Shown here piece after piece: positions 1 to 64,000 of a stretch of 64,000 nucleotides of DNA (position 1 is its first letter; the number at the start of each line of letters is the position of its first letter). The stretch is from Bordetella parapertussis. Its GTDB lineage: Bacteria; Pseudomonadota; Gammaproteobacteria; Burkholderiales; Burkholderiaceae_B. The stretch spans positions 1-64,000 of the forward strand of contig CAMBFI010000012.1 in assembly GCA_945865935.1 (NCBI GenBank). Reading direction: 5' to 3'. The translations under genes were made by a program, and so were the position numbers. The notes beneath the pieces were generated by a model. It had not been told where the DNA came from. It searched no databases and saw nothing but the letters and a program-made list of their open reading frames with translations.

Positions 1-2666
1 ACCCAGCCGTCAATCACCACATTTTTGCTTTTCTTAGCTAAATCCAAAAGCCGTTGTGGCACATTGCTCCCGTATACGCGGAAACGAGCCCCAGGTAAAG
101 TAGTCTCCAGCAAGGGCATGACCTTTTGGATAAACCACTCAACTGCCTCGACATTGGGACTGTGATTAAATCCACCTAAAAAGGCAATGTCTGCTCTTAC
201 TGCAAAAGGCTTCACTTCCTCTGTAACATCGCAGACCCAAGGGCATTTAGCAACCTTAGTGGTGCCCATGTTGTGACTCATGATGACCGCTTTCTCAACA
301 TCGGTATAACTTAAAACAAGGTCAACCTTAGTCATCACCTCGAGTTCATCGTCACGAGTTTGCTTGGCTTTATTCAAATCCTCTTCATTGTTTATGTGTA
401 TCGCTGCACGGATTTCACGCAAGAAATGGAGATCAGCATTCATCAAAACAATTTTTGCGTTCGGTGCATATTGGCGAATTGAGTCAATGTAATCTCTAGC
501 AACGTAGTAACGGGTGATGTAAACCAAGTCAAATTCCTGCCCCCGCTGCTCGATAATTTGATTGACATTAGAGCCGAAGGGCGAATAGAGGCACTCAATA
601 CCCATGCGCTGCAATGTTTCGGTGTATTTTCCCATCCAAGCCATGTTTTGTGGCACAAAGGTACATTTAAAACCCAAGGCTTGCAGCATTTCCATCTCTT
701 TAATCGCTGCATAACTGCCTGCATTTAAATCTGGACGTGGCGTCTCAGCATCTAGTACAAGAGCTCTGAAGACAACGTTACGGTCTTTGTTGAGTTCAAC
801 ATCAACGCCCTCAGCCCCGTTATTTCGGCACGCAACTCCCCAGCGCGCCTTAAATTTGGGTCGATTGATTTCTTGAAAACGCTTCATGCTTGACTCTACA
901 CTCTTGCCATTACTGATACCCTCAAAGTGTATAACCTGAGCAAAAGGTGTATAGACAGTTTTGTAGCCTAACTCACGCACTTGGAATGCTAAATCGGTAT
1001 CCTCAAAATACGCTGGCACGTAGGTCTCGCTAAAGCCACCGATTTGCTTCCAGAGCGCAGTGGGTAGCATCAAGCAAGCGCCAGACAGATAATCAGTCTG
1101 TCGTGCGTAACAAAATTTTGGATCATAAGGGTTTGCTTGACGACCGTAATTCCAAGGGTTTGCCGAGTTCCAAACGATACCGCCAGCTTCCTGAAGTGTC
1201 CCGTCGGGATAGAGCAATTTTGCACCGGCCATGCCGACATTATCAAAATGCTCAAATACGCCGACTAACTCATCCAACCAGCCTGCAGTGGTTTCGGTAT
1301 CGTTATTGAGCATAACGATATAGTCACCTTTCGCGCTAAGAGCACCCTTATTGCAAGCACGAATAAACCCTATTGACTCGTCGTTGCGGACATACTGAAT
1401 GCCTTTAATCAGGTCCTGCACTGCTTGCGTCTGATCAGTTGAGCCGTCATCGACCAAAATCACTTCGAAAGTCGCTTTATTGGGCGAAAGAATCAAAGAG
1501 GCTAAGCAGTGATAAGTGACATGGAACTTATTATGGACGGGAATAACAATCGATATTTTAGGATTTTGCTGTGTAGGAAAACTCAGTGGTGCAAACGACT
1601 TGTCACGCTCATGAAAGCCACGTACGAGCGCCTTGTGTACCGCACTGAGTTGAGCTATTTGCGCCTGCAGATTAAGCGGATGCTTAGTCGTAAGTTGCTT
1701 AGACTGCTCAAAAGTTGTTAGTGCATCGATCGACTGAGTAAAACTGTCGTAACGAAAGCCTGAAACGTTAGATACTGTCGACTTCATGCCCTCGCGCGCA
1801 TACTTTAAGAGAGCATCTTCAGGAGTCAATTGGTAAGGCATGATCAATTCGATGTGCCCTACTGAAATAGCGTCGTTGGACGATCTAAGAAAAAATCCGT
1901 GAGCTCGCCCATCAAAAACACTGACCGGAAGGTTTACATGAAACTCTATCACACTATCTGAGCCATCTGTAAGCCAAGTTTTACCCTTAGCGATCAATTG
2001 ATTATTTTCATACACAACAATGCCATCAATGCTGTCGAAATCTTTAGCCAAAGAAAATTTACCGCGTAACGCTGAACCCTCAAGTTTAATTTCCTGATAG
2101 ACAATGCGTTCTCCAAGAAACGCGCGCGGCGAATTAGGCAGTAAAAAGCCAGTTCTCACTTCACGGATTTCAATTTGATGTTTCAAACCATCAAACAAAA
2201 CTTCAGGGATTCGTATGTTAAAGCTGTACTTGCCATTCCCGATATCGGCCTCTAACAAATCCTTTCGAAAGTTATCAGCCACACACTGATGGACAATGTT
2301 TCCATCAGAAAATATACATATTTCAAGCGGTGTATCGGGACTACTTTCATCAAAAATCCAACCCGTAAACCATATCGGCCCACACAGGTCAAAGGCTCCG
2401 GCTAGCTGCGCTGACGTCGAGCTAATCTTAACTGGCATGGTCGTGACCGCTTTAACGGGATCTGCGACATCGTTCAACCCAACCTGCAGAGACGAATCAG
2501 GTGACACTTTAAGTGCTGGGTCGACGCCGACACTTAATTCAAGCACTACTTTTGTAGGATCGATCTCCGGCGGCGCAATTTCTGTATAAAAAGAAGAATC
2601 ACTTTCGCTTGAGTTATCTCTCAGATCTTTGGCATCAGATGGCGAGTTAGATTTTATTGGCTTCAT
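1..2666 (-). CDS. Multidomain glycosyltransferase (GT2 plus second GT domain), partial
   Basis: The gene starts at ATG 2666 and stays open to the left edge, so about 888 residues are visible and the C-terminus is missing. After roughly 330 residues with beta-rich character and no recognised fold comes a GT-A family 2 domain with VIPVHNKF, VDDGSTD, the metal-binding stretch NNDTE and the EDTDLAFQ motif. From about residue 640 the sequence changes to a GT-B-like (GT1/GT4-type) segment with LGGFNHSPN, typical of proteins that carry several transferase domains. It probably builds part of the capsule repeat in the cytoplasm. It lies 53 bp downstream of kpsT on the same strand and is likely cotranscribed with the export genes. 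The family calls come from motifs; the sugars used cannot be told. Confidence 0.85.
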   Translation of the reverse strand, partial: MKPIKSNSPSDAKDLRDNSSESDSSFYTEIAPPEIDPTKVVLELSVGVDPALKVSPDSSLQVGLNDVADPVKAVTTMPVKISSTSAQLAGAFDLCGPIWFTGWIFDESSPDTPLEICIFSDGNIVHQCVADNFRKDLLEADIGNGKYSFNIRIPEVLFDGLKHQIEIREVRTGFLLPNSPRAFLGERIVYQEIKLEGSALRGKFSLAKDFDSIDGIVVYENNQLIAKGKTWLTDGSDSVIEFHVNLPVSVFDGRAHGFFLRSSNDAISVGHIELIMPYQLTPEDALLKYAREGMKSTVSNVSGFRYDSFTQSIDALTTFEQSKQLTTKHPLNLQAQIAQLSAVHKALVRGFHERDKSFAPLSFPTQQNPKISIVIPVHNKFHVTYHCLASLILSPNKATFEVILVDDGSTDQTQAVQDLIKGIQYVRNDESIGFIRACNKGALSAKGDYIVMLNNDTETTAGWLDELVGVFEHFDNVGMAGAKLLYPDGTLQEAGGIVWNSANPWNYGRQANPYDPKFCYARQTDYLSGACLMLPTALWKQIGGFSETYVPAYFEDTDLAFQVRELGYKTVYTPFAQVIHFEGISNGKSVESSMKRFQEINRPKFKARWGVACRNNGAEGVDVELNKDRNVVFRALVLDAETPRPDLNAGSYAAIKEMEMLQALGFKCTFVPQNMAWMGKYTETLQRMGIECLYSPFGSNVNQIIEQRGQEFDLVYITRYYVARDYIDSIRQYAPNAKIVLMNADLHFLREIRAAIHINNEEDLNKAKQTRDDELEVMTKVDLVLSYTDVEKAVIMSHNMGTTKVAKCPWVCDVTEEVKPFAVRADIAFLGGFNHSPNVEAVEWFIQKVMPLLETTLPGARFRVYGSNVPQRLLDLAKKSKNVVIDGW

Positions 2667-2719
2667 GATTCTCAAATAAAAATAATTATGTAATACGATT
2701 ATTCACATTAGACAAATTA

Positions 2720-3394
2720 TCAACGCAATTCCATAGGCCCAGTTGCTTGTAACGTAGCATAAAAATCTAGAGCCTCGCGAGCATTGTCAAAACGCTTCAT
2801 CTTGCCCTCGTCGAGCACATAGACGGTAGTACAAAAAATTTCAATGTGTTGCGGCAAATGGGACACTAACACCATTGAGCAATGCTTTCGCTTATCTTGA
2901 ATCTCATACCGACACAACTCTTGAAAGCGCGCATCACCTACAGAGAGGGTTTCGTCCACAAGATAACAATCAAAGTCAACAATAAAGCTTGTCGCGAAAG
3001 CCAGTCGAGCCATCATGCCCGATGAATAGGAGTTAACGGGCTCGCCCAGGTAATGCCCAAGTTGCGTGAACTCTTTAATGTAATCGATACTTTTTTCTAT
3101 AGAGACACCATAAATACGGCATAAAAAACGAATGTTGTCGTATCCTGTCAAACTTCCCTGAAATCCACCCGCTAAGCCCAAGGGCCAAGATACCCTCATT
3201 TTGCGCTCGATGCTCCCCGAGGTGGCGGCCTCAGCCCCTCCAATAATTTTTATAAGAGTTGACTTACCAGAACCATTTCGCCCTAAGATACCTACACGCT
3301 CACCCGCTTGGATTTCCATACAAATATTATTAAGAACCTGTCTAGGTCCGGAACGGGTCGGAAAACTTTTACAAATATTTGTTAAGGTAATCAT
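2720..3394 (-). CDS. kpsT: Capsule polysaccharide ABC transporter ATP-binding protein (KpsT-like)
   Basis: This 224-residue ATPase powers export of finished capsular polysaccharide across the inner membrane together with the KpsM-like permease. Walker A is GRNGSGKST (residues 38-46), the signature region is YSSGMMARLAF, and Walker B ends in LVDETLSVGD. The length and the absence of a C-terminal carbohydrate-binding extension match the KpsT/CtrD/BexA type rather than O-antigen Wzt proteins. Its ATG overlaps the stop of the permease gene by four bases (ATGA), which indicates translational coupling. Confidence in the family is high; the substrate is inferred from context. Confidence 0.92.
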   Translation of the reverse strand: MITLTNICKSFPTRSGPRQVLNNICMEIQAGERVGILGRNGSGKSTLIKIIGGAEAATSGSIERKMRVSWPLGLAGGFQGSLTGYDNIRFLCRIYGVSIEKSIDYIKEFTQLGHYLGEPVNSYSSGMMARLAFATSFIVDFDCYLVDETLSVGDARFQELCRYEIQDKRKHCSMVLVSHLPQHIEIFCTTVYVLDEGKMKRFDNAREALDFYATLQATGPMELR

Positions 3395-4206
3395 GAGGAC
3401 TGATTCAGTAGAAACTTACTCCTAACCATATACAAGCCGAGCAAAGTTAACGCTAAATTCCATTTAATTAAATAAAAGGGCTCTTCAAAGGTTTTAATCG
3501 AATCGCCGAAATATCCGTGCCTTAACATTTCGGTTCCGCTCAAGATAGGATTCCATATCAAAATGGCTTGAAGCTTCGCTGGCAACCAATCCAGCAGATA
3601 AAAGCTACCGGATAGAAAAAATAAAACAATACTGATCCCTATCCATATATAGCTGAGGTTTTGACTTTGAGAAATAATTGGGGCAATCGTCAGACTAAGT
3701 CCAAAAGCAAACCACATTGTTAACAACCACGCCGCGACCATGAGCTCATATGAAACTGGCGCAGGGATGATATTAAATGAGACAAAGCCAGATATCATAA
3801 GAATGAAGGATAAAGTTACACCCACCATTTCTAAAATATATCTAGTAAAAAAAAGGTCGAAAGGTTTGACATTTCTGTGCGTCAACAGACCGCGATTCGA
3901 TGAGATACCAGCAGCACACATCGTTGGCGTCCGTCTCCACAGATATGCAATATTGTAGCCTGTGATCAAAAAGGCTAATAAATCAACGCCAAAAAGCCGA
4001 TAGGTCTGAGCACCTGTGAACGATCTTATAAAAAATATAACTATCGTAATAATAAAAATTATAATGAGCGGCTCAAAGAGAACCCACAAAAAACCAATAT
4101 TCTTTCTTCCCCAACGGGTGATCATTTCTCTCAAAAGCAAGGCTTTGATCACCTCTCCCTGGATGCGGAAACCGTCTTTAACTTTTGGATCAATCATAAC
4201 GCTCAT
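3391..4206 (-). CDS. kpsM: Capsule polysaccharide ABC transporter permease (KpsM-like)
   Basis: A 271-residue ABC-2 type membrane protein. A short cytoplasmic N-terminus (EVIKALLLREMITRWG) is followed by about six hydrophobic segments, including GFLWVLFEPLIIIFII and ISIVLFFLSGSFYLLDWLP, the usual layout of KpsM/CtrC/BexB. It forms the inner-membrane channel energised by the overlapping KpsT-like ATPase. It starts 14 bp after the kpsE-like gene, so kpsE-kpsM-kpsT reads as one transcription unit on the minus strand. Confidence 0.92.
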   Translation of the reverse strand: MSVMIDPKVKDGFRIQGEVIKALLLREMITRWGRKNIGFLWVLFEPLIIIFIITIVIFFIRSFTGAQTYRLFGVDLLAFLITGYNIAYLWRRTPTMCAAGISSNRGLLTHRNVKPFDLFFTRYILEMVGVTLSFILMISGFVSFNIIPAPVSYELMVAAWLLTMWFAFGLSLTIAPIISQSQNLSYIWIGISIVLFFLSGSFYLLDWLPAKLQAILIWNPILSGTEMLRHGYFGDSIKTFEEPFYLIKWNLALTLLGLYMVRSKFLLNQSS

Positions 4207-4220
4207 TAAATTTATGAAAT

Positions 4221-5117
4221 TTAGTTAAAGTGATCTTTAGCGCCAGCAACTAATAACCTTACGATTAACCACATAATCAGAGAAATAGCGATTGTCGTGA
4301 GTATGTTAAATATCCGCTTTGGTAAAATCGGATAATCCGGCAAATTGGGTTGCACGACACGCTCAAGATATATTTTTTTCTTTTGGGCCTCGACCTTAGC
4401 ATCCTCAAGGGCATCAATCGCAGCACCTAGCTGTTTTTCAGCATTCGCACGTTCGTAAGTTAGGATTTGAAAGCGAGGTATAAAGTACTTACTATCGCTC
4501 GGCTTAGATTGGCTCCTAAACTCTGCAAGTGCAATATCAGCTTTTTCAAGATTACTCTTGGCTACCGTTATTTCGTATAAAGCATTTTTAATTGCATCTT
4601 GACGAAACTGCTCATTCAGTGTGTTGACCAAGGACTCACTGAGTTTAAGCAATTCTTCATTGATAAATTTCGCTTCCGCGGCTGTAAATGCATTAACGGA
4701 TAATGTAGATATCGATGTCAACGAGTCAATTTTCACGACTATGCGATCACGAAAATAGAGAAGTAAATTTTCATTGCTGTCGTTATATTTAAAAAAATCA
4801 AACCTACGAAGTGGATCAATCGTTGTGGAGCTGAAAATATCACGCAAATTAATTTTTTTGTTTAACTCATTCAACGCATCAGCTGAATTCATATAAGTTT
4901 CAATGATGCTACCGTAATCTACAGATTGAGACCCCATTGCTAATTTAGGAAACATCGCCGCCGGTGTATTTGCAGCCGACGAGGAGGAGCCAGCGCTGTG
5001 GGTGATATAAACAGAATTTGAAACGTATATATCCGAAGCAATCAGGCTGAAATACACGATGGATAAGCAAGAGGGCAAAAGGCATACAAACAAAAAAGTC
5101 TTACTTATTCGAAACAT
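4221..5117 (-). CDS. kpsE: Capsule export inner-membrane protein, polysaccharide co-polymerase (KpsE-like)
   Basis: This protein has an N-terminal membrane segment (FLFVCLLPSCLSIVYFSLI), a long, mostly helical periplasmic domain with coiled-coil character (about residues 160-255) and a C-terminal membrane segment (IFNILTTIAISLIMWLIVRLL). That is the two-helix topology of KpsE/CtrB/BexC, which link the ABC exporter to the outer-membrane channel. A proline-rich stretch (PNLPDYPILPKR) just before the second segment is typical. I prefer ATG 5117, preceded by GTGAG at suitable spacing; a GTG four codons upstream (5129) is the alternative. It is the first gene of the export operon. Confidence 0.85.
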   Translation of the reverse strand: MFRISKTFLFVCLLPSCLSIVYFSLIASDIYVSNSVYITHSAGSSSSAANTPAAMFPKLAMGSQSVDYGSIIETYMNSADALNELNKKINLRDIFSSTTIDPLRRFDFFKYNDSNENLLLYFRDRIVVKIDSLTSISTLSVNAFTAAEAKFINEELLKLSESLVNTLNEQFRQDAIKNALYEITVAKSNLEKADIALAEFRSQSKPSDSKYFIPRFQILTYERANAEKQLGAAIDALEDAKVEAQKKKIYLERVVQPNLPDYPILPKRIFNILTTIAISLIMWLIVRLLVAGAKDHFN

Positions 5118-5528
5118 GTGTAATCTCACAAAATAATTCTATTTAGTGCTGCAGACAGCTTTTGCCTAGCTAAAAATTAAGTTTCGCTGGCGTTGCCTGA
5201 CCAGTCAAAAGTATGCATAGCGGGCACTGTAGGAGCTTGGCGCAACTGGCAATCTTTACAGGCAAAGATACGTCTCCTATATCCGTTCCTTTTATGCACC
5301 TTTGTTAGGGTAGACGGAGCTTAACATGCTCGAGTTTCCTCGCCTAGCAGTGCTTAAAGGACGCTAGCGCCGACAGCCGGTTGAGCGATGCGTGTCGCCC
5401 ATGCGACCCATGTGATGTGATCTTGTTACCCCACTCATTTCTTGACAGAAACACCGGACTTCTGGTCGTATCACCTCTTTTATTGCCGAAACGTTGAGCG
5501 AAAAAGCACCTATAGAACTAGTCGCTAT
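5118..5528. other. Intergenic region without a recognisable gene
   Basis: About 410 bp between the kpsE-like gene and the methyltransferase/GT8 fusion. I see no ORF with protein-like composition and no clear terminator. A segment at about 5324-5367 resembles one at about 8151-8192, suggesting decayed copies of a shared sequence. The promoter of the kpsE-kpsM-kpsT operon should lie here, but no convincing -35/-10 pair stands out. Confidence 0.5.
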
Positions 5529-7202
5529 TTATCCGTTATTTGCATCAGGCGCAGATAGATTATGGTTGGAAAGAAACAGCAAATCCAATTCAGCAAGATT
5601 CAACTCCTTAGCATATGCCCACCAAAAATCTGATATGTAGGTAGGACACTTTTTTTGCCATGGCTTATATCCTCCTAAAAAATGTATGACATAAGGTGTT
5701 CTTTCGGCAATGATCTCTTTCCATTTTTTTTCACTAGTGCCATTAGCAAATACTTGTGTATTCCATTTTAAGTCAATAAGTTGCTTCCGATTTTCCGCAT
5801 ATTTATTAATTATGCACTGATCTAGCCAAGTAATAGTATCGTGGTGCATTGAATTAATTTCTTCACATTTTTCAATAAAATTATCTTCTCGCAATAATTT
5901 TAAATCCAATAACAGTACCCCAGTATTTATATACGAGTCACTGCTACTTCTGGGAACGCGGCTAGAATTAGCGCCCGCTGGATCAAGGACCCCCCCAATC
6001 GTAAAGTCACCCAAATCAGTCGCATAGAGCGAAGAAAGATCCTTTAATACAAGCGTATCGCAATCAATATATATTGCCCTATCCTCTTTTAAGAGAGTTG
6101 GAATTAATAACCTTAGATAAGTGGCTTTACTAATGCGCCCATGTTGCTTCCATGAACTAAATCTATCATCCTCACTAGCTATTATATTTATTTCAAGATT
6201 GGGACGTGTTAAATAATTACGAATGACTTTAGCATTATCTAAATCATTCAAAGGAACAATCCAATATATTTTTAAAGGAGTAAATGAATTTTTAAAAAGT
6301 GAGTAGGTCGCTACTGCCGCGTATGGCGCATAACTTGCGTCAAAACAGAACACAACAGGAAGGGGGGTTGCAATCTCTTTAGTGTTTTTCTGGACTTTTT
6401 GTATTTTTGGTTCAAACAATAACCACTTCATCGTATAAGGTCTCCCCTCAGAGCATAACAACCACCGATCATCATCATTCAATGCTCTTAATTCGCTAAA
6501 GCTTGATAAATCACGCGATCCCATTTTGAACTCTTGAACCGAATGGGTATCAGCAGCGGCAGCTTTGAGTTGACTAACTCGAGTCGCTGCATCGGGGTAC
6601 CACTCATGCAGCTCAACTATAATAGGAGACTGGTCAAAGACTCTAAATGTCTCTCTATTTAAAATATCATATTCACCACCTTCAATATCGACAAGCAAAA
6701 CTGATTTGTTTAAATCGCTTATTTCAATCCCTTCATAAAATTTTGCACTCGCCTCACCTAAAATCTTGACGCGATTAGCGACGTTATTTAACTCAGCGTT
6801 CGCTAAAATAACTTCTCTGCCTTTTTCATCAATTTCGAAGCAATAGGACGTATCAAATAGATCGCCAACTATAGCCCCTACTGAGTAATATCCGTCCCCT
6901 GCCCCAAGATTGATAAGCACCCTTCTTCGGGGTGAAATCGAACTCAAAATATGAAGAACTTCTTGCTCATATAACCCAAGTATCATCGCCCCGTGTGACG
7001 AACCAGACCAAAACGAGTCTGCTGTCAGTTTCAGCCCTTTAAAAGGTCCATACGCCACAACATTATTATGTAACTTGCTTACCAAAGTAGACAAACGCTT
7101 TCTTTCTTTTATAACTAAATGGCGAATAATTTTTGGATACTTGTTGGTAAGTTTTAGACAGGCGTGCAATGAAGATTGGAAATCGTTGTCGTCTGAGTTC
7201 AA
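5529..7202 (-). CDS. Fusion of FkbM-type methyltransferase and GT8 glycosyltransferase
   Basis: A 557-residue protein with two domains. Residues about 50-265 form a class I SAM-dependent methyltransferase of FkbM type: INLGAGDGYYSVGA near 97-110, FEID near 122, VDIEGGEYDI near 171 and VELHEWYP near 196. Residues about 280-530 form a family 8 glycosyltransferase: FCFDASYAPYAAVATYSL, the metal-binding YIDCDTLVL (Asp380, Asp382), INTGVLLLDL and HFLGGYKPW. It probably adds a sugar and O-methylates it or a neighbour during capsule synthesis. The start is TTG 7202, preceded by AGGA nine bases upstream. The reading frame is continuous across the junction, so it is a real fusion in this assembly. Confidence 0.85.
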   Translation of the reverse strand: MNSDDNDFQSSLHACLKLTNKYPKIIRHLVIKERKRLSTLVSKLHNNVVAYGPFKGLKLTADSFWSGSSHGAMILGLYEQEVLHILSSISPRRRVLINLGAGDGYYSVGAIVGDLFDTSYCFEIDEKGREVILANAELNNVANRVKILGEASAKFYEGIEISDLNKSVLLVDIEGGEYDILNRETFRVFDQSPIIVELHEWYPDAATRVSQLKAAAADTHSVQEFKMGSRDLSSFSELRALNDDDRWLLCSEGRPYTMKWLLFEPKIQKVQKNTKEIATPLPVVFCFDASYAPYAAVATYSLFKNSFTPLKIYWIVPLNDLDNAKVIRNYLTRPNLEINIIASEDDRFSSWKQHGRISKATYLRLLIPTLLKEDRAIYIDCDTLVLKDLSSLYATDLGDFTIGGVLDPAGANSSRVPRSSSDSYINTGVLLLDLKLLREDNFIEKCEEINSMHHDTITWLDQCIINKYAENRKQLIDLKWNTQVFANGTSEKKWKEIIAERTPYVIHFLGGYKPWQKKCPTYISDFWWAYAKELNLAELDLLFLSNHNLSAPDANNG

Positions 7203-7312
7203 GAGTGGTTATCCTGAAATGAGTATAAAAAACAGAGAACGGGGTTGAAAGATATAAGTACTGCATCACTTAATTGATCTACCACCCCTTGAGGTATTGA
7301 ACATGAGTTAAC

Positions 7313-7873
7313 TCATAACTGATCGGGCTTCTTTAAATGCCAAAGGGTTTCGCTTAGATTAATTTGACTTTTCCAAAGTCTCGCCAGTTTATTGACTTCA
7401 CTTACAACATCTGGCCAAGCTTTGGTGTAGTCGTGACCTGCTACTACACCATTGGGTTTTACAATATTGCTCCAAAATCCAATGTTATCGCTCAATATTG
7501 GATTAGTATGAATGGCATCCTCTAGGTATAAATCAATAGGAATACCCCACCCCCTGACTGACTCCGGGCTAAAACCTTGAATGGGTACGATGTTATGACA
7601 GTCTGAAGTATAAAATTCAAACGCCGACCGACTGAATGGTGGAGCATTCTGGGGTTTTTCCACCATATTAATAACCCATGGGGCTCTTATAAATGGGTCA
7701 ATGCAAAATACGGTGACTGAGGGATCTGAATATTTTGAAAGGTGCCAGGATGCAAGCCCATATAAAGAACCAACCTCTACAATCACTCCGTTTTTGGGCA
7801 CTTTCCTAGCAAGCTCTATTACCTGGCGAAGTTCAACGTCGCTCATTTGACCAGGTATATTTCTATTAATCAT
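7313..7873 (-). CDS. Class I SAM-dependent methyltransferase
   Basis: A 186-residue cytoplasmic enzyme. The SAM-binding loop is VEVGSLYGLASWHLS near residues 31-45, followed by FCIDPF and the acidic LYLEDAIHT region. The C-terminal half contains VKPNGVVAGHDY, as in the Methyltransf_24 / CmcI-like group found in polysaccharide clusters. It reads in the same direction as the GT8 fusion, 110 bp upstream of it. Its role, probably methylation of a capsule sugar, is inferred from context. A G9/C9 homopolymer lies about 50 bp upstream of the start. Confidence 0.75.
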   Translation of the reverse strand: MINRNIPGQMSDVELRQVIELARKVPKNGVIVEVGSLYGLASWHLSKYSDPSVTVFCIDPFIRAPWVINMVEKPQNAPPFSRSAFEFYTSDCHNIVPIQGFSPESVRGWGIPIDLYLEDAIHTNPILSDNIGFWSNIVKPNGVVAGHDYTKAWPDVVSEVNKLARLWKSQINLSETLWHLKKPDQL

Positions 7874-8240
7874 TTTTTTAGTCTAATCAATGATGGTGAT
7901 TTGGTAATCCTCCCTTTTGAAAGGGGGGGGGCGCAATAACAAAATCAATAGGGCGAGGGCCAGCCGCTGCGTGGTGTCAATACACACCCAGTCCATATGA
8001 AATCCATTGTAATGATAGCTCCACATCCACTGCGTGGCATATAACTGAACTTCGTTTAGCGTTTCCCATGAGCACTTTCATACACAGTTACGGGCTCTCA
8101 ACCGATCCCCCGCTCACTTTTGTACCTTCGAGGGCAGGGGACTTGAAGCCACCACGCTCGAGATTGCACGCCTAGAAGTACTTAAAGAAGCTAGAATGAT
8201 TGCCTTCATCACCTAGTGCCACTCAGAGAGCTGCACCATC
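7874..8240. other. Divergent intergenic region of the capsule locus
   Basis: About 370 bp between the divergent methyltransferase and export lipoprotein genes. It holds the G9 hairpin (7909-7931) and a segment at about 8151-8192 resembling 5324-5367; in one frame the latter reads like LEIARLEVLKEA, possibly a decayed coding remnant. Promoters for both flanking genes must lie here, but none is obvious. Confidence 0.45.
7909..7931. repeat. Hairpin containing a nine-base G homopolymer
   Basis: CCTCCCTT and AAGGGGGG flank a TTGA loop, giving an eight-pair stem (one G-T wobble), and the right arm runs into an uninterrupted G9 tract at 7923-7931. It lies 36-58 bp upstream of the methyltransferase start codon (7873, minus strand), where a slippery tract could change promoter spacing. 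There is no T-run beside the stem, so it is a poor terminator. Confidence 0.4.
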
Positions 8241-9485
8241 ATGCGTTTTACCGTTAAAAATTTACTGTCGGTGCCTTTAGTATTGCTCATGGCTTGGGTT
8301 TTACAAGGTTGCTCCGGCTTTTTTTCATCCTCTGGGGCAAGTCGAGCTCAAGTTGAGTCGGCAGCAGTACCGACCGAAACCAACTCTCCGATTTCTGTGG
8401 TGGCTGTTAATAATAGCGTCGCTCTGAAAGTGTTAAACGCCTACCGCTCTATAAAATTTAATGATGTGTTGCCCTCAGCAAAATCACGAGAAAATCTCGT
8501 CGGCGCCGGCGATAGCCTCGATATTTTAGTTTGGGAGGCCCCGCCAGCGATCTTATTTACCGCTAGCTCCTCCTACAGTGCCATGTTAACGAGTAACGCC
8601 CTGAGTAGTGCCGGCAAATCCTCTAATGTCAATACAAGCCCCGCGTCGTTAGGCATGCCAATGACCGCCCTGCCCCCTCAGGTGGTGAATAAACAAGGAA
8701 CGGTTGTATTCCCTTTTGTAGGCAGAATACAGGTGGCAGGCAAGACGCTTACCCAAATCGAAAAAGAGATCGTTGAAAAGCTGGCAGGCAAAGCTAACCA
8801 ACCACAGGTCATGGTCAGACTCGTGACGAACTATGCGTCAACCGTGACCGTTGTCGGAGAGGTCAATAGCAGTGTGCTAATGCCCTTGACACCCAAGGGC
8901 GAACGACTACTTGATGCGATTGCAATTGCCGGAGGTGTCAAAGCTCCCGTCAATAAAATGACCATTCAAGTCACCCGCAATGGTCAGACCAAATCACTAC
9001 CCATGGAAACGGTTATACAAGACCCACTACAAAACATCGCTCTGCTACCTGGGGACGTTGTCACCGCCTACTATCAACCGCTAAGCTTCACAGTACTCGG
9101 CGCAACCGGAAAAAACGACGAGGTGACCTTCGAAGCACAAGGCATCATGCTGTCACAGGCCTTGGCACGCGTTGGCGGCCTCAGCAACAGCCTGGCTGAC
9201 TCAAAAGGGATATTCATTTTTAGATACGAAGATCCCAAAACTCTTGACATCAAAGTCTCGAGCGCGCAAAGTCAATTTCCAAAAGATCAAGTGCCGGTCA
9301 TCTATCAGTTCGATATGAACGATCCAGGGACTTTCTTCGCTAGTCAGAACTTTCCGATGAAAAACAAGGACATGGTTTATGTTGCAACCGCATCATCTGT
9401 CGAATTGTTAAAGTTTCTAGCGATTATCAGCTCGGTGCTATCCCCAGCTGCTGCAATTAATAGCAGTGTGTTAAGCGGGTTATAA
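8241..9485 (+). CDS. Outer-membrane capsule export lipoprotein (Wza/BexD/CtrA-like)
   Basis: A 414-residue polysaccharide export protein. The signal peptide ends in a lipobox (WVLQGC, Cys24), so the mature protein should be a lipoprotein. A Poly_export domain begins near LVGAGDSLDILVWEAP (about residue 86) and includes QGTVVFPFVGRIQVAG. It is followed by SLBB-like segments beginning near VTVVGEV (about 213) and FTVLGATG (about 282). The C-terminal hydrophobic stretch LLKFLAIISSVLSP may be the outer-membrane helix. It should form the outer-membrane channel matching the KpsE/M/T proteins. At 414 residues with a lipobox it is closer to BexD/CtrA/Wza than to the longer KpsD. It is transcribed away from the kpsE operon. 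Confidence 0.88.
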   Translation: MRFTVKNLLSVPLVLLMAWVLQGCSGFFSSSGASRAQVESAAVPTETNSPISVVAVNNSVALKVLNAYRSIKFNDVLPSAKSRENLVGAGDSLDILVWEAPPAILFTASSSYSAMLTSNALSSAGKSSNVNTSPASLGMPMTALPPQVVNKQGTVVFPFVGRIQVAGKTLTQIEKEIVEKLAGKANQPQVMVRLVTNYASTVTVVGEVNSSVLMPLTPKGERLLDAIAIAGGVKAPVNKMTIQVTRNGQTKSLPMETVIQDPLQNIALLPGDVVTAYYQPLSFTVLGATGKNDEVTFEAQGIMLSQALARVGGLSNSLADSKGIFIFRYEDPKTLDIKVSSAQSQFPKDQVPVIYQFDMNDPGTFFASQNFPMKNKDMVYVATASSVELLKFLAIISSVLSPAAAINSSVLSGL

Positions 9486-9986
9486 AAAATAGGTCATCTA
9501 TCTGTTAGAACGACCGAGAAAAAGACACATAAACATAACAACAAAGATATTTCTTACAGCAGTGACGTATCTGTTATTTACGACGAAGGGTCACACACAT
9601 GGGGGTACTGGTTCGGACAAGATCAAGGGTGTTGAGCGGTAATCCACGAGTGAGCAAAGTATTTATAGTTGGCGCATGAAATTCGAGGATTTCAACTTGG
9701 GCACGGTAAAACCTCATTCCAGTTTTGGACATAGAACACCACCTGAATACGCAGGGATACCGGGAGCAAGCTCGTCAAGACGTCCTTGACTACACGGAAA
9801 TGTATCAGAACCCTTTCGCTGTCACAGCCGTAAGGACGGCTTGTCACCAGTAAATACAAACCGCAGTTTAATCAGAGCCGAGTGCATGTCTAGTAAATTG
9901 GTAGCGATTGATACTGCCTTTTTTTACTCTCACTACTGGATCAAATCCAGTCATAGTCTTGACATCTCGTTGCGGATCGAAAATCA
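9486..9986. other. Intergenic region with insertion-sequence debris
   Basis: About 500 bp between the export lipoprotein and the GT14-like gene. Its centre (9649-9870) consists of fragments of IS3-family transposase genes, described separately. I see no intact gene in the flanking parts. Confidence 0.6.
9649..9870 (+). pseudogene. Composite remnant of IS3-family transposase genes
   Basis: Three short translated stretches resemble pieces of IS3-type transposases. TSEQSIYSWRMKFEDF (from 9649) looks like the helix-turn-helix end of OrfA. In the same frame it runs directly into KPHSSFGHRTPPEYAG, which looks like the C-terminus of OrfB, so most of that element is gone. In another frame YREQARQDVLDYTEMY followed, after a frameshift, by RCHSRKDGLSPVNT resembles the C-terminus of a second IS3-type OrfB. 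The piece is far too short and broken to transpose. The calls rest on conserved motifs only. Confidence 0.65.
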
Positions 9987-10823
9987 ATGAAAGTTGCAGT
10001 TCTAGTATTGGCATACGGATATCCCCTGGGCTTAAAGGCGCTCTCTCGTTTCTTTGCTACAGATCCATCTTTCAGCCTTTTCGTTCACACTGACCAAAAA
10101 GTAGATATAAATCCATTCATTGATAATGCTGGGTCCTCGGCAATCATGCTTGAGGATCGAGTAAAAGTATATTGGCGTGGTTGGACAATGGTAGAGGCTA
10201 CGATGCAGTTAATTACAAAAGCCCGTAGCCAAGGCGCTTTTGATCGATACTTACTTATATCGGATGACTCGATACCTCTAGTGAACCTTCAGGCCCTAAG
10301 CCGTGCAATCCAAGACTCACCTGACTACATGCAACTGGCACCGACACCAAGTAGGAGTTGGCGTTATGAAAGATTTTTTATGTTTGATAGTGAGGCGACC
10401 CAATTGCGTTTCACTCCGAACCGAAACTTTGACGATGACGCTTTGAGTCGTATTGAGCGAATGATAGCGCTCCACAGACGCGGCAAAAAACCTATAAAAT
10501 ATTTCTATCAAGGATCGCAATGGTGGGGCTTATCTGCGAGCAGTATCGAAAAAATCGTTGAAAGTTGGGGTGAAGACCAATGGCTAAGGGAATCATTTGA
10601 GTTTAGTGATACACCGGACGAGAGCTATTTTCATCAAATTTTAGGCCAGGCAGGTACCTACGATTCCAACCCTTTAATGTGGGTAGACTGGAGTGCAAAG
10701 ATTCCACCGAAAATATTTACTACTTCTGATGACTTATTAAACATCACCAAACAAAAACAAATTTTCGCAAGAAAAATTAACTTTACAGAAAATGAATTAA
10801 TGCGTTGGATAGAAGCCCTATGA
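9987..10823 (+). CDS. Family 14-like glycosyltransferase (core-2/I-branching enzyme type)
   Basis: A 278-residue protein beginning MKVAVLVLAYGYPLGLKAL, the usual N-terminus of bacterial beta-1,6-N-acetylglucosaminyltransferase-like GT14 proteins. FVHTDQKVDI near residue 32, YLLISDDSIPLV near 88, SQWWGLSASSIEKIV near 176 and DESYFHQIL near 210 follow the order of that family. The acidic DESYF motif corresponds to the region carrying the catalytic base. There is no membrane anchor, so it should act in the cytoplasm on a capsule precursor. The acceptor and donor are unknown. Confidence 0.75.
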   Translation: MKVAVLVLAYGYPLGLKALSRFFATDPSFSLFVHTDQKVDINPFIDNAGSSAIMLEDRVKVYWRGWTMVEATMQLITKARSQGAFDRYLLISDDSIPLVNLQALSRAIQDSPDYMQLAPTPSRSWRYERFFMFDSEATQLRFTPNRNFDDDALSRIERMIALHRRGKKPIKYFYQGSQWWGLSASSIEKIVESWGEDQWLRESFEFSDTPDESYFHQILGQAGTYDSNPLMWVDWSAKIPPKIFTTSDDLLNITKQKQIFARKINFTENELMRWIEAL

Positions 10824-10923
10824 ACACTCGGTACAAACATACTAATTATATAAAAGCAAGATCACACAGTTAACCTACCAAAAAAATAAAATTCACTCAT
10901 TGGCTGAATTAGGTATACAGACT

Positions 10924-11568
10924 ATGCCAGTATTTATACGCAATCGTTTTTTGCATATTCATATTCCGAAATGCGGAGGAGATACCATTTCACATTTTCT
11001 TCGGATTCATAATGACCCACCATTTCTATTTATTCCAGATGGTTCAGTCAGAGTGAATGGCCACACCCCGCAACATCTCACCTGGAAAGAATATCTAAAA
11101 TTAGGCTGGTCTCCCAACAATGGTTTTAAAGTAGTCACACTCGTACGCCATCCAATAGATCGCGTTATCTCTGAATTTAGATACATACACAGCCATCGTC
11201 CAGATCTAGTCAACATAGCAGCCACACGGAAAACCTTCCTCGATGCATTCTTAACAAAGGATCCGGGATCGCAAAAAATATTTGATAATCATAATCTAGG
11301 AATCCTAGATTTTCTTGAAAATGAAAGCGGTCAGATTGATCCAATTATCGATATTCGCCCAGTACAACAGATGAGCGAATTGATGGGCTCCCTTGGACTA
11401 CCCTCCGTGCCCGAGACAGCGCGACGAAATGTAACGTGGAAGGCAAAAGGGAAAGATGAAAAATATATTTTTCTTCCAGAGGAGATTGAACGTATCGCGA
11501 AGTTTTATTCCCGTGATATCAATTGGTATGAATTGAATTTTCCAGAAGATAGGTATGCGTCAAGATAG
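10924..11568 (+). CDS. Sulfotransferase family protein
   Basis: About 214 residues. RNRFLHIHIPKCGGDTIS near the N-terminus matches the 5'-phosphosulfate loop of PAPS-dependent sulfotransferases (Sulfotransfer_2-like, Lys in PKCGG). VVTLVRHPIDRVISEFR matches the 3'-phosphate-binding segment with its conserved Arg and Ser. It likely moves sulfate from PAPS to a capsule sugar in the cytoplasm. I chose ATG 10924; a TTG at 10900 would add eight residues before this motif-rich start. It is the first of four dissimilar sulfotransferases in the locus. Confidence 0.75.
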   Translation: MPVFIRNRFLHIHIPKCGGDTISHFLRIHNDPPFLFIPDGSVRVNGHTPQHLTWKEYLKLGWSPNNGFKVVTLVRHPIDRVISEFRYIHSHRPDLVNIAATRKTFLDAFLTKDPGSQKIFDNHNLGILDFLENESGQIDPIIDIRPVQQMSELMGSLGLPSVPETARRNVTWKAKGKDEKYIFLPEEIERIAKFYSRDINWYELNFPEDRYASR

Positions 11569-11616
11569 GGTTTTGAGATCAGGAAAATGATCAGTTATCA
11601 AGAATGTTTAAACAAA

Positions 11617-12543
11617 TCAACGACGGGGAATTTGATTGAGTATTGATTTAAAAAGAACGGCTATTTGCTCCTTCGACAAGGTATACAATTCTTTACTAGT
11701 ATTTAAAATAGTAGTATCCATGGGCTCTATTAATATTGACTCATCTCTAGGTATACGATTGTTGATGCGCTCAATAATCAATGACATGCGGTCAACTAAA
11801 AAATCATAGGTATCCATACTAATAAACGGCTTTTCAGCTTTTATTAACGGCAAAGAATTAACTAACACATCAGAAATAAAACTTGAAGATTTTGAACTGA
11901 ATTCATTACATACTCGTTGAATTTCATATTCTGCTAATGTTAATGATCGGTTGATGACTACATTCTTCGGCTTGTTAATTAGAAAATTAACACTAGTACC
12001 GTCGAAGACATCATATAAAAATATTTCGTCAATATTTGATTTGTGATTCGAGTAATTTCTAATTTTAATTTTAAACTCAAAATTTTCAGCCGCATTCAAC
12101 CACCAAAGTATACGCGGATAATGAGGATCCCGATTCTCAGTTATATACTCTTCAATACTTTTAGTATAGCCACCTCTTTTAATCATTTGTCCCCAAGTCG
12201 AACAAATCATTTCAACAACATTCCGTGTGTAACAGATTATTTCTAAGTTACAGTCCCTGGAAAGTACTAGACGCGCCAAGTTATTATCGACTGCCAAATA
12301 ATGAAATAACGATTCGTTAGACAATAATGTACTGATGTTAGAATCGATTTCAAATAGGCGGTTCATTATCAGATCGCCATTCCCAGAAGAAATATTACCA
12401 TTTCTGGCTGACATAAAACTTGGATGATCGGGATAAATAACTCCATTATTTCGCAAATTTTCGATATTTAATGACAGAACAGATTGAATAAAGCTCGTTC
12501 CAGTTTTGCCGTGCCCGATATGAATAATAAGTTTTGGCTTCAT
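11617..12543 (-). CDS. Sulfotransferase family protein
   Basis: About 308 residues. KLIIHIGHGKTGTSFIQSVL is the PAPS-binding loop (GKTGTS) placed right at the N-terminus, as expected; ICYTRNVVEMICSTWGQMI fits the 3'-phosphate segment. ATG 12543 puts the motif at residue 4 and is preferred to the upstream start at 12567, which lies inside the preceding gene. The ORF is distinctly AT-rich. The C-terminal half shows no other known domain. The likely substrate is a capsule glycan. Confidence 0.75.
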   Translation of the reverse strand: MKPKLIIHIGHGKTGTSFIQSVLSLNIENLRNNGVIYPDHPSFMSARNGNISSGNGDLIMNRLFEIDSNISTLLSNESLFHYLAVDNNLARLVLSRDCNLEIICYTRNVVEMICSTWGQMIKRGGYTKSIEEYITENRDPHYPRILWWLNAAENFEFKIKIRNYSNHKSNIDEIFLYDVFDGTSVNFLINKPKNVVINRSLTLAEYEIQRVCNEFSSKSSSFISDVLVNSLPLIKAEKPFISMDTYDFLVDRMSLIIERINNRIPRDESILIEPMDTTILNTSKELYTLSKEQIAVLFKSILNQIPRR

Positions 12544-12550
12544 TAGTTTT

Positions 12551-13327
12551 TTATATCTGCGACTCAAAAATAGAATTTCTTAATCTATCATGTAGCATAA
12601 TGTCTTTCACAGGATGATACAAACAGTCCTTCTTGATCGCCGATAGATCAAAGGGACTTTTCGATGCCGCCATGTTGCTAATAATATTTACTAACTCATT
12701 TACTTCTTTAACTTTTAAATTATTGTGCAGCGCAAGAGTATTAAAAATGAACTCGATAAATAATACGCCAGATTGACTCTTATGTTCTAGTGCGAAGTCC
12801 CTAACTATATGCAGCAAGTTTTTGCTAACTCGACAGGCTGCAACCATAGAATGTGCCCAAGGAGGCGGAAGAAAGGCTGGCACTTCTTTCCACCATTGCC
12901 AGCCATCGAGTGATCCGGTCTTATTAATATTATGACTCGCAGCAAGTAGCTCATACTCTGCATATTTTATATCCAGATCAATTATCGATTGGCCACAGGG
13001 TATAAAAACGTCGTCCTCAATAAACCAAATATTTTCATATGATAAATATCTATGTGTAAAGTGGTACACCGCCTTATTCCAGGCAGAGGGCCGTTTATGA
13101 TCCCTTGGAATGACAGGATTCATAAAGCCCAGTCCTGACGCGGTACACAAAAAAGCATCAGTCTTAAGAAAAATAAATTCGCTCCATGAATTTTGAAAGG
13201 GCTCGATGTCAAATTCCATGTCATCGACCATGATAAATATTTTATACTCATCGCCATTCAAAAATGTGGTTAAAAATTTTAACCAAATAATCGATGGCTG
13301 AAAGGTAAGCAAACAAATAATATTCAT
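12551..13327 (-). CDS. Uncharacterised protein of the capsule locus, glycosyltransferase-like
   Basis: About 258 residues, start ATG 13327 (a TTG at 13342 is possible). I do not recognise a named family. NIWFIEDDVFIPCGQ near residue 98 resembles the acidic metal-binding motif of GT-A folds, and KIFIMVDDMEFD near 30 fits a nucleotide-sugar-binding strand. WQWWKEVPAFLPPPWAHSMVAA further on recalls acceptor-region aromatic clusters. It is AT-rich and lies just upstream of a sulfotransferase (8 bp gap) on the same strand. A capsule glycosyltransferase is the most likely role. Confidence 0.5.
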   Translation of the reverse strand: MNIICLLTFQPSIIWLKFLTTFLNGDEYKIFIMVDDMEFDIEPFQNSWSEFIFLKTDAFLCTASGLGFMNPVIPRDHKRPSAWNKAVYHFTHRYLSYENIWFIEDDVFIPCGQSIIDLDIKYAEYELLAASHNINKTGSLDGWQWWKEVPAFLPPPWAHSMVAACRVSKNLLHIVRDFALEHKSQSGVLFIEFIFNTLALHNNLKVKEVNELVNIISNMAASKSPFDLSAIKKDCLYHPVKDIMLHDRLRNSIFESQI

Positions 13328-13409
13328 TGTGTTTAAAAACAAAGACTAAAAAAACTATTAAATTTCAAGGCAACCGCGATACATAGGTCGGTAGTACAGA
13401 CGTATTACC

Positions 13410-14336
13410 CTAAATTAGTTCATTAGACCCAAACACTGGGCCTAATAGTATTGGCGTTGACCATGGATCGAAGGATACAAAACTTCCTTCAAGATTTTGT
13501 CGCCAAAAAACGCGGCCTCGATTATTAATCATCGCGCCTAGCAGGGACATACTGCTATTAGAAGCTATTAACATGTTGGCTGCAGTCATTGCCGCGAGGT
13601 CAACAAGCAAATTGTCACAGACTTCATCATCAATAAACTCTTCGCATGTCAAAATATTTATATTGTTTTTTAAAAAAAAGTTTTTACAAAAATCTAAATC
13701 GTCTGTTGCTACATAAATTGAGTATTTTGAGATGCGATTGACACTCAGGTATTCCTGCAACTTAGCCAAGGCCACTTCAAGATCTAATATATAGAAAACT
13801 TTATGTTGCCAATCTTTCAATGTTGAATACCTGACATAATCTCCTCTCCGAACATGAATTGTTATTAAATATTCATGGGCCGCTCTCATTTTATTATTAT
13901 ATTTATTTAATATGCCCTGAAACTTATTATTAATTTCTTGACCTAACGCAAAATTTTGATTGAAGGCCTTGTTATAATTAGGATCCGATCTTATTGATGC
14001 AGTATCAAACTGAAAATATCCTTCTATTGATAAAATAGAGCCAGGATTTTTTTTAAAATGCTCATTAATTAAATTAATACTGTGCGATGGGCCTTGAGCT
14101 CTGTCCTTGCCTTCTCCAAGAAACATTACTTGACCACTTGACTTTAGGGAATCATTTATTGGCAAGTTAAATAAGTCCAAGACTAATTTTCCTTTTTGTC
14201 TCAAACGGTCACCCCCAAAAAAAACTTGAAAACCATTGTTTTTTAGATACTCAGCATAAATGATCTGAAAGCAAGCATTCGCGAATAAACCAAAAGGAAA
14301 TCGTTCAAACCAAATAGTATTCTGACTTAGAACCAC
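13410..14336 (-). CDS. Family 11 alpha-1,2-fucosyltransferase-like protein
   Basis: A 308-residue protein. LITIHVRRGDYVRYS near residue 153 is the HxRRxDY motif of GT11 fucosyltransferases, which contacts GDP-fucose. YIVATDD-like YSIYVATDDLDFCKNFF and the later MTAANMLIASNSSMSLLGA also follow GT11 order (SNSSFSWWGA-like motif). The N-terminus FGLFANACFQIIYAEYL corresponds to the G-x-GN-x-MFQYA-type start. The start is GTG 14336 with AGGG seven bases upstream. It suggests fucose, or a related GDP-sugar, in the capsule; no GDP-fucose synthesis genes lie in the window. Confidence 0.8.
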   Translation of the reverse strand: MVLSQNTIWFERFPFGLFANACFQIIYAEYLKNNGFQVFFGGDRLRQKGKLVLDLFNLPINDSLKSSGQVMFLGEGKDRAQGPSHSINLINEHFKKNPGSILSIEGYFQFDTASIRSDPNYNKAFNQNFALGQEINNKFQGILNKYNNKMRAAHEYLITIHVRRGDYVRYSTLKDWQHKVFYILDLEVALAKLQEYLSVNRISKYSIYVATDDLDFCKNFFLKNNINILTCEEFIDDEVCDNLLVDLAAMTAANMLIASNSSMSLLGAMINNRGRVFWRQNLEGSFVSFDPWSTPILLGPVFGSNELI

Positions 14337-14542
14337 GGGGCGCCCTTCATTTAATAAATTTTATCTACGCAAAAGCGATGTCTAAACAATTCATTCATTA
14401 TGACTCTTACTTTTTGTCAATGCTATAACGATATATATTAAGACTTAGCAACCATGTCACACATCCGAACAATGCGCGTTTAAAATCCGATCCCTTAAAT
14501 GTCACTCGCCGAGATGCGTTGGGAGATAGATATTTTTCGGTA

Positions 14543-15628
14543 TCACTTTGGTATCCTCAGAGATGCTGCTATCGGACCATTCACTTGAAGATCCAGTGTA
14601 TGCATCAACTCAGCTACCCCATGCTTTGAAATTTCAATATCTTCTATAGAAGAATTTTCCTCTCCATTTAATAACGTAATAAGGATTTCAATACTAGATA
14701 TCGCAGTTGAAATTAAGTCGTCTTCGCAAGTGATAGGGTATTCGGAATTATTATTATCACTAGAATTAGTGTAATCAATATTACATTTAGATTTAATAAA
14801 TTCAATACCGACTTTATTTTTATTAAAAATCGGTTCAGTAATTGACTGGCTAAAGCAAAGTTTTCGATCCCCAACATACTTGAGCGCATCGATCAATTTG
14901 TTTTGTCCCTTAAAATACTGTGCGTTGTGGGACCGAGCGTAATAGATTTGATATACATACAGGAGGGAAATCGCCTCAAGCGATAAGGTTGAATTTGAGA
15001 ATGTATTAGTCGTATATTTATTCAGTTCTATACCGAATAATTCAGTAAAATCATCAACGACATTATTCTTCTCTTTCAAAACTTCATCATAATTTCTGAA
15101 AATTATACTATCAAATCCAAATATCTCACTGAAATACTTGAATCTTGTATATTTTGGATCACAATAGGTAAAGTCAAATTCGTGTAAGCCGTGCTTGACT
15201 AGTTCTTGAAAGGCACTTTGCAGGTACGAAACTGGCGAACGCAAATATACGACTACTACTATGTCATTAAAATACTGAGATAAATAAATTTTTAATCGCT
15301 TAGCTTCCTCTTGATTAAAATATCCAATATCTTCACCTGAGATTATTTCGGTTACTTGACTGTCAAGGCTATCTAAACTTTTTACTAATAACGATTTTGA
15401 AGAATTGATAAATTCAATGAGGTCATCATTACTCCAGTTTAAACTGACGTTTGCATGATAGCTTTCTGGATTATTTTTAAAAATTGAACTAATTGCGTGA
15501 TTATGATTTACACGACCTAGCTTACAGTAGTTAAATGCATTAGAGTTTAAATGGTTGAACAAAGCATATTGAATGCTCGATGTTCCAGTTTTGTGCATCC
15601 CAATATGTAGTATACATTTTTCTCTCAT
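14543..15628 (-). CDS. Sulfotransferase family protein
   Basis: 361 residues. CILHIGMHKTGTSSIQYALF at the very N-terminus is the PAPS-binding loop, and VVVVYLRSPVSYLQSAFQELV is the 3'-phosphate segment. The coding sequence is among the most AT-rich in the window and uses AT-ending codons throughout, unlike the flanking PKS. It is not closely similar to the other sulfotransferases here beyond the two motifs. Sulfation of a capsule sugar is inferred. Confidence 0.78.
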   Translation of the reverse strand: MREKCILHIGMHKTGTSSIQYALFNHLNSNAFNYCKLGRVNHNHAISSIFKNNPESYHANVSLNWSNDDLIEFINSSKSLLVKSLDSLDSQVTEIISGEDIGYFNQEEAKRLKIYLSQYFNDIVVVVYLRSPVSYLQSAFQELVKHGLHEFDFTYCDPKYTRFKYFSEIFGFDSIIFRNYDEVLKEKNNVVDDFTELFGIELNKYTTNTFSNSTLSLEAISLLYVYQIYYARSHNAQYFKGQNKLIDALKYVGDRKLCFSQSITEPIFNKNKVGIEFIKSKCNIDYTNSSDNNNSEYPITCEDDLISTAISSIEILITLLNGEENSSIEDIEISKHGVAELMHTLDLQVNGPIAASLRIPK

Positions 15629-16138
15629 AATAATTTAAATATAAGTTACATCGTATTATAAAAATATTTACTTCATGTTGCCATTTTTCTGAACTAGAAA
15701 GAGCTTTAATCTATGTTCACATCATGCGCGAGAAGTGCTGTTGCATATATTAGCTTCCATCGCTGTCCAACTCAACGAGAGCGGCTTGACTTTGAGCGCT
15801 CGTCACAATAGCATGTCGGTCGTTTCTGTACTCGCGGACGTTTCTGCTAATTTTTTAATTGCGTTGCGACATGGGCGATGCTGGTCTACTGCGATATTTT
15901 TCTCAACACTCTCCTTGTGTATACATCGTTAGGTATCAACTTGGCAAGCTATTAATATGTTTTTTCTTGCGCCTAAACAATTGCTAGGCATTTTACTTAC
16001 CTGAGCGGCGACTGTAATCGACTTGTTGCCGACGTCAGCTATGTTCTCCTTCAAGCATTGTCAGACGCCGCAGTTGAGTTAAAAGTGAGAGGGCGGAACA
16101 ATTACGGGGCAAGTCTATTTCAAAGTTGTTCAAAAAAT
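15629..16138. other. Intergenic region between divergent sulfotransferase genes
   Basis: About 510 bp. The first 100 bp are very AT-rich and probably hold the promoter of the leftward gene. The middle carries a 65-codon open frame (15735-15932) that resembles nothing known to me. No terminator, repeat or RNA gene was recognised. Confidence 0.45.
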
Positions 16139-16906
16139 ATGAAAAAAACTTTTATTCTTGGCGTTGGAGCACAAAAATCTGGAACATCTTGGCTGTATCG
16201 ATACTTATCCACTCAACAGAATTCTAATTTCGGCGCACTCAAGGAATATCACATTTGGGATGCGCTACATATTAAAGAATGTAACAATTTTATTGCGCTA
16301 CCTCACGATGGACTCAGATACAAACTACAAAACGTCGATCATGCATATGAAAGTTATTTTTTTAGTTTGGTCGACGACAAAACGAATCTCACAGGTGATA
16401 TTACACCTGCGTATTCTGGCTTACCTGCATTTGTGTTTGAGAAAATTAGAAGAAAAATCGAATCTGCTGGTTTTGAGATCAAAGTAGTTTTCTTAATGCG
16501 TGACCCTTTTGAGCGTTGTTGGAGCGCAGCACGCATGGATCAAATACATGGTAAGGGGCAGAATATTTCAGAATTTGAGTATCTACGTGAATCCTACGCT
16601 TCAGAACAATATTTTTTTCGTACGAATTATAAGGCAACGATACAGTCACTTGAGTTGGCATTTGACAAAGAACAGATTTACTATGGCATATATGAAGAAA
16701 TGTTTCATTCTGAGTCTATCCGGGCGCTATCGGATTTCTGCTGCTGCTCATTCCAACCAGACTTTGCAAAGAACAAATTTAATGCCACATTAAAATCGAG
16801 TCAGGCACCTTTACAGCTAAAAGGTGAAGTCCGTAAGCGTTATGCCGGTGTATATGCGTTTTGCGAGGAGCGGTTCCCTGCAACAAGATTTTTATGGGCT
16901 TCGTAA
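16139..16906 (+). CDS. Sulfotransferase family protein
   Basis: About 255 residues. KTFILGVGAQKSGTSWLYRYL at the N-terminus is a classical PAPS loop (QKSGTSWLY); KVVFLMRDPFERCWSAARM is the 3'-phosphate segment. ATG 16139 places the motif at residue 3; an upstream start (16058) would add 27 residues with no family support. YKATIQSLELAFDKEQIYYGIYEE resembles the Sulfotransfer_1/3-type region before the C-terminus. It is the fourth sulfotransferase of the locus and is likely to modify the capsule. Confidence 0.78.
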   Translation: MKKTFILGVGAQKSGTSWLYRYLSTQQNSNFGALKEYHIWDALHIKECNNFIALPHDGLRYKLQNVDHAYESYFFSLVDDKTNLTGDITPAYSGLPAFVFEKIRRKIESAGFEIKVVFLMRDPFERCWSAARMDQIHGKGQNISEFEYLRESYASEQYFFRTNYKATIQSLELAFDKEQIYYGIYEEMFHSESIRALSDFCCCSFQPDFAKNKFNATLKSSQAPLQLKGEVRKRYAGVYAFCEERFPATRFLWAS

Positions 16907-16978
16907 ACAAGACGTACTATCTTTGCTTGATTCTGACAGCGTGTCTCGGACAACAGCTAATGAACAATAGAGATACAA

Positions 16979-17686
16979 ATGACAAAAAAAATCCCAAGCA
17001 TTGTGTTAAGTTACGATCGAAATCGACCCTTGGCCAAACATATGATCGCGTGCTATGAATCACTTTGGCCCGACAATCCCTTTCTTTTTTATATCCCATA
17101 TCAATTGGCCTACGAGAAAAATACATCTCAATGTATTTATGTAAAGTCACCTATTGATATTAGAACGACAGTTCTAACCTTATTAAATAATTTTGCAGAT
17201 GATGATTGGATTTATTGGTGCATTGACGATAAATATCCGATAAAACTTGATCTTGAGATTACGAAAAAAATTGTTGATTGGATTTCTACTGAAAATAGTC
17301 CAGATATTGCAGGGTTGATTTTATGTAGGACTAGGGGTCTATTAGACCCAGCCAACCTATGCGATAAAAAATTAAATATAGGTGAATATGATTTTCTTGA
17401 ACGAAAAACATATCATCAAATATGGATTCATCAATTTATGCGAGTAAAGGTCCTTCGATCAATATTTGAGAGGTTTCCATCAAATATTTCCAAAGCAAAA
17501 GAAATGGATACCTACAAAGACTCTTTGATTAAATGTACTGATCACAGACTATTTGTCGCTGAAAAAAATGTGGCCGTATTTGGAGAAAGTACCGTTGGTG
17601 GAAAAATCACAAGGAATTGCATTGAAAGTATCAAACAAAAAAATATTCATGATGCCGTGATTATCATGGGCGACGAAAATTTTTGA
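16979..17686 (+). CDS. Uncharacterised protein of the capsule locus
   Basis: 235 residues, preceded by AGAGATACAA at ribosome-binding distance. I recognise no named family. IPSIVLSYDRNRPLAKHMIACY at the start and DDDWIYWCIDDKYPIKLD near residue 74 look like a GT-A nucleotide-sugar fold with an acidic DxD-like site. It follows the fourth sulfotransferase by 72 bp on the same strand and may share its transcript. It is possibly a glycosyltransferase for the capsule. Confidence 0.5.
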   Translation: MTKKIPSIVLSYDRNRPLAKHMIACYESLWPDNPFLFYIPYQLAYEKNTSQCIYVKSPIDIRTTVLTLLNNFADDDWIYWCIDDKYPIKLDLEITKKIVDWISTENSPDIAGLILCRTRGLLDPANLCDKKLNIGEYDFLERKTYHQIWIHQFMRVKVLRSIFERFPSNISKAKEMDTYKDSLIKCTDHRLFVAEKNVAVFGESTVGGKITRNCIESIKQKNIHDAVIIMGDENF

Positions 17687-17866
17687 AATCTTTATTTTTC
17701 GTGTTCTCTCACTTGATAATTTCTTCGACTCGTTGCCAAATATAATGCGAATAATAGTACATTCACACTATTAGCCAATTAGCTTAGCTTGACAAGTTAA
17801 ACTTACGCATCTCACCCCTCACGTTGTAGATTTTTTTACTCACCAGTTTTTTGCGGAAACTTATCT

Positions 17867-20800
17867 GTGCCTAAAGCCGTTGCAATTCTGGGCAAGTCTT
17901 TCACCCTGCCATCCAGCTCCTCAGGTCACTTTGAACAAGACCTGCTTGATGGAAAAAATCTGATCTCTACTGTTGCCCCAGACCGTTGGTGTTTCGACAG
18001 TTTCTTACATTCAGAAAAATCTCACCCAGGCACTGCTTACTCATTTGATGCGGGCTCTGTGGGTGATGTCAGTCAATTTGATGCGACCTTTTTTGGGATT
18101 TCCCCTCGAGAAGCGGCACAGATTGACCCCCAACATAGGCTTTTGCTTGAAATGAGTTGGCTCGCCTTAGAGGATGCAGGCATCAAGCCTTCCTCGTTAA
18201 GAGGCTCGGCCTGTGGCGTTTACATCGGGATCTCGAGCGCAGACTACTCGTATCGTTTGGCCGAGGATATGGCCTCGATCGACTCCTCAGTTGCGACCGG
18301 AACGACAGCAAGCATTGCGGCAAATCGCATTTCCTATTTCTTTGATTTGCGCGGCCCAAGCATGGCGATCGACACAGCCTGCTCCTCGTCTTTGGTTGCG
18401 TTTCATCAGGCATGTCAAGCGATCCGCTCAGGTGAAATCACACATGCGTTAACTGGCGGAATTAGTCTGCATTTACACCCCTTGGGCTTTATCGTTTTTT
18501 CTAAAGCGAGTATGTTGTCCCCCAACGGGAACTGTAATGTGTTTGACGATGCCGGGAATGGCTATGTTAGGTCTGAAGGTGGAGGAGTCCTTGTCCTGAA
18601 GGACTACGACTTAGCCCTAGCAGATGGCGATCGTATCTTGGCTGTTGTCGCACAATCTGCCGTGAATACCGACGGTAAAAAAAATGGCCTGACCATACCC
18701 AAAACATTAACGCAAGCTGAATTACTAACCTCCGCATACTCAAGCGCAGGTATTGCACCAGACGCGATTTCGTATATCGAAGCCCATGGCACTGGGACTG
18801 CAGTGGGCGATCCGATAGAGGCCTTAGCGCTAGGCCAAGCGCTGGGGACGCAGCGCAGCTCTGATAAGCCTCTTTTAATTGGATCGGTAAAAAGCAATCT
18901 CGGGCATCTTGAAGCAGCATCAGGCATCGCGGGTTTAGCCAAGGCACTTTTTGTGATTGAACGACGTAAGATTCCTGCCACCATCGGCATCAAGACGTTC
19001 AATACGCGAATCGACTTCAAAGGCTTGAATCTTGATGTCGTCACTGAGACACGAGTATTGCCTAAGCATGAGCCTGTGGTGGTTGGCATAAATTCTTTTG
19101 GGTTTGGAGGTGCCAACGCACATGTGATTTTGCGTGATCACCCCGGGGCACTTGAGACGCCCAAGTCTTCAGAAACTCAGCACACAGTGCCGATTCCTCT
19201 TTTAATCTCTGCGGCTAGCCAATTAGCACTTCGCTCTGCAGCATCTAACCTGGCTCAAATCCTCTCACAGCATTCCTTGGAGGGGAAAGAGCACCAGCCA
19301 TATCTTTACGATACAGCCTACCAACTGGCGTTCCGACGCGAAGCGTTTGAACACCGAGCGATAGTATTCGCCAATATCGATCCCAAGGCCAACGATTACG
19401 ATATTGCCACGCTATGCAGCCACCTCCGTTCATTTGCGGACGACGCTCAAGGGGCCGCTGTAGTTTCGGGTGTGAAATTACTGTCGAGGACTGATCAATC
19501 TGGTACCAATTCTCGTACCCAGTATCCAGCTTTTTTTTACTCAGGCAATGGCTCGCAATGGTTAGGCATGGGTCGAGCCCTTCTTGCAGATCCAACCTTT
19601 AATCAGGCAATTAAAGAGATTGACCAGACGTTTATTCAACTTGCTGGATTTTGTATAGCAGATCAGTTGCAGGGCTTACTGCCTGAACTCAGTTACGAGA
19701 ATACGGATATCGCACAACCTGCTCTGTTTGCAGTACAGGTCGGTGTCACCAAAATGCTCGCGGCGATGGGTGTTAGACCGCAAGCTGTTACAGGGCACAG
19801 TGTTGGCGAAGTAGCCGCAGCGTGGGCCGCAGGTATATTGGATTTGAAAGCGGCAGTTGAGGTCATTTATCACCGCAGTCACTTACAGCAAACGACCAAA
19901 GGCCGTGGCAACATGTCGGCCGTGGCGATAGGCGTTGATACCGCAACACGCTGGCTTGCGGAAGAGCGTTTGTCAAAGGCAATCAGCATCGCAGGTATCA
20001 ACAGCGGCCGAGGTCTCACACTTGCTGGCGCGGAGCAAAGCCTAGCGAAGTTTGAAATACGCTTGACCAAAGAGCGCGTTGGCTTCAAAAGGCTCGCACT
20101 TGATTATGCCTTTCATAGCCCAGCAATGGATTCAATACAAACGGCAATCGAGGGGGCCTTAGGCCATCTCACTCCTAAGACGGGTGACATTGCTTTTTAC
20201 TCTTCGGTCACGGGAGGTTTGCTCGACGGCACTGCACTTACCGCTGAATATTGGTGGAAAAACATACGTCAACCGGTGCTGTTTGAAAGCGCCACCAATC
20301 AACTATTAAGCGCAGAGTTTCAAGTTCTCGTTGAAATCGGGCCACACCCTGTGCTTAAAGGCTACCTGAATGATTGTCTTGAACAGCAAGTGCAGCGTGC
20401 ACGGCCATCACTACCCGAACAACAATTTCAACCGGGTATTGGCGTAACTGGCAAGGGGACGGTATTAGCCTCGCTCAGCCGTCAGCAAGATCAAGTCGAG
20501 TCAGTGCAAGCGATCGCTGGACAGGTGTGGGTCGCGGGCGCAACGGTTGATTTGTCAGCGTTTTTCCCGGTCGTGGGTCAGCATGTCAGGCTGCCCACAT
20601 ACCCTTGGCAAAAAGAACGTCACTGGCATAGCGTGAGTGCAGAGTCACCCAACACCTTAAATCGTATTATCGAACACCCCTTGCTAGGCTATCGCGTACC
20701 TCAGCACCATCTACTTTGGGAAAACCAACTTGATCCCCATCGCCAGGCTTTTTTGGCTGACCACGTCGTGGGCGATGCGGTCGTGTTTCCAGGAACTGGG

Positions 20801-23800
20801 TATGTTGAACTTGCACTGGCCGCCGCGCACGCGTGGCGTGCAGAGGGTGTTAAACAGCTCGAAGACTTCGAGATTTTTTCACCACTCACGTTTGACTCTG
20901 GCCACGGAAAAGTACTGCGGGTGGGCATCGACGCAGCCGATGGCCGAGTATCGATTCAGTCTCGCGAGTTACTGAGCAGTCAAGACTGGATACTCAACGC
21001 CCGTGCTCGGATCATTTTAGACAGCCGATTTTTAGTCCATGCGACAGAGAACGCATTGCAACCGCAGTCACTCGAACAGTTAGCGCTACGTAGGCCAGAT
21101 TTTGATACGGCCTCGCATCTGCGACTAACCCGTATAGCCGGCCTGCAGTACGGCGAAGCCTTTGAGGCAATAAAATACGGCTGGTTAGGCAGAACATCAA
21201 CTGAGCCTGATACGTTAAATGATTGCGTCACTGCGCTGTTCAAGATTCCAGAGTCTCTTGTTGATTCAATTGGCAGTTTTCACATCCACCCTGCTCTGCT
21301 TGACTGTTCTTTTCAGCTAATTATTCAACTGCTGCGTGACAGAATAGATTTGAATGAGGGAATTGCGTTTGTCCCGACGCAAGCTAGACGGATCTCTCTT
21401 CAGTCTGGGCTGGGCGCGCCCCACCATGTCATGGCCCGGTTGCTGCGCACACTGCCAAGCTCTATCTTGGCTGAATTTACCTTGTTTGACGCAGAGGGGC
21501 ATGCGCTTGTGCGAATTGAGGGTGCGCGTTTTAAGCGAGTGCGTCTGCACACCGCCGGTGCCACCAAAGCCAATAATATCCATACTCGCTATATCCCGTC
21601 GCCTTTGCAGCCAGGTATGCGCCCCTCATCGGTGAGTTACCCGCTGATCGTTGAGTTAACCAATGAGGCTGCGCGTCTCAAGGTACTCGATCAGAATTAT
21701 CGTATCTATATCGATGAACTGGATCCGTTGCTCGATGCTCTGTGCAGTGCTTTTGCGGTCGAAACCTTAGCGCAGCTAGGCTTTAGCGAAAATACTGACC
21801 ACAACAGCATTCGCTTGCAACAACTCACTGAACAATCACCAGACACTGCGCCCCTTCTGCAGCACCTCATCAAGCTCGCGCTTGAAGAGGGTCAAATGAC
21901 TCAAGAGGCTGATGGGCTCAAGTTCAGACAAACTGAACTGCTCCTTAAGGATCAATCGAGTAACAACAAGATTGACGCGCTAAGTATCTGGAATACTCTC
22001 ATTGCTGACTATCCAGACTATTTTTGTGTGGTACATACGGTTGGAAAAGTCGGCAAACATCTCTCACGGATTGTGACAGGCGAAGAATCACTGATGCAGG
22101 TGCTGGGCACCGCGCAAGGTGTTGCAACACTGACAGACACATTAACCGGCAACCGGGTCAAAGGGCGACTCACCAAAGCGGTACGTGAAGCTGTCAAAGA
22201 CGCGCGTCAACGCCTGACGCCTAACAGTCGCCTTGGTTTTCTGGAGGTTGCTGCGGTGAAGCCTGCCCTGGCGTGTGAGCTCGGCTTGCATGAAGACGCG
22301 AGCCAATGTGATGTGATTTTTGCGTGTCCCGCCGTGACAGAGCTCGCAACAGGGCATGAGCTAGCTGAGGATTTTCCGAACCTGCAGCTCACTAGCTTCG
22401 CGCAGGCCACTCAGTCAGGGACTGCCGGCACAGCAGCTAAAGAGCCTCTCGTTGATCTAGCACTCGTTTGGTTGCAGTTCGACTCAGCAGCACTTAATGG
22501 ACAGGCAGTTGATTATGCAATAAGGCAATTAAAGCCAGGCGGCACACTACTCATTGAGGGGCAGCACCCTGCTCGCTGGCTCGACTTTGCATTTGGTGGA
22601 CGGGCTGATTGGTGGTCGGCGAGCAACGATAACAAAAAAATCTCGATGCAGCGCCCACGCTCGCAGTGGGAGTCACGGCTTGCAAGTCTTGGGCTCGAAA
22701 ATGTTCAACATATGAAAGTAACCCGCGAGGCAACGGGGGGGGACTTTCTATTAATTGCACACAGTCCACTCGCTGCCACTACACAGCCTCATCGCCATGA
22801 TTCACCGCGTAGCTGGTTGTTAATCACTGATCACACTGAGGCACACCAGCGGCTTGCGGATACGATCTGCGCGGGCTTGCAGCGCCAGGGAGATATGGCT
22901 TCAGTCCTGAGCCTGACGGCTGCATCAGACGAAGCGGCAGAGATCGCCCACCACATCGCCGCCATGCAAGCCGACTTCGGTCAACTCGATGGGATCATTC
23001 ATTTACAGGGGATGGGCGCAGCCTATCAGACGGGCACCCCCACTGCTGCGATCACTCGCTGCATCAGTGTTGCCAAGCTGATTCAAGCTTGCCAGCTCAC
23101 CGACACCAAGACGCCTGTATGGTTGATCACTCAGCGAGCGCTAATAGAAAGCCCCTCTGACCTAGGTAGCGCTGAAGTCGTTACCGAAAACCCCCTTAGC
23201 GCTGACGTAATGTTAGGGGGGTTTGTTCGCTCGCTTAATAATGAGGTCAATACCAATCGCCTACAACTGATTGAGTTAAATACCAACGTGATCAGTCAAC
23301 AGTTGATCGAAGAATTAATTCATGAACTCATCGTTGGCAGCCACGAAACAGAAGTGATTTTGAGCAACAATCAGGGGCGCTTTGTGCCACGTCTCAAGCT
23401 CGGCCATCGCGAATCCTTGATTAAGCGCTCTGTGTCTAGCGAGCAAGACACCTGCACACAGCTTAAGTTCAGCCAACCGGGTCAACTACGTAATCTGCAA
23501 TGGCAAGTAGTCAGGGGTCCGGCACCTAGCGACGATGAGGTTGAAATCGAGGTTGAAGCGACCGGTCTGAATTTTCGCGATGTCATGTATGCACAGGGCT
23601 TACTGTCTGATGAAGCGATAGAAAATGGTTTTGCTGGGCCAACGCTTGGGCTAGAGTGCTCCGGAAAGATCCTACGTTTGGGTAAGAGGGTCACCCATTT
23701 TGCAGTGGGTGACCGTGTGGTCGGCTTTGGACCTGCGTGCTTTGCTAATCGCGTGGTAACTAAGGCCTCAGCGGTTTCTCATATTCCCCGCAGTCTCTCC

Positions 23801-25774
23801 ACAGAAGCGGCGGTAACGATTCCGAGCGCCTTTTTAACGAGTTACTACGCACTAGTGCATATGGGACGTCTGGCGCCTGGTGAAAAAATTCTGATTCACG
23901 GTGCAGCGGGTGGGGTGGGTCTTGCAGCGATTCAGATTGCACGCCGCTGCGGTGCCGAGATTTTTGCCACAGCTGGATCAGATGAAAAGCGAGAACTGTT
24001 GCACATGCTAGGTGTCGAACATGTACTAGACTCTCGCTCCCTAAGCTTTTCCGAAGACATTATGACGATCACAAAGGGGGTCGGCATCGATATGGTACTG
24101 AACTCACTTGCGGGTGAAGCGATCAATCGTAATCTAAGCATTCTGAAACCTTTTGGCCGATTTTTAGAGCTAGGCAAACGTGATTTCTATGAAAACACAC
24201 GCATCGGTTTACGCCCCTTCAGAAATAACATTACTTATTTTGGTATCGACGCAGATCAGTTGATGAATGACCGTCCAGAACTGACCGCTAAACTATTTAG
24301 TGAGGTGATGGATCTATTTGATAAAGGGCTGTTGTATGCCCTCCCCTATACACGCTTTGAGGCAAGAGATGTGCTCGACGCATTTCGCTTTATGCAACGA
24401 TCAAAACAAATCGGCAAGATTGTTGTGACCTATCGTAACGGTATCCCTGCAAGCAACACACACATCTCAGCGTCTGCGCAATCTGTCTATAAAAAAGCCG
24501 CACATCTTAAGCTGGATCCGCTAGCGACCTATTTGGTAACAGGCGGGCTAGGTGGTTTTGGTTTAAGAAGCGCGCACTGGCTAGCAGAAAAAGGGGCTCG
24601 TCAACTTATCTTATTGGGTCGCCGCGGCCCAGACACCGTTGAAGCGCGTGCGGGTATCGAAGCGCTGACTAGCATGGGTGTCACGGTTTCAGCCCACGCC
24701 TGCGACATCACAGATGGGGCAGCACTTTCTAAGATCCTTGAGCCAAGCTTGCCTCGCTTAAAGGGAGTGATTCATGCCGCAGCGGTCATCGAAGACAGTT
24801 TGGTCGAGAACTTATCGCCAACGCAGCTTGAACGAGTGTTGAGCCCAAAGGTCGCTGGCGCAATGAATCTGCATCACCTAACGCAAAAACAAACTCTCGA
24901 TTTTTTTGTGATGTATTCGTCGGCTACCACGCTCTTTGGCAACCCAGGTCAGGCCGCCTATATCGCCGCCAACTGCGGGCTTGAAGCACTGGCAACGCAG
25001 CGGCGCGCGAAGGGCCTTGCCGCCACGTGTATGCTCTGGGGTGCGATTGATGATGCGGGTTTTCTAGCCCGCAACCAGCGGGTAAAAGAGGATTTGCAAC
25101 GCCGCATGGGTGGGCAAGCGCTATCCTCCGCCCACGCGCTTGAGCAACTGGAGGATGCGATTATCCACAACCGCACCAACGAAGGTGTGCTCAATTTAGA
25201 TTTCTCCGCGTTGTCAAAATTCTTACCGAGCGCGCAGTCGCCCCGATTCAGTGAGTTGGCACGGTTTAGCCTCAGCCACGAGCTAAACGATCAAAGCACT
25301 GAAGATATCTCGCAACTGCTCTCTACGCTTGATGATACAACCCTTGCAGTCCAATTTATCGAGATGGTAAAACAGGAGTTAGCTAAGATATTACGTATTG
25401 CATCCGAAAAAATTGATGCCAGTAAGTCAACCTACGACATGGGCTTAGATTCTTTGATGGGTGTTGAGCTCGTCGTGGCCCTTGAGGCACGGTTTGGCGT
25501 ACGTCTGTCGGTGATGGCGATTTCCGAAAACCCTAGCATAGAGAAGCTTGCATACCTTTTACTTGAGATCCTACGTGCTGAAGTGAATGCGCCTGTTCAA
25601 GCAGCGCACACCTTTACCCCTCAGTCGCCAAGCTCCGCAAATGCACACAGACACGTCGCTCATGTCACTGAATTAGTAAAACAACACGGGTCTGATTCAA
25701 GCGCCGAAGACATCACAGCTTTGGCAGAAAGTCTTGATACACAGATCCATCAGCCCGGAAGGTTTTTACAATGA
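17867..25774 (+). CDS. rkpA: Fully reducing type I polyketide synthase (RkpA-like)
   Basis: A 2,635-residue single-module synthase, GTG start. Domains in order: KS (about 1-425; Cys172 in DTACSSS, His307 in EAHGTGT, His347 in SNLGH); AT (about 550-860; Ser645 in GHSVGE, YAFH at 747-750, suggesting malonyl-CoA); DH (about 935-1225; His966 and Asp1146 in HPALLD); a degenerate methyltransferase-like stretch (about 1280-1630) without a SAM glycine loop; ER (about 1870-2190; HGAAGGVG); KR (about 2210-2400; TGGLGGFG, Ser2352, Tyr2365, Asn2369); ACP (about 2495-2570; Ser2529 in GLDSL). There is no thioesterase. It should build a saturated chain iteratively and keep it on the ACP. The 4-bp overlap with the oxoamine synthase and the capsule context match rhizobial RkpA. 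Confidence 0.93.
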   Translation: MPKAVAILGKSFTLPSSSSGHFEQDLLDGKNLISTVAPDRWCFDSFLHSEKSHPGTAYSFDAGSVGDVSQFDATFFGISPREAAQIDPQHRLLLEMSWLALEDAGIKPSSLRGSACGVYIGISSADYSYRLAEDMASIDSSVATGTTASIAANRISYFFDLRGPSMAIDTACSSSLVAFHQACQAIRSGEITHALTGGISLHLHPLGFIVFSKASMLSPNGNCNVFDDAGNGYVRSEGGGVLVLKDYDLALADGDRILAVVAQSAVNTDGKKNGLTIPKTLTQAELLTSAYSSAGIAPDAISYIEAHGTGTAVGDPIEALALGQALGTQRSSDKPLLIGSVKSNLGHLEAASGIAGLAKALFVIERRKIPATIGIKTFNTRIDFKGLNLDVVTETRVLPKHEPVVVGINSFGFGGANAHVILRDHPGALETPKSSETQHTVPIPLLISAASQLALRSAASNLAQILSQHSLEGKEHQPYLYDTAYQLAFRREAFEHRAIVFANIDPKANDYDIATLCSHLRSFADDAQGAAVVSGVKLLSRTDQSGTNSRTQYPAFFYSGNGSQWLGMGRALLADPTFNQAIKEIDQTFIQLAGFCIADQLQGLLPELSYENTDIAQPALFAVQVGVTKMLAAMGVRPQAVTGHSVGEVAAAWAAGILDLKAAVEVIYHRSHLQQTTKGRGNMSAVAIGVDTATRWLAEERLSKAISIAGINSGRGLTLAGAEQSLAKFEIRLTKERVGFKRLALDYAFHSPAMDSIQTAIEGALGHLTPKTGDIAFYSSVTGGLLDGTALTAEYWWKNIRQPVLFESATNQLLSAEFQVLVEIGPHPVLKGYLNDCLEQQVQRARPSLPEQQFQPGIGVTGKGTVLASLSRQQDQVESVQAIAGQVWVAGATVDLSAFFPVVGQHVRLPTYPWQKERHWHSVSAESPNTLNRIIEHPLLGYRVPQHHLLWENQLDPHRQAFLADHVVGDAVVFPGTGYVELALAAAHAWRAEGVKQLEDFEIFSPLTFDSGHGKVLRVGIDAADGRVSIQSRELLSSQDWILNARARIILDSRFLVHATENALQPQSLEQLALRRPDFDTASHLRLTRIAGLQYGEAFEAIKYGWLGRTSTEPDTLNDCVTALFKIPESLVDSIGSFHIHPALLDCSFQLIIQLLRDRIDLNEGIAFVPTQARRISLQSGLGAPHHVMARLLRTLPSSILAEFTLFDAEGHALVRIEGARFKRVRLHTAGATKANNIHTRYIPSPLQPGMRPSSVSYPLIVELTNEAARLKVLDQNYRIYIDELDPLLDALCSAFAVETLAQLGFSENTDHNSIRLQQLTEQSPDTAPLLQHLIKLALEEGQMTQEADGLKFRQTELLLKDQSSNNKIDALSIWNTLIADYPDYFCVVHTVGKVGKHLSRIVTGEESLMQVLGTAQGVATLTDTLTGNRVKGRLTKAVREAVKDARQRLTPNSRLGFLEVAAVKPALACELGLHEDASQCDVIFACPAVTELATGHELAEDFPNLQLTSFAQATQSGTAGTAAKEPLVDLALVWLQFDSAALNGQAVDYAIRQLKPGGTLLIEGQHPARWLDFAFGGRADWWSASNDNKKISMQRPRSQWESRLASLGLENVQHMKVTREATGGDFLLIAHSPLAATTQPHRHDSPRSWLLITDHTEAHQRLADTICAGLQRQGDMASVLSLTAASDEAAEIAHHIAAMQADFGQLDGIIHLQGMGAAYQTGTPTAAITRCISVAKLIQACQLTDTKTPVWLITQRALIESPSDLGSAEVVTENPLSADVMLGGFVRSLNNEVNTNRLQLIELNTNVISQQLIEELIHELIVGSHETEVILSNNQGRFVPRLKLGHRESLIKRSVSSEQDTCTQLKFSQPGQLRNLQWQVVRGPAPSDDEVEIEVEATGLNFRDVMYAQGLLSDEAIENGFAGPTLGLECSGKILRLGKRVTHFAVGDRVVGFGPACFANRVVTKASAVSHIPRSLSTEAAVTIPSAFLTSYYALVHMGRLAPGEKILIHGAAGGVGLAAIQIARRCGAEIFATAGSDEKRELLHMLGVEHVLDSRSLSFSEDIMTITKGVGIDMVLNSLAGEAINRNLSILKPFGRFLELGKRDFYENTRIGLRPFRNNITYFGIDADQLMNDRPELTAKLFSEVMDLFDKGLLYALPYTRFEARDVLDAFRFMQRSKQIGKIVVTYRNGIPASNTHISASAQSVYKKAAHLKLDPLATYLVTGGLGGFGLRSAHWLAEKGARQLILLGRRGPDTVEARAGIEALTSMGVTVSAHACDITDGAALSKILEPSLPRLKGVIHAAAVIEDSLVENLSPTQLERVLSPKVAGAMNLHHLTQKQTLDFFVMYSSATTLFGNPGQAAYIAANCGLEALATQRRAKGLAATCMLWGAIDDAGFLARNQRVKEDLQRRMGGQALSSAHALEQLEDAIIHNRTNEGVLNLDFSALSKFLPSAQSPRFSELARFSLSHELNDQSTEDISQLLSTLDDTTLAVQFIEMVKQELAKILRIASEKIDASKSTYDMGLDSLMGVELVVALEARFGVRLSVMAISENPSIEKLAYLLLEILRAEVNAPVQAAHTFTPQSPSSANAHRHVAHVTELVKQHGSDSSAEDITALAESLDTQIHQPGRFLQ

Positions 25775-27183
25775 CGCTGACTAAACGCGTGGTGTCGGGC
25801 CTCAGTGCACAGCTCAAAGACAAACTCATTCAACAGTCGCTTGAACGGCGGCTTAAACATGCTGACCTGACGGAGCCGTCAAAAGCGCAGAGACTCAAAG
25901 ATCAAGGCACCACTTCCGGTAGACTCGCCACCCACGCTGCGGCTGCGGTGGGTGATGACTATCAGACGTCCGCGGTTGCAAAAGCGTTTTATCGTTTTGA
26001 CCAGATGCCTGGTTATAAAAAAATCCAGATCATTCATAGCGGCGCGCAACGCATGGGGTTGACGAATCCCTTTTTTAAGCAACATGATGGTCTGGCAAAT
26101 GCACATACACAGATTGCCGGGCGAGACCTGATTAATTTTTCTAGCTATAACTATCTGAACCTATCGGGTGATGAGCGCATCAATGCTGCAGCAGTGGCTG
26201 CGATCAAAAAATACGGCACCTCTGTGTCGGCCAGTCGCCTAGTGTCTGGCGAAAGGCCTATCCATCGAGAACTCGAAGCAGCACTTGCAGCCCTATATGA
26301 AGCTGAGGCTGCAATTGTGTTCGTCAGTGGCCATGCAACCAACGTTACGACCATAGGTTATTTATTTGGACCACGTGATCTAGTAGTGCACGACGAATAC
26401 ATTCACAACAGCGCGTTGGAGGGCATCAAGTTATCGGGAGCCAAACGCTTTTCTTTTCCGCACAATGATTGGCAAGCATTAGATCAACTTTTGACGCAAC
26501 ATCGCACGCATTATGAAAGGGTGCTAGTGGTAATCGAAGGCATCTATAGCATGGACGGCGATTATCCAGAGTTACCTCGATTTGTTGAGGTTCGCAATCG
26601 TCACAAGGTGTTCCTGATGGTGGATGAGGCACATTCGTTAGGAGTGATGGGCACGCGCGGCCATGGGATCCGCGAGCATTTTGGTCTGCAAAGCGGAGAT
26701 GTGGATCTCTGGATGGGCACACTGAGTAAGACTCTAGCTGGCTGCGGAGGGTACATCGCCGGCGAATCTGCCTTAATCGAGCATTTAAAATTTCTAGCAC
26801 CGGGTTTTTTGTATAGCGTTGGGATGTCCCCGCCACTCGCTGCAGCTTCGCTTGCTGCATTGCAATGTCTAGCTGAGGAGCAACCTCGCGTGGCCGCTTT
26901 ACAAGAACGTGGCAAATATTTTTTACAGCTGGCACAAGCGGCGGGCGTAAATACTGGAACGAGTAGCGGTCTAGCCGTGGTGCCAGCCATTATTGGTAGC
27001 TCAATTCGTGCGACCCGGCTATCGAGCGCCCTGCTTGCGAGAGGGATCAACGTTCAGCCAATTTTGTACCCTGCCGTCCCAGAAAAATCAGCGCGTTTGA
27101 GATTTTTTATGTCTTGTCAGCATACCAAACATGAAATCGAACATACGGTTACCGCTCTGGTAGAAGAAATTGAAAACTTGTAA
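25771..27183 (+). CDS. rkpG: PLP-dependent alpha-oxoamine synthase (RkpG-like)
   Basis: A 470-residue fold-type I aminotransferase-like enzyme of the AONS / serine palmitoyltransferase / KBL family. The PLP lysine is Lys320 in GTLSKTLAG; Asp285 and His288 lie in VDEAHSLG, and VHDEYIHNS near residue 206 holds the cofactor-stacking His. Such enzymes condense an acyl thioester with an amino acid, losing CO2. An N-terminal extension of about 100 residues, absent from ordinary AONS proteins (about 390), may dock the PKS. Its ATG overlaps the rkpA stop (ATGA), so the two are translated together, and it probably releases the PKS chain as an amino ketone. The amino acid used cannot be told. Confidence 0.9.
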   Translation: MTLTKRVVSGLSAQLKDKLIQQSLERRLKHADLTEPSKAQRLKDQGTTSGRLATHAAAAVGDDYQTSAVAKAFYRFDQMPGYKKIQIIHSGAQRMGLTNPFFKQHDGLANAHTQIAGRDLINFSSYNYLNLSGDERINAAAVAAIKKYGTSVSASRLVSGERPIHRELEAALAALYEAEAAIVFVSGHATNVTTIGYLFGPRDLVVHDEYIHNSALEGIKLSGAKRFSFPHNDWQALDQLLTQHRTHYERVLVVIEGIYSMDGDYPELPRFVEVRNRHKVFLMVDEAHSLGVMGTRGHGIREHFGLQSGDVDLWMGTLSKTLAGCGGYIAGESALIEHLKFLAPGFLYSVGMSPPLAAASLAALQCLAEEQPRVAALQERGKYFLQLAQAAGVNTGTSSGLAVVPAIIGSSIRATRLSSALLARGINVQPILYPAVPEKSARLRFFMSCQHTKHEIEHTVTALVEEIENL

Positions 27184-27198
27184 CATCCGCAAGTTTTC
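27172..27198. terminator. Candidate bidirectional terminator overlapping the rkpG stop codon
   Basis: GAAAACTTG (27172-27180) and CAAGTTTTC (27190-27198) form a perfect nine-pair stem around a nine-base loop that contains the rkpG TAA. The stem ends in A/T-rich arms, so RNA from either strand would carry a U-rich 3' side. It sits exactly between the convergent rkpG and the facing operon. The stem is GC-poor, so termination may be weak. Confidence 0.55.
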
Positions 27199-27201
27199 TA
27201 T

Positions 27202-28773
27202 TTACTTTAATAACTCTGCGGCAAGCTGATGCACATGAATAGGTTGTAGCGGCGGTCTACGTTCTGGTACAAGCTCGCCGTCGGTCTTAAGATGATCCGA
27301 GCGCCAATAAAAATAATCAGTATTCCCGTCAGGTAAGCCATACTGTTCATACACCTTGGCTAACACCGGTACATGATCCCCATACCAAAGAAGTTGCGTT
27401 GGCGTAGGATCAGTCCCACTTGGCTTGGAAAGTCTACTCAGCAAGCGCAAAATCATCTGATCGGCATTGGCTAAATGCCTAAGGTATATCGCAAGTTCTA
27501 GACTGTTTTTTGGCAAAGGCTCGCTCAACCACTTTCGCTCTTCCATCTCTGTGATGTGCTCAAGATGTAAGGGCCCATGATTTTCCATCGTAATGGCAAA
27601 TATAAATAGCGGCTGCTCATGCCTCCTTGTCAACGTCTCAAGGATTTTGTCGGTTAGCGCTTGATCGCTCACATACGGCCCTTGCCTTGGATCCTGCTGT
27701 TGCAAGGGTTGAGCAAAGCTTTCTAAATCAATAAATTCATCAACACCAAGTAAAGCAAAAATTTTATCGCGCTGATAAAAACTTTTTGGATAAGGGTGAA
27801 TACAAACTGTTCGGTACCCTCTTTTTTTAAACTCGCGCGCAATCGACGGTAACTCAGACGACACTAGACGACGGTAGGGGTTGAACTGATCGATCCCCAA
27901 CTGAGTTGAGTCGATACCGGTTAAAAAAGAAAACTCTGTTCGCACGGTGTTCGCTCCCCAAGCCGGCACTTTGAGGGTTCCAAAGCTCACTGACGCACGG
28001 CACGCTTGATCAAAGCTAGATAGGACGCTCGGTTTGATCAGGCTAAACGCACGCCTTGGATCAAAAAACGATTCACTTTGCACGACAATCGTGTCGTACC
28101 TTTTTCGTACGTCGCTTGCGAAAGAAACCGAGCTCAGAGTCGAATGCTTGATAAGGTCAGCTAAGGTAGTCGCGTTGCGCTCTGCCCACGCGTAGTGCCA
28201 ACATAGCGCGACGAGTCCTCTCTGTTTGAAGTCATCGTTTGGTTGAAATCTTAAAGTTATTTCGTACTGATGCCCAACAAAAAGTACGGCTATTGCAAAG
28301 AGAAAAACAACCAACCCGGCCAGCTTGACTTCTTGAAGGGGTACAGACTGCGATAACGCATATTCGAGCGACAGGCCGATCCATAGCGCTAACCCGACAG
28401 CAGCAAGGCAAACAACGATTTTCAGTAACCCAAAAAATGGCAGGTATAGCCTCGGGTGCTTGAGGGTATCGACAAAATAATCAAAGTCTTGATAAATAAA
28501 GGGCTCACGCAACGCGTTAAACTTTGCGTGATTGATTAAGACGAGTACGTAAAAAATCGTGTTGGTCAGACACACGGCCAGCCAAGGCCTACCGAACTGA
28601 ATAAACTCAAACAAATACAGCAACAGCCAAGACGCACTGTGAATCATAAAATCTGCAGGGCTACGTTGCCAGGGTGGCCGAGGGCGCGGCAGATGGACTT
28701 GCTCCAGCACAAAAGACAATGCGAGCCCGATCAACAGCGGGGCCATCAGCGCTTTCAGTGCGTCAATTGGCAC
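27202..28773 (-). CDS. Membrane-bound LtaS/MdoB-like (sulfatase-fold) protein of the rkp module
   Basis: 523 residues with about five membrane segments in the first 180, then an extracytoplasmic sulfatase-fold domain. YDTIVVQSESFF (Glu234) and the candidate nucleophile Thr275 in WGANTVRTEFSFLTG correspond to the metal and Thr sites of LtaS/MdoB/OpgB phosphoglycerol or phosphoethanolamine transferases; AITMENHGPLH and WYGDHVPVL (Asp466, His467) complete the site. A phospho-headgroup transfer to the lipid or glycan is plausible but inferred. The start is GTG 28773 and overlaps the dehydrogenase gene by 11 bp. It takes the place expected for RkpI, a membrane protein of the rhizobial set; I cannot confirm homology. 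Confidence 0.75.
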   Translation of the reverse strand: MPIDALKALMAPLLIGLALSFVLEQVHLPRPRPPWQRSPADFMIHSASWLLLYLFEFIQFGRPWLAVCLTNTIFYVLVLINHAKFNALREPFIYQDFDYFVDTLKHPRLYLPFFGLLKIVVCLAAVGLALWIGLSLEYALSQSVPLQEVKLAGLVVFLFAIAVLFVGHQYEITLRFQPNDDFKQRGLVALCWHYAWAERNATTLADLIKHSTLSSVSFASDVRKRYDTIVVQSESFFDPRRAFSLIKPSVLSSFDQACRASVSFGTLKVPAWGANTVRTEFSFLTGIDSTQLGIDQFNPYRRLVSSELPSIAREFKKRGYRTVCIHPYPKSFYQRDKIFALLGVDEFIDLESFAQPLQQQDPRQGPYVSDQALTDKILETLTRRHEQPLFIFAITMENHGPLHLEHITEMEERKWLSEPLPKNSLELAIYLRHLANADQMILRLLSRLSKPSGTDPTPTQLLWYGDHVPVLAKVYEQYGLPDGNTDYFYWRSDHLKTDGELVPERRPPLQPIHVHQLAAELLK

Positions 28774-29539
28774 GGTACCCCAGTAGGCTAAGGATTTTGA
28801 CCGATACGCTTGGAGGCAATACCGCTAAAAACCAACAGCCAATATTTAACGGAAACGGAAAAGAAATGCGCGCGTGATGCAGTGCGAGGCGTCGCTTAAT
28901 GAGCTTGGCGGCCCGCTCGGGCGTCCAGAGAAAAGGCTTGGGTCCAGGCATAGCTCGGCACATCGCTGAATCCACATAACCCGGCATCACAACGGCCACG
29001 TGAACACCATAGGGCGCTAGCCAACCATGTAAGGCCTCGCCATAGGCTTTCACGCCCGCTTTGCTGGCGCTATAAGCGGGCGTAACTGGCAAGCCAAAAA
29101 AACCTGCGAGCGAACTCATCAGTGCAATCTGACCATGACCGCGCGCCTTCATCGCGCGCGCTGCCACGTGCGCCAACGCCATGGTTGCACGCAGGTTTAC
29201 ATCCAAAAGTCGCTCTGTGTCCGCCCACTCTTCGCCCGCGCCGTCTGGCCCAATATTAATGTTCACGCCCTGATTCACAATCAAGAGATCCAGGGGATAC
29301 TGGTCGTCAATATCCTGCGCCCACGCCTGCACTTGAGGAGTATCGGTCAAATCAAACAGCCCGAGCACCACCATCGCACCCTTCTGCTCACAATCGTCAG
29401 CCACCGCAGAGAGTGTGTTTTCGTCACGACCGTGCAAAATCAGCCTGACGTCGGGTGCGGCATAAGCACGCGCAAGTGCCGCGCCGATACTCCCAGACGC
29501 ACCTGTAATCATCACTGTCCGCAAAGTTCGTTGATTCAT
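28763..29539 (-). CDS. rkpH: Short-chain dehydrogenase/reductase (RkpH-like)
   Basis: 258 residues. TGASGSIGAALARAY is the NAD(P)-binding loop, VNQGVN replaces the usual NAG, and MSSLAG with YSASKAGVKAYGE supplies catalytic Ser, Tyr and Lys. The C-terminal tail (about 225-258) is hydrophobic and may bind the membrane, as in 3-ketosphinganine reductases. In this module it most likely reduces the 3-keto group of the oxoamine synthase product to an amino alcohol. The gene is 4 bp downstream of the KpsS-like gene and overlaps the next one, so the three are one operon. Confidence 0.82.
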   Translation of the reverse strand: MNQRTLRTVMITGASGSIGAALARAYAAPDVRLILHGRDENTLSAVADDCEQKGAMVVLGLFDLTDTPQVQAWAQDIDDQYPLDLLIVNQGVNINIGPDGAGEEWADTERLLDVNLRATMALAHVAARAMKARGHGQIALMSSLAGFFGLPVTPAYSASKAGVKAYGEALHGWLAPYGVHVAVVMPGYVDSAMCRAMPGPKPFLWTPERAAKLIKRRLALHHARISFPFPLNIGCWFLAVLPPSVSVKILSLLGYRAN

Positions 29540-29543
29540 AGGC

Positions 29544-30794
29544 TCATATTGAAATCTGCTGCATCAGACACTCTAAGGGGGACTGCTCCGCAACCAATAT
29601 CTTAGCGCTGGCATTTGCGGCAAGCTCGATCCCCCGCGGGCAATAAAACCCGCCGTTTACCTGTGTGGTGCTTATGACCACAGCTTTGAATAGCGCAAAG
29701 AGTTCAGGCTCAGGCTTAGGTAGTTGTTGCCAAAACGCATCGAGCGCGCACTGTGCCGTTAAGCCTTGAAAATCATATATGGCGGGCGCCAAACAGAGTG
29801 TGGGGCAACCATGCTCAAGAGCCACGTTGCCCACAGTACTGTTTAAAGTGATCGTACCCAAAGCATTTTTCAACAAAGCGGCAAGATCGCCTGTTTCAAA
29901 GTACTCGATCCGCCCCGATACGCCATACCGACTAGCAAGCTGTTCGCTTAACAGTTGATAATTAACTTGATCAAAATCAAGGGGATGATTTTTGATGGCT
30001 AGACGCGTATTCGCAGGCGCATACTGAGAAAAAGAGTCGATGACGCGTTCAAGCACCGCTTGCATGGTGTTCAATTCGGGTTGATCCCGTACTTGAAAGT
30101 CACTATTGAGCTGCAACGGCAAAAAATAGAAACCTCCAGATCGCTTCAAAAGATCGTGAAGCCTTAAGCGTTCTTGGTGTGCATGAAATTTATTTTTAAC
30201 ATTACGTACAACAAACCCAGAGTATTCGACCGGCGCAAGCACAGCAGCATGTGTATGGTATCGAGGAAAGACCAGCGGATTTAGCCCAGAGGCCAAATGG
30301 TAGGCTACGTCGTGAGCCGCACGTCGCCAAAAAGGCGACTGAAAAGTGCTGAGCTCGGTCTGTCCCACCTGCGACGCTAACAGCTTGTGGCCGGCAGCCC
30401 GAAGCCACGTCACGTCACGCGGTAGTTGTGAACGACTATTCACCCCTTCGCGCTCAAGTGTCACCAAGTATGGTCGAAAATACCCTTCTTCAAAGACATG
30501 ATTACGGACTCCATGCCTGCGGGCTGTATGCACGGCGTGACGATGCACAGGTCGTCGGTCACCAAACAGTACTTGATCGGTAATACCTTCGCTCAGATAC
30601 ATTTGCTCAAGATACCCTGCAAGCTCTGACTCCATCTGCCGAAACCAGACAGACTGATCAGGCGCCCAGTACGCCACGTCACCCATGTTGAAACTGATCT
30701 TTGTGACACGATGCCCGGCAGCACGTAATCGTTTTGCAAGGCGCTTAAAAAATGGCGAACTCACACCCTGCAAAAATAGAAAATGTCGTTTCAC
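29544..30794 (-). CDS. rkpJ: KpsS-like capsule polysaccharide transferase (RkpJ-like)
   Basis: 416 residues of the Capsule_synth family. FLFLQGVSSPFFKRLAKRL at the N-terminus, VLFGDRRPVHRHAV near residue 97 and FEEGYFRPYLVTLE near 121 are KpsS/LipB-type motifs; RLAIKNHPLDF and LNSTVGNVALEHGCP near the C-terminus fit the CMP-Kdo side. In E. coli KpsS adds the first beta-Kdo to lyso-phosphatidylglycerol. Here, next to lipid-building genes, the acceptor may be the polyketide-derived lipid. It is the first gene of the minus-strand rkp operon. KpsC, its usual partner, is not in the window. Confidence 0.85.
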   Translation of the reverse strand: MKRHFLFLQGVSSPFFKRLAKRLRAAGHRVTKISFNMGDVAYWAPDQSVWFRQMESELAGYLEQMYLSEGITDQVLFGDRRPVHRHAVHTARRHGVRNHVFEEGYFRPYLVTLEREGVNSRSQLPRDVTWLRAAGHKLLASQVGQTELSTFQSPFWRRAAHDVAYHLASGLNPLVFPRYHTHAAVLAPVEYSGFVVRNVKNKFHAHQERLRLHDLLKRSGGFYFLPLQLNSDFQVRDQPELNTMQAVLERVIDSFSQYAPANTRLAIKNHPLDFDQVNYQLLSEQLASRYGVSGRIEYFETGDLAALLKNALGTITLNSTVGNVALEHGCPTLCLAPAIYDFQGLTAQCALDAFWQQLPKPEPELFALFKAVVISTTQVNGGFYCPRGIELAANASAKILVAEQSPLECLMQQISI

Positions 30795-31001
30795 GAAGTC
30801 TTCAAAAAGTTAACTGGCGAGATTCTCGTTTAGGGCTTCGCACGCTTGCATGATCTCAGACACTTGAAGTTGAACCACCTTAGGGAGAGCGCTTACGCAG
30901 CTCGTCTAGCGCAGCAAAAGAGCCATGAATCGCTTATCGTTTCTCATCAAGTTGATATTAACAAATATTGCTTAGCGTACGTCACTAAACCTAACGCATA
31001 A

Positions 31002-31592
31002 CTAAACAGCCAATACACCACTTGCCCCGAGCACCGCTCCGATCCCAAGCAACCAAAACATATTGATCTTAGTGCGCCACACAATCAGCGTCACCGCAGC
31101 CGTCAAGACCCACAGCGGCCAGTCGTGTACACCCTCCGTATTGGCCGTCGCAAGCAACCAGCCTGAGGCGACCATTAACGCGGTCACGATAGGCCCCATC
31201 CCCTGCTTAAAGGCCCGTACAGCGCGTAAATCTCTGTTGCGATGCACCCAACTCGCCGTCACAAAGATGAGGGCCGAGCTCGGCACCAGAATCCCGATCA
31301 TGCTGAGCGTCGCCGCAAAGAGTGCCGGGCCAAAGCCGCCCGCATTCAACCCGATATTCCAACCAATTAAAGCTACGAACAGCACATTTGGGCCTGGCGC
31401 ACCTTGTGCAATCACCACCGAGGCACTGAACTGGGCATCCGTCAGCCATTGCTCTTGCGTCACCAGGTGATGATGGATTTCAGGCAACATGACCAGTGGC
31501 CCACCGACCGACGTCAAGGAAAACTGCAAGAAATAGCTAAGCAGGTCGAACCAGTCTGACCATTGCATCACGATGCTGAGGGGCGTATTCAT
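31002..31592 (-). CDS. Chromate transporter (CHR family), short-chain subunit
   Basis: About 196 residues, one half of a two-gene chromate ion transporter. The N-terminal SVGGPLVMLPEIHHHLV and QGAPGPNVLFVALIGW carry the conserved GG and PxPN-type motifs; about five or six membrane segments follow. It lies directly behind the other half, within about 10 bp, so both probably form a heterodimer that exports chromate or a related anion. ATG 31592 is preferred over GTG 31601. Confidence 0.85.
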   Translation of the reverse strand: MNTPLSIVMQWSDWFDLLSYFLQFSLTSVGGPLVMLPEIHHHLVTQEQWLTDAQFSASVVIAQGAPGPNVLFVALIGWNIGLNAGGFGPALFAATLSMIGILVPSSALIFVTASWVHRNRDLRAVRAFKQGMGPIVTALMVASGWLLATANTEGVHDWPLWVLTAAVTLIVWRTKINMFWLLGIGAVLGASGVLAV

Positions 31593-31602
31593 GGCTTGCA
31601 CT

Positions 31603-32190
31603 TCATTGCTTGTCCTTCAGTGCCGCATCTTTAATCTTCAGATACGCAATGACACAAGCAATGCCACCCAGCCCGAATAAGATATAGGTCATGCGCCATT
31701 GAAATAGTGCTGTGCCTACAAAACTGGCCACACCCAAGATTATGCAGAGCACTGGACCAAGCACATTGCTTTTCAAAGCCGACAACAGCTTAATGCCTGT
31801 CGCAGTGATTAAGCCTGCGGCCACAGCGCCCATGCCACGTAAGGCTGCGATGACCTCGGGATGATGTCCAAAAAATGTATAGGCAACCGCCAGTAACAGC
31901 ACAATCACCGACGGCATGGCAAACATACCCACCACGGCTGCCACCGCACCACGCCAGCCAAAGTAGCGTGAACCAACAATCACGGCGATGTTCAACGCAG
32001 GAGGCCCCGGCATCGTACGCGCCACAGCCCACTCTTCAATAAACTCTGCGCGTGTCAGCCACTTTTTCTTTTCAACCATCTCACGTTCAATAAACGCAAG
32101 CACACCACCAAAGCCCTGAAGGGCCAAGAGGCTAAAAGTAACAAATACCTCACGTATCGACTGCGGGCGAGGCCTTTCCAACGAAGTCAT
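31603..32190 (-). CDS. Chromate transporter (CHR family), short-chain subunit
   Basis: 195 residues, the first of the tandem half-size CHR proteins. LLALQGFGGVLAFIEREMV and ARTMPGPPALNIAVIVG are the conserved family motifs; several membrane segments follow and the tail is basic and cytoplasmic. Its stop is next to the start of the second half. Short-chain CHR proteins normally work as such pairs. Nothing nearby points to chromate specifically. Confidence 0.85.
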   Translation of the reverse strand: MTSLERPRPQSIREVFVTFSLLALQGFGGVLAFIEREMVEKKKWLTRAEFIEEWAVARTMPGPPALNIAVIVGSRYFGWRGAVAAVVGMFAMPSVIVLLLAVAYTFFGHHPEVIAALRGMGAVAAGLITATGIKLLSALKSNVLGPVLCIILGVASFVGTALFQWRMTYILFGLGGIACVIAYLKIKDAALKDKQ

Positions 32191-32209
32191 GCTGCTCTGC
32201 TTCCAACGA

Positions 32210-33457
32210 TTAGTTACGTAAGGCCTTCAACAAACGCTGCCCAGCTCTTCCATCAGCCGGCATGCCGACTTTAGCCTGAAAATCACTAATCGCTTTGCGC
32301 GATAGCGCTCCAATCAACCCGTCGACCTCACCGATGTCATAGCCTCGTTTAATCAAAAGCTGCTGAATCTCGCGACGCTCGGCACGACTTGTCCCCGCAT
32401 CGTCCGTTGGCCAAGGGGTCTTGAACACACCCCCGCCCGCAATACGGTCTGCCAAATGCGCGATTGACAAGCCATACGACTCAGCCGCGTTATAGCTGTA
32501 AATCGCATCGAAGTTACGGAAGACCAAAAACGCGGGGCCTTTCGGCCCAGAGGGCAACAGCAAGGCCGCTTGTGTTGTATCCGTCACCCCAGCAGACTTC
32601 GCGCGTGCAGGCTCAATCGGCTTGATGCCCGCAGCAGTCCATTGCGACAAAGGCTGCTTGGTGCGTCGACCAGAGGGGCCCGCGTAGTCCGCAGGCAGCT
32701 TGACCTCATAGCCCCAGGCCTGTCCTTTGACCCAACCTGCCTTCTGCAGAAAATTCGCTGTGGAACCCAGCGCATCAGGCACAGAGTTCACGATGTCGCG
32801 CTTACCATCCCCATCAAAATCTACGGCTAAACGCTGATAGGTTGTCGGCATAAACTGGGTTTGACCAAACGCCCCCGCCCACGAACCCACTAGGGCCTCG
32901 GATGCAATATCGCCACTCTGCAAGATACGCAGCGTGGCGAGGAGTTCGCCCTTAAAAAAGGCTTGCCGCTTGTTTGCACACACGAGCGTGACAAGCGAGC
33001 GGATAATCTCTCGCTTGCCTTGTATCCGACCGTAATTGGATTCAACCCCCCACACCGCAACAATCACGCGCGCATCCACGCCATACTGTTGCTCGGCCTG
33101 CTGCAACACCTCAGACCATTTCTTCTGCATCGCGCGACCATCGTCGACCCGCTCTTGATCGACCAACCCCGCCACATAGTCCCAAATCGCAATCCGAAAC
33201 TCCGGCTGAAAATCAAAGGCCTTCAACACATCCGGATCGGACTCGACACCTTTGGTGGCGGTATCGAAGGTTTTTGCGGTGATGCCTTGCGCGAGCACCT
33301 CCTTGCGTAAGCCTGCGACACAGGCGTCTACATTCTGCGCGTGGCTCAGGCCAGACCATAGACCCAACATACCCAACAGTCCTGCAGCGAAAGATTTAGA
33401 AAAAAAGATTTGCATGGGTGCTAACGCGGTCTGCCTCATCAAATTTCGTCTCTTCAT
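32210..33457 (-). CDS. Lytic murein transglycosylase (MltB type) with peptidoglycan-binding domain
   Basis: 415 residues. A signal peptide ends near LSHAQNVDA. The catalytic domain (about 40-330) carries the active-site Glu in VWGVESNYGRIQG, plus GSWAGAFGQTQFMPTTY and FDGDGKRDI, all typical of the MltB family. The C-terminal 60 residues (IQQLLIKRGYDIGEVDGLIG) form a PG_binding_1 domain. It cleaves the glycan strand of murein in the periplasm. Its ATG overlaps the stop of the upstream PrpD gene (TAATG), an unexpected coupling of unrelated functions. Met7 is an alternative start. Confidence 0.88.
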   Translation of the reverse strand: MKRRNLMRQTALAPMQIFFSKSFAAGLLGMLGLWSGLSHAQNVDACVAGLRKEVLAQGITAKTFDTATKGVESDPDVLKAFDFQPEFRIAIWDYVAGLVDQERVDDGRAMQKKWSEVLQQAEQQYGVDARVIVAVWGVESNYGRIQGKREIIRSLVTLVCANKRQAFFKGELLATLRILQSGDIASEALVGSWAGAFGQTQFMPTTYQRLAVDFDGDGKRDIVNSVPDALGSTANFLQKAGWVKGQAWGYEVKLPADYAGPSGRRTKQPLSQWTAAGIKPIEPARAKSAGVTDTTQAALLLPSGPKGPAFLVFRNFDAIYSYNAAESYGLSIAHLADRIAGGGVFKTPWPTDDAGTSRAERREIQQLLIKRGYDIGEVDGLIGALSRKAISDFQAKVGMPADGRAGQRLLKALRN

Positions 33458-34836
33458 TATCCGAGACGCATGTTGGCCATCAACGCTGTGACGTCTGAGG
33501 CTGAATGCTTTTCAAGCGAGAGCAAAACTTGCAACAGCTGCTCCACAACAGCGGGATCCTGTCCCTCGGCGTTGTGACGATACTTCGCGATGATGTCCTC
33601 GTCCGACGCTGGATTCTCTGGCTCGCCTTTCGCAAGCGGCACATCCACGTTATAGGTGGCACCTTTTGTTGTCTTCAACACGATCGAGGCACCGCGGCTA
33701 GCCGGATATGCCTTTGCCCATTTGTCGTCGAGCGTGGCATTGATACGGTTTGCTAAGCCTTGAATCTCTGTGTTGGCCACAACCGCTTGCACGTAGCGAT
33801 CTTCACCCACATCACCGTAATACGCAGCCATTGCCACCGAATAGGCCAAACTGAATTTTGCACCCTCGGCGGAATCGGGGATTTCTCTTGCACCACAAAA
33901 GCTAATCGCAACGGGGTAGGTTGCGATATCAACCGACTCAATATCTGCGAACTTAAGCTGATGCTTGCGCATGATTTCTTGCACGCCATCGACCGTAGGA
34001 TGCACGTGACGACAGGCGGCATGTAGCTTGATGTACTGATCATGCAAATAGAAATGAGACCCGAGCCCTTCAAACAAGGCATCAAGTTTGACCTCGTCGG
34101 CCATCGCCTTAAACAATCCCTTCTGCCCTTCGAGTGCCGTGACGGGTCCGTTCGCGCCGCGCTTGGCTAAGTCTACCGACAGCACGCCCGCCATCGCCGC
34201 TTTACCTGGATGCAAGGGCTTGACCATCGCGCCTTCCGTCAAGATCTGCAACAAGCCTGCGCCTTGCAGGGCAGCGATCGACATCGCACTCGCCATCTGC
34301 TCTTTATTCAAGCCGCCGAGCACACCACAGGCGGCCGCAGCGCCCAACACACCCAAGGTACCCGTCGTATGAAAGCCGCGACTCAAGTGCGAAGGATTCA
34401 TCGCCTTGGAAATACGGTTCACGATCTCATAACCCATAATGACCGATAACAAGAGTGACTGGCCACTCGCTTTGTTGGCTTCCGCATAGGCTAAAGCAGC
34501 CGGGATGACAGCCACCCCCGCATGCACGCCGCCAAAACGATAACCATCATCCATGTCGAGCGCATGTCCACTCACGCCGTTGCCGAGTGCGGCATGTAAG
34601 GCGGGGACTTTAGCCGTCGAACCAAACAGAGTCGCCTCAGGCTTACCCTGCAGATCGGCTAGATAGTCGATCATCATTTTCGGAAAGTCCATTTTTAAAC
34701 CGGCGATCGCGACACCGACTAAATCGATCATCAAGAGCTTGGACTTATGCACGACCTCAGGAGGAATCTGCTCAAATTTACCTGCGCAGAAATAGTCTGC
34801 GAATGTCTGCAAAATAGTTTGTTCTTTGGTCGTCAT
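33457..34836 (-). CDS. MmgE/PrpD family protein
   Basis: 459 residues, the usual length of the family that includes 2-methylcitrate dehydratase and iminodisuccinate epimerase. GNGVSGHALDMDDGYRFGGVHAG near residue 89 is the family signature, and FHTTGTLGVLGAAAACG and LHAACRHVHPTVDG follow in order. The substrate cannot be told. There are no propionate genes nearby, so the methylcitrate cycle is unlikely. It follows a Bug binding-protein gene on the same strand (57 bp), suggesting uptake and breakdown of an organic acid. Confidence 0.85.
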   Translation of the reverse strand: MTTKEQTILQTFADYFCAGKFEQIPPEVVHKSKLLMIDLVGVAIAGLKMDFPKMMIDYLADLQGKPEATLFGSTAKVPALHAALGNGVSGHALDMDDGYRFGGVHAGVAVIPAALAYAEANKASGQSLLLSVIMGYEIVNRISKAMNPSHLSRGFHTTGTLGVLGAAAACGVLGGLNKEQMASAMSIAALQGAGLLQILTEGAMVKPLHPGKAAMAGVLSVDLAKRGANGPVTALEGQKGLFKAMADEVKLDALFEGLGSHFYLHDQYIKLHAACRHVHPTVDGVQEIMRKHQLKFADIESVDIATYPVAISFCGAREIPDSAEGAKFSLAYSVAMAAYYGDVGEDRYVQAVVANTEIQGLANRINATLDDKWAKAYPASRGASIVLKTTKGATYNVDVPLAKGEPENPASDEDIIAKYRHNAEGQDPAVVEQLLQVLLSLEKHSASDVTALMANMRLG

Positions 34837-34893
34837 GACAAGGCTTCCGAGAGTCAGTTAGGCAAGAGAGTAAAGAGAATTAACGATACAAAA

Positions 34894-35883
34894 TTAGTTA
34901 TTTGCTTGAATATTGGCGTCACGCGCCACTTTGCGCCATTTTTCAACTTCGGCTTTGACATACGCCGCTGTTTGCGCAGGGCTGTAGGGCATGGGTTCAG
35001 CGCCCTCCTTGGCAAACAATTCCTGCATATCTGCGTCTTGGCTGACGTCACGAATGGCTTGATTCAAACGATTGACGATCGCGTCAGATGTTTTGGCGGG
35101 CGCAAACACCACCCACCACACATCCACTTCATACCCTGGCATTAACTGCGCTGCAGGAGGAACATCCGGCAAGAATTTTGACTTCTCTAAGGACGTAACA
35201 GCAATGGGCCTGACCTGTCCGGATTTGATCTGACCCCCGACAGACGCCAGGGTGGTAATCATGTAGTCAATATTCCCACCAATCATATTGATGAGTGATG
35301 CAGCAATCCCTTGATAAGGAACATGCAACGCTTGCGTGCCCGAGATCGCCTTGAGGTATTCAACACTAAGCTGACCTATCGAGCCAATCCCAGCAGAGCT
35401 GTAATTCACTTTATTATTTTTATCTTTGGTTGCGTCGAGCAATTGCTGCAAATTCATGTACGGTGTTTTGCTTCCGACAATCAACACCATCGCACCCTTT
35501 GCAACCAAGGCAACCGGCTTGAAGGACGTCACCGGATCAAAAGGCAAGTTAGGGCGAACTGCAGCATTGGTCGCGATTGAGGTCGAGATCAACAAAAGGG
35601 TCGAGCCATCGGGCTCCGACTTTGAGACCATATCCGAGCCAATGCTTCCTCCGGCCCCTGCCTTGTTTTCAACGACCATCGTCACACCAAGTTTGGTGGA
35701 CAGCTTTAGCGCTAAGGCACGCGCGTAGACATCGTTACTGCCGCCCGGCGCAAAGGGGACGATCAGCTTAATCACTTTGGGCAGCGGCGGCTCTTGGGCG
35801 AGCGCTGGCAGCGAAATCATCGAGGCCCCAACGATCAGGCCTTGGATCAGCCGAGCGTAAATCGGTTGCATCAATCGTCTCAT
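34894..35883 (-). CDS. Bug/TctC-family periplasmic solute-binding protein
   Basis: 329 residues. A signal peptide (LIVGASMISLPALAQ) is followed by KVIKLIVPFAPGGSNDVYAR, MVVENKAGAGGSIGSD and HVPYQGIAASLINMIGG, which are the core Bug motifs. It binds a carboxylate in the periplasm. No TctA/TctB partner lies nearby. The start is supported by GGAGAC six bases before ATG 35883. A LysR remnant lies divergently upstream, so its regulator may have been lost. Confidence 0.9.
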   Translation of the reverse strand: MRRLMQPIYARLIQGLIVGASMISLPALAQEPPLPKVIKLIVPFAPGGSNDVYARALALKLSTKLGVTMVVENKAGAGGSIGSDMVSKSEPDGSTLLLISTSIATNAAVRPNLPFDPVTSFKPVALVAKGAMVLIVGSKTPYMNLQQLLDATKDKNNKVNYSSAGIGSIGQLSVEYLKAISGTQALHVPYQGIAASLINMIGGNIDYMITTLASVGGQIKSGQVRPIAVTSLEKSKFLPDVPPAAQLMPGYEVDVWWVVFAPAKTSDAIVNRLNQAIRDVSQDADMQELFAKEGAEPMPYSPAQTAAYVKAEVEKWRKVARDANIQANN

Positions 35884-36241
35884 TATTGTCTCCGCATTCT
35901 GTTTGGCAGCCAGACTGGCCGCAACAACATGTTGACTTGAGTTTATTCCTTTTCCGCACCTACTATAAAGAGATATGCTTGGGGATATCGCAACGCCCTA
36001 CCTGAAAGCACTAGCCGACAAGATCTCTGCCACTTGTAAAGTTGAGCTTAGAGATACGCCCCAAACTCTATGTATTCCTCCGGCCTTACACAACAAGTCG
36101 TAAAATTGCCTACAAACAAGTATGTCGTGGTCAACGCCACCCACGCCACCGCCCCCGAGGTCGCTTCGGCTCAGGTGGTGGAGTGGATTAAAGAAGTGCT
36201 TCGCTAAATTCGCTAAGCGATACGAATTTTTTTTAGAGAAT
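35884..36241. other. Intergenic region with a regulator remnant
   Basis: About 360 bp upstream of the Bug gene. The right part (36070-36207) is the tail of a LysR-type regulator, described separately. The left part should hold the Bug promoter; I see no clear -35/-10 pair. Confidence 0.5.
36070..36207 (+). pseudogene. C-terminal remnant of a LysR-type regulator
   Basis: A 45-codon open frame. SSGLTQQVVKLP, then YVVVNATHATAPEVA and VVEWIKEVLR before the stop, match the end of LysR effector-binding domains, where a last strand is followed by a helix with a conserved Trp. The DNA-binding domain is absent and the upstream frame is broken. It lies divergent to a Bug gene, the usual place for its regulator. 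Confidence 0.55.
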
Positions 36242-36794
36242 TTACTTTAACGTATGTAAAAAAATCGGGATGCAAAGCGCAATCACGCTCAGGCACATGG
36301 TCGCCACGCCGCTGCTAATCCAAACAATGTATTTATGCGATGTACGTAAGTCCAACACATCACCTCGAAATCTCAAGAACTCGTCTTTGCAATCGTTAAC
36401 CGTTTTGGTTAAACCGGCGATTTCAGCAGACAACTTAACCTCTACCTCAGTGATCTTAGCTTCGATACGGTCGGTCTTGATTTCTAATTGATCGGTCTTT
36501 GTTTCAAGATGCAGAAGTTGCTGCTTAACATCTTGACGAAATTCTAAAAAGTCTGCCTTAGTCGCGTACTGATTATGTTCTTCATCGTATACGCTTTGCA
36601 AGACAAGCGCGTGCACTTCTGCCTGATCACGCGGCACTCCTGCGTTGACCAGTCTAGTCGCATAGGAAAGAGAATTAAATGTGCTCACTAACTACTCCAA
36701 AAAACCGCAGGCAACATCACCTACAGCGAGCAGTCTGAAGCATTTCAATAAAGAAATAAATAGCTTCCGAGTAACTGTTGCACTCTTTTACAAT
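36238..36794 (-). repeat. Copy A of a duplicated segment (DUF1640 gene plus leader)
   Basis: This segment and 37712-38394 match over the whole DUF1640 gene and about 105 bp upstream. The shared ends are TTTACTTTAA near the gene's stop and CACTCTTTTACAAT in the leader. They differ mainly by the number of heptad-coding units. The amidohydrolase gene lies between the copies. Confidence 0.8.
36242..36688 (-). CDS. DUF1640-type coiled-coil membrane protein, short copy
   Basis: 148 residues. The N-terminal YATRLVNAGVPRDQAEVHA and the ATKADFLEF segment are typical of DUF1640 (CCDC90/MCUR1-like) bacterial proteins. A coiled coil with heptads such as KTDQLEI and KTDRIEA follows, and one C-terminal membrane helix (ISSGVATMCLSVIALCIPIFL) ends the protein. 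The function of the family in bacteria is unknown. The start is GTG 36688 with GGAG upstream. A longer paralog lies at 37716-38288. Confidence 0.8.
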   Translation of the reverse strand: MSTFNSLSYATRLVNAGVPRDQAEVHALVLQSVYDEEHNQYATKADFLEFRQDVKQQLLHLETKTDQLEIKTDRIEAKITEVEVKLSAEIAGLTKTVNDCKDEFLRFRGDVLDLRTSHKYIVWISSGVATMCLSVIALCIPIFLHTLK

Positions 36795-36839
36795 ATAGTC
36801 ACACATACACAATATCCTTCAATAAGCGATACCTATTTC

Positions 36840-37724
36840 ATGCAAACACACGGCATTGTTGAATCCGAGGCGCCCGGGCCAATCTCCAGGCCGGCTAATC
36901 TCGCTCCCGCTGGGACTACCGATACGCACTTTCATATCTTTGGACCCACCGACCGTTACCCTCTGAGTCCCAAGCGACTCTACAACCCATGCTTATCTGA
37001 TGTGCCAGCCTATCTAGAAATGGCTAGTACAGTCGGCATTGAACGCATGGTGATAGTGCAGGCTAGCATTTACGGAACGGATAATAGCTGCTTGCTTGAT
37101 TCCATCGCAGCGTTTGGACAACACCGCGCCCGAGGCATCGCTGTTGTGGATGCGAGCATCACGCCTGAGCAATTAGCTGACATGCATACGCGTGGTGTGC
37201 GAGGCATTCGCTTCAACGCAATCACAGGCGTGACGCCCCTTGAATGGTTACCTAAGATTGCAGAGATGATCGCCCCCTTGGGCTGGCACATTCAGTTATG
37301 GATCAAAGCGGATCGGTTGCTTCAAATTGCAGACATGGTTCGCGCACTTCCCGTTGATGTCGTGCTGGATCACATGGCGCAGGTACCGATTGAGCGAGGA
37401 CTCAACGATCCACAAGTCGCTTGCGCACTCAAACTGATGGAAAGTGAGCAATGCTGGATGAAGCTAGTGGGCTATCGCATATCTAAAATGCCCTATCCTC
37501 ACCAAGACGTCGATACCTTTGCGCAACGGGTCATCAACATCGCGCCAGATCGTTGCCTCTGGGGAACCGACTGGCCACACATTTATCTTGAAGGCAAACC
37601 CATGCCTGATGCCGGACAACTGCTGGATAGTCTTTATCGCTGGTGTCCACCAGACACTGCGAAGCGAATTCTGGTGGACAACGCGACCAAGCGTTACGGG
37701 TTTTCCGGCGCAAGTTTACTTTAA
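36840..37724 (+). CDS. Amidohydrolase family protein (2-pyrone-4,6-dicarboxylate hydrolase-like)
   Basis: About 294 residues in an Amidohydro_2 TIM barrel. TDTHFHIFGP is the N-terminal metal-binding HxH, VVLDHMAQVP supplies the middle His, and LWGTDWPHIYLEG the C-terminal Asp. The order and length resemble LigI-type lactonases and related carboxylate hydrolases. ATG 36840 is preferred; the frame extends upstream to 36681, but that part lies inside the duplicated leader. Its last three codons overlap the tail of the second DUF1640 copy. The substrate is unknown. Confidence 0.82.
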   Translation: MQTHGIVESEAPGPISRPANLAPAGTTDTHFHIFGPTDRYPLSPKRLYNPCLSDVPAYLEMASTVGIERMVIVQASIYGTDNSCLLDSIAAFGQHRARGIAVVDASITPEQLADMHTRGVRGIRFNAITGVTPLEWLPKIAEMIAPLGWHIQLWIKADRLLQIADMVRALPVDVVLDHMAQVPIERGLNDPQVACALKLMESEQCWMKLVGYRISKMPYPHQDVDTFAQRVINIAPDRCLWGTDWPHIYLEGKPMPDAGQLLDSLYRWCPPDTAKRILVDNATKRYGFSGASLL

Positions 37725-38288
37725 GGTATGTAGAAAAATCGGGATGCACAGCGCAATCACGCTCAAGCACATAGTTGCTACGCCGCCGCTGATCCAAACA
37801 ATATACTTGTGCGAGGTACGTAAGACTGACACATCAGATCGAAATCTTAAGAACTCCTCTTTACACTCGTTTACTGTTTTAGTTAAACCAGAGATTTCGG
37901 CAGAGAGCTTAGCCTCGACCTCAGTAAGCTTGACTTCAATTTGATTGGTCTTGGCTTCGATTTGATTGGTCTTGACCTCGATTTGATTCATTTTTGCTTC
38001 GATTCGATCCGTTTTAAGTTCTAACTGATCGGTCTTAGCCTCAATACGATCTGTTTTGATTTCTAATTGATCGGTCTTGGCCTCGATGCGGTCGGTCTTC
38101 ATTTCGAGATGAAGAATCTGCTGTTTGACCTCTTGACGCAGCTCTAAAAAGTCTGCCTTGGTCGCGTACTGCTTGTGTTCTTCATCATAGACACTCTGCA
38201 AAACAAGCGCGTGTACTTCCGCTTGATCACGCGGCACCCCCGCGTCGACCAGTCTTGTGGCATATGAAAGAGAATTGAATGTGCTCAC
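37716..38288 (-). CDS. DUF1640-type coiled-coil membrane protein, long copy
   Basis: 190 residues, paralog of the protein at 36242-36688, with near-identical ends. The coiled coil is 42 residues (six heptads) longer, made of units alternating KTDRIEA, KTDQLEI, KTNQIEA and KTNQIEV. One C-terminal membrane helix is present. The added heptads lengthen a stalk without changing the membrane anchor. GTG start, as in the other copy. Confidence 0.8.
   Translation of the reverse strand: MSTFNSLSYATRLVDAGVPRDQAEVHALVLQSVYDEEHKQYATKADFLELRQEVKQQILHLEMKTDRIEAKTDQLEIKTDRIEAKTDQLELKTDRIEAKMNQIEVKTNQIEAKTNQIEVKLTEVEAKLSAEISGLTKTVNECKEEFLRFRSDVSVLRTSHKYIVWISGGVATMCLSVIALCIPIFLHTLK
37931..38100 (-). repeat. 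21-bp tandem repeats coding for heptads
   Basis: About eight imperfect 21-bp units (GATTTGATTGGTCTTG-type on the plus strand) within the long DUF1640 gene. Each codes for one coiled-coil heptad. The short copy has about three such units. Expansion or contraction would stay in frame. Confidence 0.75.
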
Positions 38289-38412
38289 TGACTACCCCTA
38301 AACACTGTAGGCAACATCACCTACAGCGAGCAGTCTGAAGCATTTCGAGAAAAAAATAAATAAGTTCGGGTCAACTGTTGCACTCTTTTACAATTGAGCG
38401 CAGGTTGCATTT

Positions 38413-39219
38413 CTATTTCTGTAGTGGATTTCCCATTGCTGCATTGGCCTCAGACGCCTTTGCTGGACCGCGCAAAACACGGGCAACCGCCACAGCCACC
38501 AACACACCAATCAACGAACCGCAGGGATATACCCAATAGGTTGAGAGATCACCACGTGCAAAATCTGGACCAAACGCGCGGGCGGGGTTAAATGCCGCAC
38601 CATCAAAAGGTCCTCCCATCGTGCCCATCGCCATCACATAGGCGCCGACCGCCAATGGCACTGCGCTGCTGTCTAGCTTCGGACCATTTGTCATCCCTAA
38701 AACCAGCAACACCATACCAAAGGTCAGAATCGCTTCAAAAATAACCGCTTGGTACAACATCCCCGGTTGCGGTGTCGTGGCAGCCAAATTTCCACCCGTG
38801 CCGAGCAGGTACGCAGCAACGCACGATCCCGTGGCAGCCGCAATCATCTGTACAACTATGTAACACACAGCCATGGGCACTCCAATATCCCCACGCAGAC
38901 AAAAGCCCAGCGTCATCGCCGGATTAAAGTGCGACGAAATATCGCCAAGGAAATACACGGCAGCGACCAGCCACAGCGCCGCCACCGTCGACAAAATGAA
39001 TGCAAATTGGTACGGGGCTAGTGTGGCGCCACCGTACCCAGCCAGAATCGCTGCACCACCAGACAAAACAAACGTCAAACCTGAGGTGCCGATGAACTCA
39101 GATAAGAGGCGTCTAGCCCTGTGATCGTTACTCTTCCAATCGGCATAAAAACGGTCACCCACTTGCTGACGCAAGGCTTGTTGACCCGTAAGATTGGCTG
39201 GCTGATTTGCACTCATCAT
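38413..39219 (-). CDS. Aquaporin / MIP-family channel
   Basis: 268 residues, six membrane segments and the two half-helix motifs HFNPAMTLG and AFNPARAFGPD, so both NPA boxes are intact. SEFIGTSGLTFVLSGGAAIL is the first helix. It carries water or small neutral solutes across the inner membrane. The extra N-terminal 35 residues are hydrophilic. The start is supported by GGAGTGAC directly upstream. The gene is 10 bp downstream of fumC on the same strand. Confidence 0.9.
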   Translation of the reverse strand: MMSANQPANLTGQQALRQQVGDRFYADWKSNDHRARRLLSEFIGTSGLTFVLSGGAAILAGYGGATLAPYQFAFILSTVAALWLVAAVYFLGDISSHFNPAMTLGFCLRGDIGVPMAVCYIVVQMIAAATGSCVAAYLLGTGGNLAATTPQPGMLYQAVIFEAILTFGMVLLVLGMTNGPKLDSSAVPLAVGAYVMAMGTMGGPFDGAAFNPARAFGPDFARGDLSTYWVYPCGSLIGVLVAVAVARVLRGPAKASEANAAMGNPLQK

Positions 39220-39229
39220 GTCACTCCAA

Positions 39230-40693
39230 TTAAGACTTAGCAGGAATATCTGCCGAGCCTGGCTTGGTCATGTTGATTGGCACGACCACGCGGTCATACA
39301 ACGCCTCATCAACGCCATTCGCAAGTGCAGCTTCTTTTAACGTCAAGTTGTGGTCAATCGCGTAATGTGAAATGACCGACGCCTTGTCGTAACCAATCAC
39401 GGGCGACAGCGCCGTCACCATCATGACCGAGCGGTCAATATTTGATTTGAGCTGCGCTTCATTCACAACCGCACCTTCGACCATGAACTCGCGGAAGTGA
39501 TCACACATATCGGCCATGATCAACGCAGAGTGCAGGTAGTTGTTGATGATGATCGGACGGAAAGCATTCAACTCAAAGTTTCCTTCTGAGCCACCCATTT
39601 GTACGGCAACATCCGAGCCCATGATTTCAATACAGACCATCAACATCGCTTCAGCCTGCGTGGGATTGACCTTACCTGGCATGATGGACGAACCGGGCTC
39701 ATTCGATGGGAATGTCATTTCCATCAAGCCAGTACGTGGACCTGAACCGAGCCAACGCATGTCGTTCGCGATTTTATAGAGCGATACGGCCGCGCCTTTC
39801 AGCCCAGCATGTGCGCGCACCATACGATCAAGCGTGCCTTGCGCAGTGAATTTGTTCGTGGCGGTCTTAATCGCAAAACCTGTCAGCAGAGACAGCTCCG
39901 CAGCGACTGCGTCACCGAAACCAACGGGGGAGTTCAAGCCTGTACCCACCGCAGTACCGCCCATTGCAACCTGCAACAGGCCCTCAGTGACATACTCAAC
40001 GTTCGCAATTGAGTCATCCAGCGCACCCACATAACCGGACCATTCCTGACCGACTGTTAACGGCGTCGCATCTTCCAAATGCGTACGACCGATCTTGACG
40101 ATGTTCGCCCACAGCTTTGACTTTGCATCCAACGCATCACGCAGACGCTTGAGCGCAGGAATGGTTTTCTCTGTTGCCATTTTGTAGGCAGCAATGTGCA
40201 TGGCGGTCGGGAAGGTATCGTTGCTCGACTGGCCCATATTGACGTGATCATTGGGATGGATGGGCTCTTGCGCACCCAACGTCCCGCCGACCAATTGAAT
40301 GCAGCGATTCGAGATCACCTCATTGATGTTCATGTTTGACTGCGTACCCGAACCCGTCTGCCAGACATAAAGCGGAAATTCACTATCTAATTTGCCGCTA
40401 ATCGCTTCGTCGGCCACTTGCTGTATTAACTGTCCTTTCCATGCCGGCAAGCGCCCTGCTTTGGTGTTGACCATCGCCGCGGCTTTTTTGACGTAGCCGT
40501 AGGCGTGATAGACCTCTTTAGGCATCTTGTCATGGCCGATATTGAAGTGAATCAGACTACGTTGCGTCTGCGCGCCCCAATAGTGATTAGCAGGCACATC
40601 AACTTTACCGATACTGTCGAATTCTTGACGCATGCCGGTCGCGGACAGACCGATCGGTAAATTAAGGATTTTGGGCGCAATTTCGTTGGCCAT
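39230..40693 (-). CDS. fumC: Class II fumarate hydratase
   Basis: 487 residues of the fumarase/aspartase superfamily. WQTGSGTQSNMNINEVI and KIGRTHLEDATPLTVGQEW are the FumC versions of these motifs (aspartases have GAGTSTNMN), and GSSIMPGKVNPTQAEAM is the flexible catalytic loop. It interconverts fumarate and malate in the citric acid cycle. The N-terminus is about 20 residues longer than usual. A purine-rich tract lies just upstream of the start. Confidence 0.92.
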   Translation of the reverse strand: MANEIAPKILNLPIGLSATGMRQEFDSIGKVDVPANHYWGAQTQRSLIHFNIGHDKMPKEVYHAYGYVKKAAAMVNTKAGRLPAWKGQLIQQVADEAISGKLDSEFPLYVWQTGSGTQSNMNINEVISNRCIQLVGGTLGAQEPIHPNDHVNMGQSSNDTFPTAMHIAAYKMATEKTIPALKRLRDALDAKSKLWANIVKIGRTHLEDATPLTVGQEWSGYVGALDDSIANVEYVTEGLLQVAMGGTAVGTGLNSPVGFGDAVAAELSLLTGFAIKTATNKFTAQGTLDRMVRAHAGLKGAAVSLYKIANDMRWLGSGPRTGLMEMTFPSNEPGSSIMPGKVNPTQAEAMLMVCIEIMGSDVAVQMGGSEGNFELNAFRPIIINNYLHSALIMADMCDHFREFMVEGAVVNEAQLKSNIDRSVMMVTALSPVIGYDKASVISHYAIDHNLTLKEAALANGVDEALYDRVVVPINMTKPGSADIPAKS

Positions 40694-40897
40694 AAGGGGG
40701 TGCTCAATGAAGGGATAAAAAAAGGAGGGGGAGGGCGAGGGAAGGACAACGCTTGCATACTTGCGCCTTTTTGAATTTTACAGGGAACGCACTAAAAAAA
40801 ACAGCCAATCCTATTGTGCTGGCCTATCCGCTAGCCTCGGTCAATCATTTGTCAGTAGAATGATTGGACTACATCGTCTGATACAACCACCTTACGC

Positions 40898-42331
40898 ATG
40901 TCGCCACGCAAGAAAACCTCCTCCGTCGAATCTTTGCCGAAGCTCACACCCATCACGAAGCGCACTGTGAAGATCATGCGCGACGAGAGCTATGCCTGGT
41001 GGCACCTATTGCGCCATGAATGGCTGCCAATATTGAGCATGATCTTTGGTGTCAGTCTATTGTTGTTCTTTTGGGAGCCGATTCCACCAAACGTAACTGG
41101 CATTGCAGTAGGACGACAAGGGACTTCTGATGGAATCTATGGTGAAAAACTAGCCGCCTTTTTCGCAGAACATGGCGTCAAGCTCAATATCACGTATACC
41201 GAGGGTGGCAAGCAGCCAATCTCCGCGATGGAACGTGAAAAGTCCATTCATAGTGCAATCGTCCTAGGTGGGCTTTACAAAAAACACGAGCTCGATCACA
41301 AAGCGCTTTCCCTCGGTAGCTCACAATACGAACCGTTGTGGCTGTTTTACCGAGGCAATATCGTTACAACCGAGCAACCTGTTGTTCATTTTGCTACCAC
41401 CACGGGCATCGCGATAGGTGAGCCTGGGTCGGGCTCCAATGCGATCGTACAGGAGGTCATTAAATCGAACCGGCCTGACGTAACCGCCTCATATAAATTG
41501 CTAGAGTGGCCCTATTTAAAATCTGTGGACGCACTGATTGCCGGCGAGATTCAAGCACTCGCCGTTGTCGACGGGTTTGAATCACCCATCATCCAAAAAC
41601 TTTTGGCAGACCCAAACATCCACATTGCCAACTTTCCGCTGGCACCTGCGTATGTCAAACGCCTTCCGCAACTTGACCTTGTTTCGATTCCGCGCGGCTC
41701 GTTTAGTAGCGATCCGATTTCTCCGGCGACTGACATCAACATGGTCTCAACGACTCTGTCCCTTGTCGTCGAAAAAAACCTGCACCCCGCGCTTCAACTT
41801 TTATTTTTGATGGCAATGGATCATCTTGGCGAATCTCGCGATCAGTTTTTTGCCAAGCAGGACGAGTTTCCCTCTCACAAAGACAGTAACGTTCCGTTAG
41901 CACCCATCGCAAAAAAATATTTCACAAACGGCGCGCCGGTGGCTTTGAGTTACGTCGGGTTTAGGCTTGCGAGTCTCAGTGATCGCATCTGGTTCTTTAT
42001 CTTAAGTGCTTTGGCGATTGTGTATCCGCTTTATCGATTAATCCCAAATTTTCGCTCTACGCTTGGGGATATCAAGATAAGTGACGCACAGGACATGCTG
42101 TACGACCTACAAGAACGCTTTGTGCACGCAGAAACGATCGAACAATTCGATGTTGTGATGCGTGACTTTATACAATTCCAACAAGAGGTTAACGCATTGA
42201 TGCCACGTATTAGCGTGTCTCACTACTACCAGCTCGCCCGACCAACCGAGTACGTAAAAAAAGTGTCACAGGAACGCCGCGAAGTCATTTTCCGCTCCCA
42301 AAATATGACGCAAGCAAAGTCTGAAACCTGA
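40898..42331 (+). CDS. TAXI-family TRAP transporter solute-binding protein, membrane-anchored
   Basis: 477 residues. A cytoplasmic N-terminus and one membrane helix (ILSMIFGVSLLLFFW, about 46-60) precede a TAXI-type binding domain with TGIAVGRQGTSDGIYGEKLA and GIAIGEPGSGSNAIVQEV. A second helix (RIWFFILSALAIVYPLYRL) and a cytoplasmic tail of about 90 residues follow. The two anchors and the tail are not found in simple secreted TAXI proteins. No TRAP permease gene is nearby, so it may act as a sensor or with a distant permease. Confidence 0.8.
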   Translation: MSPRKKTSSVESLPKLTPITKRTVKIMRDESYAWWHLLRHEWLPILSMIFGVSLLLFFWEPIPPNVTGIAVGRQGTSDGIYGEKLAAFFAEHGVKLNITYTEGGKQPISAMEREKSIHSAIVLGGLYKKHELDHKALSLGSSQYEPLWLFYRGNIVTTEQPVVHFATTTGIAIGEPGSGSNAIVQEVIKSNRPDVTASYKLLEWPYLKSVDALIAGEIQALAVVDGFESPIIQKLLADPNIHIANFPLAPAYVKRLPQLDLVSIPRGSFSSDPISPATDINMVSTTLSLVVEKNLHPALQLLFLMAMDHLGESRDQFFAKQDEFPSHKDSNVPLAPIAKKYFTNGAPVALSYVGFRLASLSDRIWFFILSALAIVYPLYRLIPNFRSTLGDIKISDAQDMLYDLQERFVHAETIEQFDVVMRDFIQFQQEVNALMPRISVSHYYQLARPTEYVKKVSQERREVIFRSQNMTQAKSET

Positions 42332-42422
42332 TGGTGATGAAAACCATGATTTCTATCAGGTCGCTATAGCTATTAGCCAATCCGTCAGGTATAACAACGT
42401 AATTAATACAATGGAGATACAC

Positions 42423-43406
42423 ATGCGCCTTCTTTCCTTCACCACCCGCGCCATCCTCGCTGGCACAGCATTAGCGGCGACTCTCATTAGCACGGCTTCG
42501 GCACAGGCTGATTACCCGAATCGCCCTGTGTCTGTCGTCGTTCCACAAGCGACAGGCGGTGCTAACGACACGATTGCACGCATCGTTGCTGCCAAACTAA
42601 GCGAGGTGCTCGGTCAACAGTTTGTTGTCGAAAACCGCCCCGGTGCAGGTGGCAATATCGGTACCTCGGCCACAGCCAAAGCCAAGCCTGATGGCTACAC
42701 TCTTTTGCTCACGACAAACAGCACGCAAGTGATCAACCCTTGGCTCTACAAGACAACGGGCTTTGATCCAATCAAGGACTTCACCCCTGTCGGTCTAGTT
42801 GCCAGTGCCGGCTATGTGCTCGTGGTCAACTCCGCCTTCCCGGCCAACAATGTGAATGAACTCATCGCGCAAGCCAAGGCAAATCCCGGCAAGATTAACT
42901 ATGCCTCAGCAGGTAATGGCACGCTCAATCATCTGATTGTTGAGATGTTCAAGCAGAAAGTCGGCATCGATATGCAACATGTACCATATAAAGGTGCTGC
43001 TGCGGCCGCTACAGACGTAGCAGGTGGTCAAGTGCCCGTATCCGTCCAGAGCGCGCCCTCCTCCTTGGCTTTGCTCGCCTCAGGCAAGATCAAGGCCTTA
43101 GCCGTCACCAACGAAAAACGTATTGCTGCCCTGCCCAATACGCCATCCATTAGCGAAACCATTCCCGGTTTCGGCTCAACACCGTGGTACGGTATTTTGG
43201 CGCCGGCTGGCACACCAGCGGCTATCGTTGACAAACTCAATGCCGCGATCAAAACCGCGTTAGCAGATAAGGACGTTCAAGGCAAACTAATCAAGCAAGG
43301 CTGCGATCCCTTGCAAAACACGCCACAACAGTTCGCCGCGCTGATCAAGAATGACCTTGCAACTTGGGAAAAAATCGTTAAAGATTCTGGCGCGCGGGTA
43401 GATTAA
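42423..43406 (+). CDS. Bug/TctC-family periplasmic solute-binding protein
   Basis: 327 residues. Signal peptide ending ISTASAQ, then PVSVVVPQATGGANDTIAR, FVVENRPGAGGNIGTS and HVPYKGAAAAATDVAGG. The start was moved from 42411 to ATG 42423 because TGGAGATACAC places the ribosome-binding site over the upstream ATG. It stands alone, with the TAXI gene 80 bp upstream on the same strand. Substrate unknown. Confidence 0.9.
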   Translation: MRLLSFTTRAILAGTALAATLISTASAQADYPNRPVSVVVPQATGGANDTIARIVAAKLSEVLGQQFVVENRPGAGGNIGTSATAKAKPDGYTLLLTTNSTQVINPWLYKTTGFDPIKDFTPVGLVASAGYVLVVNSAFPANNVNELIAQAKANPGKINYASAGNGTLNHLIVEMFKQKVGIDMQHVPYKGAAAAATDVAGGQVPVSVQSAPSSLALLASGKIKALAVTNEKRIAALPNTPSISETIPGFGSTPWYGILAPAGTPAAIVDKLNAAIKTALADKDVQGKLIKQGCDPLQNTPQQFAALIKNDLATWEKIVKDSGARVD

Positions 43407-43417
43407 GCGTTTACACG

Positions 43418-43912
43418 TTAAGCATCATTTGCTTGTCGCAGAGCATTGCCAAGCGGTGATGCTGTAAGCGGTTTAAGAGACTTCGCCAGATCACCCCGCT
43501 GCGTCACATCGACTGCCGCTCCTTCGTTGCGGGCGAAGCGAGCGTCTTCTCCGGAAAACACGAGCTCGATCTGCATTCCCTCAGGGTCTCTGAGAAATAA
43601 TTGATGTATTTCTCGCCCAGGCACACCAAATTCGGTAAACGCGACGCCATGGCGCTGAAGTCGCGCACGCGTAGCTTCTAGATCATTCGCTTTAAATGCG
43701 ATATGGTCAAACGCATCGCTGCTTTGGCCAACAGGTACACGCCCCGTAGAAATATGCACAACAGCGCGTTCACCTAAATACATCCAAGCGCCGGGACGAG
43801 TAAAAGGCGGTCGCACCCCTTCGGTCAGCCCTAGCACCTCGGTGTAAAAACGCCTCATCCGCTCAAGGTCACTCGTCGTGACGTTGACATGATCGACATC
43901 CAAAATTGCCAT
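43418..43912 (-). CDS. VOC-family (glyoxalase/dioxygenase fold) protein
   Basis: 164 residues. MAILDVDHVNVTTSDLERM with the first metal His, FDHIAFKANDLEATRA with the second, and RDPEGMQIELVFSG with the Glu form the two beta-alpha-beta-beta-beta units of the VOC fold. ATG 43912 follows GCGAGGAAGCAGCC and is preferred to the upstream start at 43969. Possible activities range from lactoylglutathione lyase-like to ring-cleaving dioxygenase; none can be chosen. Confidence 0.8.
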   Translation of the reverse strand: MAILDVDHVNVTTSDLERMRRFYTEVLGLTEGVRPPFTRPGAWMYLGERAVVHISTGRVPVGQSSDAFDHIAFKANDLEATRARLQRHGVAFTEFGVPGREIHQLFLRDPEGMQIELVFSGEDARFARNEGAAVDVTQRGDLAKSLKPLTASPLGNALRQANDA

Positions 43913-43958
43913 GGCTGCTTCCTCGCTTGGGGACTTCCCTAGCATCAGACAAAATACC

Positions 43959-43988
43959 TTGTTATCCACTTACGCGGTCAAGTATAAG
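43959..43988 (+). promoter_or_regulatory. Possible sigma-70 promoter for the GlcG-like operon
   Basis: TTGTTA (43959-43964) and TATAAG (43983-43988) are 18 bp apart, 36 bp upstream of the ATG at 44025. It sits in the 112-bp divergent gap between the VOC gene and the GlcG-like gene. This is a consensus match only. Confidence 0.35.
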
Positions 43989-44024
43989 ATCGCTAGACCC
44001 TTTAAAAACATTGCCACCTAAAAA

Positions 44025-44465
44025 ATGACAACAAACACCCCAATTCTAGACAAACCCATGCCTTATGGGCGCCCCATTACGCTCGAGCGAGCAAAGAAAA
44101 TGATGCTTGCCGCCGAGGCGGAAGCAACAAAAAATCAATGGCCGGTCGCCATCGTGATTGCGGACTCTGCCGGCAGCTTGGTACTGGCTCAGCGTCTTGA
44201 TCACACACAGCATTCAAGTATGGCGATTGCGACCGGCAAGGCGTTAACCGCCGTGAACTTCCGTCGACCAACCAAAATGTTTCAAGATGGGATTGCCGCA
44301 GGTGGCGAGGGCTTACGTTTCATGGCAGTGCCAGGCGTCACCCCGCTCGAAGGCGGGTTTCCCATCATCGACAATGGGGAAGTGATCGGCGGGATTGGGG
44401 TCTCTGGCGTGCTGTCGCACCAAGACGCTCAAGTCGCTCAGGCGGGGATGGCGACAATCCAATAA
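44025..44465 (+). CDS. GlcG/HbpS-family protein
   Basis: 146 residues. ITLERAKKMMLAAEAEA, VAIVIADSAGSLVLAQRLD and IGGIGVSGVLSHQDAQVA are the hallmarks of the Haem_degrading (DUF336/GlcG) family. Members bind haem or cobalamin-like cofactors or sit beside organic-acid catabolism genes without a proven role. It is the first gene of a plus-strand group with a Bug protein, a cupin and a ThDP enzyme. Confidence 0.85.
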   Translation: MTTNTPILDKPMPYGRPITLERAKKMMLAAEAEATKNQWPVAIVIADSAGSLVLAQRLDHTQHSSMAIATGKALTAVNFRRPTKMFQDGIAAGGEGLRFMAVPGVTPLEGGFPIIDNGEVIGGIGVSGVLSHQDAQVAQAGMATIQ

Positions 44466-44557
44466 AAATTTAAGAGAAAGGTCGGAGAACCCGACGAGAT
44501 GAAGCAGTTGTAATAGTTGTGTTTATTTAGAACCATAAAAACCAGGAGACGATAATC

Positions 44558-45529
44558 ATGCTGTCAACAATCGTAAGAACCTTAGGCATCGCCGTATTAG
44601 GAGCTGCTCTGGCTGGGCCAGCTATTGCTCAAACTAACTTTCCAAGCAAGCCTGTAAAAATCGTAGTGCCTTTCACCGCCGGCAGTCAGGTTGATATCGT
44701 TGCGCGTGAACTTGGACGCGGACTTCAAGAGATCTGGGGTCAGCCCGTGATCGTTGACAATCGTCCTGGCGCGGGTGGCACGATCGGAAGTCGCATCGTT
44801 GCAGGCGCAGACCCCGACGGCACGACGTTAATGTTTACCTCGGCCTCGCACGCCATCAATCCTACACTTTACAAGTCCTTGCCCTACGATACGCTCAAAG
44901 ATTTCACAGGCGTGACCTTTGGAACAAGCGTACCGAACGTACTCGTCGTTTCTCCATCGCTTGGCGTCAAAACTGTACAGGACCTCATCAAGCTCATTAA
45001 CGCGCAACCAGGTAAATTGAATTTCGCGTCTGCAGGGGTTGGCAGCGGCACGCACTTTAACGGTGAAATGTTTAAAGGCATGGGCAAGCTTGACATCGTG
45101 CACGTTCCTTACAAAGGCACAGGCGAGGCACTCGTCGACACGACAGCCGGCCGCGCTGCGTTTTACTGGTCGCCCCTGGGCTTAACCTTGCCCTTTATCA
45201 AAGAAGGTAAGCTCATTGCGTTAGCGGTGAGTACCGATAAACGCGCAGCATTGATGCCCAACATTCCAGCGATCTCGGAAGTTATCCCCGGCATGATCTA
45301 TGACCACTGGTATGGCCTCATGGCGCCTGGAAAAACACCACCCGCGATTGTTGCAAAAATCTCTAAAGACGCAGCGACGGTTCTGAATTCTCCCGCCGTC
45401 GTCAAGTCGCTCAATGCCCAAGGCGTGAGCCCAGCACCTACAACGCCCGCACAGTTCAACGCCTTCATCGCCGCGGAAATCAAACGTCTCGGTGATGTGG
45501 TGATTAGCGCCAACATTCCTCGTCAATAA
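44558..45529 (+). CDS. Bug/TctC-family periplasmic solute-binding protein
   Basis: 323 residues. Signal peptide LAGPAIAQ, then PVKIVVPFTAGSQVDIVAR, VIVDNRPGAGGTIGSR and HVPYKGTGEALVDTTAG. AGGAGACGATAATC before the ATG is a strong ribosome-binding site. GSQVD replaces the common GGxxD in the first loop, which may affect ligand choice. It probably supplies the substrate for the cupin and ThDP enzymes that follow. Confidence 0.9.
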   Translation: MLSTIVRTLGIAVLGAALAGPAIAQTNFPSKPVKIVVPFTAGSQVDIVARELGRGLQEIWGQPVIVDNRPGAGGTIGSRIVAGADPDGTTLMFTSASHAINPTLYKSLPYDTLKDFTGVTFGTSVPNVLVVSPSLGVKTVQDLIKLINAQPGKLNFASAGVGSGTHFNGEMFKGMGKLDIVHVPYKGTGEALVDTTAGRAAFYWSPLGLTLPFIKEGKLIALAVSTDKRAALMPNIPAISEVIPGMIYDHWYGLMAPGKTPPAIVAKISKDAATVLNSPAVVKSLNAQGVSPAPTTPAQFNAFIAAEIKRLGDVVISANIPRQ

Positions 45530-45566
45530 AAACCTTTCCCAACATAGCCATCTCGCTAGGAACCGT

Positions 45567-45962
45567 ATGAGCAAGTCTTCCACTACCAGTCACCAAGCCG
45601 CCTTTACCAGCCACATCGCGGAAGTGCTTTGGCAGGAATTCCCAGGACATCACGGAGGAGCCCTATCCAAAGCGCTTGTCTCTGAAGAAAATTCAGGGAG
45701 CAAGCGCATTGACTATCGGATTTCATCCTACGAACCGATGGCTTATGTTGAGGAGCATGTTCACCAGGTACAAGAGCAGATCTATCACGTACTCAAGGGT
45801 GAAGGTATCTTGACGTTAAATGACCAAAAGAAATTGATGCGCGAGCATGACTATGTCTACATCCCTCCGGGGGTGAGGCATAGTTTTTCGAACACGGGGC
45901 TTGACCCCTTGGTGTTTTTGGTGATTACGACGCCAGTGCACGATCAAATCACACCCATCTGA
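45567..45962 (+). CDS. Cupin-domain protein
   Basis: 131 residues, one cupin barrel. EEHVHQVQEQIYHVLKGEG carries the first metal motif (two His and Glu) and YIPPGVRHSFSNTG the second His. It is small and cytoplasmic. It follows the Bug gene by 37 bp and precedes the ThDP enzyme by 34 bp, so it is probably part of one operon. It may be an isomerase, lyase or oxygenase; the motifs do not decide. Confidence 0.82.
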   Translation: MSKSSTTSHQAAFTSHIAEVLWQEFPGHHGGALSKALVSEENSGSKRIDYRISSYEPMAYVEEHVHQVQEQIYHVLKGEGILTLNDQKKLMREHDYVYIPPGVRHSFSNTGLDPLVFLVITTPVHDQITPI

Positions 45963-45996
45963 CTTTTTGTCTTAACTCCACACAGCGGACTAAAAC

Positions 45997-47775
45997 ATGG
46001 CAATGATGAAAGGCGGTCAGTTAATTGCCGAGACATTGGTACAAGAACGTGTGCCCTACATCTTTGGTATTTGCGGGCACGGTAACGTCGGCATTCTCGA
46101 TGCTTTGTACGATGTACGGGACAAAATTCAACTGATATCGCCTCGCCATGAGCAATGTGCTGGTCATATGGCTGACGCCTATTACCGTGTCAAGCATCGC
46201 CCCGTCGCGACGCTTACTTCAACTGGGCCAGGGTCGGCCAACCTAGTCATGTCACTCGCCACGGCGTTATCCGATTCGTCTGCCTTTATGGCGATCACCG
46301 CTAACGTACCCACCTCGCAACACAACCGTGCACCTTTTCAAGAGCTATACAAACACAATCAAGCGGACTTCGCGCAGGTGCTGCGTCCCGTAGTGAAACG
46401 CGCTTTTCAGCCGACACGCGTAGACATGTTGCCGCTTGCCTTGCGCCAAGCGATGGATACCATGGTGACAGGTCGTCCCGGTCCAGTGAACCTCGACATC
46501 CCCTACAACGTGTTTCAAGAGGAAGCCGATGTTGAAGTGCCCGCGCGCTCTCATATCGACCGCCCGCATCGACCAGGCGCGAGCGACTATGACATCAATG
46601 AAGCGCTGAAGCTTCTTGAGCAAGCAAGGCAACCCGTATTGTTCATCGGCCACGGGGCCACGCTCGCAGAGGCGGGTCCAGAGATCACAGAATTCGTCAA
46701 CAAATATGGCATCCCGGTCATCACCTCGCCCAACGGCATGGGCTGCGTGGACGGCAATAACCCCCTTGCGCTCGGCTTTATCGGACGAAACGGTGCGTAT
46801 CCTGCCAACCAGGCGGGAAGGTTTGCTGATTTAGTGATTACGATTGGCACACGCTTTGACGACCGCTCATCCTCAACTTGGTTACCGGGATATTCATGGA
46901 ATTTTCCAACCACCAAATTGATTCATATCGATATCGATCCGCAAGAGCTCGGACGCAACTACCCACCAACGCTTGGTATCATCGCGGACGCCAAGACCTT
47001 TATGGGTCAGCTATTGGCCGGTGCTTCGGCGCGCGCTGCCATCCATATCAATAACTGGGTACAGTGGCGTGAGCAAGTCCAAGGATGGCAAGCAGAGTGG
47101 GACAAGTTTGTTTCGCCACACTTTACTGATTCAACTAGCCCCTTACGTCCTGAGTTTGTGGTCAGTGCTGTTCAGCAAATGTTGCCCGACGATGCCATTC
47201 TGTCACTAGACTCTGGTGTACATCACAACTGGTTCATGCAGTTCTGGCGGGCTAAGCGCCCTCAAAGCATGCTCAATAGCTGGGGTTATTCTTCGATGGG
47301 TTTTGGGGTGTGTGGCGTTCTTGGCGCGCAACTCGCCGCCCCCGATCGCCCATGCGTCGCCGTGGTGGGGGATGGTGGCTTCACGATGGCACCATACGTT
47401 TTATGTACGGCAGTGGAATACAACCTGCCTGTCGTCTGGATCGTGTGGAACAACTTCGCATGGGGTGCGATTCGCGATCTGCAGTACGGCCTGTTCGATG
47501 GCCGAGAAATCGGCACTGCGTTTTACAAAGGGCAAACCGGTGAGCAATACAATCCCGACTTTGCTGCGTGGGCGAGAGCCTGCGGTGCAGATGGCATCAC
47601 CGTGACCAAGCCTCAAGATCTCAAGGGAGCCATTGAACGCGCCATCAAGAATAAGCGCCCTTGCGTGATCGACGTACACGTTGATGCGAACATACGCCCA
47701 CCGTCGACAGGAACCTGGCAGTTACCGCCTATTCCTTACAAGGAACCGATTTACGGCAAGCCGCACGCCCGTTAA
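45997..47775 (+). CDS. Thiamine diphosphate-dependent decarboxylase/synthase family enzyme
   Basis: 592 residues with the three-domain layout of the acetolactate synthase superfamily. The catalytic Glu lies in SPRHEQCAGHMADAYYR; the central domain has LFIGHGATLAEAG; the cofactor-binding GDGGFTMAPYVLCTAVEYNLP ends with WNNFAWG. No regulatory subunit lies beside it, so valine or isoleucine synthesis is unlikely. The cupin and Bug neighbours suggest catabolism of an imported 2-oxo acid or related compound. The exact reaction is unknown. Confidence 0.85.
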   Translation: MAMMKGGQLIAETLVQERVPYIFGICGHGNVGILDALYDVRDKIQLISPRHEQCAGHMADAYYRVKHRPVATLTSTGPGSANLVMSLATALSDSSAFMAITANVPTSQHNRAPFQELYKHNQADFAQVLRPVVKRAFQPTRVDMLPLALRQAMDTMVTGRPGPVNLDIPYNVFQEEADVEVPARSHIDRPHRPGASDYDINEALKLLEQARQPVLFIGHGATLAEAGPEITEFVNKYGIPVITSPNGMGCVDGNNPLALGFIGRNGAYPANQAGRFADLVITIGTRFDDRSSSTWLPGYSWNFPTTKLIHIDIDPQELGRNYPPTLGIIADAKTFMGQLLAGASARAAIHINNWVQWREQVQGWQAEWDKFVSPHFTDSTSPLRPEFVVSAVQQMLPDDAILSLDSGVHHNWFMQFWRAKRPQSMLNSWGYSSMGFGVCGVLGAQLAAPDRPCVAVVGDGGFTMAPYVLCTAVEYNLPVVWIVWNNFAWGAIRDLQYGLFDGREIGTAFYKGQTGEQYNPDFAAWARACGADGITVTKPQDLKGAIERAIKNKRPCVIDVHVDANIRPPSTGTWQLPPIPYKEPIYGKPHAR

Positions 47776-47785
47776 ATAGCGGGCA

Positions 47786-49468
47786 TCAGGCCCGACGCGA
47801 CGCGTGCCGGGCTGCAAGGTATGCGAAAGTCAGTGCGGGGCCGAGTGTAATACCGGGCCCCGGATAGGCACCATTCATAATCGAAGCCATATCATTGCCA
47901 CAGGCATAAAGCCCGGTGATCGCGTTACCGTCTGGGCCAAGCACACAGGCATTCGTATCCGTTTTTAGTCCAGCAGACATCCCTAGATCTGAAGGGATGA
48001 CCTCGACGGCATAAAACGGTGCGCGATTAATCATTGCGACACAGGGATTGGGCTGTTGATCCATATCTCCGAGATGACATTGATACGCGTTCGAGCCGCG
48101 CCCGAACATAGGATCCTCTCCGCGTGCGGCATGGACATTAAAGGAGTCCACGGTTTGCGTCAGACTTTCAGTCGCGACGCCCAGTTGTGTGGCAAGTTCA
48201 GCAATGGTCTGCGCGCGCTTTAAGTAGCCCGACGCAATATCTGCGTCAAGCATACGCGTGAAAGGTTTTATTTTGCCCAGCCCGTACTTCCATAAAAATT
48301 GACTGTCACACAGGAGATACGCTGGCACGGCATTATTCTGCGCCTTCACCTGCGCTTTAACAAACTCATGGTAAGAAACGGCTTCATTCACAAAGCGCTT
48401 ACCCAGTTGATTTACCGCAATCAATCCTGGCTTCGCACGGTCCGTGACCGTGTGCGGATAGACGCCAAGCGATTGATCCTCACGTCGAAAAACTGATACG
48501 GGCACCCAAAATCCGCCCTGTTGTGTTGCTTCAGACATTTGCGCATCCAGCGCTTGCGTCGCCAACTCTGCGCCGCGCAACTTTGCCTCAGAGAGCATAC
48601 AGGCCGTGATATCACTCACCCCTTCTGGAATGTAGCTTCGTCTGAGCAAAGCACAATGCGATACGCCACCCGTCGCAAGAATGACTGCTTTGTCTGCGAT
48701 GATGTCCTGTGAGCCCTCTCGCGCATCGACGCGCACACCCGTCACACGTCCATGATCTGGAGTCTTCAGCAGCTCGACTACAGGGGTCTCTACTTTGACC
48801 GTCACACCCAGTGCCAGAACGGACTTGTACAGGCGCCCCGCCAACGCATTACCCAGATATAGGGTCGTTCCGCGTTGGTGCGTCAGTCGCTGGAAAGCAT
48901 ACCGAACGACTAATTTGATTGCATGAATGGTCGAGCGCAGCGATCGGCCTACGCGTCGCAAATGAGGAATATCTTCTCGGCTCACCATCATTGCGCCGAA
49001 CAACATAAACTCCGGCAAGGGCCATCTCAGGTCTGCGAAATGACTCCCTAGCTCACGCCCATCAAAGGGCACCGGCTCAAGGACACGGCCGCCAAGTGTT
49101 GCACCGGATAACTCTGGATAGTAATCAGGGTACCGTTTAACAGGACGCAATTTGAGGGTCGTATGCTGCTCAAGGTAGCGAATGGCTGGATCAGATTCGT
49201 TTAAAAACGTATCCATGCCCTCGCTTGAATCTGGAACAGTCTGCTTGAGATAACTGACGGCAGACTCAAGGCTGTCCTCCAGACCAACAGAACTCATCTT
49301 ATGGTTTGCAGGAATCCAGACCATTCCCCCAGAAATGGCCGTGGTGCCTCCGATACTCTTTGCCGATTCCAACAGCAGTACGGATTGTCCTTCACTTGCA
49401 GCAACGGCGGCGGCGCAAAGCCCAGCCGCTCCGCTGCCAACAACGATGACGTCGTATCTGTTACGCAT
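47786..49468 (-). CDS. FAD-dependent oxidoreductase (FAD_binding_2; ketosteroid dehydrogenase/fumarate reductase-like)
   Basis: 560 residues. YDVIVVGSGAAGLCAAAVAA is the FAD dinucleotide loop, SIGGTTAISGGMVWIP the next conserved segment, and ITGLYACGNDMASIMNG near the C-terminus closes the FAD site. The layout resembles KstD-type 3-ketosteroid dehydrogenases and urocanate/fumarate reductases. There is no signal peptide. It is convergent with the ThDP gene (10 bp) and cotranscribed with an SDR gene. The substrate cannot be told. Confidence 0.85.
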   Translation of the reverse strand: MRNRYDVIVVGSGAAGLCAAAVAASEGQSVLLLESAKSIGGTTAISGGMVWIPANHKMSSVGLEDSLESAVSYLKQTVPDSSEGMDTFLNESDPAIRYLEQHTTLKLRPVKRYPDYYPELSGATLGGRVLEPVPFDGRELGSHFADLRWPLPEFMLFGAMMVSREDIPHLRRVGRSLRSTIHAIKLVVRYAFQRLTHQRGTTLYLGNALAGRLYKSVLALGVTVKVETPVVELLKTPDHGRVTGVRVDAREGSQDIIADKAVILATGGVSHCALLRRSYIPEGVSDITACMLSEAKLRGAELATQALDAQMSEATQQGGFWVPVSVFRREDQSLGVYPHTVTDRAKPGLIAVNQLGKRFVNEAVSYHEFVKAQVKAQNNAVPAYLLCDSQFLWKYGLGKIKPFTRMLDADIASGYLKRAQTIAELATQLGVATESLTQTVDSFNVHAARGEDPMFGRGSNAYQCHLGDMDQQPNPCVAMINRAPFYAVEVIPSDLGMSAGLKTDTNACVLGPDGNAITGLYACGNDMASIMNGAYPGPGITLGPALTFAYLAARHASRRA

Positions 49469-49477
49469 ACACGTAAT

Positions 49478-50200
49478 CTAGACCAGTCCACCATTCGGCT
49501 GAATGATCTGACCGTGAATCCATGAGGCGCGATCCGAGGCCAAGAACGCCACCACATCGGCCACCTCGGCGGGTTTGCCAATACGGTTGAAGGGGCTCAT
49601 TGAGGCGGCACGCTGCTTAGCCTCTTCGGTCTTGCCTGCATTGAACAAATCAGTATCCACAGCGCCTGGTGCCACACCATTGACACGCACACCACGTGGG
49701 CCGAGTTCCTTGCCCATTGAGCGCAAGAGCGATTCAACTGCAGCCTTGGTCGCCGTGTAGGGGCCTCCGCCCGGCACCGCATTGCGTACCATGGAGGTTG
49801 TAATGCCGATAATTGATCCATCATCCAGCACTTCTTTCGCCGCCTCGGTCAGGACGTTAAACGCACCGAACACGTTCACCTCCATCAACCGACGGAAGTT
49901 GTCGTGCGTGAACTGCCCCATGGGGACATAAGGCTGATTAATCCCTGCATTCACCACAACCGTCTGGGGACGCGTACCAAAATCCTTAGCCGCTTGTGCA
50001 AATACACCTTGCACGGCTGCCGGATCGCATACATCAGCCGAATACGCCTTAATCTGTCCTGTTTTTTCTTGTGCTTTGGCTTCGTCAGGCTTGGTTATAT
50101 ACGTAAAAGCGACATGGAATCCATCCTGGGCTAAAGCCTGCACACAGGCAGCACCAATCCCGCGTGAGCCACCAAACACTAAAGCTAAAGGTTTTGTCAT
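49478..50200 (-). CDS. Short-chain dehydrogenase/reductase
   Basis: 240 residues. LVFGGSRGIGAACVQAL is the NAD(P) loop, VNAGINQPY the NAG motif, TSMV the Ser region and YTATKAAVESLLRSMG the catalytic Tyr/Lys. VNGVAPGAVDTDL and ASWIHGQIIQPNGGLV are typical of FabG-like classical SDRs. It lies 9 bp upstream of the flavoprotein gene and is likely to act on the same pathway. Confidence 0.87.
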   Translation of the reverse strand: MTKPLALVFGGSRGIGAACVQALAQDGFHVAFTYITKPDEAKAQEKTGQIKAYSADVCDPAAVQGVFAQAAKDFGTRPQTVVVNAGINQPYVPMGQFTHDNFRRLMEVNVFGAFNVLTEAAKEVLDDGSIIGITTSMVRNAVPGGGPYTATKAAVESLLRSMGKELGPRGVRVNGVAPGAVDTDLFNAGKTEEAKQRAASMSPFNRIGKPAEVADVVAFLASDRASWIHGQIIQPNGGLV

Positions 50201-50332
50201 TTTTTGTCCCTAGTCATGTTGTCGTAACTGTAGATTATCAACGAAATGCTAGATCCAACAAGCATAGTCCTGTCGCTTTTATGTTTTTCCAGCCTCTCGC
50301 GACTTTTTTCTTGCTATCGCGGCTTCTTCAGC

Positions 50333-50968
50333 CTACTTCATGTGCTCGCGTTCCCAGTCCTCAAAACTGGGGACAACCATTTCAAAATGATCCCGGGTGC
50401 GCGTATACAACTTTCCAAACATTCGACCAACAGGTCGATAGAGCTCGGGGTTGATGTAATTCGTCACCGGATCGAGCAAGCCGTCGCGTACGTGCATCCT
50501 AACGACTTTACCAATTGCGATGTTGCGGGTCGGTCCAATTTGAATCAATGCGATTTTTTCGCACTCAAAGGCAATGGGGGCCTCAACGATACGCTTGGGC
50601 CGTACAAGGCGCGACGCGGTTAGCGTGAGCCCGGCTTGTTCCACCTCTGAAATATTGCTAGGAAAATCGATCGCACATATATTCATCGCTTCGGCCATCG
50701 GCTCATCCACGAGATGAATCACGAACTGTCCGTTATCGCGGATATTGACGGTTGTATCCTTTAACGCTTGATTGTGGCGCTTGGTCTCTAAGCCAAGAAC
50801 CATGACCGGCGGATTCTCACCCATACAGTTAAAGAAACTATACGGCGCAGCGTTATCTCCAAACTGGTCGGATATTGTTGTCACCAAAGCGATGGGCCGC
50901 GGCACCACGGTCGAAGACAACAACTTATATTGCTCTGCCGGCGGTAATGCATTGATATCAATTTCCAT
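50333..50968 (-). CDS. Flavin reductase-like, FMN-binding protein
   Basis: 211 residues. TVVPRPIALVTTISDQFGDNAAPYSFF is the FMN-binding start of the flavin_reduct family, followed by PPVMVLGLETKRHNQALKDT and GQFVIHLV. Such proteins supply reduced flavin to monooxygenases or act as FMN-binding oxygenases themselves. It lies upstream of the SDR and flavoprotein genes on the same strand with a 132-bp gap. Confidence 0.82.
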   Translation of the reverse strand: MEIDINALPPAEQYKLLSSTVVPRPIALVTTISDQFGDNAAPYSFFNCMGENPPVMVLGLETKRHNQALKDTTVNIRDNGQFVIHLVDEPMAEAMNICAIDFPSNISEVEQAGLTLTASRLVRPKRIVEAPIAFECEKIALIQIGPTRNIAIGKVVRMHVRDGLLDPVTNYINPELYRPVGRMFGKLYTRTRDHFEMVVPSFEDWEREHMK

Positions 50969-50977
50969 TAGTACGGC

Positions 50978-51256
50978 CTATTCAATGTTGTATTCAAAAA
51001 GTGTTTGTTCAGAAAAATAGTTCGCGCGAGCGACAAGCCACTCAGCATAATCGTCCATGACCTGCGGCAACTCATATGCTGCCACAAACCCGAGATCTTC
51101 TTTGATCCGACGGGCATCTAAACTGGCTCGATCTCGCATATCGTAATAACCAATCGTTGCAGCTTGGCCTTGCTGCTGGCGCGACCAGACAAAGACGGGG
51201 AAGCGTTTTGCCAAGGCCTGACACCACGCCTCTGGCGCCTCGTCCCACTTTGGCAA
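50978..51256 (-). pseudogene. C-terminal remnant of an NAD-dependent epimerase/dehydratase
   Basis: About 92 codons. DARRIKEDLGFVAAYELPQVMDDYAEWL matches in pattern the last helix region of extended SDR epimerases (SRAR..LGF.P....L...DY..WL). The NAD-binding N-terminal two-thirds is missing, and a stop lies just upstream in frame. Only a TTG is available as start. It is followed directly by the flavin-reductase gene and lies beside a broken LysR gene. Confidence 0.55.
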
Positions 51257-51451
51257 AGTAAAGGGACTTAATCAGGTTGACTCAAGCGAATTGGCATTTA
51301 AATAAAACGCTAACCACACGACTTGCGACGACCTCAAGTTAGTCCAATAGATTTTTAGCGTCAATGGAATATTTGATGAGACCACCATTTGGCACCTTAG
51401 CTTCGCTCTTTAAAACATTGCGGTCCTGCGCGAACGACCTTTACATGAGGG

Positions 51452-51856
51452 GTGACAGGGGAGACCAACGTGGAACTGCGAAAACTGCGCTACTTTTTAC
51501 GAATCGTTGACCTGGGCAGTATGGGTAAAGCCGGCGCTGTCTTTTACCGCAGCGCACAACTGGTACTGCGCCATACCGATGATGGGGTAAGCATCGCGCA
51601 AAGAATGCAGATTACCGGGCGCGTCAGCACAGGGTTATTACCTACTACGATGTCAGCGTTAGCGATGCCTTTTTTTGAGGCCATGAAAGCGAGCGCACTA
51701 TCGATGGGGCTACGGGTCAGCCGACTCATCGATCCCGAAGCTCAATTACAGAATTTTCTCGTCGACCTCCCAGAGAAAGAACTATCACCCACCGCTTGCG
51801 TGGCAAAGACTGTGCTCATAGGCGTGGTCAAACGGCTCGTCACGGAGAGAAAGTGA
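51452..51856 (+). pseudogene. LysR-type regulator with internal deletions
   Basis: The frame opens with ELRKLRYFLRIVDLGSMGKA, a LysR helix-turn-helix start, but the recognition helix is lost; the sequence jumps to GRVSTGLLPTTMSALAMPFFEA, which belongs about 90 residues further on in intact homologs, then to DPEAQLQNFLVDLPEKELSP and ACVAKTVLIGVVKRLV from the C-terminus. Intact LysR proteins are about 300 residues; this is about 129. GGGGAGA precedes GTG 51470, so the start signal survives. It cannot bind DNA normally. Confidence 0.75.
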
Positions 51857-51994
51857 GATGCCACCGTATTAACTAAAACTTAAGGCGCAGCTGTTTTTTT
51901 CTCTCAAACAACCTAAATTTGCATGACCTCTGGTAAATAGAGACGATTAGAGTGACTATTCTCTCTGGCAACACACCTCGAAGCGAGCACATGA

Positions 51995-52753
51995 ATGAAA
52001 CAGGATGAGCAATTTTTTTTAGTCGAATCAAACAAGCTTGATCAAAACTTGCATGCACTCGTTAGACAACAGAATCTCGACATGGAGGAGTCGACCCGCA
52101 CGTTATTGACCCTTGCCATGGTGTCCGCCAACCTGCAGTTAGATTACGTGAGCACTCATGTGATTCAGTGCGCAGAGGCTGGCCTCGGCCGCACGGACAT
52201 TGCCGAGTTATTAGTACAACTCTATTGTTATAGCGGCGTTTATCCTTGCCTCGCCTCATTTAAGATTGCCGCACAAACCTTTAAAGAGCTTGAAGCGAAT
52301 GGCAAACTATCAGAGAAACAAAAGAAAGTTGAAAATTTCCAACCAGTAACCTCAGCCGCCGACGAGCGTATCGCGGATGGACTGGAAATACGCCGACGTT
52401 TATTTGGTTCGCAGTCTATCGACATTGCCTTGGAAAAGTGTGATGCATTCGAGAATGTTTTTAATGATCTCACCCACGAATTTTGTTTTGGAAATATTTG
52501 GGCACGCCCTTATTTTTCACCTCAAATGAGAAGTCAAATCTGCCTGGCGATTGCTTCAGCCACTGCACAACATGGCGCGATTGGGCGTCACACAAGAAGC
52601 GCTTTGCTTGGTGGCGTTTCAAAAAAACGCATCTCTGAAATTTTCTTTTTGGCAGGGATATACGGTGGGCTGTATAACGCTGAGGCAAGCTTCGCTGTCG
52701 CGCATAAGATTTATACGGAGCTCAAAACAGAGGGCTGGACGGACAATTCGTAA
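51995..52753 (+). CDS. Carboxymuconolactone decarboxylase-family protein (two CMD-like repeats)
   Basis: 252 residues. Two similar alpha-helical halves: LLTLAMVSANLQ...HVIQCAEAGLGRTDIAELLVQLYCYSGVYPCLAS and, in the second half, ICLAIASATAQHG...HTRSALLGGVSKKRISEIFFLAGIYGGLYNAEA. The spacing of the His and the YxGxP-like segment fits the CMD/AhpD fold, but the catalytic CxxC of AhpD is absent. It may be a decarboxylase or a lactonase-type enzyme for the carboxylates imported by the Bug proteins that follow. Confidence 0.75.
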   Translation: MKQDEQFFLVESNKLDQNLHALVRQQNLDMEESTRTLLTLAMVSANLQLDYVSTHVIQCAEAGLGRTDIAELLVQLYCYSGVYPCLASFKIAAQTFKELEANGKLSEKQKKVENFQPVTSAADERIADGLEIRRRLFGSQSIDIALEKCDAFENVFNDLTHEFCFGNIWARPYFSPQMRSQICLAIASATAQHGAIGRHTRSALLGGVSKKRISEIFFLAGIYGGLYNAEASFAVAHKIYTELKTEGWTDNS

Positions 52754-52788
52754 TATTTTTTGATCATTTCAAAAGGCGGTAAAGCACA

Positions 52789-53808
52789 ATGACTTTCTTA
52801 AAGACCTCCCTCAGACACCTTGGAATTAGCGCCTATTTTGTATTGGGCATGAGCCTATTGAGCGCCCCTCTGGCTGTTGCAAGCAACCCCGCTGACGCGA
52901 GCGCACAGACATCCTATCCTGATCGCCCGATCAACCTAGTCGTCGCCTTCAGTGCCGGCGGTGCCGCGGATGTAGTGATGAGGAAATTTGGCGCCGGCTT
53001 AAGTGAAATTCTAGGCGTAACGGTGGTGGTCGAAAATCGAGCCGGTGCGAACGGAAACATCGGCGCGAATTATGTCGCGAAGGCAAAGCCGGACGGCTAT
53101 ACGCTTTTGGCTGGATTTCCTGGGCTCACGAGCAACCCCAGCATCTACTCAAACATGACCTACGACCCAATCAAGGACCTCACCCCGATCAGGATGATTG
53201 CAACCGCACCTGTCTTGCTCGTATCCAACCCGAAGTTCCAACCAAAGACAGTGGCAGAGCTGATCGCCTATGCAAAAGCAAAGCCAGGTGCCGTTCGCTA
53301 TGGCACAGCGGGGGCCGGTTCGTCTGGTCACCTCGCAGGGGAGCTCTTTAAGCTCACCGCAGGCGTTAATCTGGAACATATCCCCTACAAAGGTGGCGCC
53401 AACGCGCTGAACGATCTGATGGGTGGCCAAATCGAAGTGATCTTTGATAGCGTTCCGGGCTCAAGGCCGCTGGTAGAGGGCGGCAAACTGCACGCAATAG
53501 CCATTGCAGGCGATCACCGTTCGAAAGCCTTGCCTGAGGTGCGCACATTTTCTGAGGCCGGTCTACCCTCTTACTACGCAGGCACTTGGTTCGCCATCCT
53601 CGCACCTGCCGGTATTGCCTCGCCGGTTGTGTCGAAGCTCAGCGGTGCCATCAGCAAGCTTTTAGCCGATAAAAACTTTCAAAATCAACTCGCACAAAGC
53701 GGACTCGAGGCTGACACGAGCAGCACAAGCGATTTTGCAAAGTTCATGGCCGACGAAACGCAAAAGTGGAAGCGCGTCGTCGATATCGCGGGTATGAAAG
53801 AAAAATAA
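52789..53808 (+). CDS. Bug/TctC-family periplasmic solute-binding protein
   Basis: 339 residues. A signal peptide (about 1-45, with a second possible cleavage after ASAQ) precedes INLVVAFSAGGAADVVMRK, VVVENRAGANGNIGAN and HIPYKGGANALNDLMGG. It follows the CMD gene by 35 bp on the same strand, so both may serve one substrate. Confidence 0.9.
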   Translation: MTFLKTSLRHLGISAYFVLGMSLLSAPLAVASNPADASAQTSYPDRPINLVVAFSAGGAADVVMRKFGAGLSEILGVTVVVENRAGANGNIGANYVAKAKPDGYTLLAGFPGLTSNPSIYSNMTYDPIKDLTPIRMIATAPVLLVSNPKFQPKTVAELIAYAKAKPGAVRYGTAGAGSSGHLAGELFKLTAGVNLEHIPYKGGANALNDLMGGQIEVIFDSVPGSRPLVEGGKLHAIAIAGDHRSKALPEVRTFSEAGLPSYYAGTWFAILAPAGIASPVVSKLSGAISKLLADKNFQNQLAQSGLEADTSSTSDFAKFMADETQKWKRVVDIAGMKEK

Positions 53809-53944
53809 TTTGCTGAGGATGATGCAACGATTGCATCAGTCATCATCCAAGGTATTGATAGACAACGAAAAAAAAAACTAGTAGGATGAAGCATCCCTCG
53901 ACGCCCTAACGTACGAGACGTTCTCACCAGCCCCAGGAGGCAAT

Positions 53945-54955
53945 ATGGTCACAAAACGCTTAGATCCAAAAAGACGTGTGTTGTTGACAACTGCAGGACA
54001 AGGCGCCTTGGCGCTCGCGTTACCGAGCTTGCCGTTTGGTCTAGCGCGTGCGCAGTCCGATTACCCTAATCGCTCAATTCGCATGATTGTGCCTTTTGCA
54101 CCTGGCTCTGCCACCGACATTTTGACGCGTCATCTCGAGCAGTCCATGTCGGCAGCGCTTGGACAAAAACTGGTTGTCGAAAATCGACCGGGCGCTAACG
54201 GTGTCTTAGGTGCGCAAGCAGTCAAGTCGGCTGCGCCTGACGGCTACACCTTCTGTATGGGTGCGACTTCCTCACACTCGATTGTGGCAGCTATGCGGCC
54301 CAACTCGATGCCTTACGACATCGAAAAAGATTTCACTCCGATCGGCTTAGCAGCGATATCGGCGAATATCATCGCGGTGCATCCATCCGTTCCGGTTAAG
54401 AACCTACAAGAGCTGATTGCTTACTCAAACACGTTACCGGCTGGCTTGAGTTACGCCTCATCGCCAGCGGGCTCGTCGAACAGCCTAGCCGGAGACATGC
54501 TACGCACAAAAGGTGCGAAGCTTGTCAACATCCCGTACAACAATATCAGCCAGGGCTTGACCGATGTGCTGGCGGGACATGTGCCCGTTCTCATTTATAC
54601 CGTCGCCCTATTACCGTATGTGCGTGATGGTCGCTTGAGAGGGATTGCCACTCTTTCTGAAAAACGTCTCTCGCAGGCGCCAGATCTGCCAACCGCCATA
54701 GAACAAGGTGTACCGGGAATGTTGGCGAGTGCATGGTTCGGGGTGTTTGGGCCGGCACGACTTCCTGCAGGCATCACGCAAAAGGTCAGTGCAGCGCTGG
54801 GCCAGGCGCTTGCCGACAAAGCGATCCACAACAAGTTAATCGGTGCTGGGCTTGAACCTCAATTCCTCTCCCCGAAGGATATGGCCGTATTTGTCGCGCA
54901 AGATATGGCTCGCTGGAAAGAAGCTGTAGTCAAAGCCGGCGTTAAAACCGAGTGA
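53945..54955 (+). CDS. Bug/TctC-family periplasmic solute-binding protein with Tat-like signal
   Basis: 336 residues. The N-terminus has PKRRVLLTTAGQGALALALP, a twin-arginine-like motif followed by a moderately hydrophobic stretch ending ARAQ, unlike the Sec-type signals of the other Bug proteins here. SIRMIVPFAPGSATDILTR, LVVENRPGANGVLGAQ and NIPYNNISQGLTDVLAG are the core motifs. AGGAGG lies just before the ATG, giving a very strong ribosome-binding site. The dioxygenase gene begins 4 bp after its stop. Confidence 0.9.
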   Translation: MVTKRLDPKRRVLLTTAGQGALALALPSLPFGLARAQSDYPNRSIRMIVPFAPGSATDILTRHLEQSMSAALGQKLVVENRPGANGVLGAQAVKSAAPDGYTFCMGATSSHSIVAAMRPNSMPYDIEKDFTPIGLAAISANIIAVHPSVPVKNLQELIAYSNTLPAGLSYASSPAGSSNSLAGDMLRTKGAKLVNIPYNNISQGLTDVLAGHVPVLIYTVALLPYVRDGRLRGIATLSEKRLSQAPDLPTAIEQGVPGMLASAWFGVFGPARLPAGITQKVSAALGQALADKAIHNKLIGAGLEPQFLSPKDMAVFVAQDMARWKEAVVKAGVKTE

Positions 54956-54959
54956 TCCA

Positions 54960-55859
54960 ATGTTAATCACACCACGGTCAGCCTCGATTGGTGCAACAGT
55001 CACTCAGATTGATTTGCACCAACCCCTATCTAAAAACCACTTTGCCGAGCTGCTGCAAGCCCTGGCAACGCGCAAGGTACTTTGTTTTCCTGGACAAACC
55101 ATTGATGCGCCTGAATTGCGAAATTTTTCAGCGCACTTTGGTAGTCTCCAAACCTTGCGGTCTGGACAAGATAAAAGTGGTTTCCCGGAAGTATCGGTGC
55201 TGTCAAACGTGCGTCAGGAGGGCAAATTTATTGGCATCCCTGACGCGGGTCAGAATTGGCACACAGATATGACCTACAACCGATCGGTCGGTTACGCCAA
55301 CGCGTTATTGGCATTCAAAGTGCCGATGCGTGACGGCGAACCTCTCGGAGCGACAGAGTTCTGCGATACGTCAGCCGCATACGACGACTTGCCTCAGGAA
55401 ATTAAACAGCAACTCGCCACGGCGACGGCCATGCATGATCTCAATTTTTATTGGGAATTTATGCGTCGCGAAAAAGCGAGTCCACGCGCGCCTCTTTCAG
55501 ATGCAGAACGCGCAGCATACCCTCCATCGCGTCATTCTGTTTTTTTAAAACATCCTGTCTCGGGCAAACAATCCATTTATGTGAATCCAAGTTTTACAAC
55601 GCACATAGAAGGCATGCCAAAAGAACAAAGCGATATACTTTTAAAGCAACTGTTTGATCACGTTCTAAAACCAGAGTATCGCTACACGCATCGATGGGCG
55701 GTTGGCGATCTACTGATTTGGGATCACCTGACAACTTGGCACAACGCCATTGCGGACTATGGGCCAGACGAGCCACGGTTAATTAAACGTTGCCAGATAA
55801 TGGCTGACAAAATTTTTACTCCCGAGTTTGTGACAGCCGCCTTGTCACCGACCTCTTAG
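54960..55859 (+). CDS. TauD/TfdA-family 2-oxoglutarate-dependent dioxygenase
   Basis: 299 residues. NWHTDMTY gives the iron-binding HxD; RWAVGDLLIWDHLTTWHNA gives the distal His, and the following RLIKRCQI the 2-oxoglutarate Arg. RKVLCFPGQ and NVRQEGKFIGIPDAG fit the family start. It hydroxylates an organic substrate such as a sulfonate or aryloxy acid, releasing succinate and CO2. It is nearly fused to the preceding Bug gene, so that protein probably binds its substrate. Confidence 0.88.
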   Translation: MLITPRSASIGATVTQIDLHQPLSKNHFAELLQALATRKVLCFPGQTIDAPELRNFSAHFGSLQTLRSGQDKSGFPEVSVLSNVRQEGKFIGIPDAGQNWHTDMTYNRSVGYANALLAFKVPMRDGEPLGATEFCDTSAAYDDLPQEIKQQLATATAMHDLNFYWEFMRREKASPRAPLSDAERAAYPPSRHSVFLKHPVSGKQSIYVNPSFTTHIEGMPKEQSDILLKQLFDHVLKPEYRYTHRWAVGDLLIWDHLTTWHNAIADYGPDEPRLIKRCQIMADKIFTPEFVTAALSPTS

Positions 55860-55869
55860 TGCGCAGTCG

Positions 55870-56856
55870 CTAGGGGCCAATCGTACTAAGCAGTCCACCG
55901 ATTTTTGAAACACGCATTTCAACTTTATCGTCCGGATGCAAGTGAATGCCCACCTCATGCGCGGAACCGCCCGGATAACAGCCACCACTGATGACTGAGC
56001 CCGGTCGAATAGTTTGCCCGCATGAAAGGTAAGAGAGCATCTCAGGAAAATCCCAGATCATTCCTGAGGTATCACAAGCCGACCGCTCAACACCATTCAC
56101 AAGCAGCGACATGCGCAACGCTTTGGGATCGCCAAGCTCATCCGCGGTGACGATCCATGGGCCTAGCGGGTAGCCATTATCAAAATCTTTGCCCTTTGAA
56201 GGGCCGCGGCCAAATTTCATCTCAGCAGACTGACGCTCTCGGGCGCTCACGTCGTTCATGATTGAATAGCCGACTATGGCACGCTTGGCAGCAGCATGAT
56301 CCAAGTCACGCCCACCGGTTCCCACGATGCACACTAACTCACATTCGACGTCTAGCACTTCGGCATAAGGAGGACGGTACAAGGTCGTCTCCGGGCCGAC
56401 AACCGCGTCTGGATTGCCTTTCCAGTAAGGCTTGACCAACGCCTCTACTGTGTTCGCCGCCAGTTCAATACCTAACGATGCCGCGCTCGCGCTATGCGCA
56501 GGCCACACACTAAAGTTCACAATGCTAGGCGGTCTTTTAACCGGCGCAAGCAATTGAATCTCAGAAGGAAGGTAGACCGTGCGCACACCAGCAGATGTTG
56601 CACTTATTCCCTGCTTCAGCACAGCTTCCACCGCTTCTGCAACCCAGTTTATTGCTTGCTGACCGCTGCCAATCAGCGCAATCATTTCAGCAGGCACCTG
56701 TGCCTCGCCGACTCTGTGCGCAGCTGCCGTAGACAGTGATCGCTCTAAAAAAGCCTGCCGAGCAGCGGTTGCGTCCACCACGCCCTGCTCTGTGTAAACG
56801 CCCACCCGCTCGATTAAACCGAGTGGGGTCAATACACCAAACGTACAAAGCTTCAT
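55870..56856 (-). CDS. Fumarylacetoacetate hydrolase-family protein
   Basis: 328 residues. MKLCTFGVLTPLGLIERVGV is a typical N-terminal domain; the catalytic domain has DVECELVCIVGTGGRD with the metal-binding acidic residues, GYSIMNDVSARERQ, GKDFDNGYPLGPW and IRPGSVISGGCYPGGSAHEVG. ATG 56856 was chosen over an in-frame start at 57060, whose extra 68 residues have no family match. Members cleave or hydrate 2,4-dioxo acids and related compounds. It is convergent with the TauD gene. Confidence 0.85.
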   Translation of the reverse strand: MKLCTFGVLTPLGLIERVGVYTEQGVVDATAARQAFLERSLSTAAAHRVGEAQVPAEMIALIGSGQQAINWVAEAVEAVLKQGISATSAGVRTVYLPSEIQLLAPVKRPPSIVNFSVWPAHSASAASLGIELAANTVEALVKPYWKGNPDAVVGPETTLYRPPYAEVLDVECELVCIVGTGGRDLDHAAAKRAIVGYSIMNDVSARERQSAEMKFGRGPSKGKDFDNGYPLGPWIVTADELGDPKALRMSLLVNGVERSACDTSGMIWDFPEMLSYLSCGQTIRPGSVISGGCYPGGSAHEVGIHLHPDDKVEMRVSKIGGLLSTIGP

Positions 56857-57113
56857 GTCAGCAATCTCACAAAAAAAATTCAATACTAGAGAGTTCTGCA
56901 GTTTAGAAAAGCGTTCGTTGACCGCTGCAAGTGCCTCAAACAGTTCATTATCTTTTTTCCGAGACTTTAGGATGTGCTCGGACAAGGGCCATGGACTGTT
57001 TTTTGATGCTGCATCTAGAAAGTGCACCCACCGCTGAATCGTCTCTAACAGTCCAAACAAATACTTGCGGGCAGAACCACCAGCGACATATGACGTCGTT
57101 TTCGTAATAATTT

Positions 57114-58103
57114 CTAATCCGACTTAGGGATCCGTTCCGCAACCTTAGCCCATTTTTTTGAATCTGCAGCAATCAATGCTGCGAGCTGCGCAGGACTCGA
57201 CGGTGTGACATCCATACCAGCGCTTGCCATGCGTGTTTTGAACGCATCGGTTGCGAGTACCTTCGCCACTTCTGCATTGAGCTTGCTAACCACCGCATCC
57301 GGAGTTCCTGCTGGCGCTAAGAGGGCGAACCAAGACGCGACGTTGAACTGCCCAAGCCCCGCTTGCGCAAAGGTTGGCACCGCAGGGAGCGCTGCGTTGG
57401 GCTGTGCTGAAGGCACGCCCACTCCAGTTACTTTGCCATCACGCACGAACGGCGCTGCGACAGCAATCGAAATGACGGCGGCAGGTGTGCTGCCACCAAT
57501 CACGTCAATGATGAATTTTCCGCTACCCGACCCACCGTAAGGAACATGCACCCAGTCCAGCCCACCTTCGAGTCGCAACTGCTCGCCTAACATGTGCGCG
57601 GTGCTACCCACCCCAGGCGATGCATAAGACAACTTGCCTGGATTCGCTTTCGAGTAAGCGACAAGTTCTTTCATGTTTTTTGCAGGGATGGAAGGATTCA
57701 CGGCGACGACAAAGGCGACGTCGGTAAGCTTAGAGATCGACGCAAAGTCTTTGCTAGCATTAAACGCAACATTCTTTTGAATGAAGGGCGCGATGGTTAA
57801 GGTCCCATCAAAACCCAACAATAGGGTATGGCCATCGGGCTTAGCACGCGCTACCTCGGTCGTACCAATCACGCCAGTCGCGCCGGCCTTGTTCTCTACT
57901 TGAAAAGATTGCCCCAGCCCTTTGGACAAGCCTTCGGCCAAGACCCGCGCAAGCATATCAGCCGAGCCGCCCGGCGCAAACGGCACGATAAGTTTTACAG
58001 GGCGCGAAGGATAGGTCTCAGTTTGCGCAACTGCGATGCCAGCGCTTAAGCTGAAGATCAGTGCTTGAAGGGTAATGAGAGCGCGTCGACTGAAGCAGAT
58101 CAT
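57114..58103 (-). CDS. Bug/TctC-family periplasmic solute-binding protein
   Basis: 329 residues. Signal peptide ending IAVAQ, then PVKLIVPFAPGGSADMLAR, FQVENKAGATGVIGTT and HVPYGGSGSGKFIIDVIGG. It lies upstream of the FAH gene on the same strand with a 257-bp gap and may supply its substrate. Confidence 0.9.
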   Translation of the reverse strand: MICFSRRALITLQALIFSLSAGIAVAQTETYPSRPVKLIVPFAPGGSADMLARVLAEGLSKGLGQSFQVENKAGATGVIGTTEVARAKPDGHTLLLGFDGTLTIAPFIQKNVAFNASKDFASISKLTDVAFVVAVNPSIPAKNMKELVAYSKANPGKLSYASPGVGSTAHMLGEQLRLEGGLDWVHVPYGGSGSGKFIIDVIGGSTPAAVISIAVAAPFVRDGKVTGVGVPSAQPNAALPAVPTFAQAGLGQFNVASWFALLAPAGTPDAVVSKLNAEVAKVLATDAFKTRMASAGMDVTPSSPAQLAALIAADSKKWAKVAERIPKSD

Positions 58104-58312
58104 CTTTATTCTCTTTTAAGATTGGATTAGCCAAGTATTGCCTGTATTTCTGTGCCGACGTGCTAGGGGTATCCCTATGGCGATCTATCTTAATGGCGCA
58201 ATAGGACTCGGTTGTTAAGCTCAAAATATGTTGACTTCTCGCTTTCCGCTAAGATTGGGTCAAATCTATCACTCAACCGCAGTAAAACACTGCCAACCCA
58301 GCTCTGACTGAG

Positions 58313-58897
58313 ATGAATCTACTACCCAAAGACGGCGGTGCAACCTATGTTCCGGGATTCTTCGACCCAGCGCACTGTGCAGCGCTGTTCACCTCACTAC
58401 AAAGCACGATTAACTGGAAAGAAGATCAGTTGCTCATGTTTGGGAAGTTAATCACTACAAAAAGAAAGGTCGCTTGGGTAGGTGATGCGGGTTGCTCTTA
58501 CACCTACTCGGGCGTAAAGAAATTCCCACAAGCTTGGACCGCAGATCTATTACATATCAAACATAAACTTGAGTCACTCACACACAGCGCCTTCAATTCA
58601 TGTCTATTGAATCTGTACCACGACGGCGATGAAGGCATGGGCTGGCATAGCGATGATGAAAAAGAGCTAGACTCAGCAGCGCCAATCGCTTCGGTCAGCC
58701 TAGGTGGTGCGCGTAAGTTCGCGTTTAAACACAAGTTAGATAAAACCAACGTTTCTCTTTTTTTGGAAGACGGGAGTGTGCTGCTTATGCAGCCACCCAC
58801 TCAAGAATTTTGGCAACACAGCCTGACAAAAACTAAACGGGCTGTCGCCCCGCGCATCAACCTTACTTTTAGAGCTATTCGACAAGACGATGACTAA
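58313..58897 (+). CDS. AlkB-like alpha-ketoglutarate-dependent dioxygenase
   Basis: 194 residues. NLYHDGDEGMGWHSDDEKEL holds the iron-binding HxD, QHSLTKTKRAVAPRINLTFR the second His and the RxNxTFR motif of the AlkB family; SLGGARKFAFKHK lies between them. The length and the APRINLTFR end resemble the short AlkB/ALKBH2-3 type that repairs alkylated bases in DNA or RNA. It overlaps the next gene by 8 bp. Confidence 0.88.
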   Translation: MNLLPKDGGATYVPGFFDPAHCAALFTSLQSTINWKEDQLLMFGKLITTKRKVAWVGDAGCSYTYSGVKKFPQAWTADLLHIKHKLESLTHSAFNSCLLNLYHDGDEGMGWHSDDEKELDSAAPIASVSLGGARKFAFKHKLDKTNVSLFLEDGSVLLMQPPTQEFWQHSLTKTKRAVAPRINLTFRAIRQDDD

Positions 58898-59876
58898 GCC
58901 AACCAACAAGACAATCGCCCTAATTGGCGCTGGCATAGCAGGACTGAGCTGCGCGGTAAGGCTCAAAGAGTTGGGACACCACGTTGAACTCTTTGAGAAA
59001 GGTCGTAGCCCAGCGGGTCGCATGAGCACCAAACGTGGCGAAGACTGGACCGCTGATCATGGCGCGCAGTACTTCACAGCAAGAGACCCTCTTTTTATTC
59101 AACAGGTAGACAAGTGGATGGCCGATCAGGTCGTGGCACTGTGGAAACCAACGCTCAAAGTCTTTGAAGCACACCAATGGACAGCTTCAAACTCAAAAGA
59201 CGTTCGATATGTCGGCATCCCAGGGATGAATGCCCCGGCTAAGCAGCTCGCAAAAGACTTAACGATTCATGCTGGTCAAACGATTGATGCACTGAAGCAT
59301 CAAGCGGGTAAATGGTTCTTACACAGCGCAGAATCAGGCGATATCGCTACCAGGTTCGATGAACTGCTCTTGGCGATACCGGGGCCGCAAGCGCTCAGCC
59401 TCATACGAGAACTGGATCCCGCTGCCAAAGCAATCGCCGAGCGCTCCAACATGAAGGGCTGTTGGACGCTCATGGCTCGCTTTAAAGACAAAGTGGATCT
59501 TCCTTTCGATGCGGCGTTTATAAACCAGGAAACCATTAGCTGGATTTGCAAGAATCTGTCTAAACCCAAGCGCACGGGCAAAGAATCTTGGACGATCCAC
59601 GCCAACGCAGAGTGGAGTCAAGAGTTTATTGAGTTGAGTAAAGAAGACGCGACAGAAAAGATGTTGGCCTGCGCCAAGAAGCTTGGGCTAGATTGCGCAG
59701 AAGCAGAGGTATCTGTTCACCGTTGGCGTTATGCCAGCGGCACTGCGAGCCCTGCTCCCGCTTTTTATCTCAATCACGAACTGAAACTTGGCCTCTGCGG
59801 AGATTGGCTAAATGGCGGCCGAGTAGAGGGCGCTTGGCTGAGTGGCCATTTGTTGGCGAACAATGTGAACTCTTAA
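58890..59876 (+). CDS. FAD/NAD(P)-dependent amine-oxidase-like (renalase-type) protein
   Basis: 328 residues. IALIGAGIAGLSCAVRLKELG is the FAD loop and SPAGRMSTKRGEDWTADHGAQYF the second conserved segment; LGLCGDWLNGGRVEGAWLSG closes the cofactor site near the end. This is the pattern of renalase-like bacterial flavoproteins. It starts inside the AlkB gene (8-bp overlap), so the two are coupled. Its stop overlaps that of the convergent PrpD gene by 4 bp. Confidence 0.87.
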   Translation: MTKPTNKTIALIGAGIAGLSCAVRLKELGHHVELFEKGRSPAGRMSTKRGEDWTADHGAQYFTARDPLFIQQVDKWMADQVVALWKPTLKVFEAHQWTASNSKDVRYVGIPGMNAPAKQLAKDLTIHAGQTIDALKHQAGKWFLHSAESGDIATRFDELLLAIPGPQALSLIRELDPAAKAIAERSNMKGCWTLMARFKDKVDLPFDAAFINQETISWICKNLSKPKRTGKESWTIHANAEWSQEFIELSKEDATEKMLACAKKLGLDCAEAEVSVHRWRYASGTASPAPAFYLNHELKLGLCGDWLNGGRVEGAWLSGHLLANNVNS

Positions 59877-61318
59877 ACGCTTTGGCCTTTGGTCTGAGCC
59901 AATACGCGCAGAAGAGTTTCGTAAATGTTCTCTATGCTGTCCTGATGACACAGGTCCCTTGCTAGGCTAAACAAAGCACTTGCCGACTCACTTTTGGTTT
60001 TGCCAGTACCCAGGCAATCAAAAAACTTCTCTTGTAGCAGCTCTTCGCTTAGCCAGTTTCCAGGCTTGCCGCTCGCAACATCCACCCGCACGCTCTCTCG
60101 ATGCCCAGACTTCAGCTCTACATCGACAATCGCGGCAAACTCGTGATCATCCGCAACCAACGGATCGATCTCGACTTTGATTTTTTTCATCAAATCGGCT
60201 GTAACAGCTCGTTTGATCTGAGATTCTGCAAAGGTGCCGATTTTGACGTTTCCGTCGATGAATGCAGCGGCTACGCAGTAACGCATGCTGAACTTGCCCT
60301 CTAGTCCATCGGCGGGAATATCATAGATCAGAGGTTGCATGGCAAAACGTGAGGCGCCTACACGAATCGAACGGATGTCCTCAACCGAAGAGCCCTTCAG
60401 CAAATCGCGCAAGGCACGCGTAGCATCGATGGCAGGATGCGTTGCTGCGCAACAGGGGTATGCCTTCAAGCCGATTCCGGCTTCTGTCAGAATCTCTACC
60501 GGCTGACCCCACGGCTTAGCGTAGCTCTCTGGAGCAACGCCACCAAACACATTAAAGAAACCAAACTTCCCTTCGATTGCATCTGCGGCGCAGGTGAAAT
60601 CCTGCTCCGCTAAGCGTGTCGCCAAGATAGCGGAACGCGCCGCCAAACCGGCATGTAGAGGTTTAGTCATCGTGCCAAAGTTCTGACGCACACCGCTCGC
60701 AAGCGATGCACTGACCCCTAGCGCACCGCGCATCTGTGCCTCTGAAAAGTTCTCCAAAAACGCCAGGGCGACCGTAGCACCGATGGCACCGAAGGTTCCC
60801 GTAGTGTGCCAACCGCGTTCGTAGTGCGCGGTATTCAGACGTCGACCCAATTGACCGAGAGTTTCAATACCGACCATATGTGCACGAATCAGCGCTTCAC
60901 CACTCACCCCCAAGGCAGCGCCACGAACAAGTAGCGCAGGCAACAACAGCGCAGTGGCATGGCAGTATGCGGGATGACTAATGTCATCAAAGTCTGCGGC
61001 ATGGGCGAGCGTGCCGAAATAGAGAGCTGCCGAACCTAGCGCCTCGGTTGAGTCTGAGCGTAAGGTCGCTACTTCAAATTGCTCGAGTAGCTGCGCAAGC
61101 GTTCTCTGAGAGAACAGAGCGCGACGCAATTTAGGTTCGAGTGGCTGGCTGACACCAAGCACCATACAGGCGAGCGTATCCGTGATTGCATCCGTAGAGC
61201 GACGCACTGCCTCGAGAGGAACTTGCTGATTCCGAAAATCACGGCAGAAGGCAATGAGCCCCTCTGTAAAGCTTGAGTCCGGCATAACGCCAGCCGATGT
61301 CTTCTCACTTTTTGCCAT
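59873..61318 (-). CDS. MmgE/PrpD family protein
   Basis: About 481 residues. YFGTLAHAADFDDISHPAYCHATALL is the family signature (DDxxH-like), with WHTTGTFGAIGATVALAFL and LKAYPCCAATHPAIDATRA in order. ATG 61318 follows AAAGGACC at suitable spacing; an upstream start at 61399 is less likely. It is clearly different from the PrpD gene at 33457-34836. It is divergent from a Bug gene, a common pairing in this group of bacteria. Confidence 0.85.
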   Translation of the reverse strand: MAKSEKTSAGVMPDSSFTEGLIAFCRDFRNQQVPLEAVRRSTDAITDTLACMVLGVSQPLEPKLRRALFSQRTLAQLLEQFEVATLRSDSTEALGSAALYFGTLAHAADFDDISHPAYCHATALLLPALLVRGAALGVSGEALIRAHMVGIETLGQLGRRLNTAHYERGWHTTGTFGAIGATVALAFLENFSEAQMRGALGVSASLASGVRQNFGTMTKPLHAGLAARSAILATRLAEQDFTCAADAIEGKFGFFNVFGGVAPESYAKPWGQPVEILTEAGIGLKAYPCCAATHPAIDATRALRDLLKGSSVEDIRSIRVGASRFAMQPLIYDIPADGLEGKFSMRYCVAAAFIDGNVKIGTFAESQIKRAVTADLMKKIKVEIDPLVADDHEFAAIVDVELKSGHRESVRVDVASGKPGNWLSEELLQEKFFDCLGTGKTKSESASALFSLARDLCHQDSIENIYETLLRVLAQTKGQSV

Positions 61319-61440
61319 TGCCGATGGTCCTTTCAAGGTCGTTTTAGTATACAAACCACATACAACTAGGAAATTTTTCGTAGCACTACTATTATCCACG
61401 TATAACTAAATCGTTGTATTTTCAAAAAATTGGAACAATG

Positions 61441-62412
61441 ATGACGATACGCATATCCGTAAATACATTGCTTTGGATATTCGCTTTGCTGACCTTTACC
61501 CAGCATGTTGCAGCGCAAGAATTCCCAAACCGCTCGGTAAAAATCGTCGTCGGTTATCCACCGGGAGGCGCAGTAGATGCGAATGCCCGCATTCTTGGTC
61601 AATTGCTTAATGAACACTGGAAGCACCCCGTTGTCATTGAGAACCGTGGTGGGGCAGGGTCGACCATCGCCACCGGCGGCGTAGCCCGTGCTGCGCCCGA
61701 CGGTTATACGCTTTTGATTGCCTCGCCTGCCCATGCCATTAATGCAACGCTCTACAAGAATCTCACGTTCGACACCTCAACGGCCTTTGCGTCTGTGGCC
61801 AAAATTTCGGTAGCGCCGTTGGTGTTGCTCTTGCACCCCACAGTGCGCGCTGAAACTGTCGAACAACTCATCGCTTTAGCTAAGGCGCAGCCTGGAAAGC
61901 TTAATTACGGCTCATCCGGTGTGGGCACGAGTGTGCACCTCGCGGGCGCACTGTTCAATATGATGGCCGGAACCTCAATGCAACATATCCCCTACCAAGG
62001 AGGCGGACCAGCACTCACGGCTCTACTTGCAGGTGATACACACTTGATGTTCGCAGGCATCGAGGGGTTAGCGCACGCCAAGGCGGGCAAGCTTCGTGCA
62101 CTCGCGATCACGAGCGCACAACGTATCGAATTATTCGGAGACATACCCACGATCGCGGAATCAGGACTACCGGGTTTTGATGTTGAAAGTTGGTACGGCG
62201 TCTATGCGCCAGCCGCTACGCCTAAAGACGTCGTTGAAAAAATCAATCAAGCGATCAACCAAACCTTAAAGACGGACGCTGCGATTGCGCGCTTTCGTAA
62301 GCTTGGCTTTGAAGTGTCTCAAAGCACACCTGAGCAATTCTCAGCGTTTACGCAAATCGAATTAAAAAAATGGCGAGAAGTGATTCAGTCTGCAAAGGCA
62401 TCACTGGACTAA
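61441..62412 (+). CDS. Bug/TctC-family periplasmic solute-binding protein
   Basis: About 323 residues. Signal peptide ending HVAAQ, then SVKIVVGYPPGGAVDANAR, VVIENRGGAGSTIATGG and HIPYQGGGPALTALLAG. ATG 61438 and 61441 are adjacent candidates after TTGGAAC; a start at 61414 is less likely. It is divergent from the PrpD gene with a 122-bp gap, so the two probably share a control region. Confidence 0.9.
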   Translation: MTIRISVNTLLWIFALLTFTQHVAAQEFPNRSVKIVVGYPPGGAVDANARILGQLLNEHWKHPVVIENRGGAGSTIATGGVARAAPDGYTLLIASPAHAINATLYKNLTFDTSTAFASVAKISVAPLVLLLHPTVRAETVEQLIALAKAQPGKLNYGSSGVGTSVHLAGALFNMMAGTSMQHIPYQGGGPALTALLAGDTHLMFAGIEGLAHAKAGKLRALAITSAQRIELFGDIPTIAESGLPGFDVESWYGVYAPAATPKDVVEKINQAINQTLKTDAAIARFRKLGFEVSQSTPEQFSAFTQIELKKWREVIQSAKASLD

Positions 62413-62468
62413 ACATTTCGCTCCAAGATATAGACAATCTTACACACCTAGAGACACCTGTGAATCGA

Positions 62469-63047
62469 ATGACACAAAAGATGCTCGGCGTAATGATGGT
62501 TATGTTTTGCCAACATGCTGCGTCCATGGACATCACAGTGACGGGCACAACGGTCTACATGTCCGGGACAGTTGTCGGGGGTGAATGCGATAAGCTCAAG
62601 CAAATCATCAATACAAGCAAAATTGAACTCGTCGTGCTCAGCAACTCTAATGGCGGGAATGCAAATACGGGTTACTGCATTGGCGAAACGATCCGAAAAA
62701 ACAATATCTCAACCAGTATCGATGGTTTTTGCTTGTCTTCATGCTCCCGTATGTGGCTCGGTGGCGTTAATCGCAAACTTGAGGGCGATGACTCGACCGT
62801 AGGCTTACACGGAAACTATAAAGGCGTTCACTTGATCGAAGAGAGTACCGCACGCTTGCGCGCATGGATACCGCGCTTTGCCCCCGACGTTGACGTCGAG
62901 CTCATGAATCGCTGGACTGCTCTGTTTTACAACAAAGAGATGATGTATTTTTATAACAAGCGCGCAGCGTTATGCAGGAATGGCAGAAACGAATGCTCCA
63001 ATATCAAAGATAAAAATGTTTTTAATGCGGGCTTAGCGACGAAGTGA
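62469..63047 (+). CDS. Secreted ClpP/crotonase-fold protein (COG3904-like)
   Basis: 192 residues. A short signal peptide (KMLGVMMVMFCQHAASM) precedes a domain with VVLSNSNGGNANTGYCIGETI, then STSIDGFCLSSCSRMWLGGVNRK and STVGLHGNYKG. The GG loop, the CxSSC-type Ser region and the later LH match the layout of periplasmic ClpP-like proteins, where Ser is the candidate nucleophile. ATG 62469 was chosen because the upstream part (from 62370) overlaps the Bug gene. Function unknown, possibly a periplasmic protease. Confidence 0.7.
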   Translation: MTQKMLGVMMVMFCQHAASMDITVTGTTVYMSGTVVGGECDKLKQIINTSKIELVVLSNSNGGNANTGYCIGETIRKNNISTSIDGFCLSSCSRMWLGGVNRKLEGDDSTVGLHGNYKGVHLIEESTARLRAWIPRFAPDVDVELMNRWTALFYNKEMMYFYNKRAALCRNGRNECSNIKDKNVFNAGLATK

Positions 63048-63070
63048 AGCTAAAAATTAATGGGTACTGA

Positions 63071-64000
63071 TCAATACATTGGGCTGCGAATTTTGAAATA
63101 CACCACGGCAATTCGTGTTACCAAGCCACCTAAAATGACGCCTACGACAGCTGCCGTCAAATGAATCAGCTCATACTTAGGCAGAAGCGAGTACCAGTTT
63201 AGAAAAAGTGACAGTACCAATCCCCAAATCAAGGCAACCTCCGCGTAGAAGGATCCTTTGAGTCCTGGGTTATCCGCGTCGGCGCGAATAACATCTCGCA
63301 AGATTCCGCCTCCAGCGCCTGTTAACGCGGCCAACAATGGCCCCCACATCCATAAGGGCTGAATCTTGGCTTCGACCGCTACGATCACACCAACCACAGC
63401 GAACGTGGATAAGCCTAGCGCGTCAAAAAACTCAATTGCGGCGTGGTTAGATATACGGCCAATAAACATATGCTCGTGACTAGATGCAATTTTTTTCTTA
63501 CGACGATACCAGTCCTCTAATTTAAAAATAAAATAGAAAAACATGACGGTCGCAAAAATCGCAGCCAGATAAACCGGTGACGCAAGAACGGATAGCTTCT
63601 CACGGTTGATCAGGATATCGCGCACGACCCCGCCACCAATCGAAGGGAGTGCCGCCAGCACTAGCGCACCGAACAAGCTGTACTTCCCTTGGCGGGCAAG
63701 CAATAATCCAGATATGGCAAAGGCGATTGTGCCAATCAGATCGATGATAAAAAACCACGTTTGACCTGTAGTTTGTCCGAGCAACACCGGTAGCAGATAG
63801 TCGCGCATCACTTTGTTGTATTCGCCGCTATTCTGCGTCTGCAGTAGCGTTTGATTAAAACGCTCAACGAGCTGGGGACTCGTCGTTTGCTTGCTAAACA
63901 TGACGTGTATGGAGTCCTCAAATACGGGATTCGGCATTTCTACAACTTTCTTTTGCCACCCATGCCGCCACCCTAGGGTGGCACCCACGAGATGATCAAT
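63071..64000 (-). CDS. Fusion of solute-binding-domain tail and TRIC-type (YicG/UPF0126) channel, partial
   Basis: The gene runs off the right edge; about 309 residues are visible. The first 70 resemble the C-terminal part of an SBP_bac_3 binding domain (VMFSKQTTSPQLVERFNQTL and YNKVMRDYLLP). Then comes a six-helix TRIC domain of two repeats with FAISGLLLARQGKYSLFGAL, PSIGGGVVRDILIN and TGAGGGILRDVIRAD, both GGGxxRD motifs being intact. TRIC proteins form trimeric cation channels. The frame stays open upstream of the GTG at 63988, so the true start lies outside the window. Confidence 0.8.
   Translation of the reverse strand: MDHLVGATLGWRHGWQKKVVEMPNPVFEDSIHVMFSKQTTSPQLVERFNQTLLQTQNSGEYNKVMRDYLLPVLLGQTTGQTWFFIIDLIGTIAFAISGLLLARQGKYSLFGALVLAALPSIGGGVVRDILINREKLSVLASPVYLAAIFATVMFFYFIFKLEDWYRRKKKIASSHEHMFIGRISNHAAIEFFDALGLSTFAVVGVIVAVEAKIQPLWMWGPLLAALTGAGGGILRDVIRADADNPGLKGSFYAEVALIWGLVLSLFLNWYSLLPKYELIHLTAAVVGVILGGLVTRIAVVYFKIRSPMY

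Follow-up and report, generated by a model that had tools for sequence, protein, structure and literature searches.

A capsule locus with lipid genes of its own

To which lipid is a capsule attached when its locus carries a polyketide synthase? The question is raised by the window analysed here, a stretch of 64,000 nucleotides of Bordetella parapertussis (assembly GCA_945865935.1, contig CAMBFI010000012.1, positions 1 to 64,000). On its plus strand, a fully reducing type I polyketide synthase (PKS, RkpA/WcbR-like, 2635 aa, 17867..25774; ORF and Pfam) is followed by an alpha-oxoamine synthase (AOS, RkpG/WcbT-like, 470 aa, 25771..27183; ORF, Pfam PF00155 and PDB match). On the minus strand are found a putative membrane phosphoglycerol transferase of the GacH/LtaS type with a sulfatase fold (PGT, RkpI/WcbQ-like, 27202..28773; ORF, PF00884, profile and residues), an SDR (RkpH/WcbP-like, 28763..29539; ORF and Pfam adh_short) and a KpsS-like Kdo transferase (RkpJ/WcbO-like, 29544..30794; ORF, PF05159 and clade). 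A sequence-only reading had described the locus as a reducing PKS that has no thioesterase and overlaps an AOS by 4 bp, facing an SDR, a membrane protein and a KpsS-like protein, and the ORFs and Pfam matches agree with it.

Kps-type capsule export genes are linked to this five-gene module on the same contig, as judged from Pfam and homology. They encode a KpsT-like ABC transporter ATPase (2720..3394, minus strand; PF00005), a KpsM-like ABC transporter membrane subunit (3391..4206, minus strand; PF01061), a KpsE-like inner-membrane co-polymerase (4221..5129, minus strand), which has no Pfam match and is assigned by homology to genes beside kpsM and kpsT in relatives, and a KpsD/Wza-type outer-membrane export protein (8241..9485, plus strand; Pfam Poly_export and SLBB). 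KpsC lies elsewhere in the genome, on contig G000:C1 (PF05159 matches at 3106-4851), where two adjoining genes are read as rmlA and rmlC from their sequence. The order PKS and AOS, then PGT, SDR and KpsS in the opposite direction, is seen again in other genera and families, and the arrangement is therefore not due to chance. In this comparison of loci, antisense ORFs in high-GC loci were discarded as artefacts.

Relation to known systems

PKS, AOS, SDR, an RkpI-type membrane protein and a KpsS-like protein lie together in the window, which makes the rkp-1/wcb gene set complete. Judged from its sequence, the locus belongs to this known capsule lipid module. The rkp-1 region of Sinorhizobium (rkpA, G, H, I, J) has all five families too, next to genes for an export protein and KpsF, so that the kinship with rkp genes proposed earlier is supported. 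Local identity between the window and S. meliloti Ak57 ranges from 27 to 52%: 52% for AOS, 34% for PKS (1274 positions), 33% for the KpsS-like protein, and 27% for both PGT and SDR. The two loci are divergent. The five S. meliloti genes all run in one direction, whereas in the window PKS and AOS face the other three, and the KpsS-like proteins of the two loci fall in different subclades. As far as the accessible parts of the reviews go, Sinorhizobium mutants show that rkp-1 is needed for the capsule (PMC4881576, PMC8227245), and the module is described as making a lipid carrier or anchor (PMC4881576, PMC3557214); the idea is thus already in print. No sphingoid capsule anchor was found in a literature search by title and abstract opening that covered mainly open-access papers.

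The wcb genes (wcbO, P, Q, R, T) of Burkholderia and Cobetia are equated with rkp in the accessible part of the literature (PMC3908369). In Cobetia, wcbPQRT are assigned to lipid carrier biosynthesis and WcbQ is annotated as LTA synthase, in the portion of the paper at hand (PMC11766843). The likeness to wcb of B. pseudomallei and Cobetia is taken from the literature; a Burkholderia and a Caballeronia among the surveyed genomes have PKS, AOS, SDR and KpsS, but no PGT. The group 2 capsule of E. coli has in common with the window the KpsS/KpsC families and KpsMTED export, but the window has extra lipid genes. The E. coli KpsS/KpsC acceptor is given as lyso-PG in the available text of PMC10148158.

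Chain building and release

According to Pfam, the PKS consists of KS, AT, DH, ER and KR domains and a single ACP near the C-terminus, and the same scan of the window PKS found no thioesterase or methyltransferase domain. The enzyme is probably iterative. We compared 70 long-PKS loci drawn from the best 80 of at least 551 confirmed AOS relatives, a choice that favours close kin. The KS cysteine, AT serine and KR motifs are present in all 70 PKS, window included, and the ACP motif in 69. Patterns for DH, ER and the second KS motif match 20, 2 and 56 of the 70, and the DH match in the window PKS is misplaced, so these assignments rest on Pfam. The gap between PKS and AOS is within 60 bp in 62 of the 70 loci, with an overlap of exactly 4 bp in 16.

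The best PDB match of the AOS is serine palmitoyltransferase (SPT, 3a2b/8guh) in both single-sequence and profile searches, with a lead of just 9 bits over KBL in the latter. Its Lys320, which we take to be the PLP lysine, is invariant in an alignment of 38 sequences. The protein lies below the cut-offs of every NCBIfam family it matches, including three SPT models (NF047600, 288 of 640 bits; NF047599, 261 of 500; NF047603, 186 of 670), and its scores on the BioF and KBL families equal or exceed those on the SPT models. Release of the chain by condensation with an amino acid is the probable role of this enzyme; serine is only weakly favoured as that amino acid. The failure at the SPT cut-offs and the small margin over KBL weigh against the pathway proposed below.

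The SDR was found in 7 of 11 genomes with AOS and no PGT, in 9 of 9 with both, in none of 3 controls with neither, and in 1 of 3 with PGT and no AOS, where it lies far from KpsS. It tracks AOS, not PGT, even in genomes without PGT, and is probably the reductase of the 3-keto group. Fungi release fumonisin with Fum1, Fum8 and Fum13, the AOS step using alanine. The window resembles that system in function, with a reducing PKS without thioesterase, release by an AOS and a separate ketoreductase; the fungal enzymes are likened by function only, and the capsule setting, the GacH-like PGT and the KpsS partner set the window apart.

The membrane protein as a phosphoglycerol transferase

The closest solved structures to the PGT are GacH and the lipoteichoic-acid primase and synthase, i.e. 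glycerol-phosphate transferases. A profile search of the PDB matched GacH (E 1e-34), LtaP and LtaS, with no phosphoethanolamine transferase among the matches at E<0.01. The earlier description of this protein as LtaS/MdoB-like can be refined to a relative of these three. Residues E234, T276, H326, R335, H399, D466 and H467, presumably the catalytic threonine, the metal ligands and the substrate-binding histidine and arginine, are invariant in 28 sequences and align with GacH and LtaP. The same set is present in S. meliloti RkpI, where motif patterns alone missed two sites that the alignment recovered. Catalytic set and best profile match are thus common to PGT and GacH/LtaS/LtaP, but the PGT stays far below the cut-off of the curated LtaS family (NF053595, 29 of 970 bits).

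About five hydrophobic segments precede the catalytic domain in a hydropathy plot, with a charge pattern opposite to the orientation expected from homology. The PGT is probably periplasmic. Active sites of the LtaS type are extracytoplasmic and KpsS acts in the cytoplasm, so the PGT product would have to flip back, a point against the pathway that we prefer.

Distribution of the module

In a phylum sample of 398 genomes, own genome included, AOS was detected in 18, PF05159 in 63 and both in 15 (Fisher p 1e-10), and AOS together with PGT in 12 (Fisher p 8e-13). Cut-offs were chosen by us (AOS 1e-130, PGT 1e-40, PF05159 1e-15), and up to four AOS and three PGT candidates were scored per genome. 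AOS follows capsule genes: 15 of the 18 AOS genomes have KpsC/S-family genes, against a baseline of 63/398, which bears out the capsule linkage claimed by the sequence-only reading. That reading had also held that a wide spread of PKS and AOS away from capsule genes would speak against it, and the survey covers this in part. KpsC/S-family genes are absent from 3/18 AOS genomes of the sample and from 3/50 named ones. Three of these six genomes (G122, G069, G105) have Kps-type export genes near PKS-AOS or PGT. Streptomyces and Planktothrix have fused PKS-AOS genes beside which no capsule exporter is seen.

The set of named loci comprises the best 80 of at least 551 confirmed AOS relatives, and genome-wide checks cover 50 of the 80. 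PGT is absent from 8 of these 50 genomes. Conversely, three genomes have PGT and no AOS, with PGT adjoining KpsS in two and about 1.6 kb from it in one. Both situations weigh against the preferred pathway. With S. meliloti RkpI as query, no hidden RkpI-type PGT was found in 9 of 11 genomes having AOS and no PGT, and the other two gave weak matches (E ~1e-4). A substitute for PGT among the neighbouring genes of such genomes was considered and rejected: of 10 neighbours scanned, 8 encode glycosyltransferases, nucleotide-sugar enzymes or SDRs, and the other 2 have no Pfam match. The phosphate-binding arginines of KpsM, examined because they might betray a phosphate in the anchor, gave a mixed pattern; in five loci from module-less genomes, the model identified no KpsM.

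A KpsS subtype that follows PGT

The sequence-only reading had proposed that the new lipid replaces lyso-PG as the acceptor of the KpsS-like enzyme. We built a tree of 57 KpsS proteins, in which the non-module side is represented by 16 of the 45 genomes that have PF05159 but neither AOS nor PGT at the cut-offs given above. One branch (99/84) splits the 41 proteins from AOS and/or PGT genomes from the 16 others, and none of 500 shuffles was as low as the observed split. The window KpsS-like protein does not group with KpsS of module-less genomes. KpsS of AOS and/or PGT genomes is thus a subtype of its own in this tree, which contains no E. coli KpsS; such a subtype is expected if the acceptor differs. 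The split is weaker (92/62) in a later tree with only 6 of the 16 non-module rows. The idea of a different acceptor gains from this result. The wording that lyso-PG is replaced is not supported: the PGT suggests instead that the new lipid is given a glycerol-phosphate head again.

In a 44-row tree, KpsS divides by the presence of PGT with a single change (100/98), whereas on the AOS tree of the same genomes the PGT pattern needs six changes, or four without three long rows; at least three changes are on supported branches of the latter tree. These 44-genome trees left out AOS genomes without KpsS. KpsS subtype follows PGT while AOS does not, with the one exception of S. meliloti, where RkpJ groups with KpsS from genomes lacking PGT despite the presence of RkpI. 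This placement weighs against the preferred pathway. When PGT and KpsS type were compared on the AOS tree by a sign test, with KpsS type taken from the KpsS tree itself, there were three supported independent pairs, all in the same direction (p 0.25); as there are three pairs only, the argument rests on the change counts. PGT and KpsS are often adjacent, and part of the joint pattern may be linkage.

The window KpsS-like protein passes PF05159 but fails the NCBIfam KpsS equivalog NF050054 (251 bits versus 600). Ten other KpsS-like proteins, six of which come from genomes lacking both AOS and PGT, are also below this cut-off, and the score was dropped as a marker of acceptor type, giving no separation of module and non-module KpsS. 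A 300-residue N-terminal extension was trimmed from one KpsS ORF (L030).

A proposed pathway and its alternatives

We propose that the module is a lipid pathway of the rkp-1/wcb type devoted to the capsule, and would give this reading an even chance. The PKS would build a saturated acyl chain on its own ACP. The AOS would free it by condensing it with an amino acid, most likely serine, under decarboxylation. The 3-keto-sphinganine-like amino ketone formed in this way would be reduced by the SDR, yielding a long-chain base of the 2-amino-3-hydroxy type. The PGT would then transfer sn-glycerol-1-phosphate from phosphatidylglycerol to the lipid alcohol, giving a single-chain look-alike of lyso-PG, and a KpsS matched to that acceptor would add the first Kdo. 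KpsC would extend it, serotype glycosyltransferases and here perhaps sulfotransferases would make the polymer, and KpsMTED would export it. The sequences themselves show the gene content, the catalytic residues and their conservation, the co-occurrence of the genes and the pattern of KpsS subtypes. We infer the substrates and products, which of PGT and KpsS acts first, and any movement of the lipid from one leaflet to the other. We favour this pathway because the PKS without thioesterase overlaps the AOS, SPT is the top AOS match, the SDR tracks AOS, PGT matches GacH, AOS follows capsule genes and KpsS subtype follows PGT. The published tie of rkp-1 to the capsule and to a lipid carrier also speaks for it.

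The main rival keeps PKS, AOS and SDR for the lipid anchor and lets PGT work in the periplasm, adding glycerol phosphate to the polysaccharide repeat in the way GacH modifies the streptococcal carbohydrate. A periplasmic active site, GacH as closest solved structure and the 8 of 50 AOS genomes (of the best 80 of at least 551 relatives) that lack PGT would all suit such a role. In the accessible part of PMC11766843, the capsule repeat of Cobetia marina, whose locus has wcbPQRT, contains Man-6-phosphoglycerol, and the authors say, citing the GacH work, that WcbQ can transfer glycerol onto the chain. However, the S. meliloti 1021 capsule is a Kdo homopolymer, as stated in the part available of PMC5539429, and yet RkpI of S. 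meliloti Ak57 has GacH as best PDB match and the full catalytic set. The wcb capsule of B. pseudomallei is given as a 6-deoxy-manno-heptan without glycerol phosphate in the text at hand (PMC5507470), which would count against the rival if that locus has a PGT. Moreover, a KpsS subtype following PGT is unexpected for a polymer decorator unless it arises through linkage. We consider this role of PGT unlikely.

Quite improbable, in our judgement, is that the AOS takes glycine or alanine and makes a 1-deoxy, fumonisin-like amino alcohol anchor, with KpsS or PGT acting on the 3-hydroxyl or another position. The BioF and KBL scores, the nearness of KBL in the profile search and the use of alanine in fumonisin release speak for it, and the top rank of SPT in both PDB searches against it; no residue test is decisive. 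We also hold it improbable that the lipid serves only as a carrier while the polymer is made or exported, or is a metabolite in its own right, membrane-bound or secreted, and that the finished capsule sits on ordinary lyso-PG. Against this stand the distinct KpsS subtype of genomes with the module and the association of the module with capsule genes. PKS-AOS units do occur outside capsule loci. The title of Fraysse 2005 reportedly gives the S. meliloti 1021 capsule a 'phospholipid anchor', which agrees with a carrier-only lipid and, if an ordinary diacyl phospholipid is meant, contradicts the pathway that we prefer. 'Lipid carrier' is also the wording of the reviews, in their accessible parts (PMC4881576, PMC3557214).

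Significance

The lipid genes of rkp-1 and wcb were described in the 1990s. In the parts available of PMC3557214, PMC4881576 and PMC11766843, no more is said of their product than that it is a lipid carrier or a lipophilic molecule. New here are the association of AOS with capsules, the branch of module KpsS, the pairing of SDR with AOS and of KpsS with PGT, and the proximity of PGT to glycerol-phosphate transferases. The proposed pathway predicts a specific molecule and assigns each gene a role that can be told apart from the others. We tentatively suggest, with more doubt than for the pathway itself, that ABC-transporter capsules of Pseudomonadota include a widespread second class carrying a polyketide-derived sphingoid phosphoglycerol anchor, not lyso-PG, with a free-amine long chain and with co-evolved KpsS subtypes for the phosphoglycerol form (PGT present) and the bare base (PGT absent). 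If the proposed pathway is right, a sizeable share of capsules (AOS is present in 15 of the 63 KpsC/S-bearing genomes of the phylum sample) would have a non-textbook lipid end, with a bearing on capsule export and on capsule-targeting inhibitors modelled on lyso-PG. Module versions in Pseudomonas have an extra GNAT acetyltransferase and, in some, also a PhyH dioxygenase, which might fit the needs of a lipid with an amine and a hydroxyl.

Results and Discussion

The five genes assigned from sequence alone to 17867-30794 were confirmed by open reading frames and Pfam matches. The polyketide synthase (PKS, 17867-25774, plus strand) has KS, AT, DH, ER and KR domains and one ACP; as predicted, no thioesterase was detected in it by Pfam and it overlaps by 4 bp the alpha-oxoamine synthase (AOS, 25771-27183, plus strand). 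On the opposite strand are encoded a GacH/LtaS-type membrane phosphoglycerol transferase (PGT, 27202-28773), a probable reductase of the 3-keto group (SDR, 28763-29539) and a KpsS-like protein (29544-30794). The G+C content in 2-kb windows is 48–54% in this module versus 34–47% in the left 18 kb, which encode KpsT-type, KpsM-type and KpsE-like proteins and an export protein of KpsD type, along with several glycosyltransferases and two members of the sulfotransferase family. KpsC is encoded on another contig of the same genome (G000:C1:3106-4851), close to the contig end and adjoining genes interpreted as rmlA and rmlC. Assembly has probably split the capsule locus.

A profile of 28 PGT sequences matched GacH (1e-34), LTA primase (5e-20), LTA synthases, the uncharacterised VP1736 and then, weakly, sulfatases; no phosphoethanolamine transferase matched at E<0.01. 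Residues E234, T276, H326, R335, H399, D466 and H467, which we take to be catalytic, are invariant in the 28 sequences and align with GacH and LtaP. The solved structures nearest to the AOS are bacterial serine palmitoyltransferases (SPT), with a narrow lead in the profile search (276 versus 267 bits for KBL), and the AOS lies below the NCBIfam cut-off of every family matched. It forms a separate family that is at most SPT-like. The SDR is generic by family, and it is its distribution that places it with the AOS. At 1e-50 it was found in 7 of 11 genomes with AOS and without PGT (not in G107, G109, G370 and G373), in 9/9 with both, in 0/3 with neither, and in one of three with PGT only, where it is located about 1 megabase away from KpsS. 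The reductase thus pairs with the AOS, as predicted by reduction of the 3-ketone.

An AOS profile search of GTDB genomes confirmed at least 551 relatives. The best 80 of these 551, which were kept, are mostly from Bordetella, Achromobacter, Pseudomonas, Methylococcales and Accumulibacter, and include MAGs named Desulfopila, Trichlorobacter, Syntrophobacteraceae and Acidobacteriaceae. Of the 70 loci with a long PKS in this set, 62 have PKS and AOS at most 60 bp apart, and 16 show an overlap of exactly 4 bp. PGT (>300 bits) and PF05159, the KpsC/KpsS family, are present in 42 and 47, respectively, of 50 of the 80 genomes. In the genus of the window, 7 of 31 other genomes have AOS and 11 have PGT, the latter being present in all 7 AOS genomes. 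We also surveyed 398 evenly drawn Pseudomonadota genomes, the window's own included, in which AOS, PGT and PF05159 occur in 18, 23 and 63 genomes. The overlaps are 15 for AOS with PF05159, 12 for AOS with PGT and 15 for PGT with PF05159 (Fisher p 1e-10, 8e-13 and 4e-8, a guide only as the genomes are related). The tie of the AOS to capsule genes is supported, PF05159 being found in 15 of 18 AOS genomes versus 63 of 398 overall. The AOS genomes without PF05159 are G122, where KpsT- and KpsE-like genes adjoin one of the AOS copies, G278 (71% complete) and G428.

The new evidence consists of a KpsS subtype pattern and of the separability of SDR-with-AOS from PGT-with-KpsS. In a tree of 57 KpsS proteins, one branch (99/84, falling to 92/62 with only 6 ordinary rows) separates all 16 proteins whose genomes lack both AOS and PGT from the 41 whose genomes have AOS and/or PGT. 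This label changes once on the tree, and 0 of 500 shuffles were as low. The split is not mere taxonomy, since G192 and G434, from the window's order and without the module, fall on the ordinary side. Within the module side, the KpsS proteins of genomes with AOS and without PGT form one clade, with members from three Bordetella, one Burkholderia, one Caballeronia, one Rhodoferax and one Methylococcaceae MAG, along with three genomes belonging to a different class. For 44 matched genomes, the PGT label changes once on the KpsS tree (100/98, in 200/200 bootstrap trees) versus 6 times on the AOS tree (4 without three long rows, at least 3 on supported branches). The KpsS type thus shifts as PGT is gained or lost, the AOS staying similar. 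Adjacency alone does not account for this match, since in Bordetella hinzii, where KpsS adjoins PKS-AOS-kdsA-KpsC and PGT is about 16 kb further on the same contig, KpsS is of the PGT type. The one exception is S. meliloti RkpJ, which groups in the PGT-less clade although RkpI is present. Independent PGT/KpsS pairs number only 3. With S. meliloti RkpI as query, no hidden PGT was found in the genomes lacking PGT.

Natural variants suggest that PKS, AOS and SDR act together as a lipid unit, that PGT is a head-group unit which mostly accompanies them, and that sugar can be started on the lipid in several ways, KpsS/KpsC being one. PGT adjoins KpsS in loci L176 (10509-13342, with a KpsF-like gene nearby) and L177 (9302-12288), with kpsM and kpsE genes alongside and no PKS, AOS or SDR in view. 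Neither genome yielded an AOS at 1e-80 or an SDR at 1e-50, and PGT and KpsS can thus travel without the lipid synthase. G069 (locus L218) and G105 (L217) have AOS, SDR, PGT and a Kps-type exporter, and PF05159 was not found genome-wide. Both loci have the order SDR-PGT-KpsD-KpsT-KpsE followed by a large protein (in L217, 883 aa with no Pfam match); in L217, wecB/wecC-type genes follow as well. On Caballeronia insecticola plasmid p2 (L216) the order is SDR-PGT-PKS-LpxC paralogue-AOS, then KpsD, M, T and E, the LpxC paralogue being at 13033-13959; G430 (L159) has the same SDR-to-AOS order, with the paralogue at 13442-14380. No KpsS/KpsC was found beside the L216 exporter within the 29 kb examined, and this variant perhaps uses a different sugar start. 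A plasmid of Pseudomonas sp. TMW 2.1634 typed as mobilizable (L215, NZ_CP016850.1) carries the complete module together with kdsA, kdsB, kpsF and two genes resembling KpsC. In eight named Pseudomonas loci a GNAT acetyltransferase gene lies between PGT and a KpsC-like gene (L045, L055, L064, L070, L074, L078, L082 and L094), and in two of them (L045 and L064) AOS has a PhyH dioxygenase gene nearby, possibly for tailoring of an amino lipid. PKS-AOS fusions are found on plasmids of Streptomyces anthocyanicus (L213, 8317-13140), with an MMPL transporter and an LCP protein in the vicinity, and Planktothrix agardhii (L214, 5602-13200), adjoining glycosyltransferases. Their AOS parts are 53 and 52% identical, respectively, and no capsule exporter is among the genes listed within 12 kb; this type of release is thus also employed outside capsules.

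The module is the rkp-1/wcb module, and the kinship with rkp genes proposed earlier is borne out by the five families shared with S. meliloti Ak57. Read directly, the order there is KpsF, KpsS-like, PGT, SDR, AOS, PKS and export protein, with local identities to the window proteins of 34 (PKS), 52 (AOS), 27 (SDR), 27 (PGT) and 33% (KpsS-like). The Ak57 PGT is absent from the gene table of the record and was recovered as an ORF with all seven catalytic residues. The wcb and rkp clusters have been termed orthologous (PMC3908369).

The product would be a long-chain 2-amino-3-hydroxy base with a glycerol phosphate cap, which would imitate lyso-phosphatidylglycerol, known as the acceptor for the group 2 capsules of E. 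coli (PMC10148158). The amino acid used in forming it is a point of doubt in this mechanism. So is topology, since PGT homologues act outside the cytoplasm and KpsS inside. The S. meliloti 1021 capsule reportedly has a 'phospholipid anchor', from the title of Fraysse 2005, and a sphingoid phosphoglycerol too would analyse as phospholipid. A real alternative is that PGT decorates the polymer instead, as the Man-6-phosphoglycerol in the Cobetia marina capsule structure could indicate (PMC11766843). However, PMC5539429 and PMC5507470 describe the S. meliloti 1021 capsule as a Kdo homopolymer and that of B. pseudomallei as a heptan, both without glycerol phosphate. The reading of a sphingoid-like lipid made for the capsule is partly supported, by the rkp-1/wcb kinship, the capsule-gene linkage and the KpsS subtype. 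Its anchor idea is not new, since rkpA was already proposed to make a lipophilic molecule, a possible lipid carrier or anchor, seemingly modified and transported by rkpGHIJ (PMC3557214), and wcb genes were assigned to biosynthesis of a lipid carrier, 'probably fatty acids' (PMC11766843). Among the papers listed by the literature searches, no title or abstract opening names a sphingoid or oxoamine product for rkp-1/wcb genes. The chemistry predicted for the product is testable. Finally, the two sulfotransferase-family genes (10900-11568 and 16058-16906) lie where the capsule locus is low in G+C. The capsule may carry sulfate, as does that of Cobetia marina, which likewise has wcb genes in its locus.
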